From Alteromonas sp. M12 (GTDB lineage Bacteria; Pseudomonadota; Gammaproteobacteria; Enterobacterales; Alteromonadaceae): a DNA stretch of 64,000 nucleotides. The position numbers were made by a program, and so were the translations under genes. Where the stretch lies: assembly GCF_037478005.1 (NCBI RefSeq), contig NZ_CP144164.1, positions 3,906,001-3,970,000 on the forward strand. The letters run 5' to 3'. The notes beneath the pieces are model-generated. The model searched no databases. It was given only the letters and a program-made list of their open reading frames with translations, and was not told the DNA's origin. Shown here one piece after another: positions 1-64,000 of the stretch. Positions within the stretch are counted from its first letter, which is position 1. Each line of letters starts with the position of its first letter.

Positions 1-853
1 TGCTGGATATAATCATTCCTACGGCTCTTTGGACTTCAGTATGCATTCGTTGTGCATCTTCTCCACCAAGGGTGCCGCAAGACATCATTTTTTCACAAGT
101 TTGTCCAGATATACGGCTTCCGGTCCCGACTTTGGGTGCTGGAGTGTTACGCAGAATTTGCAGTTGATCGATAAAGAATTCCTGTAAGTCTTGAGGGTTA
201 ACAACAATACGCTCTATGCTATTGTCGTTACCTGGAGGAAGCGGTTGATTTAATTCGATGAGACGTTCTCTAGCGGCTTCTATTTTATAAGCGGCCTTAT
301 TGTAAAGAGCAATAGATTTATCTTGTTGATCTGCACCAAATAGTTGGCTGTCATACATCTTGCCCAATAAATAACTCGCTTTAGACATATTATGTTCAGA
401 TGCTAATTCTAGCCATTCTCTTGCTTCATCGTAATCTTTTTCCTCTATCTCACCTTCTAGATAAACGACACCGAGGACATAAGCTGCGTCATACACTTTA
501 TTTTTAGCGGCCTTTTTCAGGTAACTTATTCCCTTGCTAGGGTCGTCGTCCGTAGCACCTGAGATATACATCAATCCCGCTTTATACTGTGCGGTAGCCT
601 GATTCCATTTAGCTGCCTTCTTGTACATCCGAAGCGCTCGCGAATTATCCTTATCCGTACCGTATCCGGTGACATAAAAATTACCTAATGTCTCCATTGC
701 GCTAGGGTGACCTTTTTTTGAATACTTTTTAAATTCCTTGAAGGTTTTCACACAGTGATCTTCGCTACATTCACTAAAATCAAAGGCAATAGACAGTGGT
801 GTGACGGTTACAGTTACCACAATCAATAAAATTTTTCTGAGCTGAACAAACAT
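1..853 (-). CDS. Sel1-repeat (SLR) exported protein, 3' end beyond window
   Basis: An open frame runs from an ATG with a good ribosome site (CGGAGAG) to the window edge, giving at least 284 residues with no stop. The N-terminus (MFVQLRKILLIVVTVTVTPL) is basic then hydrophobic, like a signal peptide. Residues about 45-205 contain helical repeats of Sel1/TPR-like type, with recurring A-x-x-x-L/Y-G-x-x-Y/M-x-x-G and 'ALRMYKKAA'/'ALYNKAA'-like units. Sel1 proteins usually act as scaffolds for protein interaction in the envelope or in signalling. The partner here is unknown. The region after about residue 215 has no repeat pattern that I recognise. It lies on the same strand as the upstream acyl-CoA synthetase/GNAT gene but 200 bp away, so co-transcription is not obvious. 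The family call is secure; the function is not. Confidence 0.8.
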   Translation of the reverse strand, partial: MFVQLRKILLIVVTVTVTPLSIAFDFSECSEDHCVKTFKEFKKYSKKGHPSAMETLGNFYVTGYGTDKDNSRALRMYKKAAKWNQATAQYKAGLMYISGATDDDPSKGISYLKKAAKNKVYDAAYVLGVVYLEGEIEEKDYDEAREWLELASEHNMSKASYLLGKMYDSQLFGADQQDKSIALYNKAAYKIEAARERLIELNQPLPPGNDNSIERIVVNPQDLQEFFIDQLQILRNTPAPKVGTGSRISGQTCEKMMSCGTLGGEDAQRMHTEVQRAVGMIISS

Positions 854-1032
854 AGTTGAAACTCTCCGTGTCATAGGTTGGTTAATATTTAAAACAATAA
901 ATTATGCAACGAGTTTTTGTTAAAAAATAAATAACTTATTGATTACGTTGCTTTTACACAATATCCACTATGGACTGTTACAAAATAATTGTCACCTTTT
1001 AATTTGTTTTCAGCTTATTGCAGATAAAACAA

Positions 1033-1055
1033 TAAACTCGCGCATTGTGAGTTTA
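1033..1055 (-). terminator. hairpin at the 3' end of the acyl-CoA synthetase/GNAT gene
   Basis: The 7-bp arms TAAACTC and GAGTTTA flank a 9-nt loop. On the minus strand they are followed by TTGTTTTAT. The hairpin begins within the stop codon of the upstream gene. The stem is short and AT-rich, so termination may be weak. Confidence 0.45.
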
Positions 1056-3731
1056 CTGCTGTAGATATTTAACCACATTGAAAATACTGCGATCTTCTGG
1101 ATCACGCTTGATTTCAAATCCTAAACTTTCGCAAAAACCTAACATTCCTGTGTTTTCAGCCAAAACCATGCCCTCCATTCGCTCTAACCCCTTTGCCTTG
1201 GCACTTTCTATAAGTGCATTCATTAAGCGCACAGCGATGCCTTTACGATGCCAATCATCGGCCACCACGACAGCAAATTCACAACTTACTTTATCAATAT
1301 TGGTGATGTAGCGAGCAACGCCTATTTCACGTTCCATTTTGCCGCTGCTGATTACTGCCAGTAATGCCATTTCTAAGTCGTAATCGATCTGTGTAAAGCG
1401 CACCAACATACTTTGCGGCAGCTCTTTAATGCTTTGCATAAAACGAAAATACTTTGCAGTGGGTGACAAAGTACTCACAAATTGACGTTCTAAATTAGCA
1501 TCTTCGGGTCTAATTGGGCGGATTTCCAATAACACACCAGAGCTAAGCTCTTCTGTTTTTGCCAACTCCATTGGGTACGGATGAATTGCCATATGGTCAT
1601 AACGTCCGGTTTGCGAATGCGCTTCAATGAAAATTTTAGCATCTAAAGCAATAGCATCGTATTCATCAACCACCAACGGATTAATTTGCAATTCTTTAAT
1701 CCAAGGCAACTCACAGGCCATTTCAGATAAACGTAACAAGACATGCTCAATGGCCCCCATATTACATCCCGGAAGTTGCCTAAATGCCCCTAACATTTTG
1801 GCAATACGTGTATTGTTCATTAACTCACGGGCTAGGGTTTTATTCAGTGGTGGGATTGCCACCTCTCGGTCGCCCATAATTTCTGTTGCGATGCCACCAG
1901 CAGCAAAAGTAATTATTGGACCAAAAACAGTATCATTAGATATGCCAACCAACACTTCCCTGCTGCGTTTTTTAATGTACATGGCTTCAACTGTTACACC
2001 ACTTATTTCCGCTTCGGGGAAGTATTTGGAAACCGAATCTATAATATCGTGATAAGCATTTTTAACCGCCTCGTCGTTTGAAATACCCAATCTCACGCCA
2101 CCCACATCAGACTTATGGGAAATGGTTTTACTGTAAACCTTCATCACAACGGGATAACCGATGGTTTTAGCAATCTGGATTGCTTCGTTTATATCATGGG
2201 CCAAACTAGCATGCGTTGTAGAAATATTGTACGAATCAAGGACTGCCATTGACTCTAAATCAGTCAAGACCGTGCGCCCTTCACTCAACGCATGCTCAAT
2301 GACTGACTTAGCCGCTTCAGTATTGACCTTTTCTTCCTTTTGCAAAGGATCGGGTGCTTGCAATAAAAGACGTTGGTTACGAGTAAAATTGCGCAAATAG
2401 GAAAATGCTTCAATGGCAGCTTCTGGTGTGGTGAAGGTTGGAACTTGATTATCTTCTAAATAGGTTCTTCCTTCAGCCACCATTTCCCCGCCCATAAAAC
2501 AGCAAATAATAACTTTTGATGATTTTTTGGAGGCTTCTACAATTTCTTTGGCCACTTGCAATGGTTGCGTCATTGATTGCGGAGACAAAATAATCACTAT
2601 GCCATGCATAGTTTTATCCTTTAAACATAAGGAAAGAACTTGCTGATAACGCTCCGGCGTTGCATCACCAATAATATCGATAGGATTGTCTTTAGACCAA
2701 TTGGCTGGCAGCACTTGGTTCAATTGTTTTTCTGTATCTTCACTTAACGAAATTAAATTTAAATTTAAATCAGTTGCACGGTCAGCAGCAATAGCCCCTG
2801 GACCTCCGCCGTTGGTGATAATTGCTAAGTTTTCACCTTCTAAACGTTTGTTGGTAGACAACACTGTCGCACCAACAAAGAGATCAAAAACCCGATACCC
2901 TCTCACCGCGCCTGCTTGGCGTAACACTGCGTTAAATACGTCATCCTCTCCAGAGGTTACTCCAGTATGCATTTGCGCAGCCATGGTACCTTTATTATGT
3001 CGCCCTACTTTCAACACTAAAACCGGCTTCACCCGAGACGCACGTTTTAGCTCACTTATAAAGGAGCGGGCATGATTGATGCCTTCAATATACAAAAGAA
3101 TGCTTTTAGTTCGTGAATCGTAGGTTAGGTAATCGAGTAATTCCCCAAATTGCACGTCAGCAGCACAACCAATAGATACCACCGCAGAAAACCCCAACTT
3201 ACGGGATTTAGCCCAGTCAAGAATCGATGTACACAATGCACCAGATTGGGACACCAGTGCCAAACTACCTTGATTAATTTCGCCACTGTGAAAAGTTGCA
3301 TTAAGACCCGTTACCGGACGAGCCACGCCAAGACAATTAGGTCCAATAAGACGAATTTTGTATCGCTTAGCCGTTTGTTGTACTGCATCTTCAAGCTTTT
3401 TGCCTTCTTCATTGGCTTCTCCAAACCCAGCAGATAAGATGATCGCGGCTTTCACACCTGATTTTCCACACTCTTCCATCAATTGATTGGTAATCGAAGC
3501 GGGCGCGGCAATAATAGCCAATTCAACGGGTTTGTAGATTTCTGAAATGCTGTTGAAGCATCGTCGACCGAGGACTTCGGCATGACGAGGATTAATAAAA
3601 TAAATAGGTCCTTTGAACTCACCTGAGGTTAAATTGAGAGACACCGTCTTTCCGATCGATGATTCGCGCTCACTTGCGCCGAACAAGGCGATTGAACTGG
3701 GGGAAAAAAATGAATGTAAATAATGTTTCAT
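1053..3731 (-). CDS. Pat/PatZ-like fusion: ADP-forming acyl-CoA synthetase domains plus GNAT acetyltransferase
   Basis: At 892 aa it has the size of the enterobacterial protein lysine acetyltransferase Pat/PatZ (about 886 aa). Domain order: CoA-binding Rossmann domain (about 8-135, 'GASERESSIGKTV'), succinyl-CoA-synthetase-like domains (about 150-460, 'SQSGALCTSI' near 161), ATP-grasp-like domain (about 490-710) and a C-terminal GNAT domain (about 725-892) with acetyl-CoA loop 'RKGIAVR' at 829-835. Known Pat proteins acetylate lysines, notably on acetyl-CoA synthetase. The motif 'MHTG' puts a His at 255, where ADP-forming synthetases carry the phosphorylated His; my recollection is that enterobacterial Pat has Asn there. 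The synthetase half may therefore still be active, so the product could be an acyl-CoA ligase, an acetyltransferase or both. SD AAGAGA precedes the ATG. It diverges from a deacetylase-family gene across 69 bp. Confidence 0.88.
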   Translation of the reverse strand: MKHYLHSFFSPSSIALFGASERESSIGKTVSLNLTSGEFKGPIYFINPRHAEVLGRRCFNSISEIYKPVELAIIAAPASITNQLMEECGKSGVKAAIILSAGFGEANEEGKKLEDAVQQTAKRYKIRLIGPNCLGVARPVTGLNATFHSGEINQGSLALVSQSGALCTSILDWAKSRKLGFSAVVSIGCAADVQFGELLDYLTYDSRTKSILLYIEGINHARSFISELKRASRVKPVLVLKVGRHNKGTMAAQMHTGVTSGEDDVFNAVLRQAGAVRGYRVFDLFVGATVLSTNKRLEGENLAIITNGGGPGAIAADRATDLNLNLISLSEDTEKQLNQVLPANWSKDNPIDIIGDATPERYQQVLSLCLKDKTMHGIVIILSPQSMTQPLQVAKEIVEASKKSSKVIICCFMGGEMVAEGRTYLEDNQVPTFTTPEAAIEAFSYLRNFTRNQRLLLQAPDPLQKEEKVNTEAAKSVIEHALSEGRTVLTDLESMAVLDSYNISTTHASLAHDINEAIQIAKTIGYPVVMKVYSKTISHKSDVGGVRLGISNDEAVKNAYHDIIDSVSKYFPEAEISGVTVEAMYIKKRSREVLVGISNDTVFGPIITFAAGGIATEIMGDREVAIPPLNKTLARELMNNTRIAKMLGAFRQLPGCNMGAIEHVLLRLSEMACELPWIKELQINPLVVDEYDAIALDAKIFIEAHSQTGRYDHMAIHPYPMELAKTEELSSGVLLEIRPIRPEDANLERQFVSTLSPTAKYFRFMQSIKELPQSMLVRFTQIDYDLEMALLAVISSGKMEREIGVARYITNIDKVSCEFAVVVADDWHRKGIAVRLMNALIESAKAKGLERMEGMVLAENTGMLGFCESLGFEIKRDPEDRSIFNVVKYLQQ

Positions 3732-3800
3732 TTAAAATCTCTTAGATGTTAGCGCTTTTGTTTTGCTATCATTATCCCATACAACTTATAGGGTTATTTT

Positions 3801-4730
3801 ATGTCTTCTACGGCTTTTATTACACATCCTAATTGTTTACTCCATGAAATGGGAGATGAACATCCTGAAAGCCCAGCTCGTTTGCATGCAATCCAAGATG
3901 GCTTAATTCAATTTGGATTGGCTGACTTCATACTCAATATCCCTTCACAAAAAGTATCTAAAGATCTGTTAAAGCAAACTCACACTCCGCGCCATGTTGA
4001 ACAGATTGAACAATTTTCACCGCCAAAAGGCCAGTACTTTCCGGTAGATGATGAAACGAAAATGAATCATGCATCTTTCGAGGCTGCTTTATTTTCTGCT
4101 GGTGCAGGTATAGTTGCTATTGATGGTTTATTCAATCAAAAATTTAAAAATGCTTTTTGTGCCGTAAGACCACCAGGTCATCATGCCGAAAAAGATCAAG
4201 CCATGGGATTTTGTCTTTTCAACAATATTGCGGTTGCGGCGACCTACGCCAAAGAGCAATATAATCTTACACGCATTGCAATTTTAGACTTTGATGTACA
4301 TCATGGAAATGGCACTGAAGACATTCTGAAAAATGACCCTGCAATACTATTTTTATCTTCATACCAGTATCCGTTTTATCCTTACACCATACCTGAAAAA
4401 GCCGCTGAAAATTGCTTACATTACCCATTACCAGCCGGCACCAATTCTCAAACATTTCGACAATGTTACGCTGAACGGGTGTTGCCTGAACTACAAAAAT
4501 TTGCACCTGAACTAATTCTTATCTCCGCTGGTTTTGATGGTCATCATACCGACCCACTTGCAGATTGGGATTTGTTAGACTCGGATTATTCTTGGTTAAC
4601 TCAGCAAATCATGGACATCGCAGATACCTGTTGCGACGGAAAAATAGTTTCATTTTTAGAAGGTGGGTACAGTTTATCGGCACTTAGAACAGGTGCTATT
4701 GCACATATTAAAACGTTAATGAAGATCTGA
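3801..4730 (+). CDS. histone deacetylase family protein (class II/AcuC-like)
   Basis: A zinc-dependent deacetylase of the arginase/HDAC fold, 309 aa, with no signal peptide and so cytoplasmic. The active site is complete: tandem His in 'RPPGHHAE' (127-128), metal ligands Asp165 and His167 in 'LDFDVHHGNG', Asp246 in 'SAGFDGHH', and the transition-state Tyr290 in 'EGGYSL'. Bacterial members remove acetyl groups from proteins (AcuC acting on acetyl-CoA synthetase) or from acetylated polyamines and other small amides; sequence alone does not separate these. The head-to-head arrangement with a Pat-like acetyltransferase resembles the AcuA/AcuC logic of Bacillus and favours a protein-acetylation role (inference). 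A short AGGG ribosome site precedes the ATG. Confidence 0.9.
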   Translation: MSSTAFITHPNCLLHEMGDEHPESPARLHAIQDGLIQFGLADFILNIPSQKVSKDLLKQTHTPRHVEQIEQFSPPKGQYFPVDDETKMNHASFEAALFSAGAGIVAIDGLFNQKFKNAFCAVRPPGHHAEKDQAMGFCLFNNIAVAATYAKEQYNLTRIAILDFDVHHGNGTEDILKNDPAILFLSSYQYPFYPYTIPEKAAENCLHYPLPAGTNSQTFRQCYAERVLPELQKFAPELILISAGFDGHHTDPLADWDLLDSDYSWLTQQIMDIADTCCDGKIVSFLEGGYSLSALRTGAIAHIKTLMKI

Positions 4731-4817
4731 GGTTTACAATGCTGCAAGAGCGTTGATATTGGCAGCCAGCACAATCATCTTGTGTGGCTACCACTGGTGG
4801 GGAGAAATTTGCAGAAT

Positions 4818-5765
4818 TTATTTTTTTAGAGAGCTTATGAGGGTTTCTACTTGTTCAAAAGTAGGAGGATTACAACCTATGCTTTCAACATTTAGACCGG
4901 CAGCCACAGCACCAAACCTTAGACCATCCATCAAAGTTTCTTCAGGGGCAGAGGTGCAAAGCGCATCATTTTTTAACAGGCGCGCAAGCATGGCAGAGAA
5001 AAACGTGTCACCAGCCCCTACCGTATCACCAAACACAGCCGGCTTATGGACTGCTTGAAATAAATTGTATTGATCGGTTATTAGGTGCGATCCGCCCTCT
5101 CCCAAAGTTAAAACTACCATGCCATTTTCCATTCTATCGAGCATAGATTTAGCATGAAATTCTGGTTTACCGTAAAGGCCTTTTAGCTCTAGATCTTCAT
5201 CGCTCACCTTGACAATATCGGCGAACTCTACGAATCGCCATATCGACGCTACGTATTGGTGATGATTTTCTTCAACGCCTTTCCGGACGTTAACATCGAT
5301 ACTAATTTTCACGCCACGTGACTTCAAAGTGGTAATAACTGGAATCAACACTTCGAGCATTTCAGGCACGATTGCTAGAGAGCCGGTGTGAAAAAGGTCA
5401 AGATCATCCGGCAGCATTGACAATAGTTTTTCTGAGGTAATATCTAAATCTGCAACTGACTTTCGATACAAACGGTAGTTCGGTTTTCCATCTTCAGCTT
5501 TATACACCAAAGCAAGAGACGTATTTTTGCTTGAACGATTATTTGCAGGAACATGAATTCCTTCACTAATGACTGAACTGTGGATTTTTTCACCTAAATA
5601 ATCCGTCGATATGGGTGATAAATAAGTACAGTCAATTGCTTGTTTAACGAAGCTTCTAGCCACGTTGAACGGTGAACCACCGATGAAAGGTTGATAACTT
5701 CCATCTTGTTGCTGAATCATGTCAAACAACGCCTCACCAAATACGGCAACTTTAGGAATAGCCAT
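4818..5765 (-). CDS. fructokinase, PfkB-family carbohydrate kinase
   Basis: A ribokinase/PfkB sugar kinase of 315 aa. The N-terminal substrate signature 'GGSPFNVARSF' (29-39) and the C-terminal anion-hole/catalytic signature 'DTVGAGDTFF' (catalytic Asp253) are both intact. As the last gene of the permease/mannitol-dehydrogenase operon, it would phosphorylate the fructose released by that dehydrogenase to fructose 6-phosphate, feeding glycolysis. Other PfkB substrates, such as 2-keto-3-deoxygluconate, are possible from sequence alone, but the N-terminal motif and the neighbours favour fructose. It lies 85 bp downstream of the dehydrogenase and on the same strand. Confidence 0.87.
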   Translation of the reverse strand: MAIPKVAVFGEALFDMIQQQDGSYQPFIGGSPFNVARSFVKQAIDCTYLSPISTDYLGEKIHSSVISEGIHVPANNRSSKNTSLALVYKAEDGKPNYRLYRKSVADLDITSEKLLSMLPDDLDLFHTGSLAIVPEMLEVLIPVITTLKSRGVKISIDVNVRKGVEENHHQYVASIWRFVEFADIVKVSDEDLELKGLYGKPEFHAKSMLDRMENGMVVLTLGEGGSHLITDQYNLFQAVHKPAVFGDTVGAGDTFFSAMLARLLKNDALCTSAPEETLMDGLRFGAVAAGLNVESIGCNPPTFEQVETLISSLKK

Positions 5766-5850
5766 AGTAACTCCAAAATTCTAAAAATAAGCCAAGTCGA
5801 CTAAAGCTAGCCGACGTTATGCAAAAGTACAAATATTAACTCTAGTATCC

Positions 5851-7365
5851 CTAAGATACCGCTAACGCTGTGCTATTAATAATTGACTGCATGTGTTTTT
5901 TCACATTTGGATCGGTATAGATCGCCTTTAAGTGTTTTTTATAGACGTCCATGAAACCTTGGTTTTTGTTTAAATCTCCAAAAATTGAAGTCATTTCCAA
6001 AAACGAAGCAGGATTCACTGCATATTTAGCGGCTGCAACATGCAACTGCTGAGACATCACATCTATGATAGTGATCTCTTTGCCGTGACGATCAGTCTGT
6101 TTGTCGCTGTAATAACACCATGCAGCTAATACCAGTGCAGCGCACTGGATATCGCCTTCTTGACGCAAATTATCGTTGATAGTTGGAATTAAGAAAGTCG
6201 CCAATTTCGAAGCACTTTCAGAACAAATTCGCGTTAAATGATCTTTAATATTCGGGTTTGCAAAGCGAATTAGTAACGTTTGTTTATACTCATCTAAGTC
6301 AATTCCACTTACCGGAGGCAAAATAGGCGTGACTTCATTGTCCATAAATAATTGCAAAAACTGACGGAAAATAGGATCTTGAATACTCTCATCAATCGTC
6401 TCAAAACCATGGATTGACCCCAAAATACCAAGCACTGAATGGCCTGCATTTAACAGTCTTATTTTCATGTTTTCGTAAGGTGTCACATCGGCAACAAATT
6501 GCGCTCCAACTTTCTGCCACTGCGGTCTACCCACGCTGAACTTATCTTCAATTATCCATTGATGGAAAGGTTCGCAAGTGACTGGCCATTCATCTGATAC
6601 CCCCATTTCCGATGCCAAATAATTAATATCAGCTGGGGTTGTTACCGGAGTAATGCGATCGACCATGGCATTGGGAAACGGAACTTCTTGTTCAATCCAT
6701 TTGGCCAGCTCAAAATCAACTTTTCGGCTGTACGCCAGCAACATTTTACGGGCAACATCACCATTATGCTGAATATTGTCACAAGATTGCACCGTAAAAG
6801 GAGGTAGCCCCCTTTCCATACGCAGTTTCAATGCAGCAGTCAAAAAACCAAAAACTAAACGAGGAGCAAATGGATTCGCTAAATCATGAATTACATCAGG
6901 ATTGTCAAAATCAAACTCATTGGTCGCTGGATTAAAATTGTAACCACCTTCAGTAATCGTTAGCGAAACTATTTTGGTATCGGCATCCGCCATTTTCTGG
7001 ATGACCGAATTAGGCTCATCACATCCCATCAAGAAATCGGTCATGCAACCAATCACTTGATTTTCTATCGTGCCGTCAGGATGTTTTACAATTAGCGTGT
7101 AAAGGTAATTTTGCTGTTCAAGAATTGATTTCATTTTGCGATCAGCATCTCTTAATCCGACCCCGCAAATCCCCCAATTAAGGTCGCCCGTTTGATTCAT
7201 GTAAGCGTCGGTATAATAAGCTTCATGAGAACGGTGAAAACCACCAACACCTACATGCACAATTCCAGCTTTGACTTTTTTACGGTCGTAATTGGGCACC
7301 GAAATACCGCTAGGTAGATGGTGAAGGTTATCTTCATTTAGACGAACATTGGATTGAGTATTCAT
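5851..7365 (-). CDS. mannitol 2-dehydrogenase (long-chain polyol dehydrogenase family)
   Basis: At 504 aa it matches the long-chain mannitol dehydrogenase family (about 490 aa). It has the nucleotide-binding N-terminal motif 'GVGGFHRSHEAYY' and the catalytic K-x4-N-x2-H signature in 'KIRLLNAGHS'. The surrounding 'QWIIEDKFSVGRPQW' and 'PPVSGIDLDEYKQTLLIRF' resemble remembered Pseudomonas-type mannitol 2-dehydrogenases more closely than UxuB fructuronate reductases, the main alternative. The reaction would be D-mannitol + NAD+ to D-fructose + NADH in the cytoplasm. It is preceded by a very strong ribosome site (AAGGGGAAGG) just 13 bp after the permease stop, and followed by fructokinase, making a complete mannitol-to-fructose-6-phosphate route. 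Confidence 0.88.
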   Translation of the reverse strand: MNTQSNVRLNEDNLHHLPSGISVPNYDRKKVKAGIVHVGVGGFHRSHEAYYTDAYMNQTGDLNWGICGVGLRDADRKMKSILEQQNYLYTLIVKHPDGTIENQVIGCMTDFLMGCDEPNSVIQKMADADTKIVSLTITEGGYNFNPATNEFDFDNPDVIHDLANPFAPRLVFGFLTAALKLRMERGLPPFTVQSCDNIQHNGDVARKMLLAYSRKVDFELAKWIEQEVPFPNAMVDRITPVTTPADINYLASEMGVSDEWPVTCEPFHQWIIEDKFSVGRPQWQKVGAQFVADVTPYENMKIRLLNAGHSVLGILGSIHGFETIDESIQDPIFRQFLQLFMDNEVTPILPPVSGIDLDEYKQTLLIRFANPNIKDHLTRICSESASKLATFLIPTINDNLRQEGDIQCAALVLAAWCYYSDKQTDRHGKEITIIDVMSQQLHVAAAKYAVNPASFLEMTSIFGDLNKNQGFMDVYKKHLKAIYTDPNVKKHMQSIINSTALAVS

Positions 7366-7378
7366 TAACCTTCCCCTT

Positions 7379-9100
7379 CTACGCTTGCGTAGTTAATTGT
7401 TTTTTACGCTGCATATTCCAATATGCAGTAATGAAATAAGTAATAGTGCAGACGAAACCAACAGTTTGAAACAGATCGCGATTGGCTTCATATGCGGGTA
7501 TACCCGAACTGAAAAACATGGTTTTAATTGCAAATATAGTCGTGATTATTAGGCTACTAATGGACACCACCTGAAGAACTTTCGAAAACAATGAAGTATC
7601 AATGCGCACGTCTGGCTCCAGACTAGCCTGTTGCTCTTGGAATTCTTCTACACGTTGTTCAAACACTTCCATTTGCTGTTTCTCGTGTGGATATTCTTCC
7701 GATGCGCCGTGGTATTTTGCCAACACTATGTAACACACAGTTGTGAAAAACCAAGTTGGGATAAATAGGTAATAAAAAGACAACACATCAAGCGCATTTA
7801 ACCCAAACCCAAATGTCAGTCCAAGACCCCATGACGCAACGGCGGGCACACTGTGAGTAAGGTTTTTGAAGGTAACCCAGTAACGCGTGAAACCTATACG
7901 TGGAAAGACAAAGTGTTCCGTGAATACGATTGCGCCAACGGGCACAACTAACAGTCCGGCGTAGGTTAATAGCGGCAGCATTTTGTTAAATACAAAGGGG
8001 AAACAGGCGATGATGACGGCAACAATTCCTACAATCAAGGTCGTTTTGTTTCTAGATTGGTTTTTAAAAATAGCTTGCGCAGCAAGACCTGAGCGGTACA
8101 GGTTGGCATTTGCAGTAGTCCAACCTGCCACAATGACGATCACTAAGCCCGATAGGCCTAATGCTTGAAAAGCAACGTCACCTGGATCTAATTCAATAAT
8201 GGATTTTTTCACAATGATAGCGGTGCCTGCCCCCATTATTCCTGCAGAAATCCAAGCAATATAGTGTCCAAATAACATGCCTGCTGAGGTACACAAACCA
8301 TATGCACGTCTTTTCGCATAACGTAAAAGTGCCATATCAATCAAACCCACGTGGGTAATAGTGTTGGCCGCCCAAGAAAAACCAATCACTTCCAACAGTC
8401 CAATACCAGGTTCGCCATTCGCGTTCACACCTGTCCACACCGATAAGCTACCAATTTCCATAAAATCAGCCCAGCCGCTCAAGCTGGTATCACCTAGTAC
8501 ATGTTGAGACAGTGCAGGTAATAGAACTAGCGGGCCACACACAAACATGACAAATAACCAAGGAGCACAAATACGCGAGAAATTAGAGACCGCTGTAAAA
8601 CCATACATGGCGACTAAAACAACGATGGTTCCAACCGCTAGTACTACACACACAAACCATAAATTAGTGGGATACCAATTGAGTTGCGCCGGGATATTCA
8701 AGGCGAATCTCACGGCTGTCGCAGAAACCGTAATCATTGCTGCTGAGATAACCGTGAAAATGATGACATTGACCCAGTTATAAAGGGTCGTCATCGAATT
8801 GCCGGCTATTTTTTGCAAATAAGTGTACAAACTCAAGCGAGTTTCAATGGCGATTGGCGTAGTTATCAATGTCCAACTCAACACCGCGAGAACGTTACCG
8901 ATCAACAAGCCAAGTAAAATATCTGACATAGTAGCGCCGAGGGCTACAAATGTGGCTCCAATGACAAATTCGGTAGCGGCAACATGCTCACCAGCATATA
9001 AGCCTAAAAAATGTGTCCATCCCTTTAACTTATGTTTAGGAATAGGTAGTTGCTCTTCACCAACAGTATTCAGATTAATTTCATATTTATCAGGTGTCAT
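7379..9100 (-). CDS. NCS1-family (purine-cytosine permease-like) transporter, candidate mannitol permease
   Basis: A 573-aa inner-membrane protein with about 12 hydrophobic segments and the start of a nucleobase:cation symporter-1 protein ('GWTHFLGLYAGEHVAATEFV', then a small-residue-rich first helix). NCS1 proteins normally carry nucleobases, allantoin, hydantoins or thiamine. This one is first in an operon whose other genes degrade mannitol, and no other sugar transporter is present in that operon. Mannitol or another hexitol is therefore the most economical substrate guess (inference). It is longer than CodB-type permeases, with an extra hydrophilic loop near residues 470-500 rich in Glu and Gln before the last membrane segments. 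Two palindromes lie 120-180 bp upstream. Confidence 0.82.
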   Translation of the reverse strand: MTPDKYEINLNTVGEEQLPIPKHKLKGWTHFLGLYAGEHVAATEFVIGATFVALGATMSDILLGLLIGNVLAVLSWTLITTPIAIETRLSLYTYLQKIAGNSMTTLYNWVNVIIFTVISAAMITVSATAVRFALNIPAQLNWYPTNLWFVCVVLAVGTIVVLVAMYGFTAVSNFSRICAPWLFVMFVCGPLVLLPALSQHVLGDTSLSGWADFMEIGSLSVWTGVNANGEPGIGLLEVIGFSWAANTITHVGLIDMALLRYAKRRAYGLCTSAGMLFGHYIAWISAGIMGAGTAIIVKKSIIELDPGDVAFQALGLSGLVIVIVAGWTTANANLYRSGLAAQAIFKNQSRNKTTLIVGIVAVIIACFPFVFNKMLPLLTYAGLLVVPVGAIVFTEHFVFPRIGFTRYWVTFKNLTHSVPAVASWGLGLTFGFGLNALDVLSFYYLFIPTWFFTTVCYIVLAKYHGASEEYPHEKQQMEVFEQRVEEFQEQQASLEPDVRIDTSLFSKVLQVVSISSLIITTIFAIKTMFFSSGIPAYEANRDLFQTVGFVCTITYFITAYWNMQRKKQLTTQA

Positions 9101-9223
9101 ATTTATTACCTGTCGTTATATTGTAGTTGTGGGCTAGTCGGTCCCAATAAAAATAAATGAATCAAAATAATAGTTTTAGTACGGCATTACCATGCTATTG
9201 ATTCGCTTTTACTGATCATTTCA

Positions 9224-9241
9224 GGTTTTCTAAAGAAAACC
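9224..9241. promoter_or_regulatory. 18-bp palindrome, candidate operator of the mannitol operon
   Basis: GGTTTTCT-AA-AGAAAACC has perfect 8-bp arms and a 2-bp centre. It sits about 125 bp upstream of the permease start and 11 bp from a second palindrome. The short centre and lack of a downstream T-tract argue for a protein-binding site rather than a terminator. The cognate regulator is not in the adjacent genes. Confidence 0.5.
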
Positions 9242-9252
9242 CCATTATGCGC

Positions 9253-9275
9253 ATATGCTCATGATGTGAGCATAT
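9253..9275. promoter_or_regulatory. 23-bp inverted repeat, second candidate operator of the mannitol operon
   Basis: Perfect 9-bp arms ATATGCTCA and TGAGCATAT are separated by 5 nt (TGATG). It differs in sequence from the neighbouring palindrome, so two different regulators may bind side by side. It is not a CRP-type site, which would need TGTGA-N6-TCACA. Confidence 0.5.
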
Positions 9276-9773
9276 TCCCACAAATTATCTGTAAAGGTCA
9301 ATATATTGTTAATTAAATAACCTAAAAAAAGTTGCGAATTTACTATTTTGTTAAAGGTGAAGTACTTTTCAGGTATCTCATAACACACCTAAAATTCAAA
9401 TTTTTATTTATATTATTCAATTAGATACGATAATTTAAGATACATTAAAATCGATATTAGAATAGCTTTTCACTAAGCCTTAAAATGTTAATTATTTTTG
9501 ACAAATTGAATGTTAATAATTTAATTCGCAGCCAGAATCTAATCCTTCGAATATCAAAAGAACAAAAGAAAGAAACACAAAATGGCGAAAATTGTGTGCG
9601 TCATCTTGCTAGCAGATATCCCATTTCATTACTTGAAATTGATGTTTTCGCGACTTCCACATTAATTTCGCTGTTTGTGCACCGCTTCTGCACATTGCTC
9701 TTTTAAGCTCTCAGTACAAGATTTATGACAATGCATGATTAACAACAATGGTTAACTTATAGGGATCTAACTG

Positions 9774-10778
9774 ATGAGAATGTTGTATAGGTTTAAAACC
9801 TGTTCTATAAATTTACTGACGGTAGCAGCATTGTCTTGCTGGTTAACAGCATGCAATGGAGAAAGCACCGAGACAACGGAGACAGATTCAGAGCAAACGT
9901 CTTCCGATCAAGACACTACGAGTAACGACAATGGGACTGCATATTCAAGTGACTCAACCGATGGTGTGCTGTGTACTTATTATTATAACGAATACAACGA
10001 CTCAGAATCAGTTTCTGCTACGAGCTATGCTGATTGGTCTTGCGATGGCACCAATCGTAACTTAACCGCCAATGGTATACCCGATCACGTTGTAGGTACC
10101 TTCCCAAATGCTGGTAATCCCAATACGATTTCAGAACAATCTGTGTCCGTCAGCTATACGTTAGCACCAACAGAGTCGACCAATGTGACTCAATTAGGCG
10201 GGCCTCGAGGTGCCGTTGGCTATGTGCTTAATGGCGTAAAAATAGACGCTGATACTGCTGGAAGTTGTAACGATTCAGGTGACGACTGCAGTCTAATCGA
10301 CAATAGTGGAAATTGGAGTATCGAAGCCCTAAGTCAAAATGTGTTTGATTTTGGTACCGATGACAATAATGCTCACGTGCAACCTGATGGTACATATCAC
10401 TATCACGGAATGCCAGAAGGCTTTATCACACTGCAAAATGGCAATAGCAACGCGATGACCCTCATTGGTTGGGCCGCTGATGGTTTCCCTATTTATGCCC
10501 GATACGGCTACAGTGATGCCTTGGATGCCAGCTCAGAACTAACGTCCATGACGGGAAGCTATCAATTGGTAGAGTCAGTTAGTGATAGTCGACCTTCCAC
10601 TGACACTTACCCACTTGGCACTTTCTTACAAGACTGGGAATATGTTGAGGGCTCTGGTGACTTAGACGAATGTAATGGTCGCATTGGTGTTACGCCAGAA
10701 TTTCCTGAAGGCATTTACCACTATTTTGCTACTGATACTTATCCATTTTTTCAACGTTGCATAAAAGGGTCATTGTAA
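9774..10778 (+). CDS. YHYH domain lipoprotein
   Basis: A 334-aa exported protein. The N-terminus has a lipobox (LTAC, lipidated Cys27), then an acidic Ser/Thr/Asp-rich linker (about 28-60) typical of surface lipoproteins. The YHYH domain is identified by Tyr-His-Tyr-His at 208-211 within 'QPDGTYHYHGMPEG', preceded by a 'GNWSIEALSQNVFDFG'-like segment and followed by 'DGFPIYARYGY' and 'GIYHYFATDTYPFFQRC'. The His-rich motif suggests metal binding, but no reaction is established for the family that I know of. It is followed 1 bp later by a small exported EF-hand protein, so the pair probably works together. SD GGGAT precedes the ATG. Confidence 0.85.
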   Translation: MRMLYRFKTCSINLLTVAALSCWLTACNGESTETTETDSEQTSSDQDTTSNDNGTAYSSDSTDGVLCTYYYNEYNDSESVSATSYADWSCDGTNRNLTANGIPDHVVGTFPNAGNPNTISEQSVSVSYTLAPTESTNVTQLGGPRGAVGYVLNGVKIDADTAGSCNDSGDDCSLIDNSGNWSIEALSQNVFDFGTDDNNAHVQPDGTYHYHGMPEGFITLQNGNSNAMTLIGWAADGFPIYARYGYSDALDASSELTSMTGSYQLVESVSDSRPSTDTYPLGTFLQDWEYVEGSGDLDECNGRIGVTPEFPEGIYHYFATDTYPFFQRCIKGSL

Positions 10779-10779
10779 T

Positions 10780-11358
10780 ATGTTAGCGTCAAACCGAAAG
10801 ACAGCGTCTCTCATCATGAATAATTTTGCAGTTTTAACGATGGCGGCTTTGCTATTTTGCTACGGCATACTTCAACCGGTAAACGCCCACTTAATGGTTG
10901 CTCAGCACGGAACTTTAAACTTTATTGAAAATGATGTGTATATGGTGTTATCGCTACCTGTTTCTGGCATCGAAAACATCGATGAGAATAAGGATGGTGT
11001 GGTATCGATGATCGAATTTAATAATCAGCGAACCACAATCACGCAGCAAGTTAAAAAGCAAATAAGCATGAGTGACCAGCACGGCAATATAGCGGTAGAG
11101 TCGATAATACTTTCACCGGTTATTGATCATCATGCTGAAGAGCAATCTTTATCTCAGGTGCAACCCTTATCTCAAATAACAGTGATGGGTAAATTTACCC
11201 TTAAAAGTGACGCTGAAAAACTCACTTTCCACGCCAATATATTTGGCAGCTCCCCTTCCGAGCAAAATTTGGAAATCACGGCTAAAAACAAACAAAAAGC
11301 CGAAAAACACAGCTTCGTCTTGACCCCAACGGTTTCGTCGGCTCAGCTGTTTGAATAA
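10780..11358 (+). CDS. small exported protein with one EF-hand-like loop
   Basis: 192 aa. A hydrophobic segment (about 17-36) ending 'PVNAH' gives a likely signal peptide. Residues about 69-80 form a canonical calcium-loop pattern ('DENKDGVVSMIE': acidic or Asn at 1, 3 and 5, Gly at 6, Ser at 9, Glu at 12). The remainder is beta-rich with no family I recognise. The ATG follows the YHYH gene's stop by one base and uses the AAAAGGG inside that gene's end as its ribosome site, so the two are translationally linked. A second Met (M13) could also serve as start. A role as calcium-dependent partner of the YHYH lipoprotein is inference from position. Confidence 0.72.
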   Translation: MLASNRKTASLIMNNFAVLTMAALLFCYGILQPVNAHLMVAQHGTLNFIENDVYMVLSLPVSGIENIDENKDGVVSMIEFNNQRTTITQQVKKQISMSDQHGNIAVESIILSPVIDHHAEEQSLSQVQPLSQITVMGKFTLKSDAEKLTFHANIFGSSPSEQNLEITAKNKQKAEKHSFVLTPTVSSAQLFE

Positions 11359-11380
11359 AACTTCTTGATTAAACTAAACT

Positions 11381-11410
11381 CCCTCTGCTCAGTCTTACTG
11401 ATGCAGAGGG
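11381..11410. terminator. hairpin between convergent genes
   Basis: CCCTCTGC pairs with GCAGAGGG, and the stem continues through CAGT/ACTG after a one-base asymmetry, closing on a tiny loop. No long T-run follows on either strand, so it is a modest candidate for a shared terminator of the EF-hand gene and the convergent RND gene. Confidence 0.45.
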
Positions 11411-11442
11411 GATCTTTGGGTTACACAATTTGTTATCCAAAA

Positions 11443-13830
11443 CTAGTTTTTCACAAAACGCTTTAACAACACCGGTAACAACGTTGAATCAGTCAACAGC
11501 GCCATTAGCATCGCCAAGCCAGTTAATAACCCAAACAAGATACTAGGTACAAAATCAGAGAAGCTTAACAATGCAAAGCCAATTGTGATGATGGTCGTCG
11601 TGAATAATAGTGCGTAACCCACGCTGTTGAAGGTTTTTTTAATCGCTTCAGCGGGTTTTGAACTTTTTTGGGTTTCAAGATATCGATGAATAAAATGGAT
11701 GGTATCATCTACCGCAATCCCCATAGCGATGGCCGATATGGTGATCGTCATTAAATCTAATGGAATTGCCAACAAGCCCATCACACCTAAAATAGTCATA
11801 GTGGTAAGAATGTTGGGAATGACGGCAACCAGCGCAATGCGCACCGACCGAAATATCGCAAATAAAACAAAGAATAACGCGATAAAGACTAATCCTAACG
11901 TCATAATTTGGGATTTAAACAAACGCTGTAGTATGTCTTGATACAGCACAAACAGGTTGGTTAAAACATAGTCTTGCTTATCGACACCAATTGTTTGCAT
12001 ATCGGCTTTGAGATTTTCTAAAAATTCAGCACGATTAAAATCAGCTGTGCTGTCTTTAATCCGAGTACTGATTCTAAGTTGATTGGTTTTAGGGTCGAAA
12101 TACGCACCTAACAATTTATCTTTAAGCGACTTATCCACCAAAGTATAAATGGCTGTTAATTCGTACTCGGTTAACGGCTTTTGATCATTTATTCGCATCG
12201 CCAATTCGGTAAAATTGAATACCGAAGTCACATTGCCCATGGCATCATAACTTTGCAACACGGCTTGGATTTTTTGTAATGTTTGGACAGACTCCGCAGT
12301 TAACACTAGTTGTTTGTCTTGTTGTTCATTGGGAATCGTATACACCACATCCATTGGCGTAGAGCCCCCGAACTCTTGGTCTATAAACGTTAACTCCTGG
12401 CGCACTTTTGTTGACTCTTTAAAATAGTTTAAAAAACTATTTTCCACATCCAAACGCATAATCCCAATGACGGATATCCCCACCAGCACTAGGCTCAAGA
12501 CGCCAATGGTTTTTGCATAATTTAAGCTAAGCGCAGTGAAGCCGTTGATAATTTTTTGAGTAACTCGATTTTCACCGCTTTCGTCTTTATGAGATAAAAC
12601 CGATAGAAATGCAGGAAACAGCAACAAGCTCACCAGAATAGAGATAATCATAGCGACTATCATCATCCAACCGAAACTAACCACAGGTTGAATCCCGCTA
12701 AATAGCAAAGATCCAAATCCAACAGAGGTGGTTAACCCAGCATAAAGACAAGGCTTAAACTTGTTTTTTAAGGTTTGTTCTAATAACTCGGATTGACTGT
12801 CTTGACTATTTTTCACAGCCAGTTGTCGATACTCTACAATCAAGTGAATCATTACAGCTAAAGTCAGAATAAGCTGCAAAGCGATGAAATTTGAGGAAAT
12901 AACAGTGGTCCGCAGATCTAATAAACCAAAGATTCCCACCGTTAATAGAACACTCAAACTACAAGATACGACCGGTAATACTACCCAGCGTACGCGGCGA
13001 AATAAAATAAATAGCATCACCACAATAGCTCCACCAATAGCACTGCCAAATAGCACAAGATCGCGCTTAATAATATCAATCATTTGTTGGCCTAACACGT
13101 AAGCCCCGCCTAAATAGAAACTCGCGTCTTGTTGATATTGTTCGGTAATTTCATAAATTTTGTCTATTTCTTGTTTGCGTTGCGCTTTCAGTTCTTGGTC
13201 GATCGGATCAGCTTGCGCTTTTAGTTGGTCTATTTTTTCTTGCTCATCCTTACTTAACTCCCTTTCAAGGGCATTTTTTTGAATATCTGTGATCTGATTT
13301 TGAATCTCGACTAATTGGCGATTTTTTTTGAATACGATTTGGATAGCAGTCGCGCTTTGCTTTTTATTGACGAGTAAATCAGTAAACAACGGATGGTCCT
13401 GAAAAACTTGTTGCATTTGTTGTGCTGAATAACGCTGTGATTCCCAAGTGTATGCATCTGGATCTAAATCGGCACTTAACGATGTGGCATTGCTGAGCAG
13501 CGGAACATTGAGTATGTGGGTTACCGATTTAACTCTGGGAAATGCCGAGAAAGCATCGCCAAGTTGCTGAAGTTGCTCGAAGGTTTTATCTGAAAAAACA
13601 GCGTGATTTTTCGGTTCATAAGCCACAAGTATAAATTCATCCGGCGAGAATTTTTGATTCATTACCTGAGTTTCAATATAAAGCTGATTGTCCTTTACCA
13701 ATAATGTATCTGCTGAAGCATCAATTCTAAATCGCTGTGCAAAATAGGCCGAAATAATTCCCAAGATAACAAATGCGAGCAGAATCCATTTGCTGTGACG
13801 GATCAACAGTTGCGCTAAATTACTTTTCAC
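11443..13830 (-). CDS. MMPL/RND-superfamily transporter, probable lipid exporter
   Basis: A 795-aa inner-membrane protein with the two-fold repeat of RND exporters: TM1 (about 14-31), a large periplasmic loop with a coiled-coil stretch (about 180-220, Gln/Glu/Lys-rich), five TMs, TM7 near 440, a second periplasmic loop and five more TMs. Each half has an MMPL-like TM cluster, and 'AMGIAVDDTIHFIHRY' in the second half carries acidic residues typical of proton relay in RND proteins. Length and architecture match the MMPL/HpnN group that moves lipids, not AcrB-type drug pumps (about 1,030 aa). Its start overlaps the end of an MlaA lipoprotein gene by 11 bp. The pair probably forms an envelope-spanning lipid pathway (inference). 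Confidence 0.85.
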   Translation of the reverse strand: MKSNLAQLLIRHSKWILLAFVILGIISAYFAQRFRIDASADTLLVKDNQLYIETQVMNQKFSPDEFILVAYEPKNHAVFSDKTFEQLQQLGDAFSAFPRVKSVTHILNVPLLSNATSLSADLDPDAYTWESQRYSAQQMQQVFQDHPLFTDLLVNKKQSATAIQIVFKKNRQLVEIQNQITDIQKNALERELSKDEQEKIDQLKAQADPIDQELKAQRKQEIDKIYEITEQYQQDASFYLGGAYVLGQQMIDIIKRDLVLFGSAIGGAIVVMLFILFRRVRWVVLPVVSCSLSVLLTVGIFGLLDLRTTVISSNFIALQLILTLAVMIHLIVEYRQLAVKNSQDSQSELLEQTLKNKFKPCLYAGLTTSVGFGSLLFSGIQPVVSFGWMMIVAMIISILVSLLLFPAFLSVLSHKDESGENRVTQKIINGFTALSLNYAKTIGVLSLVLVGISVIGIMRLDVENSFLNYFKESTKVRQELTFIDQEFGGSTPMDVVYTIPNEQQDKQLVLTAESVQTLQKIQAVLQSYDAMGNVTSVFNFTELAMRINDQKPLTEYELTAIYTLVDKSLKDKLLGAYFDPKTNQLRISTRIKDSTADFNRAEFLENLKADMQTIGVDKQDYVLTNLFVLYQDILQRLFKSQIMTLGLVFIALFFVLFAIFRSVRIALVAVIPNILTTMTILGVMGLLAIPLDLMTITISAIAMGIAVDDTIHFIHRYLETQKSSKPAEAIKKTFNSVGYALLFTTTIITIGFALLSFSDFVPSILFGLLTGLAMLMALLTDSTLLPVLLKRFVKN

Positions 13831-14728
13831 TACTGTCCGCCCTCTGCTGTGAATCTAGATTAGTGGTTTTATTACGATTTTTTTCACTGTTCGCAGGTGA
13901 AGGGGAAAATTGTTGAGGCGCACCTTCAAATTGCTCATCCCTTTCTACGCTCTGAAGATACATATTTCTGAAAAAAGTATAAGGATCATCAGATTGCGCT
14001 CTTAATTCTTCATAAGAGGGAGCTGTAGGGACAAAGTCGTTGAAACCATCTAGTCCTTGTAAATAGCTTGATTCAGGCGAGTCAGAAATAACATGAACGG
14101 GACTCAAAATACTTTCACTAAGAGTAGAAAAGGCGTTCCTGAAATCTGACTGACCGAGGATAGGTAACACCAAATAATTGCCATAACCAACATCATACGA
14201 CGCCAAAGTATCACCTATAGTCGCGGTTTCTTCCGGCATATCAAACCAAGCATCGGCTGGGTCAAACAAACCCAGCAATCCCACAGTAGAGTTAATTAAA
14301 AATCTTCCCAAATTGGTTCCCGATTTTTTACCTTCACCTTGGGCCAAATTATTTAAAAGATTGAGAGGTTCCCGTAAATTACTGAAAAAATTACCAATGC
14401 CGGTTTGCACAGGATCTGGCACTACAGCATCGTAGCCTTTGCCAACTGGGATTAGAAAATAACGATACACAACATCATTAAAAGCAAAAATAGGCCGATT
14501 GATTGACTCCAAAGGGTCCGCAAACGTAACAGGATCATAAGTGACCACTGTAGGCGTTAATACCTGCTCCCCTTGGGAGGTATTGATAGTAATCTGCTGG
14601 TTACTTGGAGGTTGTGCATCGACTTGCTCAACACGACTAGAACTGCATCCACTGACAACCAGAACACTGATTAAGCATACCAATTTGATGTATCTATTTA
14701 ACGGATTTAGCATATTTGAATCCAACAT
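13820..14728 (-). CDS. MlaA/VacJ-family outer-membrane lipoprotein
   Basis: 302 aa with a lipobox (VVSGC, lipidated Cys28 from this start; a Met at residue 6 is an alternative start with a GGAT upstream). Family hallmarks are 'DPLESINRPIFAFND', 'PVQTGIGNFFSNLREP', 'LLNNLAQGEGKKSGTNLGRFLINSTVGLLGLFDPA' (read in part) and 'YLVLPILGQSDFRNAFS'. MlaA sits in the outer membrane and removes phospholipids from its outer leaflet. In enterobacteria it hands lipid to MlaC and the MlaFEDB ABC transporter. Here the co-transcribed partner is an MMPL/RND transporter instead. The C-terminus has a low-complexity polar tail ('EGAPQQFSPSPANSEKNRNK') beyond the family core. Confidence 0.9.
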   Translation of the reverse strand: MLDSNMLNPLNRYIKLVCLISVLVVSGCSSSRVEQVDAQPPSNQQITINTSQGEQVLTPTVVTYDPVTFADPLESINRPIFAFNDVVYRYFLIPVGKGYDAVVPDPVQTGIGNFFSNLREPLNLLNNLAQGEGKKSGTNLGRFLINSTVGLLGLFDPADAWFDMPEETATIGDTLASYDVGYGNYLVLPILGQSDFRNAFSTLSESILSPVHVISDSPESSYLQGLDGFNDFVPTAPSYEELRAQSDDPYTFFRNMYLQSVERDEQFEGAPQQFSPSPANSEKNRNKTTNLDSQQRADSSEK

Positions 14729-15248
14729 AAGGTGTTCTCATCCAATTGTAGAACTACAGGTGTGTCGACAACGCTTTGGCCAACTCCCATTGCGCGAACT
14801 AATCTGAAATAGCAATATACTTGCCAAACAGTGCTACGACTTTTTTATGCTTGTAAAGTTAATAGCATTAGGATGTACGCTATCAAGCGTGAATATTCGA
14901 TCATATTATTGGCAGACTAGTAAATCCGTTAGCTACGCTGTTTTCGAATAGCTGCTGATGATTAAAAAATTAGGCCATACAAGGTGTTTAATCAAGGACT
15001 GGAAACACAGATTAGGATGACTAATAGCGGCCTCAGTGAAAAGAAAATTGTAAAACTTACTCTCAAGCAGAAATAGCTACAGTAATTAAGGCCTAGTCGA
15101 CTTTGTAATAAAACAACAAAGGCGCGGTTACTCAAAAATTAGGGTTCATTTTCTCATATTAAATTTGGCGAAAATTTTTCGCGAAGGGTTGCATTTATCA
15201 CACGTCTCTCTAATCTAGTTGATAAGCGATCTCAAAGAAGCAAATCAT
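14729..15248. other. intergenic region between divergent mlaA-like and hybrid-kinase genes
   Basis: About 500 bp of noncoding DNA holding both divergent promoters. The only structured element I see is a short palindrome near the kinase start, listed separately. No RNA gene or repeat is evident. Confidence 0.5.
15168..15182. promoter_or_regulatory. 15-bp palindrome upstream of hybrid kinase
   Basis: GCGAAAA-T-TTTTCGC has perfect 7-bp arms around a single base. It lies 40-80 bp upstream of the possible kinase starts, a plausible place for an operator. It could also be a chance feature of AT-rich DNA. Confidence 0.3.
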
Positions 15249-17414
15249 GTGTTAACCACTCTATTTAGTAAACACTTAACAATTAGAGCACGTTATATAG
15301 TGGCACTTTTCCTAGTGGCGGCCACAGTCTCTGTTTCTGCATTAATGTTGCGGTATATAATTAAAGCACAATTGAATGATGCTTATATCGTCAATATTGC
15401 AGGCCAACAACGCATGCTGTCGCAACGCATTGCGCTGTTTGTCACTCGACTATCAACCTGTCCAGCTGACAAATCGCAGCAAAGTCAGGCGCTACAATCC
15501 ACAGTTGAAACATTTGAGCGTAATCGCGTTTATCTAAGTGAGTTACCAAACTTGCCCGCTAAAGTACAAGAGCTGTATTTTGGTGAGTTTGGGTTAAATT
15601 TAAAAAGCCAAAACTACGCTGAAGCGGCACTCAATTTTAGTAGCCTTGCTGATACATGTGGAGCTATCCCTTCACACTTTAATACAACTGAAACCGACAA
15701 ACTTCTTTTTGCCCTTAATCAAGTTGTGCAGGAATTTGAGTTGGCTGCGCGCGAACGAGTTGAGCGAGTGGCAAACATTGAATTGTTTTTGTGGTTATTT
15801 ACCTTGCTATTATTAGTGCTTGAAGCTCTTCTAATTTTTCGACCTATGGAAGCCACAATTACAAGTAGTTTGGCGTCGCTGCGTTTAACGTTGCACAAAG
15901 CCGAAGAGTCAGCACGTCAGGCAAAACAGGCCAATAAAGCGAAATCTGAATTCTTAGCCAATATGAGCCATGAATTGAGAACCCCAATGAACGGTTTGTT
16001 TGGCATGATAGAGTTGGCCATCGATAATCCAAGTAAAAGTAATGACTACTTAAAAAAGGCTAAAAGCGCTGGCAAACAATTGTTGGTGCTGATAAATGAT
16101 GTACTTGACCTGTCAAAGATTGAAGCGGGTAAGTTACGCATTGAACGGACACCATTTGATTTAGTTCAGCTATTCGATGACGTTGCATCTGTGCAGTCGG
16201 CGAATTGTCGAATAAAAAACTTAACCTTCAATTTTCACAAAACAACCAGTTTGCCCACTCGTGTCATAAGCGACCCTACGCGGTTATCGCAAATCATGCA
16301 CAACTTATTGAATAATGCCATTAAGTTCACCGACGTTGGCAGCATAACCCTTTCTGTTGGCGTGAACGTTAAAAACAAGAAGTATTGGCTGTCTATTAGT
16401 GTTAAAGATACTGGGATTGGAATCGAAGTCCAAAAACTGTCTTCTATTTTTAATAAGTTTGAGCAGGCAGAACAATCCACCACTAGATTGTTTGGAGGTT
16501 CAGGGTTGGGGTTAGCTATCACTAAGCAGTTAGCTGATTTGATGCAAGGTGAACTCACGGTGCAAAGTGAATTAGCTAAGGGCAGTTGCTTTACGCTATC
16601 AATACCGATTGAAATAGACAGTGAGAAAGTCGAAAACATTCACTCGGAAGCGCATTTAAAGTGTGCCATTGTCGATGATTTAATTACGAGCAGAGAATAT
16701 ATTGAGCATGTTGCCAAATCACAAGGTATGAACACCTCTACCTTCAATTCTGCGGAACAATTTTTAACCACCGACACCTCACAATTTGACATCTTAATCC
16801 TCGACCTATCGATGCCTGGTTTGAGCGGTGTTGATTTAATTGAAGAACTGTTAAGACAAAAGGGGACGCAACTCCCCTACATCATTTTGGTCTCAGCACT
16901 TATCGAAGATTTAGAATGTTCGGAAGACGTGCGAAAAGTAATATGGCGCACCCATGCTAAGCCTATTATCAGACAAGAATTAGAGGGTGATTTACGTCAA
17001 TTACAAAAAACTCATTTACTGCAGGATTCTAAAGCTGAACCATCACAAAGTAGTTTTAAAATTTTGGTTGCCGAAGACAATGAAATTAACGCTGAAGTGG
17101 TCAAAACAATGCTTGAAGCTGCTGGTTACGATGTGTCAATTGTAAGCGACGGTGAAAAAGCTATTAACGCCTGTATATTTGAACAATTTGATTTGATTTT
17201 AATGGACTTACAAATGCCTGTTATGGATGGCTTAACTGCGACGGTTAAATTAAAAACAAAGTTAAACTTTAATAAGCCAATTATTGCACTCACAGCTAAT
17301 GCTTACGTTGAAGATAGAGAAAAGTGCAAAGCGGCAGGCATGACCGATTTTCTGTCCAAACCAATTGATAAAGTATCGCTGCTCTCTATGATTCAAAAGT
17401 ACTTAAAAGACTAA
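15249..17414 (+). CDS. hybrid sensor histidine kinase with PilJ/NarX-like sensor and two receiver domains
   Basis: A membrane hybrid kinase of about 721 aa. Two TMs (about 16-38 and 178-197) bracket a periplasmic helical domain that begins 'NIAGQQRMLSQRIALF', the signature of the type IV pilus methyl-accepting/NarX-like (PilJ) N-terminal domain. Then come HisKA with phospho-acceptor His241 ('MSHELRTPMNG'), HATPase_c with 'NNAIKF', 'DTGIGI' and 'GGSGLGLAI', a first receiver with Asp519 ('LILDLSMPG') and a second with Asp653 ('LILMDLQMPVMDG'). No HPt domain is present, so an external phosphotransfer protein is likely. I chose the GTG preceded by AAAGAAG; an in-frame TTG 30 bp upstream lacks a ribosome site. 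It converges on the sigma-54 regulator gene with only 6 bp between stops. Confidence 0.85.
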   Translation: MLTTLFSKHLTIRARYIVALFLVAATVSVSALMLRYIIKAQLNDAYIVNIAGQQRMLSQRIALFVTRLSTCPADKSQQSQALQSTVETFERNRVYLSELPNLPAKVQELYFGEFGLNLKSQNYAEAALNFSSLADTCGAIPSHFNTTETDKLLFALNQVVQEFELAARERVERVANIELFLWLFTLLLLVLEALLIFRPMEATITSSLASLRLTLHKAEESARQAKQANKAKSEFLANMSHELRTPMNGLFGMIELAIDNPSKSNDYLKKAKSAGKQLLVLINDVLDLSKIEAGKLRIERTPFDLVQLFDDVASVQSANCRIKNLTFNFHKTTSLPTRVISDPTRLSQIMHNLLNNAIKFTDVGSITLSVGVNVKNKKYWLSISVKDTGIGIEVQKLSSIFNKFEQAEQSTTRLFGGSGLGLAITKQLADLMQGELTVQSELAKGSCFTLSIPIEIDSEKVENIHSEAHLKCAIVDDLITSREYIEHVAKSQGMNTSTFNSAEQFLTTDTSQFDILILDLSMPGLSGVDLIEELLRQKGTQLPYIILVSALIEDLECSEDVRKVIWRTHAKPIIRQELEGDLRQLQKTHLLQDSKAEPSQSSFKILVAEDNEINAEVVKTMLEAAGYDVSIVSDGEKAINACIFEQFDLILMDLQMPVMDGLTATVKLKTKLNFNKPIIALTANAYVEDREKCKAAGMTDFLSKPIDKVSLLSMIQKYLKD

Positions 17415-17420
17415 CCCAAA

Positions 17421-20400
17421 TTAACCTTGGTATTGTTGCATTATTTTACGCAAAGTGGGTTGAGTTACATCCAATAACTTGGCTTTTGCTTGTTGGGTTA
17501 TCTGTTGCCTAACGACAATTGCATACATTGTAGATTCTAAGGTAGACCACAGATTGGGGATTGCGTCTCCATCCAGGAAGCGTTGCAGCAACGAGCTGCA
17601 TTCAACAGTTAACTCTTCTAATAGAGGGTGATCAATTGCAGTATCTTTTAATTTTGCAGAGCGTCTTCGTAAAGTCGATTCTGACTGCTCAACTTTGAGT
17701 GCGACTTGATAAAGGCTTCCCCATTTTTGTAGACACAATTCAATCCATAGTTTTTCTAACCAAACAGTGACCGGAAAAGATGCAGGTTGTTGAATGGCCA
17801 GACAGACAACTTTGTTTAGCAACACGGTTAAAGCGGGCAACAGCTCTTCGTCGTCATCTTGGGTAAGCTCTACAGTCTGTAAACTCGGCGTGGCATGAGA
17901 AGCTGAGGGCTGCAGCTCTAAAGATGGCGCTTGTAGATTCAAGTGCTCAGATTCTAAATAGTCACTGGGGCAAGTTATAACAGCCCGCATAATACAGTTT
18001 CGAAGTTCTCTTACGTTGCCAGGCCAACTGTAACGACGTAATGTCTCGACTGCTGATGACGAAATATCGAGAATTAGTTTATTGTATTGCTGACTAAACT
18101 TCTTCAAAAAATGTCGCGCTAACAGCAAGGTGTCCTCGCCACGCTGATTCAAAGGAGGCAAATTTAACGTGAAAACGTTAATTCGGTAGTAAAGATCAGC
18201 ACGAAAACGACCTGCGGCCACCTCATCTGATAAATTGCGATTGGTTGCCAATACCAGTCTAACATCCACTTTCCTTACCCTTTGATCGCCCACGGCAACA
18301 AAGGTTTTCTCTTGTACGAAGCGCAATAATTTTGATTGTATGTCCAGTGGTAACTCCCCTACCTCATCTAGAAACAAGGTACCACCGTCAGCTTGCGCAA
18401 TCATTCCTGGTTGATCACTGGTGGCTCCAGTGAAGGCTCCTTTTCTGTGCCCAAAAAGCTCACTCTCAATCAGATGTTTAACTATGGTACTGCAATCGAC
18501 GGTGATAAAGGGTTTATTGGGCTGTAATCCGTGATTATGGATTTGTCTGGCTATCACTTCTTTACCAGTTCCTGATTCACCGATAAGCAACACAGATGCA
18601 TCTGTTGGGGCTACTAATTGTACCTGCTGCATCAAGGTGCGCATCGCAGCAGATTCAAATAACAACTCGTGGGTTTGATGATTATCAGGTTCACTTTTCG
18701 CTGGGCTGTTGCCCTGTTTATGACTTTGATCCAACAATATAATTCGATCAATGGCAGTACCTAAGTTCGCCGAGACTTGTTGTAGTAATTCAGTGTATTT
18801 TTTAGCCACAGGTTGCTGGTTGCTATGCCAACGCAAGACAATAACCCCTAGGCATTTACCGCGAGTCACTAAAGGTACAGAAGCTTGAAGCGTAGTGGCG
18901 TTCAGCTCAAGTAAAGGTACAGCGGTCAAATTATCTAGATTATCGACCTGGATATTAGTGGTAACCCATTGATGGACACTTTTCACCTCTACTTTAGGCT
19001 CACTTGCGCAAGATAAATTAATTAAACCATCGCCTTTGGTTAAATATAATCCGGCATACATCGATGACATTCCGCTGCTGATGAGCTGACAGACTTGCTC
19101 AGAAAAGCTTTGCAAATCGTGTGTACTGCCGATAATACGAATAATATCCCATTGCAGCGTAATGAGTTTGAAGTCGTCATCGGCGGCATCAGAAAACTTA
19201 CCACTCATGCGATCTAAATTAGCCAATATGTTAGCGTCGAATTTCGGTTGCCAGCAAACTAATGTGCCGCCTCCGATGCTTCGCGCGGCTTGTAGCGCGG
19301 CATTTGCTCGTCGAAAAAGCTCTAACGGAGAATGTTCGTTAAGCTGTTCTTCTGACTCAATAGTGGCTAAGCCAAAACTAAAATCCAAATTAACTTTTTT
19401 AGCTGAAAAGCGTTTTTTACGCAGCATTTCACGCATGCGAGATGCTAAAACCTGACCTTGTTGTTCATTCGTTTCTGGTAGATGAGCAGCGAATACAGCT
19501 CCGCTAAAGCGGCTAGCAAAATCAGCGGAACGCAATAAATCCGACATACATTGTATAATTTCAGCTAAAAGTTGATCGCCTATATCGCGGCCATATTGTT
19601 GATTAAATGCCGCAAAATCGTCGGGATTCACCAGCAAAAGCGTTACCGGTGTATTTTTTGCGGCCGACTGTTCTAACCACTCCTGATTCTGCCAACTAGC
19701 GATCTGCCGTAAAATCAATAAAGTGTCATCATGATTAAAAGGGCCAACAAAGCCATCGAGCATAACCACTGCATCTTTCAATTGAACAGGAAATGGTGGC
19801 AACCTAGTCATTGAGTGAGTACGACTTAAATCAGCCAAAATTTGTGTCATTCGACGTTTAGCGATTGAAGAGGGAATGTTCAGACACGAAAGCAATGTTT
19901 GACCGATTACTGACTTCCCAGACTCCCCCATAACCTTTAGTAAAGGCGCATTCATTTCAATTATTTGGCCATGTGAATTTAGGGTCAAAGACATTTCCCC
20001 TAAACACTCAGTTAACATCGATAGTTTTTGCTTGGTGGTGGAGAAATCCGCCAGCAATCGATGCTGCTGTTGTATTAACGACAGTACTGGCAAGACTGTA
20101 GGTGGTTGTTTCCAGTCTAAATACCAGTGCCCGTTTATTAATGGTTTTAACGGTTGATATGAGGGGTCTTGTGGCAACCAAAATACCTGCAAGCTATGCA
20201 AGTTAAATCTGTTGCTCAAAGAAGTCCCGTGCTCTTCATTTTGACAAAGCAATAACATTGTCGTTGGCAAACTCTGCTCAGCCAGTGCTGTAATAACGAA
20301 ATCGTACTTTGCAGCAAAGGTGTGTTGGAGCGCAGAAATCGCCGCGGAATATGCTGAATCTGCGGCTAAATCACCATCAATAAATAGTGTTATTTGCTCT

Positions 20401-20441
20401 TTATTTTCTTCAACTGCTTCATCAGACTTGCAAGGTTTCAT
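17421..20441 (-). CDS. sigma-54-dependent regulator with degenerate GGDEF and GAF-like sensor domains
   Basis: 1,006 aa, about twice a typical NtrC-type activator. Residues 1-130 are unassigned. About 135-250 is PAS-like ('LTLNSHGQIIEMNAPLLKVMG'). About 260-400 is a GGDEF-fold domain whose signature reads SGAVF (313-317), so it cannot make c-di-GMP by the usual chemistry. About 430-570 is GAF-like. The AAA+ domain has Walker A GESGTGKE (621-628), the sigma-54 contact loop GAFTGA (668-673) and Walker B 'GGTLFLDEVGE', all intact. The C-terminus has two Fis-like helix-turn-helix segments, one around 'SLYQVALKVEQSESTLRRR' and one at the extreme end 'AKAKLLDVTQPTLRKIMQQ'. There is no receiver domain. 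It is last in an operon, 11 bp after a REC-GGDEF-EAL gene, so c-di-GMP or protein contact may set its activity (inference). Confidence 0.88.
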   Translation of the reverse strand: MKPCKSDEAVEENKEQITLFIDGDLAADSAYSAAISALQHTFAAKYDFVITALAEQSLPTTMLLLCQNEEHGTSLSNRFNLHSLQVFWLPQDPSYQPLKPLINGHWYLDWKQPPTVLPVLSLIQQQHRLLADFSTTKQKLSMLTECLGEMSLTLNSHGQIIEMNAPLLKVMGESGKSVIGQTLLSCLNIPSSIAKRRMTQILADLSRTHSMTRLPPFPVQLKDAVVMLDGFVGPFNHDDTLLILRQIASWQNQEWLEQSAAKNTPVTLLLVNPDDFAAFNQQYGRDIGDQLLAEIIQCMSDLLRSADFASRFSGAVFAAHLPETNEQQGQVLASRMREMLRKKRFSAKKVNLDFSFGLATIESEEQLNEHSPLELFRRANAALQAARSIGGGTLVCWQPKFDANILANLDRMSGKFSDAADDDFKLITLQWDIIRIIGSTHDLQSFSEQVCQLISSGMSSMYAGLYLTKGDGLINLSCASEPKVEVKSVHQWVTTNIQVDNLDNLTAVPLLELNATTLQASVPLVTRGKCLGVIVLRWHSNQQPVAKKYTELLQQVSANLGTAIDRIILLDQSHKQGNSPAKSEPDNHQTHELLFESAAMRTLMQQVQLVAPTDASVLLIGESGTGKEVIARQIHNHGLQPNKPFITVDCSTIVKHLIESELFGHRKGAFTGATSDQPGMIAQADGGTLFLDEVGELPLDIQSKLLRFVQEKTFVAVGDQRVRKVDVRLVLATNRNLSDEVAAGRFRADLYYRINVFTLNLPPLNQRGEDTLLLARHFLKKFSQQYNKLILDISSSAVETLRRYSWPGNVRELRNCIMRAVITCPSDYLESEHLNLQAPSLELQPSASHATPSLQTVELTQDDDEELLPALTVLLNKVVCLAIQQPASFPVTVWLEKLWIELCLQKWGSLYQVALKVEQSESTLRRRSAKLKDTAIDHPLLEELTVECSSLLQRFLDGDAIPNLWSTLESTMYAIVVRQQITQQAKAKLLDVTQPTLRKIMQQYQG

Positions 20442-20452
20442 TATTATTATTC

Positions 20453-22222
20453 TTATTTTTGCATAAGGTGAGTAAAGTTCTGAGTTAACAAAGGAGCTAT
20501 ATATTCAGCTGCCAATGGCCGTGAGAATAAATAGCCTTGCAACAATAAATGTTTACTATCCTTTAATATTTCTATTTGCCCAGCATCTTCGATACCTTCG
20601 GCGATCACACCGAGATTCAAGCTTTGAGCAAGGGCTAAAATAGCTTCCACAATCGCCACATCATCAGGTGCAGAGTCCAAATCACACATAAATGAGCGAT
20701 CAATTTTTAATATATCAATAGGGAATTTTTTCAAGTAACTCAACGACGAGTAACCCGTTCCAAAATCATCGACGGCTAACGTTACCCCTAAGGTTTTTAA
20801 TTCAATCAAGCGTGCAATATTTTCTTCGGCATCACTCATAATCACCGATTCAGTTAACTCCAATTCGAGTAACTCTGCTGGTAATCCACTGTTACGCAGG
20901 GCCTCAGCTACGATTTCGGTAAAATTATGTTGTCTAAATTGATGACCTGAGACATTCACCGCCACTCTGACAGGCGTATTGTTGTTCATCCAGATTTTGG
21001 CTTGCTGGCAACTTTGCTCTAATACAAGCTGTCCCAAAACATTAATTAAACCGGTCTCTTCGGCAATAGCGATAAATTCATCTGGCGGAATCATTCCTCC
21101 ATTTGCTGGCAACCACCTTACGAGCGCTTCAACTCCCAGTATGTGTCCCGTTTGCGCACAAACTTGTGGTTGGTAAAAAGGTATTATTTCACCGGCGTTG
21201 AGTGCTTGACGTAGATCTTGCTCGAGTTGTAATCGAGCGGCAGCTTTAGCATTCATTGAGTCACGGTAAAACTTATAACAACAGCGGCCTGCCTGTTTGG
21301 CAGAGTACATCGCTGTGTCTGCATTTTTAAGTAAGGTCTCGGCGTCTTCTCCATCATTAGGGAACATCGAAATACCAATACTGGGTGTAATTACCACTTC
21401 AAACTGTTCTAGTTGAAACGGCTTACTGAAGCTACGAATAACTCTTTCAGCAACTAAGGTGGCCTCATTCGCATCGTTTAGCCCATTTAAAAAAATAGTA
21501 AATTCATCCCCACCAAAACTGGAAAGTTGTGGTTGATTTAAAGAGAGACTCTGCCCTACGCGGGCAAAAACATCACTATCCCGTAAATTAGTTTGTAGGC
21601 GATGAGCCACTTTGCGCAGTAATTTGTCGCCATTACTGTGCCCCATGGTGTCGTTTATCCGCTTGAACCGATCAAGATCGATAAATAACATTGCGGCTTG
21701 ATGTTGTTTACGCTGAGCTAAAGCAAGAAAACGTTGCAAATCTTGCATTAAGTATTGGCGATTAGGCAAGCCAGTCAAAGTGTCATAGAAAGCCAGTTGA
21801 TGGAGTTCTTTTTGCTGCGTTACTAAATCTGCAAAGGCTTGACTCGCACGGAGGATGTACTTAACTCGTTCACCCAAAATTGGCCATCTAATAGGTTTGG
21901 CAATAAAGTCAGTTGCCCCTACCGCATATGAGCGGTGAATAGACTCCAAATCATCTGAACCTGTTACCATAATGATAGGAACATGCTCGCCGCTTTTTAA
22001 ACTGCGGATCCGTTCGCATACTTCAAATCCATTCATTTCTGGCATAGAAACATCTAGTAAAATCAGTGAAGGAGAGTGCTTCTCAAACTGCTCCAAAGCG
22101 CGTTTCCCATTTTCGGCTTCAAGCACTTCAATGGTGTCACTGCTAAGTGTTTCTTTCATTAAAATTCGCGCGGTGAGATCATCGTCACTCACTAGGATTT
22201 TAATTTTTGATTCAACTGACAT
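20453..22222 (-). CDS. response regulator with GGDEF and EAL domains (c-di-GMP turnover)
   Basis: 589 aa: receiver domain (1-125, phospho-acceptor Asp57 in 'LILLDVSMPEMNG', Lys109 in 'AKPI'), GGDEF domain (about 140-310) with an intact GGDEF at 237-241, and EAL domain (about 330-580) with EALVRW at 365-370, 'DDFGTGYSSL' and 'AEGIED'. All key residues for both cyclase and phosphodiesterase activity are present, so the net activity cannot be called. A 13-residue insertion lies between the usual 'RDSDVFARVG' and the GGDEF motif, displacing the normal RxxD inhibitory-site spacing. Its start overlaps the end of the upstream hybrid kinase gene by 11 bp, so that kinase is the probable phosphodonor. 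Confidence 0.92.
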   Translation of the reverse strand: MSVESKIKILVSDDDLTARILMKETLSSDTIEVLEAENGKRALEQFEKHSPSLILLDVSMPEMNGFEVCERIRSLKSGEHVPIIMVTGSDDLESIHRSYAVGATDFIAKPIRWPILGERVKYILRASQAFADLVTQQKELHQLAFYDTLTGLPNRQYLMQDLQRFLALAQRKQHQAAMLFIDLDRFKRINDTMGHSNGDKLLRKVAHRLQTNLRDSDVFARVGQSLSLNQPQLSSFGGDEFTIFLNGLNDANEATLVAERVIRSFSKPFQLEQFEVVITPSIGISMFPNDGEDAETLLKNADTAMYSAKQAGRCCYKFYRDSMNAKAAARLQLEQDLRQALNAGEIIPFYQPQVCAQTGHILGVEALVRWLPANGGMIPPDEFIAIAEETGLINVLGQLVLEQSCQQAKIWMNNNTPVRVAVNVSGHQFRQHNFTEIVAEALRNSGLPAELLELELTESVIMSDAEENIARLIELKTLGVTLAVDDFGTGYSSLSYLKKFPIDILKIDRSFMCDLDSAPDDVAIVEAILALAQSLNLGVIAEGIEDAGQIEILKDSKHLLLQGYLFSRPLAAEYIAPLLTQNFTHLMQK

Positions 22223-25200
22223 TTCTGAATGTCTCCAACTGCTCGCAACTTTGTAAAAAAGTAGCTTGTATACTGTGTGCTAAAGTATCGATTCCTTCCG
22301 ATTGTTGCTGTTTTGACATGCTCTCTAAGGTTTGACATATTTGATACAATGCCTTAGCGCCAGAGTTTCCTGACATCGATTTTAAGGCATGTGCAATTTC
22401 TGCAACCTCATGCAAATCCATGTCTGGACTATTCACTTGTGTAAACAGCTGTGTGATTAATTTTTCAGCTTCTTGGGTAAATGCATCCAACACTCTTACA
22501 AACACTGGATTTCCGGTATCTCGACTAATTTTCAATAACGTATCCACCGTTGCCATATCGATTAACTCCGATTCTGGCTCTTCATCGCTGGCTACGCTAT
22601 TCCCACTATGAGGGGCATTTAGACTATCGTGCTCACTGTCTGGTGAATCATTGACCTGAGGTTGTTTTACAGAGCCTAAAAAGCGCGTCAAAGTATGTTC
22701 AAGTTCTCGCAATGAAAAGGGCTTAGTCATAACATCATTCATGCCTGCCCCTAAACATTGTTGGCGTAAATCATCTCCCATACCAGCAGTTAGTGCAATA
22801 ATTGGAATCTCCGGCCAGTTTTTCCTGATCTCCATGGTGGCCTTGTAGCCATCCATAATAGGCATTTGGCAATCCATCAACACTAAATCAGGTTGACGTA
22901 GATTTATTTGTTCAACCGCTTCTGCGCCATTATCTGCCAACCATGTTTCACAACCAAGCATGCCTAACATGCTTTTCGCTACCTCTTGATTAGTTAAACT
23001 ATCTTCTGCTACCAAGATATTCGCATTAAACTTCTGATGATTAGGGTAGTCGTTATTGCTGTGCTGACGATCTGCACTTTTAAGACCTATGGCTTTATGT
23101 AAACTTGCCTGTAGTTCACTCAAATGAATAGGTAGCGGCAAAATATTGCGTTTATCGTTTTCTTGCCACTGTGAGGAGGGCAACAAGCATATCCATTTTT
23201 GCAATGGGATTTGCGCTTCTTGTATTGCCCCCTCATATTCACTAAGGCTGATCCATAAACCATCCTTTGCAGAGGCTAATTGTCCGTTAACTCGTTGCAC
23301 ATGTAAGGTTTTAACACCTAATTTGCTCAACATATTAGTAACTGCCAATCCTAAACCACCGTTAAGATTCACCAAATGTACAGTGGGAAAACGAGTCTCT
23401 GGCGTATACTCGATAACCTGGTTGTGGGTTAATGGCAAATCAACTTCGAGGCTGAATGTACTGCCTTGCCCTAGTGTAGATTGCACATCAATGTTACCGC
23501 CCATTAACGTGGTAAGCTGACGACAAATCGCTAGGCCTAATCCTGTCCCGCCGTATTTTCGGGTGGTAGAGGCATCTGCTTGGGTAAACATTTCAAAGAC
23601 TTTCTGTTGTCGATCAGGTGCCATACCTATACCAGTATCTTGAATGCTTATTTCAAAACCACTGTAATTATTGGGCGCTTCCGAAGAATCTGCATGGGAG
23701 GTATAACAAGGAACACGCCTAATACTGACATTCACTTCGCCTTGCTCTGTAAACTTAATCGCGTTGCTGGTTAAGTTTGCAATGATTTGTCGTAATCTAG
23801 CTGGGTCGGCGTAAACTTCAGGGAGAGGATCTGGAGATAGAATAGCGTTTACGTACAAGCCTTTGTTATAGGCCGACTCACTAAACAAATCACACACCTC
23901 TTCAACCAAAGCCTCAAGATCAACTGGCACTGACTCCAGAGTCGCTTTACCGGCTTCAAGCTTGGAAAAATCTAAAATATTGTTGAGTAAATCGAGAAGC
24001 AACCGCCCCGAACGATACACCAATTGGGCAAAATGCTGTTGTTTAGGTTTAAGATCAGAGCTTAACAATACTTCTGTCATGCCCAGTACACCATTCATTG
24101 GAGTGCGAATTTCGTGACTCATGATAGCTAAGAAATCACTTTTCTCTTTACTGGCTTGTTCTGCTAACTTTCTGGCTTTTTCTGTTTCTTGCATACTGGT
24201 TTCAAGTTGCGCATTGGCATGTCGTAACTCTTTGGTACGTTCTTCAACCTTCTCTTCTAGGTCAATCAGTTGCTGGATCTCGGCCAAACGTTTAAGTCGG
24301 TAGCGCCACATAGTATTTAGCACAATTAGAATCACAATGAGCGCATACAAGCTGTAAGCCCACATTGTTTTCCAAGGTGGAGGGAGCACATTTATCGGCA
24401 ATACAATACCTTCTGTATTCCACAATCCTTGGTTATTACTCGCCTGCACTTTAAGTGTGTAGTTTCCAGCCGGTAAATTGGTGAATGTTGCAATGCGTCG
24501 ATTTTCTAGTTCAATCCAATCGGAATCAAGTCCGTCTAATTTATATCGATACTCGTTGAGGCCCGGCGCATTGTAGTCAAGGGCTGCAAATTCAAATGAA
24601 ATAAAATAATCTTTGTAGTCTAATTCTAGCTGCTGTAACTGCTGATAAGGCACATCAAACCAAACTTGTTCATTCAATTTTTTGATTCTAACCACCACCA
24701 CAGGAGGTACCACTGAACTGTCTTTTATCTGGTCGGGATGAAAACGAATAAAGCCAGTGATACCACCAAAATACATAAACCCGTTACTATCTTTAAAGCC
24801 CGCACCATAGTTAAATTCGCTTTCTTTTAATCCTTGAGAACTATCAAAATGTCTTGTTTTACCTGATTCGACATTTAACCGAGTTAACCCTGCAGTACTA
24901 CTTAACCAAAGGTTGCCATTGTTATCATCTAAAACTGCATAAATATGACTGCTTGGAAGACCACTAAAACTGTCATAGTGTGTAAAGTTATTGTTGTTTG
25001 CTTGCATATCTTCAGGCAGCCATTTATTTAACCCGCCCCCCTGAGTGCCAACCCACAATTGTGCTTTTGAATCTTGATAAAAGGTCCATGCCGTCGCAGC
25101 GGACAAACTATTAATATCCTCAGGAATATGCTCAATACGTTGAAATTTACTGTCAGCCAAATCAAGTAAATTGATACCGGACACAGTGCCAACAGCGATA

Positions 25201-26735
25201 GTGCCATCAAGCAATTGATAAATAGCCAAAACCCGATCACTATTTATGCTTTCTGGGTCATTTTCATCATGCCGATAATGCACAAATTGATCGCTTCCCG
25301 CAGGCAAATAATTTAAGCCACCACCAAAGGTTCCTACCCAAATATTGCCCGCATTATCGGCTAAAACGCTGGTGACACCATTGAAACTTAGGCTATCAGG
25401 ATTTGCGGGATCATGGGAAAAGAAGTCGATTTGATTGTTATCGACATTGAGTCTCCCCAACCCCGCCCCCCGAGTCCCGAACCACAATATATTATTTTCA
25501 CCAAGAACCGCTGTAACTCTTGCGTCCCGTAACGCTGGTTGAGTTTCTTTATTGATGATTTGAATTACTTCTCCGTTCGCATCTAGCTGTGTCAACCCAC
25601 TATAACTGGCTATCCAAATTGACGATACGCCATCACTTGCATGGGTTTCAGCAAATCCTAAAACAACGTTATTCGCTAATCCTTTCGCTATATGCTCAAA
25701 GGGTACTTCAATGGTTTTGGTAATACCGTTAAAGGTACCCAGCCAAATTAACCCAGTAGAATCTTGCTGAATTGACAAGATGATATTATCGGTCACCCCA
25801 TCTTCGGTTGTAAAAGTGTCAAAACCATCTTTGCCATCCCAAAGCGCAACGCCAGCATCGGTGCCAATCCAGATACGTTGACGGTGGTCCTGAAAAATCG
25901 CATAAGCAAGATTGGAAGGTAAACTATGTTTTAGATTTTCATGATGTTGCCAATTAGAGAACTTTAATTTTTTAGGATCGGCTACTGTCACACCAGCGTC
26001 TTGGCTGGCTATCCACAACCTTTGTTGGGCATCAACAAATAGTTGCTTTAACGAGTTACTAAAAAATGTTGAATTTGGCCCCGAAAATAATCGCTCTACG
26101 GTTTGCTTTTGCTTGTGGAATTTAATTAAACCATTTCCATTGGTGGCAAGCCAAATGTACTCTTCATCTTCAACAATGGATGTAATAGAGGCATCTTTTT
26201 CAAGCTCAGGTAGAAGCTCTCGGGTATTAAAATGCTCAAAAATCATGTCATCAGGATTAAAACGGCTAAAATTACCATTTCGATAACCAATCCAAATAAA
26301 ATTTTGGGAGTCTAAGAATAACGTTTGAAGTCTATTTGATGTGGGTGCAGAAGCAGAATTATCGGCTTCTGTCCAAGCTGTAAACGTTTGTTTGGCAGCG
26401 TTGAACAAGTTAAGCCCACCACCGTCAGTGGCTATCCACAAACGCTTTTGGTGATCTTCAATAATTGCGAAGGCGTTATCCGAACTAAGAGATGTATCAT
26501 TTCGAGGATCATGAACGAAACGTAACAATTGATACCCATCGTAACGACTGACGCCTACTTGGGTAACTATCCACATATAGCCAGTACTATCGTGGTATAT
26601 CTGTCGTACACTTTTTTGAGCTAGCTGCTTAGTTAAATCGTCTGAGGAGAAATTGAAATTAGGAGCATCTGCGGCAACTGCACTGCTACTTAATAACAGA
26701 AAAAACAAATAACCCAATATTCCTCTTTTCAACAT
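22212..26735 (-). CDS. periplasmic-propeller hybrid histidine kinase with receiver and HPt domains
   Basis: 1,507 aa. A signal peptide (about 1-22, ending SAVAA) precedes some 14 two-component-regulator propeller repeats (about 40-700, recurring 'D..G.IWIGT..GL..') and a Y_Y_Y domain (about 745-820, 'YRYKLDGLDSDW'). One TM ('YSLYALIVILIVLNTMW', about 815-835) and a coiled coil lead to HisKA with His874 ('MSHEIRTPMNG'), HATPase_c, one receiver ('LVLMDCQMPIMDG') and a C-terminal HPt domain with His1449 ('AHALKSMSGNSG'). The sensor half is that of hybrid two-component systems sensing oligosaccharides, but the usual AraC-type output is replaced by HPt, so the signal must leave by phosphotransfer. 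The likely acceptor is the overlapping REC-GGDEF-EAL product. It is first of a three-gene operon. Confidence 0.92.
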   Translation of the reverse strand: MLKRGILGYLFFLLLSSSAVAADAPNFNFSSDDLTKQLAQKSVRQIYHDSTGYMWIVTQVGVSRYDGYQLLRFVHDPRNDTSLSSDNAFAIIEDHQKRLWIATDGGGLNLFNAAKQTFTAWTEADNSASAPTSNRLQTLFLDSQNFIWIGYRNGNFSRFNPDDMIFEHFNTRELLPELEKDASITSIVEDEEYIWLATNGNGLIKFHKQKQTVERLFSGPNSTFFSNSLKQLFVDAQQRLWIASQDAGVTVADPKKLKFSNWQHHENLKHSLPSNLAYAIFQDHRQRIWIGTDAGVALWDGKDGFDTFTTEDGVTDNIILSIQQDSTGLIWLGTFNGITKTIEVPFEHIAKGLANNVVLGFAETHASDGVSSIWIASYSGLTQLDANGEVIQIINKETQPALRDARVTAVLGENNILWFGTRGAGLGRLNVDNNQIDFFSHDPANPDSLSFNGVTSVLADNAGNIWVGTFGGGLNYLPAGSDQFVHYRHDENDPESINSDRVLAIYQLLDGTIAVGTVSGINLLDLADSKFQRIEHIPEDINSLSAATAWTFYQDSKAQLWVGTQGGGLNKWLPEDMQANNNNFTHYDSFSGLPSSHIYAVLDDNNGNLWLSSTAGLTRLNVESGKTRHFDSSQGLKESEFNYGAGFKDSNGFMYFGGITGFIRFHPDQIKDSSVVPPVVVVRIKKLNEQVWFDVPYQQLQQLELDYKDYFISFEFAALDYNAPGLNEYRYKLDGLDSDWIELENRRIATFTNLPAGNYTLKVQASNNQGLWNTEGIVLPINVLPPPWKTMWAYSLYALIVILIVLNTMWRYRLKRLAEIQQLIDLEEKVEERTKELRHANAQLETSMQETEKARKLAEQASKEKSDFLAIMSHEIRTPMNGVLGMTEVLLSSDLKPKQQHFAQLVYRSGRLLLDLLNNILDFSKLEAGKATLESVPVDLEALVEEVCDLFSESAYNKGLYVNAILSPDPLPEVYADPARLRQIIANLTSNAIKFTEQGEVNVSIRRVPCYTSHADSSEAPNNYSGFEISIQDTGIGMAPDRQQKVFEMFTQADASTTRKYGGTGLGLAICRQLTTLMGGNIDVQSTLGQGSTFSLEVDLPLTHNQVIEYTPETRFPTVHLVNLNGGLGLAVTNMLSKLGVKTLHVQRVNGQLASAKDGLWISLSEYEGAIQEAQIPLQKWICLLPSSQWQENDKRNILPLPIHLSELQASLHKAIGLKSADRQHSNNDYPNHQKFNANILVAEDSLTNQEVAKSMLGMLGCETWLADNGAEAVEQINLRQPDLVLMDCQMPIMDGYKATMEIRKNWPEIPIIALTAGMGDDLRQQCLGAGMNDVMTKPFSLRELEHTLTRFLGSVKQPQVNDSPDSEHDSLNAPHSGNSVASDEEPESELIDMATVDTLLKISRDTGNPVFVRVLDAFTQEAEKLITQLFTQVNSPDMDLHEVAEIAHALKSMSGNSGAKALYQICQTLESMSKQQQSEGIDTLAHSIQATFLQSCEQLETFRNVS

Positions 26736-26920
26736 ACTTCTTCACTGCTCATCGTTTTTAAATTAGATTAACCTAATGAAATACGTATGCCAATGAATTG
26801 CTGTAAATAGCCTAAAAAGCGCGCGTTTAACCTAGTATTCAAGCCTATCGCAAGGTTATATAAAGCAACTTTAAGCATACTGATTAAAAATGAAAGGAAT
26901 AAACAAAATATTACATGGAT

Positions 26921-26964
26921 AAAAAACAACTCAGCCCCTGCAAAGATAAACTCTGAGGGGCTGA
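26921..26964 (-). terminator. rho-independent terminator of the subtilase gene
   Basis: TCAGCCCCT pairs perfectly with AGGGGCTGA (9 bp), and the minus strand continues with a T-rich run (TTGTTTTTT) after the stem. It lies just downstream of the subtilase stop codon. Confidence 0.78.
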
Positions 26965-26983
26965 AGGTATTAAGTAAATAGGG

Positions 26984-29122
26984 TTATTCTTGCAACAAAA
27001 AGTTTTCTTGGTTCACGTATGCTTCTTCCCAAATGAAAGCCTCTTCCCAAATGAAAGCTTCTTCCCAGATGAAAGCTTCTTCCCAAATGAAAGCCTCTTC
27101 CCAGATGAAAGCTTCTTCCCAAATGAAAGCCTCTTCCCAGATGAAAGCTTCTTCCCAAATGAAGGCTTCTTCCCAAATGAAAGCTTCTTCCCAAACCTCA
27201 AATTCAAAACCTTCGATGTAATAGTTGCCATTTTCATCTTTACGAGCAGCGCCCATATAGTGTTGTTCACCACTTAGATCCGCAGCTATGTCCAGGCCAT
27301 TGTTAGCGCATCCCATAGCAGTCGATTCAACCGCTTTAACAGCATTTACACTACCTGAACCTTGTTGGAAGGGGCTGTAAGCAAGTTGCCCATTTGATAA
27401 CTGCGCCATGGTAGTACTGCTCATTAAGCGGCACTTCACATCGTTAGCACTTAAACTCGGATCGTTTTGCAGCATTAACGCCACTATCCCACTTACCACA
27501 CCGGACGCTTGTGACGTACCAGACATAATAAAGCGATCATTTCCAACCATATATTGCGGAAATTTATTAGGCACATACATATCTTCATTAGCTAAGCTAA
27601 ATATATGTCCACCTGGCGCAACCAAATCGGGCTTAACAAAAGCTTCGTGCGTTGGACCTTGAGATGAGAATGAAAGTAACTCATCATCATGAGGATTATC
27701 TTGCGTGTAGTTGTCAGTTATTGCGCCAACACTAATAACATAAGGAACATTGGCAGGCACACCGATAGTCATTGCCGCCGGTCCAGTGTTACCAGCAGAG
27801 GTTACCACTACAATGTCTTCTTCCCATAATTTCATGATCGCTTGATTGATTGGATCCGCCCAATAATTCGAACGTGGCGGCGCACCAAAGGATAAATTCA
27901 CAACTCGAATATTAAGTTCTTCGTGATTATCAGCAATATATTGAATCGCTCTAAGTGCATCTAAATAAGTACTATGGCCATCTTCATAGAACGCTTTAAT
28001 CACCACTAGGTTTGCGTCTGGAGCAACCCCTTGATAATAACTGCGCATCTGTCCATCAACGACTGCATGGTCGCTGTTGGCGATGATCCCAGAAATATGT
28101 GTTCCATGACTATTTTCATCCGTCATATCTTCTGGTTGTAATTCCTGATTTTCAATTGCATCAAAAGCAGCTGTAATTCTAGGATTATCGTAGGTGTCAT
28201 TTTTTAGCGCTTTGTGACTCGCCCATACACCACTATCGATAACCGCAACGGTAATGTCTTTACCGGTAATACCATTGTCATGTAACTCATCAGCACCAAT
28301 GGTGTTTACATAGTAGCTGTTGCTATCGCCTTCATTGGCTTGAGTGTCGTATCCTTTCACTAGGTCACGAGTACAATTTTGGGTAAACGAAACGTCCATT
28401 GAAAAGTCGTTTTGTTGATAATTTTCTGCGCCATTACGGGAGAAAGTTAATTCAACTTTTGCATCATCAAAGGCGTTCATTTTTGCGTAACGACTTAACC
28501 AAGAAGAATCTAGGGTTAACTCTCCGTTTTGGCGGCCAAACAAGCTCCAAAACACAGTTGTACCATTGAATTTAACCGATTTGATGTTGCCCAAACTTGT
28601 AGGCCAAGTGAAACTCATTTCGTCGACATTAGTATTCATGTCACGGGCATTATATAAGTTCCAGCTCACCTTATTTTTTTCTAGGTCAACAACATGACTT
28701 CCATACACTAGGCAATTATCAAGGGCACCAGCAGTAAAAAGAGGTTGATTTTCAGTAATTGTAATCAGAGCAGGTAGACTTTTAAGCAGCTCCAATTGCA
28801 AATCAGAAACTCGTACACCAATTCCTCCGACCAACGGCAATTCGTGGGTAACCAATCCACCAACTAAATTAACTAAATCGTTGAGTACCGCAATATCACC
28901 GCCTTGGATTAAAATTTCATTATCCATTGCTAAGATGCTATTAAGCACTGGAAGCTCTGGCAATCCCAAAGATGTTGTCAATTCTGAGACATCTGTAATT
29001 GCTGTGACTTTTTCAAGATTAAGCCCCAAAAGGCCGCTGCTTGCCGCGCTTGCATTTAGAGTAGAAAAGCTCAACAACCCACTTACGAGAACTGCAATCT
29101 TATTTCTATTGTTTAGTTTCAT
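26984..29122 (-). CDS. secreted S8-family subtilase with WEEAFI hexapeptide-repeat tail
   Basis: 712 aa, exported (signal peptide about 1-27, ending NASA-A). A prodomain-like region (about 28-270) of uncertain fold precedes a subtilase domain with a full active site: Asp296 ('VIDSGVW'), His339 ('NSHGTHISG'), oxyanion Asn445 ('SAGNTG') and Ser537 ('SGTSQASG'). After the catalytic domain comes a short linker ('ENGNYYIEGFEFEV'), then nine perfect WEEAFI units and a final WEEAYV, ending 'NQENFLLQE'. Similar tryptophan-containing hexapeptide runs (of a VWGDSI type) occur, from memory, at the C-termini of other bacterial subtilases; their role is unknown. The tail is strongly acidic and aromatic and might anchor the enzyme, bind a partner or act in secretion. 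No PEP-CTERM or GlyGly-CTERM motif is present. It is monocistronic with its own terminator. Confidence 0.92.
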   Translation of the reverse strand: MKLNNRNKIAVLVSGLLSFSTLNASAASSGLLGLNLEKVTAITDVSELTTSLGLPELPVLNSILAMDNEILIQGGDIAVLNDLVNLVGGLVTHELPLVGGIGVRVSDLQLELLKSLPALITITENQPLFTAGALDNCLVYGSHVVDLEKNKVSWNLYNARDMNTNVDEMSFTWPTSLGNIKSVKFNGTTVFWSLFGRQNGELTLDSSWLSRYAKMNAFDDAKVELTFSRNGAENYQQNDFSMDVSFTQNCTRDLVKGYDTQANEGDSNSYYVNTIGADELHDNGITGKDITVAVIDSGVWASHKALKNDTYDNPRITAAFDAIENQELQPEDMTDENSHGTHISGIIANSDHAVVDGQMRSYYQGVAPDANLVVIKAFYEDGHSTYLDALRAIQYIADNHEELNIRVVNLSFGAPPRSNYWADPINQAIMKLWEEDIVVVTSAGNTGPAAMTIGVPANVPYVISVGAITDNYTQDNPHDDELLSFSSQGPTHEAFVKPDLVAPGGHIFSLANEDMYVPNKFPQYMVGNDRFIMSGTSQASGVVSGIVALMLQNDPSLSANDVKCRLMSSTTMAQLSNGQLAYSPFQQGSGSVNAVKAVESTAMGCANNGLDIAADLSGEQHYMGAARKDENGNYYIEGFEFEVWEEAFIWEEAFIWEEAFIWEEAFIWEEAFIWEEAFIWEEAFIWEEAFIWEEAFIWEEAYVNQENFLLQE
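27014..27193. repeat. 10-unit, 18-bp in-frame tandem repeat (minisatellite)
   Basis: Ten contiguous 18-bp units encode the hexapeptide tail of the subtilase. The unit nearest the stop codon encodes WEEAYV. The other nine all encode WEEAFI and differ from each other only at three sites: ATT/ATC for Ile, GAA/GAG for Glu and GCT/GCC for Ala. All are synonymous in the protease frame. Because 18 is a multiple of three, gain or loss of units keeps the frame. The same three sites are also silent in one antisense frame, so the silent pattern by itself does not prove which strand is under selection. Confidence 0.95.
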
Positions 29123-29566
29123 GTTATTTGTCTCTAGTATTTTTGACCGTACATGGAATGTCGTTAAACATAAAATACAGGTTTCCTATTTATCCATCAG
29201 ATATAGCAACCCTTATGCCAATAGTTACCCCCGCGGTTTTATTAGCCTTTAGTCTAATGTGAAAATAATGAATGCAATCAAACAGAAAAATATGAGTGCA
29301 AAAAATGAAATAACAGCTCAATATTTGCATTCATTTTTTTCAATTTCATACGTTGAAAAATTTAATATCAAGTTAAAAGGGGCAAATAAAGATTAGAAAA
29401 TATGATTTGGCCTAAGCAAACCTAGAATATTGTTAAGTTAACCTGTAATTTAAAGAAATAGGTACGACGAATGCCGAGAATCGTAATCTAAGATAGTGTT
29501 ATTTGTTGGAATTAAGTAGGTCACTAATGAGCATTGATAAATGAACGCTAATAGTAAAAGATATCC
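29123..29566. other. intergenic region upstream of subtilase and small exported protein
   Basis: AT-rich divergent promoter region. I see no hairpin, repeat, RNA gene or convincing operator in it. Confidence 0.5.
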
Positions 29567-30127
29567 ATGAAGACACTTTACGGTCTAATTTTATTATCCT
29601 TGTTTATTCCCACCAACGGAATCGCCGCTGCAGATTTAATGTCATTGGAGTGCCAAATCGTTCCGCAAAAAAACCTTGAAATATGCTCCCTTTCCACCCA
29701 AGCAGAGCATTTCCCAGTGAATGACTTGATTTTGTACAAACGAGAAAAGGGCCATCTGCCTGTGCTTATTGAGGTTATTAAAGGAGATGTTGCTATAAGT
29801 TGGTTTTGGGGATTTTCGACACAAGGAAAGTACTCAGTAATGAGTTTCGCCGAAGAAGGACATCCTTATTTTGTCGTTTTCGAGACCGAAGCTTTTTTGC
29901 AAACTGAGCAACGGCCAACTGCGATCGCCGTTGTCTCAGATTACTTTTTAGAAAGCTTAATTGAATTGCAAGATGATGGTACTGCCGTGTTTGCATACTC
30001 TGGTAGCAGACAAACCGCTAGTGATGGCGGTGAATGTGTAGATGCTCAATACGATAATCAATCTTTGAACGAAAATTGCTTTGTGACCATTAATATTTTA
30101 GATAAAAGTCATGATGCGGTTAATTAA
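29567..30127 (+). CDS. exported protein of unknown function
   Basis: 186 aa with a clear signal peptide (MKTLYGLILLSLFIPTNGIAA-A). The mature part is about 165 residues, acidic and predicted beta-rich, with four Cys (in 'LECQIVP', 'LEICSLS', 'GGECVDA' and 'ENCFV') that could form two disulfides in the periplasm. I recognise no family. It stands alone, and the ribosome site is weak (AAAAGA). It diverges from the subtilase gene, but nothing else links them. Confidence 0.65.
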   Translation: MKTLYGLILLSLFIPTNGIAAADLMSLECQIVPQKNLEICSLSTQAEHFPVNDLILYKREKGHLPVLIEVIKGDVAISWFWGFSTQGKYSVMSFAEEGHPYFVVFETEAFLQTEQRPTAIAVVSDYFLESLIELQDDGTAVFAYSGSRQTASDGGECVDAQYDNQSLNENCFVTINILDKSHDAVN

Positions 30128-30279
30128 AATAAGAATATAGACAACCCAGATATAGTGACTAGTTTTAAGTTTACTAGCTAAGCCGCCTGCCCATTTGCAA
30201 GCCACTTGTGCAACACTCCCCAATACTTTAAGCAATAGCACGTAAAGGTTGGGCTGTATTTGCAATCAATATAAAGGTA

Positions 30280-31131
30280 TTAACGCAGCACGATCATAGG
30301 TACATCACCTCGTTCAAGCATTTTCATCGTATTACTGCCAACAAAAAACTGCCGAAGCTTAGAGTGCCCAAATGCGCCCATAACAATGAGTTCAATATTA
30401 TGGGATTTTTTGTACTCCATAAGCGACTCAAAAATATCTCCCTCAAGGTAAGAGGCAGTCACTTGAAAGCCTTTTTGTTGCAATCGTTGCTGAGCAGATT
30501 CGAATTTATCCTGTAGATTTTTTTCGTTATTTTTTACCGAAACCAAATGACAATGAAGCCCGTGCAATAACCCACCATCAATTACCCGTTGCAATGCTTT
30601 GTCAGCAGTTTCTCTGCCATCATAAGCAATCATAAACGAAGTTGGTGGGTTGAAAGTATCTGGAATTAACAAAACAGGATGCACTGCTTTGCGCAGTAGG
30701 GTCTCAATATTCGATCCTAGTGCGTTAAAGCTATTATCATGTCCTTTGCCATTGCGGCCAATAACAATGAGTCTGGTTTTGTCTTCGATGTCGTTTATCG
30801 AATCTACAACTTCACCATGTCTTTGTAATGATTCAACCTCAGCAACACCAGAAGTTTGTGCATGTTGAACTACATCGTCAAGCAACTCACGGCCTAACTG
30901 CAGAGCTACTTTGGCACGTTGTTCATCTAACTTTGTCATTTCTTCAAGCAAAGCTGAACGCGCACCTAGGCCAATGGCACCAGTATAATCATCAGCGCCA
31001 TGCTGCTGTTCTTTTTCCAAAGCATGTAAAAACAGAATGGGTTTGTTGAGTTTCTTTGATGCCCAGACAGCAGCCGCTGTCACGGCTGGGGTGATTGCAG
31101 AACCATCTACACAAGTCACTATTTTCGTCAT
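30280..31131 (-). CDS. tandem universal stress protein (UspA-type)
   Basis: 283 aa from the chosen ATG. Two Usp domains in tandem (about 1-140 and 145-283), each ending in the ATP-binding pattern G-2x-G-9x-G-S: 'GRNGKGHDNSFNALGS' in the first and 'GAFGHSKLRQFFVGS' in the second. ATP-binding Usps act in the cytoplasm as stress or energy-state sensors, often bound to membrane transporters. The start is set by AAGGAG 6 nt upstream. A longer frame extends to 31224 but runs back inside the SulP gene and has no family-like residues. The ribosome site overlaps the SulP stop codon, so the two are translationally coupled and the Usp may regulate that transporter (inference). Confidence 0.9.
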   Translation of the reverse strand: MTKIVTCVDGSAITPAVTAAAVWASKKLNKPILFLHALEKEQQHGADDYTGAIGLGARSALLEEMTKLDEQRAKVALQLGRELLDDVVQHAQTSGVAEVESLQRHGEVVDSINDIEDKTRLIVIGRNGKGHDNSFNALGSNIETLLRKAVHPVLLIPDTFNPPTSFMIAYDGRETADKALQRVIDGGLLHGLHCHLVSVKNNEKNLQDKFESAQQRLQQKGFQVTASYLEGDIFESLMEYKKSHNIELIVMGAFGHSKLRQFFVGSNTMKMLERGDVPMIVLR

Positions 31132-31137
31132 CATTAT

Positions 31138-31143
31138 CTCCTT
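31138..31143 (-). promoter_or_regulatory. ribosome-binding site deciding the usp start
   Basis: AAGGAG on the minus strand lies 6 nt before ATG 31131 (and 3 nt before an adjacent ATG at 31134) and overlaps the TAA stop of the upstream SulP gene. It supports the short Usp start and translational coupling. Confidence 0.75.
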
Positions 31144-32632
31144 AATGTCCGCCAAACAGCTTTTCGACTTCTTTAGGATCATTGTGAACCCCAAATTTAT
31201 CAACCACTGTTTCCGTTGCTTCATTCATTCCCACAAGATTAACAGTCGCTCCTTCGCGCCGGAATTTAATTACCACTTTATCCAAGGATGACACCGCAGT
31301 GATATCCCAAAAATGTGCATGGCTAAGATCAATCACAACGGTTTCGACAGCTTCTTTAAAATCAAATTCGTTAACAAATTGTTCTGCTGATGCAAAAAAC
31401 ACCTGACCGATTATCTCGTAAGTTCGCACTTTTTCAACTTCGTTATAGTGGGACTTGACAGCCATAAAACGGCCGATTTTATTGGAGAAGAACAAGGTTG
31501 CTAACAGCACACCAATAAATACCCCAATAGCTAAATTGTGGGTAGCAACAACAACAATAACAGTGCTCACCATAACGATATTTGAAGACATGGGATGTTT
31601 TCGTAAATCAGTGATAGATGACCAAGAAAAGGTTCCTATTGATACCATGATCATAACTGCCACCAGCGCAGCCATTGGAATTTGGCCAACCCAGTCGTCA
31701 AGAAATACCACCATAATGATTAAAAACAGACCCGCAATAAAGGTAGACAACCTGCCGCGGCCACCTGATTTCACATTGATAATTGACTGGCCTATCATGG
31801 CGCAACCAGCCATACCACCAAATAAACCAGCACCAATATTCGCCATGCCCTGCCCTTTGCATTCTTTATTCTTGTCACTGGTTGTATCGGTTAGATCATC
31901 AACTATTGTTGCCGTCATCAAAGACTCAAGTAAGCCAACCACGGCCAACCCAAGGGAGTAAGGTAAAATAATTTCAAGGGTAGTTAAATTAAGCGGAACT
32001 TCCGGCCACAGAAATATCGGTAACGTATCGGGTAGTTCGCCCATATCACCCACAGTTCGAATGTCTAAACCTAACGCTATCGAAACAATAGTAAGGGTGA
32101 CGATACACACCAACGGTGACGGAACAACTTTACCAATAGTAGGAACATAAGGTAATAGATAGATAATGCCTAAACCGGCCGCTGTCATAGCATAAACATG
32201 CCAAGTTACATTGGTCAATTCAGGTAATTGCGCCATGAAAATTAGAATAGCTAATGCATTAACAAAACCGGTTACCACCGAGCGGGAAACAAAGCGCATT
32301 AGACTGCCAAGTTTGAGGAAACCAAAAATAATTTGCAGCACACCGGTAAATAAAGTGGCGGCCAGCAAGTATTCCAACCCATGCTCCTTTACCAAGGTTA
32401 CCATGAGCAGTGCCATTGCTCCGGTAGCAGCGGAAATCATTCCTGGTCGGCCACCCACAAATGCAATAATGACGGCGATACAAAACGAAGCGTAGAGACC
32501 CACTTTAGGATCCACTCCGGCAATAATTGAAAAAGCAATCGCTTCCGGTATCAAGGCTAATGCCACAACAATACCAGCAAGCACATCACCACGAATATTA
32601 GAGAACCACTCTCTTTTCATGTTTTCGAGCAT
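31142..32632 (-). CDS. SulP-family inorganic anion transporter with STAS domain
   Basis: 496 aa. An N-terminal membrane domain of about 11-12 hydrophobic segments has the SulP signature early ('[21 protein letters not shown]') and the conserved 'GLYASF'. A C-terminal cytoplasmic STAS domain (about 395-490) includes '[19 protein letters not shown]'. SulP proteins carry sulfate, bicarbonate or other anions, usually with Na+ or H+. This compact size resembles bacterial BicA/SulP transporters. Sulfate released by the sulfatases elsewhere in the window is one possible substrate, and bicarbonate is equally likely. The partner gene is a coupled universal stress protein. Start: ATG with AGG 8 nt upstream. 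Confidence 0.9.
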
Positions 32633-33076
32633 GTAAATAACCTAAAATTTGACCTTCCCTTGTAACGTAAGGAAAGTAACAGTTTTCAAAACAAATAAGT
32701 CCGCGAGCAATGTGGGACATTTGCACAACAAGAATCAACGAGATGATAGAGGGAGGACAGCCTAGGGCGGCGTGAGTTTCAAGTTCGAGTACCTTAATAG
32801 TTGTTAACGACTAGATGCGAACAATATAACTTTAGTAATTTTGATACAAGTACAACCAGTTGAAATCACCTAAAAACACCGGTCATAATCCTAATTCTGC
32901 ATGGTACGCTCGAATTAACTATTGTTTAAACTACTTTAAATGGCGCTAATTAAAAACTCAAATAGTGAGATTTCTTGTGCCAAAAAGATTGCCCTAGCGC
33001 AACTAAAAACACTTCAAGTTAATAAGCCAGAATAACCCCTTAGATTTAGCGGCTATAGCAATTCAAGGTTATGACT
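32633..33076. other. intergenic region with no recognised element
   Basis: It lies between the SulP start and the 3' end of the PEP-CTERM-like gene, so it should hold the SulP promoter and the terminator of the PEP-CTERM-like gene. I cannot place either with confidence and see no open frame or repeat worth listing. Confidence 0.5.
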
Positions 33077-34084
33077 TCATGTAGGATTTTTTCGGACAAA
33101 CAGGATAAAAGCAGAGGTTAAAAATATAAATAGAAGCGTGGAAGGCTCGTTTACCTGTGTAATTTGCTGCTCGATTAACGCTAAATTTGAATAAGTAACA
33201 AGGTGGGACATACTGATTTCTTCTCCGGGTTGCAAAGTAATACCCAATGCATAGGAAAATGTGCCATCACCGAATGCCTGCTGGCTGCCTCCAATATCAG
33301 TGCCCGTTGCACTTGCGCTGCCAGTAAAACTCATATGGCCGGTATTTGTTATGTCCGTTTCCCGTATTAATGACATAATCGCATTATCGCCGCTTTCAGT
33401 TTGATTATTTATATACGGACTAGTGTCGGCAAAAACGATATCTAACGCATTACTAGAGTTGAAAAACATATCTAGCATTGCGAAGGCTTCTGCGACACTA
33501 CTTTCTCCGTCCGCTATTGCAAACATCCCCATTTCAAATTCGCCTTCAATTGAAAATGTCAATGCTGTGGTATTTTGATTGGAAAGAGTATAGGTTCTTT
33601 GAAAAGACGCTTCAGTGTTAGCTTGAGTATCAAAAAGTTCTGAGCTAATGGTTGCCTGGGCCTGCCCATTCCCCCATATTCCATATTCAGAAACATCACT
33701 ATTACCATCAGGAACTAACTCATATTCAACGATTTGATATAGCTGTGTATTATTCATGCCGAAAGCACCTTCGGTACCAGCATTACGTGTGCTACTGCCA
33801 ACGCTTGTGAAACTCGAAGGGTTGTCAGGAGCGTCACCTGCAATCACCACATCAAAGTCATCAAATTCAACACTATCTGCCGCTTGTAGCTCGGTATTCA
33901 CTGAGTAAGAATAAATCGGGCCATCGCTATTAACCTCTAATCCAATAGGCAACTGACCTCCGCCTGCAATAATGAAGTCATGGTAAAATGACAGACCACT
34001 ATTAGCATTTATGGGGACAGCCATGCCTGTTCCTAACCAGGTTGTTGCCATAATACCTATAAAAATTGAATTAAGAGTTTTCAT
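33077..34084 (-). CDS. exported protein with PEP-CTERM-like sorting tail
   Basis: 335 aa. The signal peptide (about 1-22, 'IGIMATTWLGTGMA') and the C-terminal tripartite tail ('NEPSTLL', a hydrophobic helix 'FIFLTSAFILFV', then basic 'RKNPT') match the exosortase-processed PEP-CTERM layout, with Asn replacing the first Pro of the motif. The mature region is Asn/Ser/Thr-rich, acidic and predicted beta-sandwich, with no enzyme motif. PEP-CTERM proteins are cut by an exosortase and released or tied to exopolysaccharide; no exosortase gene is in the window. It diverges from a large LuxR/ATPase regulator, which may control it (inference). Confidence 0.78.
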   Translation of the reverse strand: MKTLNSIFIGIMATTWLGTGMAVPINANSGLSFYHDFIIAGGGQLPIGLEVNSDGPIYSYSVNTELQAADSVEFDDFDVVIAGDAPDNPSSFTSVGSSTRNAGTEGAFGMNNTQLYQIVEYELVPDGNSDVSEYGIWGNGQAQATISSELFDTQANTEASFQRTYTLSNQNTTALTFSIEGEFEMGMFAIADGESSVAEAFAMLDMFFNSSNALDIVFADTSPYINNQTESGDNAIMSLIRETDITNTGHMSFTGSASATGTDIGGSQQAFGDGTFSYALGITLQPGEEISMSHLVTYSNLALIEQQITQVNEPSTLLFIFLTSAFILFVRKNPT

Positions 34085-34288
34085 GGTCGCTCCTTTTTAC
34101 GCATTTAAAAGCCAAATTAAGCCACTATCCTAGTTATCAAAGTATAAATACTTGCACGTGGCTAAAACTGAGTACTGACACCTGTTTTTTGTGAACCAAC
34201 CACCTAAATTTTGCAAAATCCTGCAATTGGGCGAAATTTAACTTAAATTAGAATATATAGTTGAGGCTCAGCGGAGCAGGTAATTAGA

Positions 34289-36934
34289 ATGTTTTTAGAG
34301 CGAGAAGCCGCTATTGATAAGATATCAAACAGTATCTCTCAAATAGCTCAATCGGGAAAAATATTGCTGCTAAGTGGTGAAGCCGGTATCGGTAAAACCA
34401 CCTTGTTGGAGCACGTCCGTTCCCATGCAGATAGCACAGTAGACATTTATTGGTCAGGTTGCGATCCCTTATTTACGCCTCGCCCATATGCTCCAATATA
34501 CGATTTTGCCCAGTTGCTATCGCCTACCTTGCTCACGCAATTGGAAAATGGTGCCGTACCTAACTTAATTTATTCCAGCTTTTTTCAGGCAATTAGCCAA
34601 TTGGGAAAACCAACTATTTTGGTAATAGAAGATGTTCATTGGGCCGACCATGCCAGCTTAGACCTAATCAAATATATCGTAAGACGTATCTCATTTTTGC
34701 CCTGTTTACTGTGTCTAAGTTATCGAGTCGATGAAGTGACGCAAAATCATCCTTTGAGTTCAGTACTTTCATTAGTGCCTTCTGCACATACAGTGCGCGT
34801 TCATCTCGAACAATTAAGCCAAGACGCGGTGGCAAAATTAAGTAAAGACAGTGGCTATGATCCAGATGCCTTACACAAGATCACCGGTGGAAACCCATTT
34901 TTTATTGCAGAATTGTTAGCTAATAACGGTTATAACAATCACACAATTCCCGCGTCAATTAGAGAGGCGGTGAGCAGCAGAGTACAATTATTAGGCCGTA
35001 ATGAACGAGAACTTTTGCAGGTTTTGAGTCTTATTCCATATAGTATTCCAGCCGTTTTGATTGGCAAATTATTTGATGAAAACGGTGAATCGTTCGCAAT
35101 GGCCTGTGTTGCCAGAAAATTATTGGTATGTGATCAGCAAAGTATATTTCGGTTTAAGCATGAACTAGTTCGGTTAGCCATATTGGAAAATCAATCACCG
35201 CCGCAAATCAAACTAACTCACAAGCGTATAATTGAGTGTTTAGAAACACTGTCTTTAGGCACTAATTTAGCTTGGTTGGTGCATCATGCTGAGGGGGCTT
35301 TAGATGCCGAAAGAGTGCTTAAATACGCACCTAATGCAGCGACTAAAGCAGCTGAACTAGGAGCCCATAAGGAAGCCGCATCGTTTTACAGCAAAGCCCT
35401 AAGTTTTGTTGAATATGCTGAACCTGAACTTGCTGCAAGCCTGCATGAAAACTGGGCATATGAAGTTAGCTTAACAACCCACATGCAACAAACTGTAATC
35501 GACGCACGACGCCACGCCATTAGCCTATGGAGAGCCCTAGACAGACAAGATAAAGTAGGTGAAAACTTACGTTCGCTGTCACGTCTTTATTGGTATCAAG
35601 GCCATGCCGAAAAAGCCGAGCAATACGCTAACCAGGCGATTAAAACATTTGAGTCGATACCAGCCTCTAGCGAACTGGCCATGGCCTACTCTTTACGCTC
35701 ACAATTGGATATGCTCAACGACCGAACGGACGACGCCATACACTGGGGAAATAAAGCCCTTGAACTGGCAAAACAGTTTTCAAATCCTACGGTGAAAGCA
35801 CATGCGCTAAATAATATTGGGACGGCTTTATTGATGCATGGCGATGCCACGGGCGAAGATAAACTAAGACAAAGTTTAGCTATTTCAGAACAACATGGTT
35901 TCCACGAGGATGTAGCAAGGGTTTACACAAACTTTTCAGACTATTGTATTCGATTTAAGAAACTTGATTTGGCTGAAACTATGACTCAAAAAGGCATTCA
36001 ATACGATATCGCTCATGATCTAGATTCGTGGACTTATTATTTAGTAGGTTTACAAGCCCAACTGCGTCAGGAACAAGGAAGATTAATAGATGCACAAACC
36101 ATTGCTGCCGGCGTGCAATCGATTCAAAACCAAACCCTATTAATGAAACTGCCGGCGTTAATTGTTCTCGCACGAGTCAACTTACGTCTGGGAGTTGCGA
36201 ATAGTCATGAGTTGCTTAATCAAGCCTTAAAAGACGCCCAATCAACCAATGAAAACCAATACATCATTCCAGCTAGGTTAGGACTTATTGAATACCAATG
36301 GTTAAACGCGGACAACACAACTTGTATAGAAGAAGCTAAAAAGCATATAGATTGGTTAAATGAATTGCCGCCTGGTGTATTGAACCAATGGCAGTCAGGC
36401 GAATTATTTTTTTGGTCTAAACTTTTACAATATGAAATACCAAATGTTCGGCAAGATAGCATATCAAAACCTTATCAACTTCAATTAGCAGGTAACGACG
36501 AAGCGGCTTATTCTGCATGGCAGACCCTTGGAATGCCTTTCAACGCTGCGATTTGTCTACTGTCAATTCAGGGGCAGCGTCGGCAATCTTCATTCGTGAA
36601 CGCATGGCAACTATTCGAAAAGATGCAGGCCAAAGCCCTGCAACAAAAAGTGAGAAATATTGCCGCATCAGAAGGGTTTGCCGATATTCTTCCAAAACTT
36701 CGCCGCGGTCCTTATTCTAAAACACGAAAACACCCAATTGGACTCACCAATAAAGAACAACAAGTTTTGAAGCTGTTAGTCACAGGCGCAAGTAACCTTG
36801 AGATAGCGAATACGCTTTGTCGATCAAATCGCACAATAGAAAATCACGTGTCTTCGATTTTAAGTAAACTGAATGTGGAAAACCGAGTTGAAGCTATGCT
36901 CAGAGTGCAAAACGAACCTTGGTTAGCAGAATAA
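34289..36934 (+). CDS. MalT-type (LAL) transcriptional regulator: AAA ATPase, TPR region, LuxR HTH
   Basis: 881 aa. An N-terminal STAND/AAA ATPase (about 1-300) has Walker A GEAGIGKTT near 31 and Walker B 'ILVIEDVHWAD'. A long alpha-helical TPR-like middle (about 330-740) probably forms the ligand-sensing superhelix. The C-terminal LuxR-type helix-turn-helix (about 815-878) reads 'LTNKEQQVLKLLVTGASNLE' then 'SNRTIENHVSSILSKLNV'. Proteins of this layout are large ATP-dependent activators that respond to small molecules, as MalT does to maltotriose. The inducer here is unknown. It diverges from the PEP-CTERM-like gene across about 200 bp, suggesting that gene, autoregulation or both as targets. 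Confidence 0.87.
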   Translation: MFLEREAAIDKISNSISQIAQSGKILLLSGEAGIGKTTLLEHVRSHADSTVDIYWSGCDPLFTPRPYAPIYDFAQLLSPTLLTQLENGAVPNLIYSSFFQAISQLGKPTILVIEDVHWADHASLDLIKYIVRRISFLPCLLCLSYRVDEVTQNHPLSSVLSLVPSAHTVRVHLEQLSQDAVAKLSKDSGYDPDALHKITGGNPFFIAELLANNGYNNHTIPASIREAVSSRVQLLGRNERELLQVLSLIPYSIPAVLIGKLFDENGESFAMACVARKLLVCDQQSIFRFKHELVRLAILENQSPPQIKLTHKRIIECLETLSLGTNLAWLVHHAEGALDAERVLKYAPNAATKAAELGAHKEAASFYSKALSFVEYAEPELAASLHENWAYEVSLTTHMQQTVIDARRHAISLWRALDRQDKVGENLRSLSRLYWYQGHAEKAEQYANQAIKTFESIPASSELAMAYSLRSQLDMLNDRTDDAIHWGNKALELAKQFSNPTVKAHALNNIGTALLMHGDATGEDKLRQSLAISEQHGFHEDVARVYTNFSDYCIRFKKLDLAETMTQKGIQYDIAHDLDSWTYYLVGLQAQLRQEQGRLIDAQTIAAGVQSIQNQTLLMKLPALIVLARVNLRLGVANSHELLNQALKDAQSTNENQYIIPARLGLIEYQWLNADNTTCIEEAKKHIDWLNELPPGVLNQWQSGELFFWSKLLQYEIPNVRQDSISKPYQLQLAGNDEAAYSAWQTLGMPFNAAICLLSIQGQRRQSSFVNAWQLFEKMQAKALQQKVRNIAASEGFADILPKLRRGPYSKTRKHPIGLTNKEQQVLKLLVTGASNLEIANTLCRSNRTIENHVSSILSKLNVENRVEAMLRVQNEPWLAE

Positions 36935-36987
36935 AGCAACACCATCATATATTGATATGAACAGGTTAAACGTATTTATCAATCTGC

Positions 36988-38076
36988 CTATGCTGAGAGG
37001 CGAAAAATTTTGTAGCTGCCGATACTGAGAATCGGCAACACAAATACCACCACAAAAACCCAAGTAAGAGTGCCATAGCCACGACCAATTAAACTAACCA
37101 GCCCAACTGAGGAAGCTAAATAAATTGATAACACTAAAACAATAGCAGCAATTGCAGGACGCAAAAGTTTGGGCATTATGCGTTGTTTTTCCTCATACAC
37201 TTCAGCGATTCGTTCATTCATGCCGTGGATAAACGCAGTGCCTGTTTCGATAAAGGTACCGAATAACACTACGTAAAAAATGGCTTTTAGCCAAGGCATG
37301 TTCAATTGCTGCATCATCAAGTCAGATGGCACCTTTGCTTCTGTTATTTGTGCAGAATTTGCCACCATAGCGACAAAGAAAAATAATGCTGGCAACATAG
37401 CTAAAGGGCCAGCCAAGGCGCCTGCCATAAATGAATCTTTGCGATCAGCCATATGGCGAACACAAAACAAAATTAGTGGTAAGGCTGCAATGTTGTAACC
37501 AACGTATTGGATTGAACTGATAAACCAACTATCTTTAATTTCCCCATAAAATAGTTGTTCATTTAAATTTCCACCATATTCACGCAAGTACAAATAAACA
37601 AATATTCCGTACACTAGGTATAAAAGAAACGACCATCCGGCTAATACCTTCTCAATCAGCTTAGTTCCCCAAGCGACTAGTACGCAAATCGAGACCATTA
37701 ACAATACAGTGCCAAGGGTACTGGATATATTCAAATGTTCAGAAACCACTTCCCCCGCAGCAGAACCAATCACCGCCAAGACTAAAATGCCTAGGGCAAA
37801 ATATGCCAACTCATAGACAATCCAACCTTTACCCAATAGCTTTTTGAAAAAACCTCTGTATGTATAACTTTGGGTTAATCGAGCAAATTCAAAACTCAGC
37901 ATACTAATTAAGCTAAAAGCAGCAGTTGCCACTAAAATCCCTAAAAATCCGCCTAACGGACCCGAACTAAGAAAAAACTGGACTAATTCTCGGCCTGTCG
38001 CATAGCCCCCTCCAATCAAAACTGACTGTAGAATAAAACCGGGCAATAAAATCCGTTGGAAAAAGCTTGTTGGCAT
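36988..38076 (-). CDS. YkvI-like integral membrane protein
   Basis: 362 aa with about ten hydrophobic segments and no signal peptide. The early 'GGYATGRELVQFFLSSGPLGG' motif is typical of the YkvI family, distant relatives of the APC/LeuT-fold amino-acid transporters, which would make it a cation-coupled carrier of an organic solute. The substrate is unknown. It lies 67 bp downstream of a class IV aminotransferase gene on the same strand, so an amino acid or keto acid handled by that enzyme is a reasonable guess (inference). Confidence 0.72.
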   Translation of the reverse strand: MPTSFFQRILLPGFILQSVLIGGGYATGRELVQFFLSSGPLGGFLGILVATAAFSLISMLSFEFARLTQSYTYRGFFKKLLGKGWIVYELAYFALGILVLAVIGSAAGEVVSEHLNISSTLGTVLLMVSICVLVAWGTKLIEKVLAGWSFLLYLVYGIFVYLYLREYGGNLNEQLFYGEIKDSWFISSIQYVGYNIAALPLILFCVRHMADRKDSFMAGALAGPLAMLPALFFFVAMVANSAQITEAKVPSDLMMQQLNMPWLKAIFYVVLFGTFIETGTAFIHGMNERIAEVYEEKQRIMPKLLRPAIAAIVLVLSIYLASSVGLVSLIGRGYGTLTWVFVVVFVLPILSIGSYKIFRLSA

Positions 38077-38143
38077 AGTTATCTCTTATTTAGCTGTAGC
38101 GAACTAAGTTGATCTTTTTGCGATTAATTCAGACAAAAGTAGT

Positions 38144-39007
38144 TTACTGTTTCAGTCGTTGATAACTGGAAAATAAACGCTGCCAGATGGGTCCAGGTTT
38201 GCCTTCTCCCACCTTCTCACCTTCAATATAAGTAATCGGCTTTAACTCTTCATAAGAATTACTCACCCAAACCTCATCGGCTTGTTTGACCTCTGTGACT
38301 GTGGGAGAAACTTGGCGTACTTCGATACCTTGTTTTTCAGCAATTTCAATAATCAGTTTGCGGGTCACACCGGCCAATATGTTATCCACCGGCGGTGTAA
38401 AAATAATATCGTCTTTAGCAATAAATAAATTGCTGCTCGGAGCCTCAACTACATGCGTATCTCTAACTAGCAATGCCTCACTATTGGGCACACCATTTTG
38501 CGCCAGTTGTAGATAGGACATCACGTTCCCCATCAAGCTAATGGACTTTATAGAGCAGCGCTGCCAGCGCAAATCCTCTTGAAAATAGGCATCACAGCCT
38601 TGATATGTTTTGTCGAAAGGAGGTGTAAATGGGGTACTAAACATCAGTACTGTCGGTTTTGCTTCTACTGGGAATCGATGCTTGCGAACCGCTTCAACGC
38701 CACGGGTTATTTGCACATAAAGCATTTGCGAGGGCTGATTACTCGGTAACAACGGTTGCGCAATATCCTTTAACTCCTGCACACTATAGCCCAGTGGAAT
38801 GTCTACGGCCTCTAGTCCTTCAAGCAAACGTTGCCAGTGTTGTTCACCGCCTAAAGGTTTACCGTTATAGACAGGCACCACCTCATAAATCCCATCTCCA
38901 AATAGAAAGCCGCGATCTAAAGGAGAAATGCTGACTTGGCTCAAAGGTATGTATTGGCCATTAAAATATGCAGCGCTATCGGAGTTGTTCGTTTTATCAT
39001 TAGCCAT
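38144..39007 (-). CDS. class IV aminotransferase, D-amino-acid transaminase-like
   Basis: 287 aa from the ATG used here; a TTG six codons upstream is also open and has a GAAGAA nearby. This PLP-dependent fold-type IV enzyme has 'SPLDRGFLFGDGIYEVVPVYNG' near the start (read in part), the Lys-bearing core 'IKSISLMGNVMSYLQLAQNG', 'EALLVRDTHVVEAPSSNLFI' and 'ITRGV'. The pattern is closest to D-amino-acid aminotransferases, with branched-chain aminotransferase and aminodeoxychorismate lyase as alternatives. It would interconvert D-alanine and D-glutamate type substrates for peptidoglycan or D-amino-acid use. The neighbouring YkvI-like carrier may supply a substrate. Confidence 0.83.
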   Translation of the reverse strand: MANDKTNNSDSAAYFNGQYIPLSQVSISPLDRGFLFGDGIYEVVPVYNGKPLGGEQHWQRLLEGLEAVDIPLGYSVQELKDIAQPLLPSNQPSQMLYVQITRGVEAVRKHRFPVEAKPTVLMFSTPFTPPFDKTYQGCDAYFQEDLRWQRCSIKSISLMGNVMSYLQLAQNGVPNSEALLVRDTHVVEAPSSNLFIAKDDIIFTPPVDNILAGVTRKLIIEIAEKQGIEVRQVSPTVTEVKQADEVWVSNSYEELKPITYIEGEKVGEGKPGPIWQRLFSSYQRLKQ

Positions 39008-39328
39008 ATAAGAAAAAGCCCACAAAGTTCTTCAGTATAAAATCCAGAAATATACTGTACTGTAAATTCGGCATATGTGTAGCCTTTTTCTGAGGGCTAA
39101 GTGTTATGACTAAACAATCAAAAAAACCACTGCAGAGCACATTTATAAACTCTCTTTCCATGGCGAAATTAAGCGAATCTAGGGGTTGCCAATTGGTTAA
39201 CTCAATTTTGGCTGGATTAGCGATGTTGAGATCTAATTTGCAGCAGTAAACCAACAGGTAAATCGGTTTATCAAAAATAACCATTTATTCATCTTTATAC
39301 GCATAAACGTAGAAAGCAATCCGCGAAA
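39008..39328. other. intergenic region between LacI-type and aminotransferase genes
   Basis: About 320 bp. Apart from a hairpin at its right end, listed as a terminator, I see no conserved element. Short open frames in it lack ribosome sites and protein-like composition. Confidence 0.45.
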
Positions 39329-39340
39329 TCAGATTGCTTT
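39313..39340 (-). terminator. hairpin overlapping the end of the LacI-family gene
   Basis: Perfect 9-bp arms AAAGCAATC and GATTGCTTT surround a 10-nt loop. The stem includes the last codons and stop of the regulator gene. The minus strand continues with a partial T-run (CTACGTTT). It is plausible as a terminator but not strong. Confidence 0.45.
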
Positions 39341-40333
39341 ACAAGACTCTCTTAACTCTAAAGAACACGGAATTAGAATTTTGTGGGAAAGATTACTCTC
39401 GTTAGCAATGTTATTAAGCAGTAATTGAGTTGCTTCCATACCTATGGTGTAGGGTTCTTGCTTAACCACTGTAATTGGTACTTTAAAGAATTCGGCCATT
39501 GGGATTTCATCAAAACCAAGCAATGAAACATCGTCCGGGACAGATATATTGGCTTGATTTAAGTCTCTTAACAATTCGATAGTGATAGGTAAATGTTGCG
39601 TGAAAAATGCAGTTGGAGCCGCAGATTTAATGATTTCCGTTGGCTCTACTTGAAAACCTGATTCACGTTGCCAGAATTGCACTAAACTATCTTCTACTGG
39701 AATACCATGCTTAGTAAGTGCGTCTGCATATCCTTGATAGCGTTCCGTTCTGGAGATAACATTTTTAAAGTCTTGGGTGACAAAACAAATTTTCTTGTGG
39801 CCAAGCTGTATTAAGTATTCAGTGGCATCAAACGCCGCTTTTTTGTAGTCAGATAAAACGATGTTTTGTTCACTTCCATCATTTTCAATTTGAAAGTGCA
39901 CTATCGGCATACCTTTACCAATGTAATCCGTAACGAGCTGATTATTGTTACCTGATGACGCAATAATAATTCCATCAACACGCAGTTGATACAGCGCCTC
40001 AATAGACTTTGCTTCAATCTCAGGGTCAAAATCAGTGTTATAAATTAGTGCGTTGTAGCCGTTCGCTTTACAGTAATCATCTACCCCTCGGATAACCCGA
40101 CTGGTATAAAAGCCCGTTATATCTCTGACCACCACTCCAATGGTTTTAGTCTTGGTCGCCTTAAGGTTTCTCGCGATAGGATTGGGAACATAATCCAATT
40201 CAGCAATTGCTGCGCGAATTCGTTCTTGGGTTTCTTTCGACATGTAGTCAAATCGCCCATTTAGGTATTGTGAAGCTGTGCTTTTTGATACTCCTGCAAA
40301 ACGAGCTACATCAATTAATTTCACTTTTGCCAT
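39329..40333 (-). CDS. LacI-family transcriptional regulator of the ManD operon
   Basis: 334 aa. The N-terminal LacI helix-turn-helix ('KLIDVARFAGVSKSTASQYL') is followed by the hinge 'YVPNPIARNLKATKT' and a periplasmic-binding-protein-like effector domain ('TKTIGVVVRDITGFYTSRV' through 'VSLLGFDEIPMAEFF'). It is divergent from the ManD/oxidoreductase/symporter operon, with a perfect 16-bp LacI-style palindrome between them. The obvious role is repression of that operon, relieved by a sugar or sugar acid. Gluconate- and KDG-responsive LacI proteins are the nearest functional models, but the effector cannot be named from sequence. Confidence 0.88.
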   Translation of the reverse strand: MAKVKLIDVARFAGVSKSTASQYLNGRFDYMSKETQERIRAAIAELDYVPNPIARNLKATKTKTIGVVVRDITGFYTSRVIRGVDDYCKANGYNALIYNTDFDPEIEAKSIEALYQLRVDGIIIASSGNNNQLVTDYIGKGMPIVHFQIENDGSEQNIVLSDYKKAAFDATEYLIQLGHKKICFVTQDFKNVISRTERYQGYADALTKHGIPVEDSLVQFWQRESGFQVEPTEIIKSAAPTAFFTQHLPITIELLRDLNQANISVPDDVSLLGFDEIPMAEFFKVPITVVKQEPYTIGMEATQLLLNNIANESNLSHKILIPCSLELRESCKAI

Positions 40334-40402
40334 CTATGTATCGCTATTGTTAATTTTATTATGGGAAAGTTGACATACTGCAATACTATGCTAAATTATT
40401 CA

Positions 40403-40418
40403 ACTAAACCGGTTTAGT
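40403..40418. promoter_or_regulatory. LacI-type operator palindrome
   Basis: ACTAAACCGGTTTAGT is a perfect 16-bp palindrome with the CCGG-type centre common to LacI-family operators. It lies 70 bp upstream of the regulator start and 29 bp upstream of the ManD start, so one bound repressor could block both directions. Confidence 0.75.
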
Positions 40419-40446
40419 AACTTTATCTGCAAAGAGAGAATATCAG

Positions 40447-41664
40447 TTGAAAATTAAAGAAATCAAAGTATTTGTTTGTAACCCTGGCAGAAATTTTGTC
40501 ACGGTGAAGATCACTACTGATGCAGGCATATACGGTGTAGGTGATGCTACACTCAACGGTCGCGAAATGGCGGTTGTCAGCTATTTGGAAGAACATGTAG
40601 CCCCTTGCCTTATCGGTCGCAATGCCCATGATATCGAAGACATATGGCAATATTTGTATAAAGGCGTTTACTGGCGTAAAGGCGCAGTTAATATGGCCGC
40701 TATAGCCGCTATTGATATGGCCTTATGGGACATCAAAGGGAAGGCTGCAGGCTTGCCGGTTTATCAGTTACTAGGCGGTAAGAGCAGACAAGCAGTAACA
40801 CTTTATGCCCATGCTAGTGGTGAAGACATCGAAGACACTTTGAATAAAACGGAAGACCTTATCAATCAAGGTTTTAAAGCAATTCGATTGCAGTCTGCTG
40901 TGCCCGGTTTGAATGTCACTTACGGCGTACTTGGAGACAAAAAAGATTACTTCGAATTACAAGGTAATCGTCCGTTACCGCCAGAAGAGACCTGGTCGAC
41001 GCAAAAATATTTTAACATGATCGTTGAGTTGTTTCAGAAGGCCAGAGAACGATTTGGCAATGACATCCAACTATTACACGACGTGCATAGCCGCTTAACC
41101 CCAATAGAATCAGCAAAACTGGGTAAATTACTTGAACCCTATAACCTAATGTTCTTAGAAGACGCTTCTATTGCTGAGAATCAAGACAGTTATAAAGTAA
41201 TTCGACAGCACACCACTACCCCACTCGCGATTGGTGAAACTTACAATACTATTTGGGATTGTAAGGATTTGATTCAAAACCAACTGATTGATTACCTTAG
41301 AGCGGCCGCAACTCACGCTGGCGGAATTACAGCATTAAGACGTATGGCAGATTTTGCCAGTATATATAACGTTAAAACTGCTCCACATGGCGCTCCTGAT
41401 TTGTCACCAATTTGTTTTGCTGCGCATATGCATTTAAATATATGGGCTCCTAACTTTGGCATTCAAGAATTTGTTGGTTTTGGTAACGAGCAGTCCAAAC
41501 AAATTTTCAAACATCAAATTAAAGTAGAGCAAGGCATGGCATACGTCAGTGACGCCCCTGGTCTAGGGATTGAGTTTGATGAAACAGAAGCAAGTAAATA
41601 TCCCTATAAACGTTCTTATCTGCCTGTCAGTCGACTAGAAGATGGAACCGTTTGGAATTGGTAA
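40447..41664 (+). CDS. ManD/RspA-subgroup dehydratase of the enolase superfamily
   Basis: 405 aa from a TTG start preceded by AAAGAGAG; no in-frame ATG lies near the conserved N-terminus 'KIKEIKVFVCNPGRNFVTVK'. It has the full enolase-superfamily capping domain and TIM barrel, with 'AAIAAIDMALWDIKGKAAGL', 'LLHDVHSRLTP' (metal Asp), 'LEDASIAENQ' and 'AIGETYNT' (metal Glu residues), and the ManD signature 'HGAPDLSP' (His314) followed by 'PNFGIQEFV'. Family members dehydrate D-mannonate, some D-gluconate, to 2-keto-3-deoxygluconate. Ala316 follows His-Gly where, from memory, efficient mannonate dehydratases have Pro, so activity may be low or on another sugar acid. It is first in a LacI-controlled operon. 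Confidence 0.85.
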   Translation: MKIKEIKVFVCNPGRNFVTVKITTDAGIYGVGDATLNGREMAVVSYLEEHVAPCLIGRNAHDIEDIWQYLYKGVYWRKGAVNMAAIAAIDMALWDIKGKAAGLPVYQLLGGKSRQAVTLYAHASGEDIEDTLNKTEDLINQGFKAIRLQSAVPGLNVTYGVLGDKKDYFELQGNRPLPPEETWSTQKYFNMIVELFQKARERFGNDIQLLHDVHSRLTPIESAKLGKLLEPYNLMFLEDASIAENQDSYKVIRQHTTTPLAIGETYNTIWDCKDLIQNQLIDYLRAAATHAGGITALRRMADFASIYNVKTAPHGAPDLSPICFAAHMHLNIWAPNFGIQEFVGFGNEQSKQIFKHQIKVEQGMAYVSDAPGLGIEFDETEASKYPYKRSYLPVSRLEDGTVWNW

Positions 41665-41702
41665 TCCAGTTCTACTTTTTTGAATTTAAGCTTTGTTAAG
41701 TT

Positions 41703-41706
41703 GGAG
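41703..41706 (+). promoter_or_regulatory. ribosome-binding site deciding the oxidoreductase start
   Basis: GGAG lies 7 nt before ATG 41714. It favours this start over an in-frame TTG 21 bp upstream that has no ribosome site. Confidence 0.75.
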
Positions 41707-41713
41707 AAACAAC

Positions 41714-42853
41714 ATGAGCAAAAAGATAAGTGTATTAATATTCGGCACCGGATTTGCGGGCCAAGGACATGCTGAAGCATTTCGAGATATGGGTGCCGAA
41801 GTCGTCGGCATCGTAGGCAGAACTCAAAGTGTTGTAGAGCAAGTAGCTAAAGACATGAATATCCCCTATGCCGGCACAGATTGGCAAAAAGCATTGCAAG
41901 ATTGTCAGCCAGATGTCGTTTCAATTGCAACACCAGGTGGTGCTCACGTTGAAGCAATTACCGCGGCGATTGAAAGTGGTTGTCACGTTTTCTGTGATAA
42001 GCCGTTAACTGAAAGTGGTGAAACCTCAAAACAACTTTATGAGTTGGCGGTTGCAAAAAATGTCAAAACTGCATTTGCCGCAAGCTTTCGCTACATGCCT
42101 GATGTGATTCACGCCAAGCGTTTAGTTGAAGCCGGCGCTATCGGTGAACCATTAGAAGTTGAGTGTATTTCTCACTTCAATTTAGAACGCGATATTCCGT
42201 TTGGCTGGTCACACAGAAAAGAACATGGCGGTGGCCGACTAAATAATAACTTTACTCACAAATTGTCTATTGTCACTTCCATCGTTGGTGAAAAAATCCT
42301 ATCGATTATGGGAGAGGTGCGGGACGATCTAGGCAAAGCGCCAATCGTTGAAGGTGTGCATAACTTTAAAAAACGTCGCGATTTCATTCCTAGTGATCTA
42401 AATGATCCTGCTCTTAAATGGGGCGAATCGAACGTCGAATGGACCTATACGGTTTTAGCTCAAATTGAAAGTGAAATGGCTAAAAATCCAGTTTCAGTGT
42501 TATTTAAACACGGTGGATTACACCCTCGCTTCCATGAAGACCATGTGGTGATTTATGGTAGTGAAGGCGCGATCTACATTAAAGGACACTATGCTAGTGG
42601 GCCATTGTATGTGCATGACAAAACCAAAGGATGGCAAGAGCTTGCATTACCAGAGGACATTGCTAATAACGTTCCTGAAGCAGAAGGCGATACCGAAAAG
42701 AATTGGCGCTACCTTATCAGAGAACTACTAAACGATATTAAAGGCGAAAACGTTGCTCCTTATCAAACGTTTAAAGAAGGCAGCCAATATCAGCAACTGA
42801 TCGACATAATCCGTAAAAACGACAATTGGGTTGACGTTAGTCATCTGCAATAA
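41714..42853 (+). CDS. Gfo/Idh/MocA-family NAD(P)-dependent oxidoreductase
   Basis: 379 aa, cytoplasmic. The Rossmann dinucleotide site 'LIFGTGFAGQGH' is at the N-terminus, 'ATPGGAHVEAI' and the catalytic-Lys motif 'CDKPLTE' follow, and the C-terminal domain holds 'HKLSIV' and 'GHYASGP'. The family oxidises or reduces sugars and polyols at a hydroxyl or carbonyl carbon, often as the first step in catabolism of an unusual sugar or uronate. Between a ManD dehydratase (49 bp upstream) and a sodium symporter (11 bp downstream), its likely job is to convert the imported compound to the aldonate that ManD dehydrates. The exact substrate is unknown. Confidence 0.88.
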   Translation: MSKKISVLIFGTGFAGQGHAEAFRDMGAEVVGIVGRTQSVVEQVAKDMNIPYAGTDWQKALQDCQPDVVSIATPGGAHVEAITAAIESGCHVFCDKPLTESGETSKQLYELAVAKNVKTAFAASFRYMPDVIHAKRLVEAGAIGEPLEVECISHFNLERDIPFGWSHRKEHGGGRLNNNFTHKLSIVTSIVGEKILSIMGEVRDDLGKAPIVEGVHNFKKRRDFIPSDLNDPALKWGESNVEWTYTVLAQIESEMAKNPVSVLFKHGGLHPRFHEDHVVIYGSEGAIYIKGHYASGPLYVHDKTKGWQELALPEDIANNVPEAEGDTEKNWRYLIRELLNDIKGENVAPYQTFKEGSQYQQLIDIIRKNDNWVDVSHLQ

Positions 42854-42864
42854 AAGGCCTACTC

Positions 42865-44628
42865 ATGTTATATGAATATATAGTTATTGCCGGATATTTT
42901 ATGTTAGTTATCGGGATTGGTTTTGCGTTCAAAAAAATGGCTGCAAACTCAACCAGCGATTACTTCCGTGGTGGCGGACGCATGCTTTGGTGGATGGTTG
43001 GTTCAACTGCGTTTATGGCGCAGTTCTCCGCTTGGACATTCACCGGCGGAGCAGGCAAAGCCTTTACTGATGGTTTCTCGATTAGTTTAGTATTTTTTGC
43101 CAATACCTTTGCCTATTTTTGCGGCTGGGCGTTTTTTGCAGCGCGCTTTCGTCAAATGCGCGTAGATACTCCTACCGAAGGAATTAAGCGTCGTTTTGGT
43201 CATCAAAATGAACAGTTTTTCTCATGGGCGCTGATTATTTTCAGTTTTATCAACGCCGGAGTATGGCTTAATGCCCTAGGAGTGTTCACCAGTGTTGTTT
43301 TTGACGCTGATGTGAGCACCACCATCATCGCCACCGGCCTAACTGTATTATTTGTTTCGGTATTGTCTGGTGCTTGGGGCGTAGTCGCCTCTGACTTTGT
43401 ACAAACCTTAGTGGTTGCCGTCATTTCCATAGCCTGCGCCATTATCGCACTTGTCAAAGTGGGTGGACCGACGGCGATGATAGATAACTTCCCAGTGGAC
43501 TTTGTGATGGGACCAGATATGAATTATGGCTTAATTTTAGTGGCCACATTTGTATTTTTCCTAGCTAAACAAATGATCACTATCATGAACATGCATGATT
43601 CATTTCGCTTCTTAAACGCAAAAGACTCAGCAAATGCAAGTAAAGCCGCGTTGTTAGCCATGGTACTAATGGGTGTAGGAAGTATTATTTGGTTTATACC
43701 ACCTTGGGCCTCAGCCACCTTATACCCTGACGCGGCGGCAGCTTACCCGGAGCTAGGCAACAAAGCTGCTGATGCGGTGTATTTGGTATTTACCCGCAAC
43801 GCTATGCCGGTGGGAACTGTCGGATTATTGTTAGCCGGTTTGTTTGCAGCCACTATGTCCTCAATGGATTCAGCCCTAAATAAGAATTCAGGCATTTTCG
43901 TCCGCAGTATTTACCAACCTCTTTTGACTAAAAGAAACAAAGATGTCAGTGATAAACACCTGCTTACCATCAGTCAAATTGTCAGTTTTATAAGTGGGAT
44001 TTTGGTTATCGCAGTGGCGCTATTCTTCAAGTCATTGAAAGAGCTCAGTCTGTTTGACTTGATGATGAACGTGTCGACCATGATTCAAGTTCCTTTGCTT
44101 ATTCCGCTTATTTTTGGTTTGTTCATTAAAAAGACACCGCAATGGGCGCCTTGGGCAACTGTAATAGTGGGCTTGTTTGTTTCTTGGTTTGCAGCAAATA
44201 TCTTCACGCCGCAAGTTTTGGCCGATTTGATAGGAATGGAACAAGAATTTACTCGCCGTGAATCGATTGATATCAACTTGATGATCACTATTGGCGGACA
44301 CTTACTTATTACCGCCAGTTTCTTCTGTATATCCAGTTTGTTTTATTCAGAACAAAAAGATCAACATATCAATGAAAGAGAGCTGTTTTTTGAAGATCTA
44401 GAGACCCCTTTCATTGCCGATTTTGAGCAAGATGAATTCGACCGTCAACAACGTCACAAATTAGGTTCAATGGTGATGTATATGGGAGCTGGGGTACTGG
44501 CGATGATGTTGATTCCGAATCCAATGTGGGGACGCTTGGTATTTGTATGCTGTGCACTTGCCATACTCGCTGTCGGTTTCTTATTGAAAAGAAGCGCCAC
44601 ATCGAAAAAAGCACTAAGCACCGCATAG
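42865..44628 (+). CDS. sodium:solute symporter (SSS family)
   Basis: 587 aa, about 14 hydrophobic segments. The family start 'ADYFRGG'-like motif reads 'STSDYFRGGGRMLWWMVG', followed by 'TFTGGAGKAF' and, in the core, 'GLLLAGLFAATMSSMDSALNKNSG', which holds the Na+-site Ser/Thr residues. A cytoplasmic loop near 480-540 is acidic ('FFEDLETPFIADFEQDEFD'), before a final pair of membrane segments. SSS carriers import sugars, sugar acids or other organic solutes with Na+. Given the operon, a uronate, aldonate or related monosaccharide is the likely cargo. An AAGG ribosome site lies just after the oxidoreductase stop. Confidence 0.9.
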   Translation: MLYEYIVIAGYFMLVIGIGFAFKKMAANSTSDYFRGGGRMLWWMVGSTAFMAQFSAWTFTGGAGKAFTDGFSISLVFFANTFAYFCGWAFFAARFRQMRVDTPTEGIKRRFGHQNEQFFSWALIIFSFINAGVWLNALGVFTSVVFDADVSTTIIATGLTVLFVSVLSGAWGVVASDFVQTLVVAVISIACAIIALVKVGGPTAMIDNFPVDFVMGPDMNYGLILVATFVFFLAKQMITIMNMHDSFRFLNAKDSANASKAALLAMVLMGVGSIIWFIPPWASATLYPDAAAAYPELGNKAADAVYLVFTRNAMPVGTVGLLLAGLFAATMSSMDSALNKNSGIFVRSIYQPLLTKRNKDVSDKHLLTISQIVSFISGILVIAVALFFKSLKELSLFDLMMNVSTMIQVPLLIPLIFGLFIKKTPQWAPWATVIVGLFVSWFAANIFTPQVLADLIGMEQEFTRRESIDINLMITIGGHLLITASFFCISSLFYSEQKDQHINERELFFEDLETPFIADFEQDEFDRQQRHKLGSMVMYMGAGVLAMMLIPNPMWGRLVFVCCALAILAVGFLLKRSATSKKALSTA

Positions 44629-44676
44629 GCGGTGCTATTGCTTCTATTTTAACGAATTATTACACGAGTGAATTGG

Positions 44677-45522
44677 ATGTTTTCAAAATTAAAATTTGTT
44701 TTTATTGCCAGTGGTCTTCTGCTACTCGCCGCTTGCAAACCATCTATTGAAGAAAAGCATGAACAAAAATCAGTCACGCTAAGCCATGGTGTGGATGAGT
44801 CTGCCGGTGGTGTTAGCGCTTATATAATTAGTATCGATAACGCCACTTTTTATCTTGAAAAACAAGGTGGTGGGCTATCAAGTATGTTAGACAAAGATGG
44901 CGTGGATTGGATTGGGTTCCACGATGAGAAAGGTTCAGGTTGGAAAGGCGAGTATCGTGGTTTTCCAAATGCAATACACAAACAAGACGGAAATTATTTC
45001 CATGCGTTAAACGCGGGAACCGAGCTGTCGACTTCAAGCATTGATATTGAAACGGATGAACACGTCAGAATTACCTTCACTTCAGGTAATGGTAAATGGC
45101 AGGGACAATGGGACTTCTATCCAGATCGCTGCGATTTCACGATGTCACAAGTCAGTGAAGGCTATAAATATTGGGTGCAATATGAAGGCGTACCCGGTGG
45201 AGAGATGGACGAAACTGATTTCTGGTATGCCTCTGTCGATGACCAACAACACCCCATAAATGAAGCTTTTATTGGTGATCTTCCCGCACCTGAATGGTTT
45301 GCTTTTGGGGATGTAAAAACATCGAGAATGATCTATTTATTACATCATCAAGATGATGCATATCCGGATGACTATGTAAGCAGACCATATATGACGGTAT
45401 TGGGCTTTGGACGTCATGAAAAAGACAAATATCTGAGCACTCCTCAATCATTTTCGTTAGGATTTATTGAGTCATCTGATTATCCTGAAGTTGCGCAACA
45501 AATCAGAAATATACTGAAATAA
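44677..45522 (+). CDS. lipoprotein of unknown function in the ManD operon
   Basis: 281 aa from the chosen ATG (GAG 8 nt upstream; a GTG three codons earlier is the alternative). The lipobox LLAAC (lipidated Cys20) follows a hydrophobic run. The mature part is rich in Trp, Tyr, Gly and acidic residues and predicted beta-sandwich or jelly-roll: 'DWIGFHDEKGSGWKGEYRGF', 'GNYFHALNAGTE', 'WQGQWDFYPDRC', 'YWVQYEGVPGGEMDE'. I do not recognise the family. The aromatic-rich surface and the position after a sugar symporter suggest a carbohydrate-binding or carbohydrate-cleaving protein (inference). It follows the symporter by 48 bp. Confidence 0.75.
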   Translation: MFSKLKFVFIASGLLLLAACKPSIEEKHEQKSVTLSHGVDESAGGVSAYIISIDNATFYLEKQGGGLSSMLDKDGVDWIGFHDEKGSGWKGEYRGFPNAIHKQDGNYFHALNAGTELSTSSIDIETDEHVRITFTSGNGKWQGQWDFYPDRCDFTMSQVSEGYKYWVQYEGVPGGEMDETDFWYASVDDQQHPINEAFIGDLPAPEWFAFGDVKTSRMIYLLHHQDDAYPDDYVSRPYMTVLGFGRHEKDKYLSTPQSFSLGFIESSDYPEVAQQIRNILK

Positions 45523-45660
45523 GTGAACTTCACATGGTTTGCATAGCGCGCAAATAACAGTGTTTGCTGCGCTTACCAAACTAAGCAAAGATTTGCTAAA
45601 ATTGTACGAACCCTTTATAAAAGAGTATGGTTAAAAAACATACTCGAAAGGGAAATCAAG

Positions 45661-47463
45661 ATGCCTATAAAACTGTTTATAAAAATGCTATTTGCGGCAA
45701 TGCTGCTCACTGCTTGTGCCGCTCCACAACAAACTAAAGACTCCATATCAGTAACAGCGCCTAATGATGCACAACAACAGCTGCAACAAATACTCGATGA
45801 GGAGTGGCAGTACTTTCTAGATACTTACCCTGCTTATGCTAGTTACCTTGGATTAGGTAATGATCAGCAAAATAGTCGTTGGCAAGACATGAGTTTGTCG
45901 GCAATCAATGCAATTGACGCTCATAATCGTGACGTCCTTGCAAAGCTTTCTAGTATTGATGTCGAACAATTAACGGACAGTCAGCAGACTAACTATCAGT
46001 TGTTTAAATGGCAGCTAGAAATGTCCATAGAAGAGCACAAATATAAGTCCTATCTTATGCCGATAGACCAAAACCAAGGGGTGCAAACCTTGGACGATAT
46101 GGCCAACTTCGTGTCGCTAAGTTCGGTCAAAGACTATGAAAATTGGTTAACAAGACTGGAAAAAATCCCCAGGTTACTTGAGCAAAATCAAACCTTGATG
46201 GAAACCGGTATGTCGCAAGGCATGATGCCTGCCCGCGATACTATGCTACGCATCCCTGCGCAAATTCAAAAACAGCTTGTCGACACACCAGAGGAAAGTC
46301 TTTTTTATCGGCCCTTTATCAATATCAGTGACCATATATCATCTGCTGAACAGGCGCGCTTACAGCTAAAAGCTAAAGCCATTATTGCTGACCATATCAT
46401 TCCAGCCTATGCTGAATTTAACGAATTTTTTATTAACCAATATCTCCCTGCAACACGCTCTACCCATGGTTTGTGGGATACGCCTGATGGTAAAGCATCG
46501 TATCAGCAGAAGGTTCGCTATTTTACCACTACTGACCTGACACCAGATGAAATCCATCAGATTGGTTTGGATGAAGTAGCACGCAATCGAGCAGAAATGG
46601 ATAAAGTCATGGAAGAAACCGGCTTTGACGGCACGTTTGAGGAATTTGTTAACTTTTTACGTACAGATCCACAATTTTATTATGAAACGCCCGAAGAGTT
46701 ATTTGATGCATATCTCGCAATCAGCAAACGTATCGACCCAGAGATCGTCAAATTATTTGGCAAACTTCCTCGCATACCCTATGGCTTAAAAGCTATCCCT
46801 GATGCGGTTGCCCCTGATTCGACTACGGCATATTACAATCCGCCCGCCGCTGATGGTTCCCGTGCGGGTTATTATTATGTGAACTTATATCAACCTGAAA
46901 CCCGTCCTAAATATGAAATGGAAGTGCTGAGTGTTCACGAAGCAGTACCAGGACACCATTTGCAATTGGCGTTACAAATGGAATTGGATGATATGCCCTA
47001 CTTCCGTCGTTTCTTAAGCTTTACCGTTTTTGTAGAAGGTTGGGGATTGTACAGTGAACGCTTGGGATACGATTTGGGCTTGTACAAAGACCCATACTCC
47101 CGCTTTGGTCAATTAACCTATGATATGTGGCGCTCAGTGCGTTTAGTAGTAGATACGGGCATACATTACAAAGGTTGGACTCGACAGCAAGCTATTGACT
47201 ACTTTAAAGCAAATGCGGCTAAAAGTGAGGAAGATATTATTAACGAAATCGATCGCTATATATCTTGGCCTGGTCAAGCCCTTGCTTACAAAATTGGACA
47301 ATTAAAAATGTTGGAGCTGCGCGAACGAGCCCAAAATGAGTTAGGTGATAAATTCAACATAAAAGATTTCCACGATACTTTGTTAGGTAGCGGTTCAATT
47401 CCACTATCGGTATTAGAGACGAATATTGAAAACTGGATAGCATCGGTAAAATCTGCCAAATAG
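45661..47463 (+). CDS. DUF885-family lipoprotein, putative metallopeptidase-like
   Basis: 600 aa. The lipobox is LLTAC (Cys19). The DUF885 core covers most of the rest, with the signature 'VHEAVPGHHLQLAL' (a HExxxGHH variant likely to bind metal) and 'FVEGWGLYSERLG', then 'FRSVRL'-like 'MWRSVRLVVDTGIHYKGW' and a C-terminal 'ISWPGQALAYKIGQLKML'. The family is predicted to be gluzincin-like peptidases, but experimental support is thin. It is preceded by AAAGGG and followed by a repeat array. It has its own 138-bp upstream region, so it is probably not part of the ManD operon. Confidence 0.83.
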   Translation: MPIKLFIKMLFAAMLLTACAAPQQTKDSISVTAPNDAQQQLQQILDEEWQYFLDTYPAYASYLGLGNDQQNSRWQDMSLSAINAIDAHNRDVLAKLSSIDVEQLTDSQQTNYQLFKWQLEMSIEEHKYKSYLMPIDQNQGVQTLDDMANFVSLSSVKDYENWLTRLEKIPRLLEQNQTLMETGMSQGMMPARDTMLRIPAQIQKQLVDTPEESLFYRPFINISDHISSAEQARLQLKAKAIIADHIIPAYAEFNEFFINQYLPATRSTHGLWDTPDGKASYQQKVRYFTTTDLTPDEIHQIGLDEVARNRAEMDKVMEETGFDGTFEEFVNFLRTDPQFYYETPEELFDAYLAISKRIDPEIVKLFGKLPRIPYGLKAIPDAVAPDSTTAYYNPPAADGSRAGYYYVNLYQPETRPKYEMEVLSVHEAVPGHHLQLALQMELDDMPYFRRFLSFTVFVEGWGLYSERLGYDLGLYKDPYSRFGQLTYDMWRSVRLVVDTGIHYKGWTRQQAIDYFKANAAKSEEDIINEIDRYISWPGQALAYKIGQLKMLELRERAQNELGDKFNIKDFHDTLLGSGSIPLSVLETNIENWIASVKSAK

Positions 47464-47483
47464 TCCAAAAGATAGAAATCAAA

Positions 47484-47616
47484 GGGGTCAGAGCCGTTGA
47501 AATAAAATCAATGGTTTTGATCCCGCAAGTTTAAATCAATGGCTCTGACCCCGCAGGTTCAAATCATTGGCTCTGCCCCCGCAGTTCTAAATCTATGGCT
47601 CTGACCCCGCAGGTTT
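47484..47616. repeat. REP-like array: four 28-bp tandem units plus one inverted copy
   Basis: Four contiguous 28-bp units start at 47505, 47533, 47561 and 47589, each of the form AAATCAATGGCTCTGACCCC then GCAGGTTY. The first is the most diverged (GGTTTTGATCCC). At 47484-47495 lies an inverted core, GGGGTCAGAGCC, the reverse complement of GGCTCTGACCCC in units 2 and 4, so the array can fold into a stem. Cores of this GGGGTCAGAGCC type are, from memory, scattered through many gammaproteobacterial genomes as REP-like elements linked to RAYT (IS200-like) transposases. No such gene is in the window. Confidence 0.85.
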
Positions 47617-47720
47617 TCAAGGTTTAACATAAGTTGGTGTTGCTAAACGGACAGGATTCCGAAACAGAAAGTATTGAGAAATGCAAAGTGATACAGAATA
47701 GAAGGTGTTATTTGCAGCAA

Positions 47721-47749
47721 ATAAAAAAGCAAGCCATAGGGCTTGCTTT
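47721..47749 (-). terminator. rho-independent terminator of the TonB-receptor gene
   Basis: AAAGCAAGCC and GGCTTGCTTT form a perfect 10-bp stem around ATAG. The minus strand continues into TTTTTTAT. Confidence 0.8.
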
Positions 47750-47795
47750 CAATTTAGTAATATAAATACCTAACCCTAATATCTGTTTGGAAAAT

Positions 47796-47818
47796 GATTG
47801 CCATCAATAATGGCAATC
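47796..47818. terminator. second hairpin downstream of the TonB-receptor gene
   Basis: GATTGCCAT and ATGGCAATC form a perfect 9-bp stem with a 5-nt loop, 24 bp after the receptor stop. A short T-run follows on the minus strand (ATTTTCC). It may protect the mRNA 3' end or assist the stronger terminator beyond it. Confidence 0.45.
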
Positions 47819-47841
47819 TTAGTTAGGTATATTTACAACTC

Positions 47842-50800
47842 TTAGAAGCGGTAGCTACCACCAATGGTGATTCTACGGTCAGTTAAACCTTGGTAACAAA
47901 GCAAACCACCTTCGTTGATACAACTTTGCTCAACTTCAGACTCTGTGAGGTTAACAGCTTCAATACCAACGTTGAATTGCTCATTGATATCATAACTTAC
48001 GCTAGCGTTAAGTTGTCCTCTGTCTTCTTGTACCACTGGGAATCCCCAAGGTAAGCTAGAAGTACTACCGAAGTCAGTTGAACGGTACGCTTCACGCCAT
48101 GTGTAACGCATACGAGCCGACAAACCATACTTTTCATAGTACAACGTAAAGTTGTAAGAGTTTTCAGACAAGTCAAGTAAGCCCTGAACTGCAGAAACAC
48201 TGATATCGTCAATACCCGTTGTTAATGCAAACACAGCGTTAGCACGGCTAGTTGCTGAATCTTCTGCCTCACCACCTGAGAACTCTTGAATGGTATAGTT
48301 GAAAATCACACCGAAACCAGAAGCCCAACCTAGGTCATCTTCGAAACCAGCAAGGTCATATTGAACAGCAAATTCAATCCCTTTCTGAGTCGTTTCACCA
48401 GTGTCATTAATTTTTTGCGATGTAGGAACACATACGCCGGTACCAATTGGACCAAATACGTTGATGTCTGCAATTGGGTTAAAGATACCGCCGCCTTCAC
48501 AAGGATCTGTGATATCACGGAAACCAGTTACAGGATCTTCATATGGGTCATCTTGTTGAGTTACGTGCAATTCAGAACGTTTCTTGTGGAAAATACCAAG
48601 ACTAACCATACTTGCTTCAGCAAAATACCATTCAGCAGACAAATCGAATGAAGTCACTTCTTCAGGAGCCAAACCAGGGTTACCTAGTTGTACTGCTGGG
48701 TTTGGACTAGTAGAGAATGTATACGACGTTGAAAGGTCATCAAAATCAGGACGTCTAATATCTTTTCCCCAACCTGCACGAACAACAACATCATCGTGTA
48801 CATCGGCTACTACGTTAATACGTGGTAATACGAAGTCGTAATCACTTTCAGTTGTAACAGCAGTAACCACATCGTTAGTTACAGAGTTACCTCTTGAAGT
48901 CACGTCAGTTTTTAAATAACGCACACCAAAGTTACCGCGGAGCATTTCATAAGAGAAGTTACCTTGCGCATACAAAGCAGTCGTTTTCTCTTCAATATCA
49001 AAGAAAGCAGCTGAGCTTGAAGTTGGTGAACTAATAGGTCCACGAGTTGAACCAGTAATAGCATTATTAGCAACAATGGCATCATTTAAAATAGCTAACA
49101 CGCCATCTGGATCTGAAGCAACTCTTTCTGCGTCAATAAGAAGAAAATCACGTACGTATAATTCTCTACCATCAGCATCATTAAAGTTAGTCGGCCCAGG
49201 TACCAGTAGTTCTGCGAACAAATCACCAGTAGGGCTATCTGCGAATTCTCTTAAACCTACGCTGGTCGTAATCTCGTCACGAAGACTGTTTACTTTACTG
49301 TAACGGAAACCAACATCAACCGAAGTCACAACACCGTCTAGGTAATAAGTGAAATCAGTACGGAAAGCATCTTCACTGTTTTCCGCGACATCTTGGCCAA
49401 TCGCCACATCACGCAATACCACGTTAGCTGGGTCAAGTAGTTGTTCAGAGCTAGGGCCAGTTACTTCACCTGTAGCAACACCAAAGGTTAGTGCGTTGCC
49501 GGTTAAATCGTAAATAAATGGCGTACCATTTTCGTTTGAATCGTATAGGTCTTCATTACCGTTTGCTTCATTGGCAAAGTGATTGGCTAGAAGAGCTTCA
49601 GCATTCAATGGAGAGTTAGGGTTGATAAAGTTCAATGTAGTATTGAAGCTAGGAGTAGTAGTATCAGAGCTTGAAGAAGACAGCTCAGCACTCACTTTAA
49701 AGTTATCACCGGTCCACTCACCACCAAGTCTGTAAATTTCACTTTTGGTTATACGAGAATTTGTATCACCTGAGAAACGTAAGTTACCGTCAGAACCATC
49801 TCCATCAATTGGAATGACACCACGTACAGCTGCTTGGATGCTACCAAGGTCTTGGCCACCTAAAGAACCAAAGTTAACCGTTTCGAATTCACTAGGAGCG
49901 GCAATGTCTTTAAGTCCACTAATACCTGATGCTTGAATTCTTGAACTTTCTTGTCTGCGTTCTTGATCGTTAATAACGGCATCAAAAAACAACTTCAACT
50001 CTTCTCTTGGCGCCCATTCAAAAGTAGCGGCAATGTTAGTAGATTCATATTCGTAGTTGTCATAATCTTGTACGAAGAATTGAATTGGTAAGTAATCAAA
50101 ATCTTGTGCACTTGCCGCGCCACTATCTGCAGCTACAGAGTTATCTCTATCAGCACGAGGACGGAAAGCAGTAACATCTTGCTCAGCATAGTTAAGACTT
50201 ACTACTACACCGAATTCGCCGTTATCAGTATCCCAATTGTCGCCAAAAGTACCTGATAGTCTAGGAGTAAAAGTACTGTCTGTAGATAAGCTACTATTTT
50301 CACCTTGTACACGAACGGAGATTAGGGTGTCATTAAGCTGAAGTGGACGTATTGTTTTCAGGTTTACAGTTCCACCCACAGATCCTTCAATTGTTTTAGC
50401 TTCAGGAGACTTCGTCACCTCAACGCCAGATATAATTCCTGCTGAAACATCTTCAAAACTAATACCGCTGCGTCCAGCGCCAGAACCCACAGTAGATACA
50501 CCGTTGATTTCCGTTCGGTTAGAGTTAGTACCACGGATTTGAACACCGGTACCAACACCAGCTGTTCTTGTAATCTGAATACCAGTAACGTTCTCTAGTA
50601 CTTCCGCAAGGTTTTGATCTGGTAGCTTACCAATATCAACCGCTTCAATGACTTCAACCAAGTTATTCGATTCCCGCTTTTCGGCAAGGGCGTTGGTTAG
50701 TGAGCTACGAATACCTGTTACTTGAATAACCTCGTAATCGTCATCTGCACTTGGCTGCGCATCTTGTGCAAAAGCAGATGCGGACATATTTAGCGCGGTT

Positions 50801-50844
50801 GCTGAAAGCATCGCTAAAGTAATTTTCGATAATCTGTGTTGCAT
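47842..50844 (-). CDS. TonB-dependent receptor (carbohydrate-type, Xanthomonas/Caulobacter group)
   Basis: 1,000 aa. The signal peptide (about 1-26, ending ASAFAQ) is followed by a TonB-box-like 'YEVIQVTGIRSSL', a plug domain (about 45-165) with 'GKLPDQNLAEVLENVTGIQI' and 'GVQIRGTNSNRTEINGV', and a long 22-strand barrel ending in 'RRITIGGSYRF' with the terminal Phe needed for outer-membrane insertion. The length and plug signature match the group that imports oligosaccharides in plant- and algae-degrading bacteria, rather than siderophore receptors. It lacks an N-terminal signalling extension. Set between the ManD and UxuA operons, it probably imports the oligosaccharide whose uronate residues those enzymes consume. 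SD AGGA. Confidence 0.93.
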   Translation of the reverse strand: MQHRLSKITLAMLSATALNMSASAFAQDAQPSADDDYEVIQVTGIRSSLTNALAEKRESNNLVEVIEAVDIGKLPDQNLAEVLENVTGIQITRTAGVGTGVQIRGTNSNRTEINGVSTVGSGAGRSGISFEDVSAGIISGVEVTKSPEAKTIEGSVGGTVNLKTIRPLQLNDTLISVRVQGENSSLSTDSTFTPRLSGTFGDNWDTDNGEFGVVVSLNYAEQDVTAFRPRADRDNSVAADSGAASAQDFDYLPIQFFVQDYDNYEYESTNIAATFEWAPREELKLFFDAVINDQERRQESSRIQASGISGLKDIAAPSEFETVNFGSLGGQDLGSIQAAVRGVIPIDGDGSDGNLRFSGDTNSRITKSEIYRLGGEWTGDNFKVSAELSSSSSDTTTPSFNTTLNFINPNSPLNAEALLANHFANEANGNEDLYDSNENGTPFIYDLTGNALTFGVATGEVTGPSSEQLLDPANVVLRDVAIGQDVAENSEDAFRTDFTYYLDGVVTSVDVGFRYSKVNSLRDEITTSVGLREFADSPTGDLFAELLVPGPTNFNDADGRELYVRDFLLIDAERVASDPDGVLAILNDAIVANNAITGSTRGPISSPTSSSAAFFDIEEKTTALYAQGNFSYEMLRGNFGVRYLKTDVTSRGNSVTNDVVTAVTTESDYDFVLPRINVVADVHDDVVVRAGWGKDIRRPDFDDLSTSYTFSTSPNPAVQLGNPGLAPEEVTSFDLSAEWYFAEASMVSLGIFHKKRSELHVTQQDDPYEDPVTGFRDITDPCEGGGIFNPIADINVFGPIGTGVCVPTSQKINDTGETTQKGIEFAVQYDLAGFEDDLGWASGFGVIFNYTIQEFSGGEAEDSATSRANAVFALTTGIDDISVSAVQGLLDLSENSYNFTLYYEKYGLSARMRYTWREAYRSTDFGSTSSLPWGFPVVQEDRGQLNASVSYDINEQFNVGIEAVNLTESEVEQSCINEGGLLCYQGLTDRRITIGGSYRF

Positions 50845-51509
50845 ATATTGTTCCTGTGAGTTTTATGTGTGTTTTAAGCTTATTTTTCAGTAATTGAACA
50901 TCATCTTTATGGAATATAGTTTAGATAAAAATTTACACAAACTTATTACTTCACAAGATAAAGGCTCAAGACTTACAAATAATTTACGTAATACTTACAA
51001 TTTATCCTGTAAAGGTCAACCTTTTGGTAATATATTTTTTAACAAAAATTTAAAGTATTGGTCTAGCCAATGCTTACATTCTAATAACCAAAGCATGTAA
51101 AAATCAATAAAAACCTTAAAATAACAATATATATCAACATGTTAAAGACAACCCATGATATAGCGTTGAGTAAAGATTATGTATAGATGCTATAGATTTT
51201 CATGTAACTAAATAGTGTGAAAAAGAAACGAAACAGGGGGTGAGTGGCACGATAGACAGAATATATTGGTTGACCAATTTGGTATTATTGGATACTTTAA
51301 TTTGTCATTTTCACAATCACGCATATCCCTCAATGGGAGCGGGTACTAATTTCAATGTGTAAAGCTGCCACCGGAAGGTTACTCTAATAATCTGTTGATA
51401 GTAGACACTTACTTCAAATGAGCAAAGACGGATTGTAAACACATTATGGCGTTGCTGATGAAGTGAAGGTGAAAAGCTTACTTTTTTATTTTAATTAGAG
51501 AAACTTAAA
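50845..51509. other. divergent regulatory region between TonB receptor and uxuA
   Basis: 665 bp of AT-rich noncoding DNA with promoters of both units. The clear element is a UxuR/ExuR-like site, listed separately. A 68-codon open frame near the left end has no ribosome site and looks spurious. Confidence 0.55.
51265..51278. promoter_or_regulatory. UxuR/ExuR-like GntR-family operator
   Basis: ATTGGT-TG-ACCAAT, followed by TT, matches the ATTGGTATACCAAT-type consensus I recall for the hexuronate regulators UxuR/ExuR (GntR/FadR family), with perfect 6-bp arms. It sits 232 bp before uxuA and about 420 bp before the divergent receptor gene. No GntR gene lies in the window. Confidence 0.6.
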
Positions 51510-52724
51510 ATGCGTGAATCTTGGAGATGGTTCGGTCCCAACGACCCCGTAACCATAAATGATATAAGACAAACAGGTGCAACTGATGTTGTCAGTGCGC
51601 TGCATACTATTCCTACCGGTGACGTTTGGTCAATTGAAGCGATTCGTCAATATCAGGCTCTAATAGAAAACTGTGAAGATGATCTTATGCCCCTTAAATG
51701 GAGTGTAGTAGAAAGTATTCCTGTCCATGAAGATATAAAACTGAGACGACCTGGCCATCAAAAGTACATCGATAATTGGATCGAATCGATGGAAAACCTA
51801 GCCAAATGCGGAATAAAAACAATTTGCTACAACTTCATGCCGGTGATTGATTGGACGCGTACCGATCTCAAATTCAAACTTCCCAACGGTGCATATGCGC
51901 TGCGTTTTGATCAGAAAAAGTTTGCCGCCTTCGATCTTTTTATTTTGCAACGTGATAACGCTGAAGCAGAATACAGTGCAGCTGAAATAGAAGAAGCAAA
52001 ACAGGTCTTTGAAGCTATGTCTGAGGCCGATAAAGAACAACTGACCAACAATATAATTGCTGGTCTACCTGGTAAAATGACTGACGCTTATGGACTGGAC
52101 GATTTTCGCGCCATGCTAAGCAACTACAAAGATGTAACAAGTGATACTTTACGTGAAAGTTTGTTTGCATTTCTAGCACAAGTTCTTCCTCGCGCAGAAG
52201 CTTTGGGCGTTAAACTGGCCATTCATCCTGATGATCCACCTCGAGATATGCTTGGACTACCGCGTATTATTTGTACCGCAGACGACTTGGATATTCTGTT
52301 TAATGCACTACCTAGCCCTTCAAACGGTATTACCCTTTGCGTAGGCACATATAGCAGTCGTCCAGACAACAACTTACCGGCTATGGCTAAGCAATTTGGA
52401 CCGCGTATTCATTTCTCTCATCTTCGCGGTGTCACCCGTGACCCTAATGAACAGCGCACTTTTTACGAAGCTAGCCATCTCGATAGTGACATAGACATGA
52501 TTCATGTGGTGAAAGAATTGTTGAATGAAGAAAACCGACGTCGACAAGCCAACTCGCTAGATCAAGACATATTTATTCGTCCCGATCATGGTCATCAGAT
52601 GATGGATGACATCGGTAAAACCGTCAACCCAGGCTATTCCGGCATTGGTCGTTTGAAAGGTCTTGCCGAAGTTAGAGGGGTAATAAGAGCCCTCTCTGCC
52701 CAGTTCGAAGAGCAATCATCATGA
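51510..52724 (+). CDS. uxuA: D-mannonate dehydratase
   Basis: 404 aa, the usual UxuA size, cytoplasmic. It is recognisable throughout: N-terminal 'MRESWRWFGPNDPV', 'GIKTICYNFMPVIDWTRTDL', metal-site region 'LAIHPDDPP', 'GLPRIICTADDL', 'FSHLRGV' and C-terminal 'DIFIRPDHGHQMMDD'. UxuA removes water from D-mannonate to give 2-keto-3-deoxygluconate, the committed step of glucuronate catabolism. It is the first gene of a unit with a class I mannose-6-phosphate isomerase homologue, whose ATG overlaps its stop by 4 bp, and an Nramp-fold transporter. A UxuR-like site lies upstream. It is unrelated in fold to the ManD enzyme 10 kb away. Confidence 0.95.
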   Translation: MRESWRWFGPNDPVTINDIRQTGATDVVSALHTIPTGDVWSIEAIRQYQALIENCEDDLMPLKWSVVESIPVHEDIKLRRPGHQKYIDNWIESMENLAKCGIKTICYNFMPVIDWTRTDLKFKLPNGAYALRFDQKKFAAFDLFILQRDNAEAEYSAAEIEEAKQVFEAMSEADKEQLTNNIIAGLPGKMTDAYGLDDFRAMLSNYKDVTSDTLRESLFAFLAQVLPRAEALGVKLAIHPDDPPRDMLGLPRIICTADDLDILFNALPSPSNGITLCVGTYSSRPDNNLPAMAKQFGPRIHFSHLRGVTRDPNEQRTFYEASHLDSDIDMIHVVKELLNEENRRRQANSLDQDIFIRPDHGHQMMDDIGKTVNPGYSGIGRLKGLAEVRGVIRALSAQFEEQSS

Positions 52725-53803
52725 ATAATATCATTAAGTTTTCGGCAAACCGTGTTTGGCGAACCTATCAAGGTGGAAAATTGCTCGATCTAATCGAAGG
52801 CAAAGAGAATCCACAAGATTCCAGTTTTCCAGAAGATTGGATTGGTTCAACGGTAGAAGCCCGTAACATTGGCCGCGAAGAGATCTCTGAAGGATTAGCA
52901 ACCGTCAAGCTTGAAGATGGCAAATCAGTGACGTTTCGTGACTTGTTGAATCAAGATCAACAACACTTTTTAGGTTATGTTAATAACTCTGCTCGCTCGT
53001 TAGATGACATTCCGCTAGTAAAATACCTGGACAGTGCCACACGGTTGCATTTCCAAGCGCATCCTACCCGGGAATTCGCACAACAAAGACTAGGTTATCC
53101 TCGTGGGAAAACCGAAGCATATGTTATTTTGGAGATCCGCGAAGATGTAACTGATCCCTACATTTACGCCGGCTTTCAAAGATCACCCAGTCGTGAACAG
53201 CTCAAAAAATGGATAGAAGAACAAGATATTGCCTCCATTGAAAAGTGTTTCGATCGCATACCTGTAAAACCAGGTGACGTATTTTTGCTGCCAGGCGGAC
53301 GTCCCCATGCGTTAGGAGAAGGCATTTTGATGTTGGAGATCATGGAACCATCTGATTTAGCAGTCAGATTTGAATTCGAAAGATGTGGTTATGTGATTCC
53401 TGAAAAAGCACGCTTTATGGACCGCGGCATAGAGACTGCATTAGATGCGTTCAACTTCTCCCCTGTTCCGCCTGAACAGATAGATGATGAATTTCGTTGC
53501 ATCCCAGAAGTACTGATTGACGACAACGCGGGTAACACCCTCGAAGAGCTAATCGGTCCTGATAAAACCCCTTGCTTTACCGTCAGACGTGCTACCGTTC
53601 AAGGCAATTTCCTGCGTAAACAAGATGCTTTTTTCATAGGGGTAGTAACCCAAGGAAGTGGTGTTTTGCGAGCAGGAAATGAAGTTACCCAATTAAATCA
53701 GTGGGATCGCTTCTTTTGTCCTGCAAACATTGAAGATTTCCAATACGAATCTGAATCGGGAATGACTGTACTGGAGTGCTATCCAGGAAGTGACAAAAAA
53801 TAA
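52721..53803 (+). CDS. class I mannose-6-phosphate isomerase homologue
   Basis: 360 aa, the short bacterial type of the cupin-fold phosphomannose isomerase. Metal-site elements are visible: 'HFQAHPT', 'GKTEAYVIL' and 'PGGRPHALGEGILMLEI'. The canonical enzyme interconverts mannose 6-phosphate and fructose 6-phosphate in the cytoplasm. Here it starts within the last codons of uxuA (ATGA overlap) and so is translationally coupled to mannonate dehydratase, a setting where mannose 6-phosphate has no evident source. It may isomerise another sugar or sugar acid in the pathway, or process mannose from the same polysaccharide (inference). No truncation is seen. Confidence 0.85.
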   Translation: MNNIIKFSANRVWRTYQGGKLLDLIEGKENPQDSSFPEDWIGSTVEARNIGREEISEGLATVKLEDGKSVTFRDLLNQDQQHFLGYVNNSARSLDDIPLVKYLDSATRLHFQAHPTREFAQQRLGYPRGKTEAYVILEIREDVTDPYIYAGFQRSPSREQLKKWIEEQDIASIEKCFDRIPVKPGDVFLLPGGRPHALGEGILMLEIMEPSDLAVRFEFERCGYVIPEKARFMDRGIETALDAFNFSPVPPEQIDDEFRCIPEVLIDDNAGNTLEELIGPDKTPCFTVRRATVQGNFLRKQDAFFIGVVTQGSGVLRAGNEVTQLNQWDRFFCPANIEDFQYESESGMTVLECYPGSDKK

Positions 53804-53995
53804 CAATAAAGTAAAAAAGTTGACTTAGCTATGTTGCGAAAGTGAGTAAATAAGTTGCGATTAGGCAGCGAAATCATAGCTAAAATCGACTTTATTATAA
53901 ATCTGGGTTACTCGAATATCTGGGAAGCATAAATCCTAGCGAGAGTTGCGGGGTAATAAAGCAGCGCCCATTGCGCAACAACCGGAGTCATCATA

Positions 53996-55285
53996 ATGAC
54001 AGAGGTACCACAAATGGATCATCCGAACAAAAAGTCTTTTAAACAAAAGTTTGCCCAAGGACTGGCTCTTTTTCTACCCGGTATTTTCTTACTGGGATTC
54101 AACATTGGCACCGGCAGTGTTACCGCAATGGCAAAGGCAGGCGCTGAATATGGCATGTCTTTATTGTGGACCATCATAGCCTCCTGTTTATGTACTTTTT
54201 TCATGATTAACTTGTATGGTCGTTATACCTTAATCACTGGCGAAACGGCTCTTCAAGCATTTAGGAAGCACATCCACCCAGGTGTCGGCATTTTCTTCTT
54301 AGTGGCACTAACCTTTGGTGTATGTGGCAGTGTAATGGGTGTAATGGGTATAGTGGCCGATATCTGTTATGAATGGTCAAAATCTGCTATCGATGGTGGT
54401 ATTGCGCCTATTTACTTTGCTGGATTTTTTCTAAGCTTGGTTTATTTCATATTTTGGAATGGTAAAACCGAGTTTTTCGAGCGTAGCCTCGCGGTTATTG
54501 TCGCCATAATGTCGGCGTGTTTTTTAATAAACTTCTTTATCATGATGCCGCCTCCAATGGAGATTCTAAAAGGCTTAATACCCAGTATTCCAGAAGTGAC
54601 ATCATCTACCGACAAGGGGCCATTTTTAGTCATCGCCTCAATGATTGGCACCACTGTTTTTTCCGGTTTATTTATTATCCGCACCACCTTGGTAAAGGAA
54701 GCGGGCTGGACCTTGGCTGATTATAACAAACAACGTAATGACGCTATTTTCTCGGTATTTCTGATGTTCATCATCAGTGCATCCATTATGGCTGCAGCCG
54801 CGGGCACCTTATTCGTTGAAGGTATTGGTTTATCCAAAGCATCTCAAATGATAGGTATTTTAGAACCACTAGCGGGAACCTTAGCGACCTCAATATTTGC
54901 GTTTGGATTGATAGCAGCTGGCGTGTCCTCACAATTTCCTAATATATTAATGCTACCTTGGCTGTTGTGTGACTACACCGGCGCAGAACGCGATATGACC
55001 CTAGCTAAATTCCGTATCATGGTATTTGTTATTTCACTGCTTGGCTTAGTTGTACCGATTTTTGATGCACGCCCGGTGTTTGTGATGATTATTTCCCAAG
55101 CGTTTAATGCCGTTATCTTGCCAGTTACCGTAGCTTGCATTTTCTATCTGGGTAATCGCAAGGATTTAATGAAAGAGCATGCTAACAGCTGGATAGCCAA
55201 TGTCATTCTTGCCGCGATTTTACTGTTTTCAATCTTCACGTCGGCAATTGGCATAAAAGGAGTTTGGCAATTAGTGGTTGCTTAA
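53996..55285 (+). CDS. Nramp-fold transporter lacking the metal-binding motifs
   Basis: 429 aa with about 11 membrane segments and the overall Nramp layout, e.g. 'AGAEYGMSLLW' matching 'QAGASFGYQLLW' of MntH. In TM1 the metal-binding Asp-Pro-Gly-Asn is replaced by GTGS (38-41). In TM6 the Met-Pro-His motif is replaced by Phe-Ser-Gly (222-224). Without the Asp, Asn, Met and His ligands it is unlikely to carry Mn or Fe. Its position behind uxuA and the isomerase, with a good GGAG ribosome site and a strong terminator after it, makes a sugar-acid or other organic substrate likely (inference). It is separated from the isomerase gene by 192 bp, so it may have its own promoter. Confidence 0.85.
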   Translation: MTEVPQMDHPNKKSFKQKFAQGLALFLPGIFLLGFNIGTGSVTAMAKAGAEYGMSLLWTIIASCLCTFFMINLYGRYTLITGETALQAFRKHIHPGVGIFFLVALTFGVCGSVMGVMGIVADICYEWSKSAIDGGIAPIYFAGFFLSLVYFIFWNGKTEFFERSLAVIVAIMSACFLINFFIMMPPPMEILKGLIPSIPEVTSSTDKGPFLVIASMIGTTVFSGLFIIRTTLVKEAGWTLADYNKQRNDAIFSVFLMFIISASIMAAAAGTLFVEGIGLSKASQMIGILEPLAGTLATSIFAFGLIAAGVSSQFPNILMLPWLLCDYTGAERDMTLAKFRIMVFVISLLGLVVPIFDARPVFVMIISQAFNAVILPVTVACIFYLGNRKDLMKEHANSWIANVILAAILLFSIFTSAIGIKGVWQLVVA

Positions 55286-55310
55286 AACCGAACCGTTATA
55301 TTTGCCTTAA

Positions 55311-55337
55311 AAAGCCAACTAGTTAGTTGGCTTTTTT
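55311..55337. terminator. bidirectional rho-independent terminator
   Basis: AAAGCCAACT and AGTTGGCTTT form a perfect 10-bp stem with an AGTT loop. T-runs follow on the plus strand (TTTTTTAT) and in shorter form on the minus strand. It separates the transporter gene from the convergent peptidase gene. Confidence 0.85.
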
Positions 55338-55349
55338 ATACATTGCAAG

Positions 55350-57074
55350 CTACTGAGATCTCATTCTCATATTCTCAGTTTCCATGCGAATTTTGCGAAA
55401 TTCAGAGCTTTCTTTCCACTGTGGCCAGCGATTCGAATCGCCTAGATCTCGTATAATTGAGTGGAATAATTCGATGTCTTCAACCGCACCGCGTAAATCC
55501 CAATCCTCACTCCAAGCATCACAGGTTTGGTGATAACAATTTCCGGTATAGTCGGCAATCCATTGGTCGCCCGCAGCACGTCCTCCATCGATCAAATCAG
55601 CTCCACCGGCTATGCCCATTATCAACAAAACAGGTACGCCTTGACGGGCCATTGAGAAATGGTCTGCACGAAAAAACAAACCATTTTCAGGCAAATTTTC
55701 CGGTGTAACCACGCGAGACTGCAATGCCGCTGCGCGAGCAAGATCATCTTCAAGATCACTTTGACCTTCACCAACCAAAATAACATCTCTAGCCGGACCC
55801 GCTGTTTGTAAAATGTCTAAGGTAAAGTTGGCGACCGTAGAATATAGAGGATAAATGGGGTTCGAGGCATAAGCGGCAGAACCTAATAATCCACTCTCCT
55901 CAGCAGTCCAAACTGCAAACACCACACTTCGCGCCATAGGCGGTCCAGCTTTAAGCACGCGAGCCAATTCAATTACACCAGCGGTGCCAAGTGCATCATC
56001 ATTAGCTCCTGGACGAACAGTGCGACCCAATTCATCCGGCTCTCCTTGACCATAAGCATCCCAATGAGCAGATACCATTAAGGTTTCATCTTGTTGAGAG
56101 GTTCCTGGCAATCGCGCCAACACGTTTTGTGAATCAATATTATCCATTGAGACCGTAAAGTCAGCTGATAATCTCGCTTCTGGCAGTTCAAAAGCACTAA
56201 AGTCATCTGAACGAGCTAGTTTTCGCTGTTCGTTTAAATCTAAGCCAACAGCGTTAAACAATGCTGTTGCAGCGTCGTAATGCAGCCAACCTTGCAGCAA
56301 AGGAGGCAAAGGGCCATTGGTTTCAGCCAAGGTAAACTGTTCACCGGCGGAAGACGATGCCACATTCCAACCGTAACCCGCAGCCTTGTCTTCATGAATA
56401 ACTAACGCAGCTAATGCACCTCGTCTCGCAGCTTCTTCATATTTGTATGTCCAACGACCATAATATGTCATGCGTTTATTGCCAAACCGGCCAGCAACGG
56501 CTTCATTTGGTGCAGCTGAAAAGTCGGGATCATTGACTAAAAAGACCGCAACTTTGCCGGTTAGGTCAATATCAGCAAAATCATCCCAGTTACGTTCAGG
56601 TGCATTCACCCCATATCCCACAAATACCAAAGGGGCATCTTTAATACTTGCTTTGTCGACCGCACGAGCAGTGCTAATAGCCACATCACTTCCCTGCCGC
56701 CATGTTTGATCAGCGTTTGCTACTTTTATATTCAGTGAACCGCTGGAGTCTAACTGTGTATGCACCAGCGGTACCGACTGCGTCCAGCCACCATCAATGC
56801 CGCCGGGTTCCAAACCCAGAGATTGAAATTGCTCAATTAAATAGGCAACAGTTTTTGCTTCACCCGGTCCACCAGGAGCGCGACCTTCAAACTCCTCTGA
56901 CGCTAGTACTTTGACAATGTCAGAAAGACGTTGGCTATCAATCGAATTAGAGGGCTTTTGTGAGGCAGTTTCATTAGCGCTATCTTGAACTGATTTAGGC
57001 TCAGTTGAATCGGAACAAGCACTGATTCCGACGATTAAGGTTAAGCTGAAAAACAATTGGGTAACGAGCTTCAT
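55350..57074 (-). CDS. M28-family metallopeptidase lipoprotein
   Basis: 574 aa from the ATG used here, which has GGAA upstream and gives a proper lipobox (GISAC, Cys20). The longer open frame to 57179 would bury the signal peptide 35 residues in. Domains: a protease-associated-type region (about 110-290, 'GDPAPLVFVGYGVNAPERNW'-like) inserted before the catalytic M28 core, with zinc ligands in 'VSAHWDAYGQG' (His, Asp), 'PGANDDALGTAG' (Asp), 'WTAEESGLLGS' (Glu-Glu) and 'FRADHFSMA' (His). It would act as an aminopeptidase or related exopeptidase at the cell envelope. It lies between sugar genes but has no obvious part in sugar use. Confidence 0.9.
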   Translation of the reverse strand: MKLVTQLFFSLTLIVGISACSDSTEPKSVQDSANETASQKPSNSIDSQRLSDIVKVLASEEFEGRAPGGPGEAKTVAYLIEQFQSLGLEPGGIDGGWTQSVPLVHTQLDSSGSLNIKVANADQTWRQGSDVAISTARAVDKASIKDAPLVFVGYGVNAPERNWDDFADIDLTGKVAVFLVNDPDFSAAPNEAVAGRFGNKRMTYYGRWTYKYEEAARRGALAALVIHEDKAAGYGWNVASSSAGEQFTLAETNGPLPPLLQGWLHYDAATALFNAVGLDLNEQRKLARSDDFSAFELPEARLSADFTVSMDNIDSQNVLARLPGTSQQDETLMVSAHWDAYGQGEPDELGRTVRPGANDDALGTAGVIELARVLKAGPPMARSVVFAVWTAEESGLLGSAAYASNPIYPLYSTVANFTLDILQTAGPARDVILVGEGQSDLEDDLARAAALQSRVVTPENLPENGLFFRADHFSMARQGVPVLLIMGIAGGADLIDGGRAAGDQWIADYTGNCYHQTCDAWSEDWDLRGAVEDIELFHSIIRDLGDSNRWPQWKESSEFRKIRMETENMRMRSQ

Positions 57075-57454
57075 AAATATTATTCCGACAAAATTAAAAG
57101 ATGAGCAGTAAGCTGCTTTGCTATAGCTGTTCTTTACTGGAACGCGAATCCCATCGCTTAGTGCGGTCAATGCAGTCACTAGAGTACAAAAACTCTGTTG
57201 ATACTAAGGGCCTTAGTGGTTCTCGAGTATATCATTATTTACAATTTTTTAGTGGGTGCGACATAATAGTCTTTTCAAACTTAATAAAATTAGGTCTTCT
57301 ATTATCTGCATTTCGACGTAAAGTAATTTTATTAGCATAGGTTTTTACCTAGGATGATGTCAGGTAGCAAGCTGACCGTTATTTAAGCAGTCGCTAAGTA
57401 ATATGCTGTAGTTTGCTTGCATTTAAATCAACCATAGAATTAATAGGCGCAGAG
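57075..57454. other. divergent intergenic region between M28 peptidase and NHL protein
   Basis: 380 bp holding both promoters. The one structured element is the 15-bp palindrome listed separately. Confidence 0.45.
57203..57217. promoter_or_regulatory. 15-bp palindrome in a divergent promoter region
   Basis: ACTAAGG-G-CCTTAGT has perfect 7-bp arms around one base, with no T-run on either side. It is an operator candidate midway between the divergent genes. Confidence 0.35.
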
Positions 57455-58699
57455 ATGATTCAATCATATTTACCATCTAACAAACTGGGATTAAAAGCAC
57501 TTGGGTTAAGCCTGTTTTCTCTTTTTTGTGGCGTATCTGAAGCTGAACCATCCAAGCTTACTAAAACGACTGAAAATAGTTTGGTGGCGGTTGAACGCTA
57601 CCCAGCAACTAGCCCAAATCACAAAGTTCCACAATTCAGTGTCGATGCGAGCTGGCCCAAGATGCCAGCAACTTGGTTAATGGGACAAGTACCAGGTCTA
57701 GCCGTAGATAAACAGAATAACGTGTGGATTTTACATCGCCCTAACTCACTTAGTGGCTTAGATTTAGGTTTAACCAACAACACAGGCTTATGTTGTGAAG
57801 CTGCCCCACATGTTATGCAATTTTCACCAGATGGAGAATTACTTCAGGCTTGGGGCGGTCCAGAACTAGCGCCGAGTTTAGCCGGAACTAATCAATGGCC
57901 CGCTACCGTTCACGGCCTTTACGTTGATGAAGATAATACAGTTTGGCTTGGTGGAAATGGCAAAGATGACCACGTTGTGTTGAATTTTACCGCGCAAGGG
58001 GAATTTATTCGTCAGTATGGCCAACGTGGTAAAACCGATGGAAATTTGAGCCAAGATGCCTTGGGGAATCCAGCTGATATTTTCCATAACAGCATCAATG
58101 ATCAAGTATTTATTGCCGACGGTTATATCAACAAACGAATTACTGCTTTTGACACGAATGACAACAGTTTTGATCAATTATGGGGAGCTTATGGTGGCGA
58201 ACCTGGAGGCGGAACAAGACAAGGGGCATTCGACGTTTCACAAGCCACCAGCAACAGTGAAAACACCAGCACTAAAGCAAAAAGTTTTGGCGACATTGTG
58301 CATTGTGTAACACAGTCAACTGACGGCAAAATTTATGTTTGTGACCGACGAAATAATCGTATTCAAGTATTCGAAGCTGATGAAGAAGGAAAAATTCAGT
58401 TCATTCAAGATGTTATTATCGCTGGAGATACTGGAGGCTTAGGAACGGCATCAGATATCGATTTTTCCCCAGACAATAAGTATATGTATGTGGCAGATAT
58501 GATGAACGGGCGTATCTGGATCCTATGGCATGATACTTATGAAGTACTCGGCAGTTTTGGTCGCCCAGGCCGCTACCCAGGACAATTTACTTGGCTTCAC
58601 AGCGTAGTTGTAGACAGCGATGGTAATTTATATACCTCAGAAGTAAGCACTGGCAGACGGGTGCAGAAGTTTGTGCTCACTGGGTTTGTTGGCAGGTAG
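57455..58699 (+). CDS. exported NHL-repeat beta-propeller protein
   Basis: 414 aa from an ATG with AGG upstream; a longer frame starting at a TTG 42 bp upstream lacks a ribosome site. The signal peptide is about 1-31 ('ALGLSLFSLFCGVSEA'). The mature part is a six-bladed propeller of NHL type, with recurring 'G-x-x-V-D-x-x-x-N-V/L-W/Y' units: 'GLAVDKQNNVWILHRP', 'GLYVDEDNTVWLGG', 'IYVCDRRNNRIQVF', 'VVVDSDGNLYTSEV'. Homologues are often annotated as peptidyl-alpha-hydroxyglycine lyase-like because that enzyme shares the fold; I see no support for that activity. It may bind a ligand or protein in the periplasm. Function is unknown. Confidence 0.8.
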   Translation: MIQSYLPSNKLGLKALGLSLFSLFCGVSEAEPSKLTKTTENSLVAVERYPATSPNHKVPQFSVDASWPKMPATWLMGQVPGLAVDKQNNVWILHRPNSLSGLDLGLTNNTGLCCEAAPHVMQFSPDGELLQAWGGPELAPSLAGTNQWPATVHGLYVDEDNTVWLGGNGKDDHVVLNFTAQGEFIRQYGQRGKTDGNLSQDALGNPADIFHNSINDQVFIADGYINKRITAFDTNDNSFDQLWGAYGGEPGGGTRQGAFDVSQATSNSENTSTKAKSFGDIVHCVTQSTDGKIYVCDRRNNRIQVFEADEEGKIQFIQDVIIAGDTGGLGTASDIDFSPDNKYMYVADMMNGRIWILWHDTYEVLGSFGRPGRYPGQFTWLHSVVVDSDGNLYTSEVSTGRRVQKFVLTGFVGR

Positions 58700-58767
58700 G
58701 TTAGTGCGGCGAGTTAATTTTAGAAATGTGTAAAGCATCTTCTGCGTTAAAAGTGGTGAAACTTAAA

Positions 58768-58818
58768 CCAAAAAAGTAACCTGACATTTTGCATAAACAT
58801 CCCATGCCAGGTTACTTT
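58768..58818 (-). terminator. terminator downstream of the first sulfatase gene
   Basis: AAAGTAACCTG and CAGGTTACTTT form a perfect 11-bp stem around a 24-nt loop that contains its own GCAT/ATGC pairing. The minus strand continues with TTTTTTGG. It may also stop transcription from the convergent NHL gene. Confidence 0.65.
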
Positions 58819-58855
58819 CCAATCTTTAACTGATTTGGTTCAGTGCAATATCAGA

Positions 58856-60421
58856 TTACATCCAACCCATAATCATTTCTACAACACGAATCAAGGTTGA
58901 GTAGTACCAAGGTGGCTGCGGATCATCATCAGTACTAGGTACTTTGTACTGAGCACGTAAACTTAGCAAACGCTGCTTTAAGTCCGCAGTAACCTTTTCA
59001 TACCCTGGTTGACCGTAGAGATTAATTTGCTCATCAGGATCGGTTTGTGTATCAAACAGTTCCCATTCTTCGTTATTGTAAAAGTTGGCGAGTTTGTAGC
59101 GTTCACTAATGATACCGTAATGACGAGCAACGCCATGAAAACCGGGGTTTTCATAAAATTGGTAATAAAGATCTCTTGATTGAGGTTCAAATTCATCGTC
59201 GGTTAATACCGGCAATAAACTGATCCCTTGCATCGCTTCGGGGATTTCAACACCTGCAGCATCAAGAAGAGTTGGTGCGAAATCTATGTTTTGTACTAGA
59301 GCAGAAGTACTGCTTCCCTCTTTAATATGGTTTGGCCATTGAATTAATAATGGAATTTTGGAGGACACATCATTAATCCAACGTTTATCAAACCAACCGT
59401 TTTCCCCTAAGTAAAAACCTTGGTCTGATGAATAAATGATAATGGTATTTTCGTCTAAATTATTTGCCTCTAAGTAATCAAGCAACCGACCAATTTCACG
59501 GTCCATACTTTTAACTGAACCAGTGTAGGTTTTGATATAACGTTGATATTTCCAACGAGTAATTTCGTCGTCAGTTAAATCAGCGTTTTCAAATTCCTCA
59601 TTACCTTTTGCAAAGGTCGCTTCCCACAGCTTTAATTGCTCTTCATTCATCGATGATGGTTCAGATAACTTAACATCCAAGTCCGTCATATCATCGGCAA
59701 TACTCATACGCGAGTTTTGTCTTGCTTCACTCAAACCGTCCATTGAACGTAGTAAGGTGTTAGGTTCTGGTAAGGTTGCACTTTCATCCCATTCTGCTAA
59801 CTCTTGTGGTGCTGGGATCCAATCTCGATGAGGAGATTTGTGGTTATACATAAGCAAAAATGGTTGTTCACTTTGCTTTTGATTTTTAAGCCAAGAAATC
59901 GTTTGATCGGTTACAATTTCTGCGACATATCCGGTCGTTTCTTTGATCCCTGCAGGGCTTCTGAAACTAGGGTTATAATAAGTGCCTTGCTCCATAACAT
60001 TGTCAATTACCGACCAATCATCGAACCCCACGGGGTCGCTCATTAAATGCCACTTACCAAAAACCGCGGTTTTATAACCAGATTGTTGCAATAATTTGGG
60101 TAAGGTTTCCTGGTGGCCATTAAACTCTCCTGACCAGTCATTTGTTTCATAGCCATTGGCGTGGCTGTGCTTGCCTGTTAATAAGGTCGCTCTAGAGGGG
60201 CCGCAAACAGCATTGCCTACATATGCACGGTCAAAGCGCATACCTTTTTTAGCTATACGATCGATATTTGGCGTCTGCATTAAAGTGTCATCGTAGGCAC
60301 TTAACGCTTTCACGGCATGGTCGTCACTGAAAATAAATACAATATTAGGGCGTTTCTGCTCCTGTGCCATTGCTGTGCAGGATACACATATAACAACTAA
60401 TAGATTAAATATACTCTTCAT
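58856..60421 (-). CDS. exported formylglycine-dependent sulfatase
   Basis: 521 aa. The signal peptide is about 1-19 (ends TAMA). Sulfatase S1 family: metal-binding 'FIFSDDHAV', maturation signature C-x-P-S-R at Cys73 ('VCGPSRATLLTG'), 'YKTAVFGKWHL', 'YNHKSPHRDW' and 'IIYSSDQGFYLGENGW'. Cys73 must be converted to formylglycine by a maturation enzyme not seen here. The pattern after the active site resembles N-acetylglucosamine-6-sulfatase-like and iduronate-sulfatase-like S1 subfamilies, but I cannot fix the substrate. It would remove sulfate from glycan in the periplasm or outside. A second sulfatase gene lies 171 bp upstream on the same strand. Confidence 0.92.
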   Translation of the reverse strand: MKSIFNLLVVICVSCTAMAQEQKRPNIVFIFSDDHAVKALSAYDDTLMQTPNIDRIAKKGMRFDRAYVGNAVCGPSRATLLTGKHSHANGYETNDWSGEFNGHQETLPKLLQQSGYKTAVFGKWHLMSDPVGFDDWSVIDNVMEQGTYYNPSFRSPAGIKETTGYVAEIVTDQTISWLKNQKQSEQPFLLMYNHKSPHRDWIPAPQELAEWDESATLPEPNTLLRSMDGLSEARQNSRMSIADDMTDLDVKLSEPSSMNEEQLKLWEATFAKGNEEFENADLTDDEITRWKYQRYIKTYTGSVKSMDREIGRLLDYLEANNLDENTIIIYSSDQGFYLGENGWFDKRWINDVSSKIPLLIQWPNHIKEGSSTSALVQNIDFAPTLLDAAGVEIPEAMQGISLLPVLTDDEFEPQSRDLYYQFYENPGFHGVARHYGIISERYKLANFYNNEEWELFDTQTDPDEQINLYGQPGYEKVTADLKQRLLSLRAQYKVPSTDDDPQPPWYYSTLIRVVEMIMGWM

Positions 60422-60592
60422 AGGGCTTACCTTATATATCTAAGATTATTGGCCAAATTAAGTTGCGAAGAAACAACTTACATGGATTGTTTTTATTGCT
60501 TATACATCTTGAAAATCAATGCGCTAATGGACGGTTAATACCTTATAAGAGGTATCAAGATTTCAACTTTATTAGCGCTTTCACAAATACAG

Positions 60593-62095
60593 TTATTCAA
60601 TCCAACCTCTTAAATTGTTTTGAATTTCCTGTTCAAATTGATCTAGTTTTTTACTTAACTCTTGGGCTTTTTCCGACTGATGACTTTTAACATCGTATGA
60701 CTCAGCTTGATCCTGTTTTAAATCAAATAGAAAAGGACCTTGCTGTTTAAGCCAGTAAAAGCCAATGTCACTTGATGTTCTGCGATAGTATTTATATTGG
60801 CCATTAACCACAGCGATAGGTTTTTTGGCTTTGAATAGAAACAGTTCGTCGCGGATGCTAACGGTGTTATCCCCACGCAGGATTGGCATCATGTCTACCC
60901 CATCAATAATCCGATCTTGGGGTAACTCAATATCCAGCATCTGCAAAATAGTAGGATAAATATCAATTCCACTTGCCAGTGCATCTGACACACTGCCTTG
61001 TTTAATCTTTTCAGGCATCCACGCAATAAATGGCACTTTATTCCCGCCATCAAAATTAGAGCCTTTGCGACTTCTAAATTGTCCGGCATTACCTTCAAAC
61101 CAAGGACCATTATCACTAGAAAAAATCACAAGGGTATTATCGGCAATCCCGTTTTCTTCTAGTGACTTCATTATTTCACCCACACTCCAATCTAACTCTT
61201 GGACTGTATCCCCATAGGTTCCTGCTTTAGAGGTACCGGCGAAATCTTGACTGGCTAAGGCTGGATCATGGGGAAACGGAGAGGCGTAATATAAAAAGAA
61301 GGGTTTTTCTTTATTTTCAGTAATAAATTGGATCGACTCTACTGTAAGATTTTTAGTCAATACTGATTGATCAACTGGTTCTGGTAAGTCTACTTCTTCG
61401 TTTCGATAGATTTCATAGGGTTGCATATCATTGCTATACAGAGCGCCATAAAAATAATCAAAACCATGTTTATTGGGTCTGTCATTTACGTGGTCACCGA
61501 GATGCCATTTACCGATTAGTGCAGTTTCATAATCAGCTGCCTGCAATGCTTCTGACAAAAGTACTTCATCATGGGAAATCCCTTGCATTCCATAGGAGTA
61601 AGCGCCGCTAAATGTGAGCAATTTAGTGATGGCTTTATTACGGAATTTTTCGCTGTGCATAAAGACTGAAGGAACATGGCTTCTGACAGGATAACGACCG
61701 GTGAGTAATCCAGCTCGAGAGGGGGAACAAATAGGAGAAGGTGCATAATAATTTGTTAGCGCCACCCCATTACTCGCTAATTCATCGATATTTGGTGTGT
61801 TTATTAATTCCGAACCAAAACCGGATAAATCGCCATAGCCCATATCATCCGCCAGAATTACGATAACATTAGGTTGCCCTTTAGCTGATTCTTGCTGATT
61901 TGATTTCAACGTGCTCACGTTCTGCAAATAACTAGTCGCCAAGTCAGGCTTCAGATCCTGACCTTCGATATTCTTAAAATGCGTATTAAGAGCTTTGTAT
62001 ATAATAAATAGAATTATGAAAATAAGAAAAATCCTACCTATTCGAAGCCTGTTTTTGCCACTGTCACTTTTCTTTATGAGCAACTGAAACACCAT
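60593..62095 (-). CDS. membrane-anchored formylglycine-dependent sulfatase (arylsulfatase-type)
   Basis: 500 aa. Residues about 20-34 form a single hydrophobic helix preceded by a long basic stretch, with no cleavage-like site, so an uncleaved signal anchor facing the periplasm is likely. The S1 sulfatase domain follows: 'VIVILADDMGYGDL' (metal site), C-x-P-S-R at Cys123 ('PICSPSRAGLLTGRYPVRS'), 'ALIGKWHLGDH', 'ASPFPHDPAL' and 'VIFSSDNGPW'. It shares only motif-level similarity with the neighbouring sulfatase, so the two probably attack different sulfate positions or sugars. A divergent GH3 gene suggests both serve the same glycan. Confidence 0.92.
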   Translation of the reverse strand: MVFQLLIKKSDSGKNRLRIGRIFLIFIILFIIYKALNTHFKNIEGQDLKPDLATSYLQNVSTLKSNQQESAKGQPNVIVILADDMGYGDLSGFGSELINTPNIDELASNGVALTNYYAPSPICSPSRAGLLTGRYPVRSHVPSVFMHSEKFRNKAITKLLTFSGAYSYGMQGISHDEVLLSEALQAADYETALIGKWHLGDHVNDRPNKHGFDYFYGALYSNDMQPYEIYRNEEVDLPEPVDQSVLTKNLTVESIQFITENKEKPFFLYYASPFPHDPALASQDFAGTSKAGTYGDTVQELDWSVGEIMKSLEENGIADNTLVIFSSDNGPWFEGNAGQFRSRKGSNFDGGNKVPFIAWMPEKIKQGSVSDALASGIDIYPTILQMLDIELPQDRIIDGVDMMPILRGDNTVSIRDELFLFKAKKPIAVVNGQYKYYRRTSSDIGFYWLKQQGPFLFDLKQDQAESYDVKSHQSEKAQELSKKLDQFEQEIQNNLRGWIE

Positions 62096-62140
62096 TTCAC
62101 CCTATTATTTTAAACGTTGAGTGGAGCTAACATATCATTT

Positions 62141-62156
62141 TTCCACACGGTGTGTA
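62141..62156. promoter_or_regulatory. candidate operator, copy 1 of TTCCACA-NN-GTGTGTA
   Basis: TTCCACACGGTGTGTA contains the near-palindrome CACAC-G-GTGTG. A near-identical copy lies 66 bp to the right. Both are in the divergent region between the membrane-anchored sulfatase and the GH3 gene. Confidence 0.55.
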
Positions 62157-62206
62157 ATTATTTTTTCACATTTTTTCTACATTAAGTGTATTTTTTTTAC
62201 ATTTAT

Positions 62207-62222
62207 TTCCACAGCGTGTGTA
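62207..62222. promoter_or_regulatory. candidate operator, copy 2 of TTCCACA-NN-GTGTGTA
   Basis: TTCCACAGCGTGTGTA differs from the first copy only at the two central bases, where GC replaces CG. The direct-repeat arrangement about six helical turns apart suggests cooperative binding of a regulator upstream of the GH3 gene. Confidence 0.55.
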
Positions 62223-62316
62223 TTTTATTATTTCTTATGTTATGTTGAAAAAAGATTAAAACTTGAGTGTTTCATTAACATCTCATTTACCAACCATAGA
62301 ATTAGGATGTGTGGCA

Positions 62317-64000
62317 ATGTCAACAGTAACCGTGCCGTCGTTAATTTCAGCCTACAGTGCTGAAACAAAAAAATTATTATCGCAACTCACTTTAGAAGAA
62401 AAAGCGAAGCTTAGTTCCGGAAAAGATTTTTGGCGATTGCAAGGTATTGAGCGTTTCAACCTGCCTTCAATTATGGTTACTGATGGGCCACACGGTTTGC
62501 GTAAACAACCTGATGATTCTGATCACATAGGGTTGAATGATAGTGTACCTGCCACTTGCTTTCCCACCGCCTCAGGTTTAGCCGCAAGTTGGAATAGAGA
62601 ATTATTAGCTGAAGTTGGTAATGCTCTGGCCGACGAATGTCTCGCTGAAAAAGTAAGTGTTTTGTTAGGGCCTGGAGTCAACATTAAGCGTAACCCTTTA
62701 GGTGGGCGTAACTTCGAATATTTTTCTGAAGATCCCTATTTATCTGGCGAAATGTCCATTGCCTGGATCGATGGACTGCAGTCTAAGGGTATAGGTTGTA
62801 GCTTAAAGCACTATGCCGTGAATAATCATGAATCATCCCGCATGATCACCGATGTCATCATTGATGAACGCACCTTACGTGAAATATATTTGCCAGCGTT
62901 TGAATTTTCAGTGAAAAAAACTCAACCTTGGACAGTCATGTCAGCTTACAACAAAGTTGATGGCACCTATTTGGCGGAAAATCGTAAATTCCTAACGGAT
63001 ATTTTACAACAAGAATGGGGCTATCAAGGATTGGTAGTGACTGACTGGGGTGGTAATCATAATCGTGTATTGGGCATTAAAAATGGCCAAGGTTTAGAAA
63101 TGCCTTCCAGTGGAGATATCAACACCAATAGGATTATTCGTGCCGTTAAATGTGGCGATTTGTCCATGGAGGAGCTGGATAAATCTGTTGGTAGAGTACT
63201 GGATTTGATCATTCGTTCACGGGATGCATTTCAACCAACACATACATTTTCTGTCGACTCACACCATGCTTTAGCTCGAAAGGCAGCCGAAGAAGCATCT
63301 GTACTTTTGAAAAATGATGGTGGTCTATTACCTCTTTCAACCACAGATAACATTGCGGTAATTGGTGAATTTGCAAAAAACACCCGTTATCAAGGCAGTG
63401 GCAGTTCACAAATAATCCCGACTAAATTAGAGCAGCCTTACGATGCGATAGCTAAATTGATAGACAGCGATGGGTTATCCAATATTTGTTATTGCAAAGG
63501 TTATCACTTAGATGAAACCGAAGATCAACAACTCATATCTGAGGCACTTAAAATAGCTCAGAATAGTGATAAGGTAATTGTCATCTTGGGTTTACCCACA
63601 TCCTATGAATCCGAGGGTTTTGACCGCAAACATATGCATTTACCAAAGGTGCAATTGGATTTAATTGCAGCATTAGCCCCGGTTTATGAAAAGCTAGTCA
63701 TTGTGCTGCAAAATGGATCTCCTGTTGAATTGCCATTTGCGAACCAAGTGCCAGCGATTCTTGAAGCCTACTTAGGCGGGCAAGCAGGTGCATCAGCGCT
63801 TGCGAATATAATATTTGGACAAGTAAACCCCAGTGGTAAATTAGCTGAAACCTTCCCTGTCTCTATTGACGACGTCCCAAGTCAACCATGGTTCCCAGGT
63901 GAATCGCGACAAGTTCAATATCGAGAAAGCATTTGGGTGGGTTATCGTTATTTTGATACCGCTGAAGTGCCAGTTTTATTTCCATTTGGGCATGGTCTAT
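62317..64000 (+). CDS. glycoside hydrolase family 3 (beta-glucosidase-like), 3' end beyond window
   Basis: At least 561 residues, open to the window edge. The ATG follows AGGA by 9 nt. The N-terminal barrel has 'IMVTDGPHGLRKQ', 'GPGVNIKRNPLGGRNFEYFSEDPYL' (read in part), 'SLKHYAVNNHE' and the catalytic nucleophile Asp243 in 'LVVTDWGG'. The second alpha/beta domain begins 'AEEASVLLKNDGGLLPL' and continues with 'QGSGSSQI'. The last visible part, 'RYFDTAEVPVLFPFGHG', is the usual lead into a C-terminal fibronectin-like domain. There is no signal peptide, so it should act on imported oligosaccharides in the cytoplasm. Substrate (beta-glucoside, xyloside or other) cannot be settled. Confidence 0.92.
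   Translation, partial: MSTVTVPSLISAYSAETKKLLSQLTLEEKAKLSSGKDFWRLQGIERFNLPSIMVTDGPHGLRKQPDDSDHIGLNDSVPATCFPTASGLAASWNRELLAEVGNALADECLAEKVSVLLGPGVNIKRNPLGGRNFEYFSEDPYLSGEMSIAWIDGLQSKGIGCSLKHYAVNNHESSRMITDVIIDERTLREIYLPAFEFSVKKTQPWTVMSAYNKVDGTYLAENRKFLTDILQQEWGYQGLVVTDWGGNHNRVLGIKNGQGLEMPSSGDINTNRIIRAVKCGDLSMEELDKSVGRVLDLIIRSRDAFQPTHTFSVDSHHALARKAAEEASVLLKNDGGLLPLSTTDNIAVIGEFAKNTRYQGSGSSQIIPTKLEQPYDAIAKLIDSDGLSNICYCKGYHLDETEDQQLISEALKIAQNSDKVIVILGLPTSYESEGFDRKHMHLPKVQLDLIAALAPVYEKLVIVLQNGSPVELPFANQVPAILEAYLGGQAGASALANIIFGQVNPSGKLAETFPVSIDDVPSQPWFPGESRQVQYRESIWVGYRYFDTAEVPVLFPFGHGL

Follow-up and report, generated by a model that had tools for sequence, protein, structure and literature searches.

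A likely sugar-acid importer of Nramp fold, without canonical metal motifs, encoded beside uronate genes in Alteromonas sp. M12

What does a protein of the Nramp family carry when both of its metal-binding motifs are gone and its gene follows genes for uronate catabolism? Nramps are textbook metal transporters, and the question is raised by one gene in the window, the whole 64,000-nucleotide stretch of the Alteromonas sp. M12 genome that was analysed. A preliminary description of this DNA had placed an open reading frame there, and its coordinates proved correct for a protein of 429 amino acids. The gene and the sites within it are:

53996..55285, plus strand: Nramp-related carrier of 429 amino acids, group A of the GTGS clade (Pfam, tree and AlphaFold2 model)
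54107..54118, plus strand: TM1 break, GTGS (residues 38-41) replacing DPGN (alignments and model)
54659..54667, plus strand: TM6 break, FSG (residues 222-224) replacing MPH (alignments and model)
54680..54682, plus strand: codon of Arg229, at the site of the second TM6 His of canonical Nramps (alignment)

The carrier ORF matched PF01566 (Nramp) in Pfam over its full length (189.3 bits, gathering cut-off 29.8) and the NCBIfam model NF037982, 'Nramp family divalent metal transporter' (60.3 bits, cut-off 50). Thus, an annotation pipeline would label it a metal transporter, as had been foreseen. Both matches favor a reading in which the carrier remains an importer of divalent metals, through an atypical site, and provides UxuA or the neighboring phosphomannose isomerase (PMI) homologue with its cofactor metal; UxuA and PMI are metal enzymes. 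We consider this reading improbable, because the acidic, His and Met ligands are gone from both helix breaks and an invariant Arg lies near TM6. Of the features of canonical Nramp metal transporters, DPGN and MPH are both absent. When the carrier was aligned with three DPGN/MPH proteins from gammaproteobacterial genomes (L191-L193), D-P-G-N aligned to G38-T39-G40-S41 and M-P-H to F222-S223-G224, which confirmed the replacements previously read by eye, and the second TM6 His aligned to R229. The TM3 Glu of ScaDMT paired with G115 in a HMMER alignment, a position that is an invariant Gly across the GTGS clade and at which the MAFFT alignment has a gap. Asp, Glu, His, Met and Cys were sought at the TM1 and TM6 breaks in the model and the alignments, and none was found. 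The carrier hence differs from canonical Nramp/SLC11 proteins, such as DraNramp (6d91) and human NRAMP1 (9f6q), in that DPGN, MPH and the TM3 Glu are replaced, and also in its genome context, which is one of sugar-acid catabolism.

In the AlphaFold2 model (pLDDT 89.6), comparison with the PDB identified an Nramp (LeuT-type) fold, with TM1 broken between helices 27-36 and 39-52 and TM6 between helices 209-220 and 223-236. This predicted fold agrees with the earlier statement that the helices around the motifs remain Nramp-like. Furthermore, since the breaks of the model coincide with GTGS and FSG, the alignment is in register, and a mere shift of the metal ligands within the breaks, the objection raised beforehand, is ruled out by model and alignments together, ligand residues being absent there.

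We next considered whether the replacements are kept in relatives. Searches with exact peptide patterns yielded 38 named loci that encode close relatives (59-100% identity), one of which (L004) encodes a protein 100% identical to the carrier. Among these 38 loci and the window, GTGS was kept in all 37 rows that cover this part of the protein, S223 in 39/39 rows and F222 and G224 in 37/39 each, and 143 of the 429 positions were invariant. In a joint alignment of the wider clade, which includes more distant relatives from further genomes, GTGS and Arg229 were invariant in 88/88 rows. The TM6 break differed by group, the groups being named in this analysis: FSG in A and A2, SVF in B, CSA in C, MAA or MAS in D, and MAG or MAA followed by SRSI in E. 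Judged from these sequences, the loss of the motifs is neither chance nor decay, the replacements being conserved in relatives. It is highly improbable that the gene encodes a sensor or a decaying paralogue instead of a transporter, a reading for which the motif loss speaks and for which nothing further was found.

In a 77-row maximum-likelihood tree, rooted at the midpoint and with several long branches that warn against reading its deep order, the GTGS clade was supported by 98/99 and groups A2, B, C, D and E each had a bootstrap of 100. Groups A and A2 together were supported by 99/92 with L039 branching first; as L039 splits off before A and A2 separate, group A alone is not one clade. Proteins with DPGN, NRMT-like proteins (DAGS, NDAG) and proteins with GPGT sat on branches outside the GTGS clade, those of the NRMT-like proteins being supported. 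The proposed check by family tree and structure prediction thus placed the carrier in a supported GTGS clade with a predicted Nramp fold. The 38 loci were supplemented with L142, L151 and L152 from further genomes, and two duplicates were removed, L140 (of L007) and L131 (of L011); Nramp-like matches classed as 'other' (L137, L146-L150) stand outside the GTGS counts, with L150 in the control set. Carriers of groups A and A2 are uncommon, being present in 3/295 genomes of the order and 5/59 of the family, and no further one was found in 398 genomes of the phylum.

In LeuT-fold proteins the substrate site is lined by helices 1, 3, 6, 8 and 10. Positions of specificity type, defined as at least 80% conserved inside each of groups A-E with at least three letters between groups, made up 29/149 positions in these helices versus 13/152 in the others (p 0.005), and TM6 held 9 of them among its 28 positions.

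The preliminary description had the carrier following uxuA and a phosphomannose-isomerase homologue, and profile scores uphold this, the isomerase falling below its family cut-off. The neighboring features are:

51510..52724, plus strand: uxuA, D-mannonate dehydratase (399 bits in Pfam, 510 bits against TIGR00695)
52721..53803, plus strand: PMI-like isomerase, a proposed D-mannuronate isomerase (TIGR00218, 75.8 bits, cut-off 116.2)
47842..50844, minus strand: TonB-dependent receptor, divergent from uxuA (Pfam)
40447..41664, plus strand: second D-mannonate dehydratase, ManD type (682.8 bits, cut-off 550)
41693..44628, plus strand: dehydrogenase and SSS-type sodium:solute symporter, in the same row as ManD

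The PMI-like gene overlaps uxuA by 4 bases and is separated from the carrier gene by 192 bases, a gap that leaves co-transcription of the two not assured. The ManD-type gene sits in a row of sugar-acid genes neighboring the carrier locus, where the dehydrogenase has weak matches to levoglucosan and inositol dehydrogenases. Proteins of the TonB-receptor cluster to which 47842..50844 belongs were encoded within 7 kb in 12/41 group A loci. Elsewhere in the window, a lipoprotein-like ORF of 284 amino acids at 44668-45522 (plus strand), without an NCBIfam match at 1e-20, belongs to a cluster (c18) that recurs in 3/38 loci (L004, L014 and L034). A row of sugar-kinase-like, fructuronate-reductase/mannitol-dehydrogenase-family and large permease-like ORFs at 4818-9100 (minus strand) is possibly a separate mannitol or fructuronate operon, and a serine-protease-like ORF at 26984-29122 (minus strand) has a C-terminal repeat array in which WEEAFI occurs nine times and WEEAYV once. 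DPGN occurs in none of the three PF01566 matches of this genome. One of its Nramp-related genes, of GPGT type (L001, at 3836256), adjoins an ORF that resembles a TonB receptor and has stretches rich in His, Asp and Glu; this setting is metal-like and differs from that of the GTGS clade.

Genes for UxuA, ManD, a UxuB-like enzyme, the PMI-like isomerase or a protein of the AGE family were present within 7 kb in 40/46 A and A2 loci, and of the six loci with none of these genes, L022, L033 and L037 sit on short contigs or at the end of a contig. UxuA was encoded in 24/46, the PMI-like isomerase in 22/46 and an AGE-family protein in 6/46 of these loci, the latter two never together (0/46); one A2 locus (L153) lacks a PMI-like gene within 7 kb. 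An isomerase gene was directly adjacent to that of the carrier in 23 cases, all on the carrier's strand, and the order uxuA, PMI-like, UxuB-like, Nramp was found in five loci (L006, L008, L011, L034 and L142). That two unrelated aldose-ketose isomerases of mannose type share one setting points to a substrate with mannose configuration. In the PMI-like protein, Q112, H114, E132 and H196, which we take to form the zinc site, were kept in 23/23 rows, with H114, E132 and H196 pairing with identical letters in 1qwr, and its predicted model (pLDDT 86.5) had PMI structures as best matches.

These partners could also be read as a mannose isomerase and a mannitol 2-dehydrogenase, in which case the carrier would import a neutral brown-algal sugar or polyol such as D-mannose or D-mannitol. 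Consistent with this, the AGE partner matched the D-mannose isomerase model NF051846 (201.9 bits, below the cut-off of 600), and the UxuB-like enzyme, which scores below the fructuronate reductase cut-off, has the mannitol 2-dehydrogenase 1lj8 as its closest PDB match; it could also be a mannitol 2-dehydrogenase, as the searches did not tell this enzyme apart from fructuronate reductase. However, we know of no role of UxuA in mannose or mannitol use, and its presence in over half of the A and A2 loci, as counted above, makes the neutral-sugar reading quite unlikely. The same is argued by 11 loci in which the PMI-like gene lies away from a carrier (L261, L262, L284-L292), where UxuA was encoded in 8/11, a UxuB-like enzyme in 7/11 and alginate lyases in 6/11.

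We also surveyed gene neighborhoods across the clade. A sugar-catabolism marker lay within 7 kb in 81/91 GTGS loci (A 36/41, A2 4/5, B 3/5, C 10/10, D 23/24, E 5/6), counts in which relatives are not independent and genes may have moved as a cassette, versus 0/21 control loci, which are GPGT Nramp-related loci of the same bacterial family. As the markers were drawn from the counted GTGS loci, which favors the GTGS side, direct neighbors were also tallied by Pfam without pre-selection, at one ORF to either side for GTGS loci and two for the control. Among 86 neighboring ORFs of A and A2 carriers were UxuA (13), MPI_cupin (11), Mannitol_dh (8), PMI_typeI (8), GlcNAc_2-epim (6) and TonB receptor (3); among 88 of groups B-E were KDPG aldolase (11), amidohydrolase (NagA, 10), glucosamine isomerase (NagB, 9) and SDR (8). 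The 84 ORFs beside the GPGT controls instead included acyltransferase (9), aminotransferase (8) and TonB receptor (6), with no sugar-acid family among the 25 commonest of 74 neighbor families. Metal-uptake families were likewise absent from the 25 commonest of 89 families beside A and A2 carriers and the 25 commonest of 59 beside groups B-E, beyond which rarer single genes could be of any kind in all three tallies; this counts against a metal importer. The metal-named entries in the two GTGS tallies were NosD (two members), which stand beside the Beta_helix family and are probably lyase beta-helices, and one RTX calcium repeat. As far as these 25 commonest families per tally go, the proposed survey thus found homologues adjoining sugar genes and not metal-homeostasis genes.

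The partner enzymes changed from group to group, which also argues against a metal importer. Group B loci had a UxaC marker in 3/5 cases, the only group in which it was seen. Group C loci (for example L165, L174, L179 and L180) encoded NagA in 10/10, NagB in 9/10 and each of two Gfo/Idh dehydrogenases in 8/10 cases, which suggests that the group C carrier imports an N-acetylamino-sugar derivative; these are neutral amino-sugar genes although Arg229 is kept, and in this they count against the sugar-acid reading. Group D loci combined aldolase, kinases, SDR and lyases, with KDG kinase in 11/24, PL6 in 10/24 and PL7 in 10/24, and GH88 was found in 2/6 group E loci. Beside group C no UxuA marker was seen, and in group D it was present in 1/24 loci. 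Together with a TRAP-bearing module in a genome without the carrier (L262, below), this rarity led us to reject metal cofactor supply for UxuA as the main reading.

To follow the PMI-like gene beyond the carrier loci, we compared genomes. Close PMI-like orthologues were found in 5/5 family genomes with an A or A2 carrier and in 2/54 without one (59 genomes, Fisher p 4e-6, a value that, like those that follow, ignores kinship). This count excludes a partial 30% match in G040; with it the figures are 3/54 and p 1e-5, giving PMI-like matches in 8/59 genomes. UxuA was present in 4/5 genomes with and 8/54 without such a carrier (p 0.005). Among the sampled Bacteroidota the PMI-like gene occurred in 6/249 genomes, all six with an A, A2 or E carrier, although in one (G815) gene and carrier lie on different contigs. 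The M12 genome (5.01 Mb) holds a single PF03786 UxuA, so that by chance about 0.3% of genes would be expected within 7 kb of it. In genomes without an A or A2 carrier, PMI-like orthologues comprised nine at 44-51% identity, one at 48% (G032) and one at 78% (G009).

The modules away from the carrier contain other transporters. In L262, from a genome without an A or A2 carrier, TRAP DctP and DctM genes lie directly upstream of the PMI-like and UxuA genes, and an SSS symporter is encoded in L284, L291 and L292, alongside UxuA in L284 and L292. Since TRAP transporters take up organic acids and SSS symporters mainly organic solutes, the same role is plausible for the Nramp-fold protein, and the TRAP transporter with PMI-like and UxuA genes argues against a metal importer. 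The SSS symporter is not always a replacement for the carrier, since it is also found within 7 kb of it in 3/46 A and A2 loci and in the neighboring row of the window. Several of these modules bear alginate genes: a PL7 lyase in L285-L287 and L290, a PL6-type domain in L291, and two PL17-like genes, KdgK and KdgA in L292. Markers were absent from L261 and L289, and none besides the PMI-like gene was found in a Bacteroidota locus (L293).

Which acid would be imported is a narrower matter. That it is D-mannuronate rather than another uronate is a tentative assignment from gene context, with chances slightly short of even. D-mannonate, L-guluronate, D-glucuronate, an unsaturated uronate (DEH) or a short oligomer might be carried instead, which is possible but rather unlikely. 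SusD proteins, TonB receptors and alginate lyases in some carrier loci are in keeping with such a substrate, as is the presence of both types of mannonate dehydratase in the window. However, D-mannonate would need no isomerase, and D-glucuronate would need UxaC, the marker confined to group B. Furthermore, DEH, whose route from alginate uronates is given in the accessible part of a review (PMC6353982), may be served by the MFS carriers encoded within 7 kb in 4/41 group A and 13/24 group D loci. The link of A and A2 carriers to alginate is modest, with a PL6, PL7 or PL17 marker within 7 kb in 5/46 loci and PL6- or oligoalginate-lyase clusters anywhere in the locus in 9/38 named loci; it is stronger in group D and for the PMI-like gene away from the carrier.

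Loss of both metal motifs is already known among Nramp-related proteins, which the accessible text of Ray et al. (2026, PMC12873925) describes as a paraphyletic group without canonical motifs, NRMT-like and MntG groups being partly characterized and the other groups 'entirely uncharacterized'. The carrier fits the definition given there, an Nramp fold without canonical metal and proton motifs. In the same text BfraNramp (10ky), a clade B Nramp that, unlike the carrier, keeps DPGN and MPH, carries Mn2+ and Cd2+, and the Nramp-related EleNRMT (7qia), with NDAG at TM1 in a HMMER alignment where the carrier has GTGS, carries Mg2+ (PMC12873925); our placement of NRMT rests on NRMT-like (NDAG/DAGS) proteins, EleNRMT itself being outside the tree. 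That proteins without the canonical motifs can move metals is a point for the metal importer, as are, in the portions of the papers available, clostridial NrmT proteins implicated in Mg2+ uptake and an A. capsulatum protein that rescued a Mn2+ transport defect (PMC4072509), and B. subtilis YcsG/MntG, reported in Mn2+ import, with a ycsG-like gene beside urea genes in Acinetobacter (PMC10448178).

An organic-solute carrier of the Nramp family nevertheless has precedent in PxpT/YcsG (TCDB 2.A.55): as far as the accessible text goes, Corynebacterium PxpT is needed for growth on 5-oxoproline and deletion of B. subtilis ycsG blocked use of 5-oxoproline as nitrogen source (PMC13274462), a phenotype that may be polar, YcsG also being reported in Mn2+ import (PMC10448178). 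The operon partner of PxpT/YcsG is pxpABC, unlike the carrier, whose neighbors in the window are UxuA, PMI-like and peptidase M28 genes without a pxpABC operon; this genome has its pxpA at a distance of 1.2 Mb. GPGT proteins encoded beside pxpA (L236, L237) sat on a branch apart from the GTGS clade, YcsG and PxpT themselves being outside the tree. In these two 4-kb loci a GPGT/VPYN Nramp-related gene lies directly upstream of pxpA (PF03746) and of two genes whose sizes fit pxpB and pxpC, all in one orientation. In these genomes the substrate of the GPGT branch may thus likewise be an organic acid, 5-oxoproline. An Nramp-like protein of quite different sequence, with GPGF at TM1 (L223:232-1425), also adjoins pxpA and is a second Nramp-related lineage beside 5-oxoproline genes. 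A further lineage near sugar-acid genes is represented by a PF01566 protein of 560 amino acids in G049 (L264:12577-14259), with GGGSLASA near its start and its gene clustered with UxuA, a GntR-like regulator and a Gfo/Idh-like dehydrogenase.

In a literature search that most subscription papers lay outside, no proposal of a sugar-acid Nramp was found, and for Nramp together with mannuronate or alginate lyase the sole relevant paper was PMC6431674. Its accessible part lists an 'Nramp, metal-ion transporter' within the alginolytic systems of Alteromonas sp. 76-1; this alginate-cluster protein, there named only a metal-ion transporter, resembles GTGS group D in its alginate setting and probably belongs to it. 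Neither an Nramp carrier nor a gene for D-mannuronate isomerase was described in the accessible parts of PMC7953866, PMC13274419, PMC5385347 and PMC11381880.

Altogether, motif loss, predicted fold, clade, neighborhoods, co-occurrence and the other transporters of related modules support the earlier proposal of an Nramp branch that carries an organic solute such as a sugar acid, and we regard the carrier as a likely organic (sugar-acid) importer, a view that draws on context. It would be a secondary importer of Nramp (LeuT-type) fold, its central site rebuilt for a sugar acid instead of Mn2+ or Fe2+, with uptake presumably driven by Na+ or H+. The likeliest single substrate would be D-mannuronate, the saturated monouronate that may remain after alginate breakdown and that the PMI-like isomerase may convert to D-fructuronate; UxuB would then yield D-mannonate, and UxuA or ManD would form KDG, which enters the Entner-Doudoroff route. 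We see as evenly balanced the wider proposal that the whole GTGS clade consists of carbohydrate importers on the Nramp fold, with a common GTGS and Arg site and a TM6 break rewritten per branch and substrate, and that the PMI-like protein is a D-mannuronate isomerase acting without phosphorylation. The substrates would then be D-mannuronate for group A, glucuronate for B, an amino-sugar derivative for C, and alginate monomers or gluconate-type acids for D and E.

If this holds, metal and sugar-acid carriers would exist within one protein family, and the missing uptake and isomerase steps of saturated D-mannuronate would have named genes. One uncharacterized Nramp-related group would gain a testable substrate class, with separate predicted substrates per subgroup and candidate residues that may set specificity in the GTGS clade. 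It would also be a warning that proteins shown as 'metal transporters' in polysaccharide loci of marine bacteria could in fact carry nutrients.
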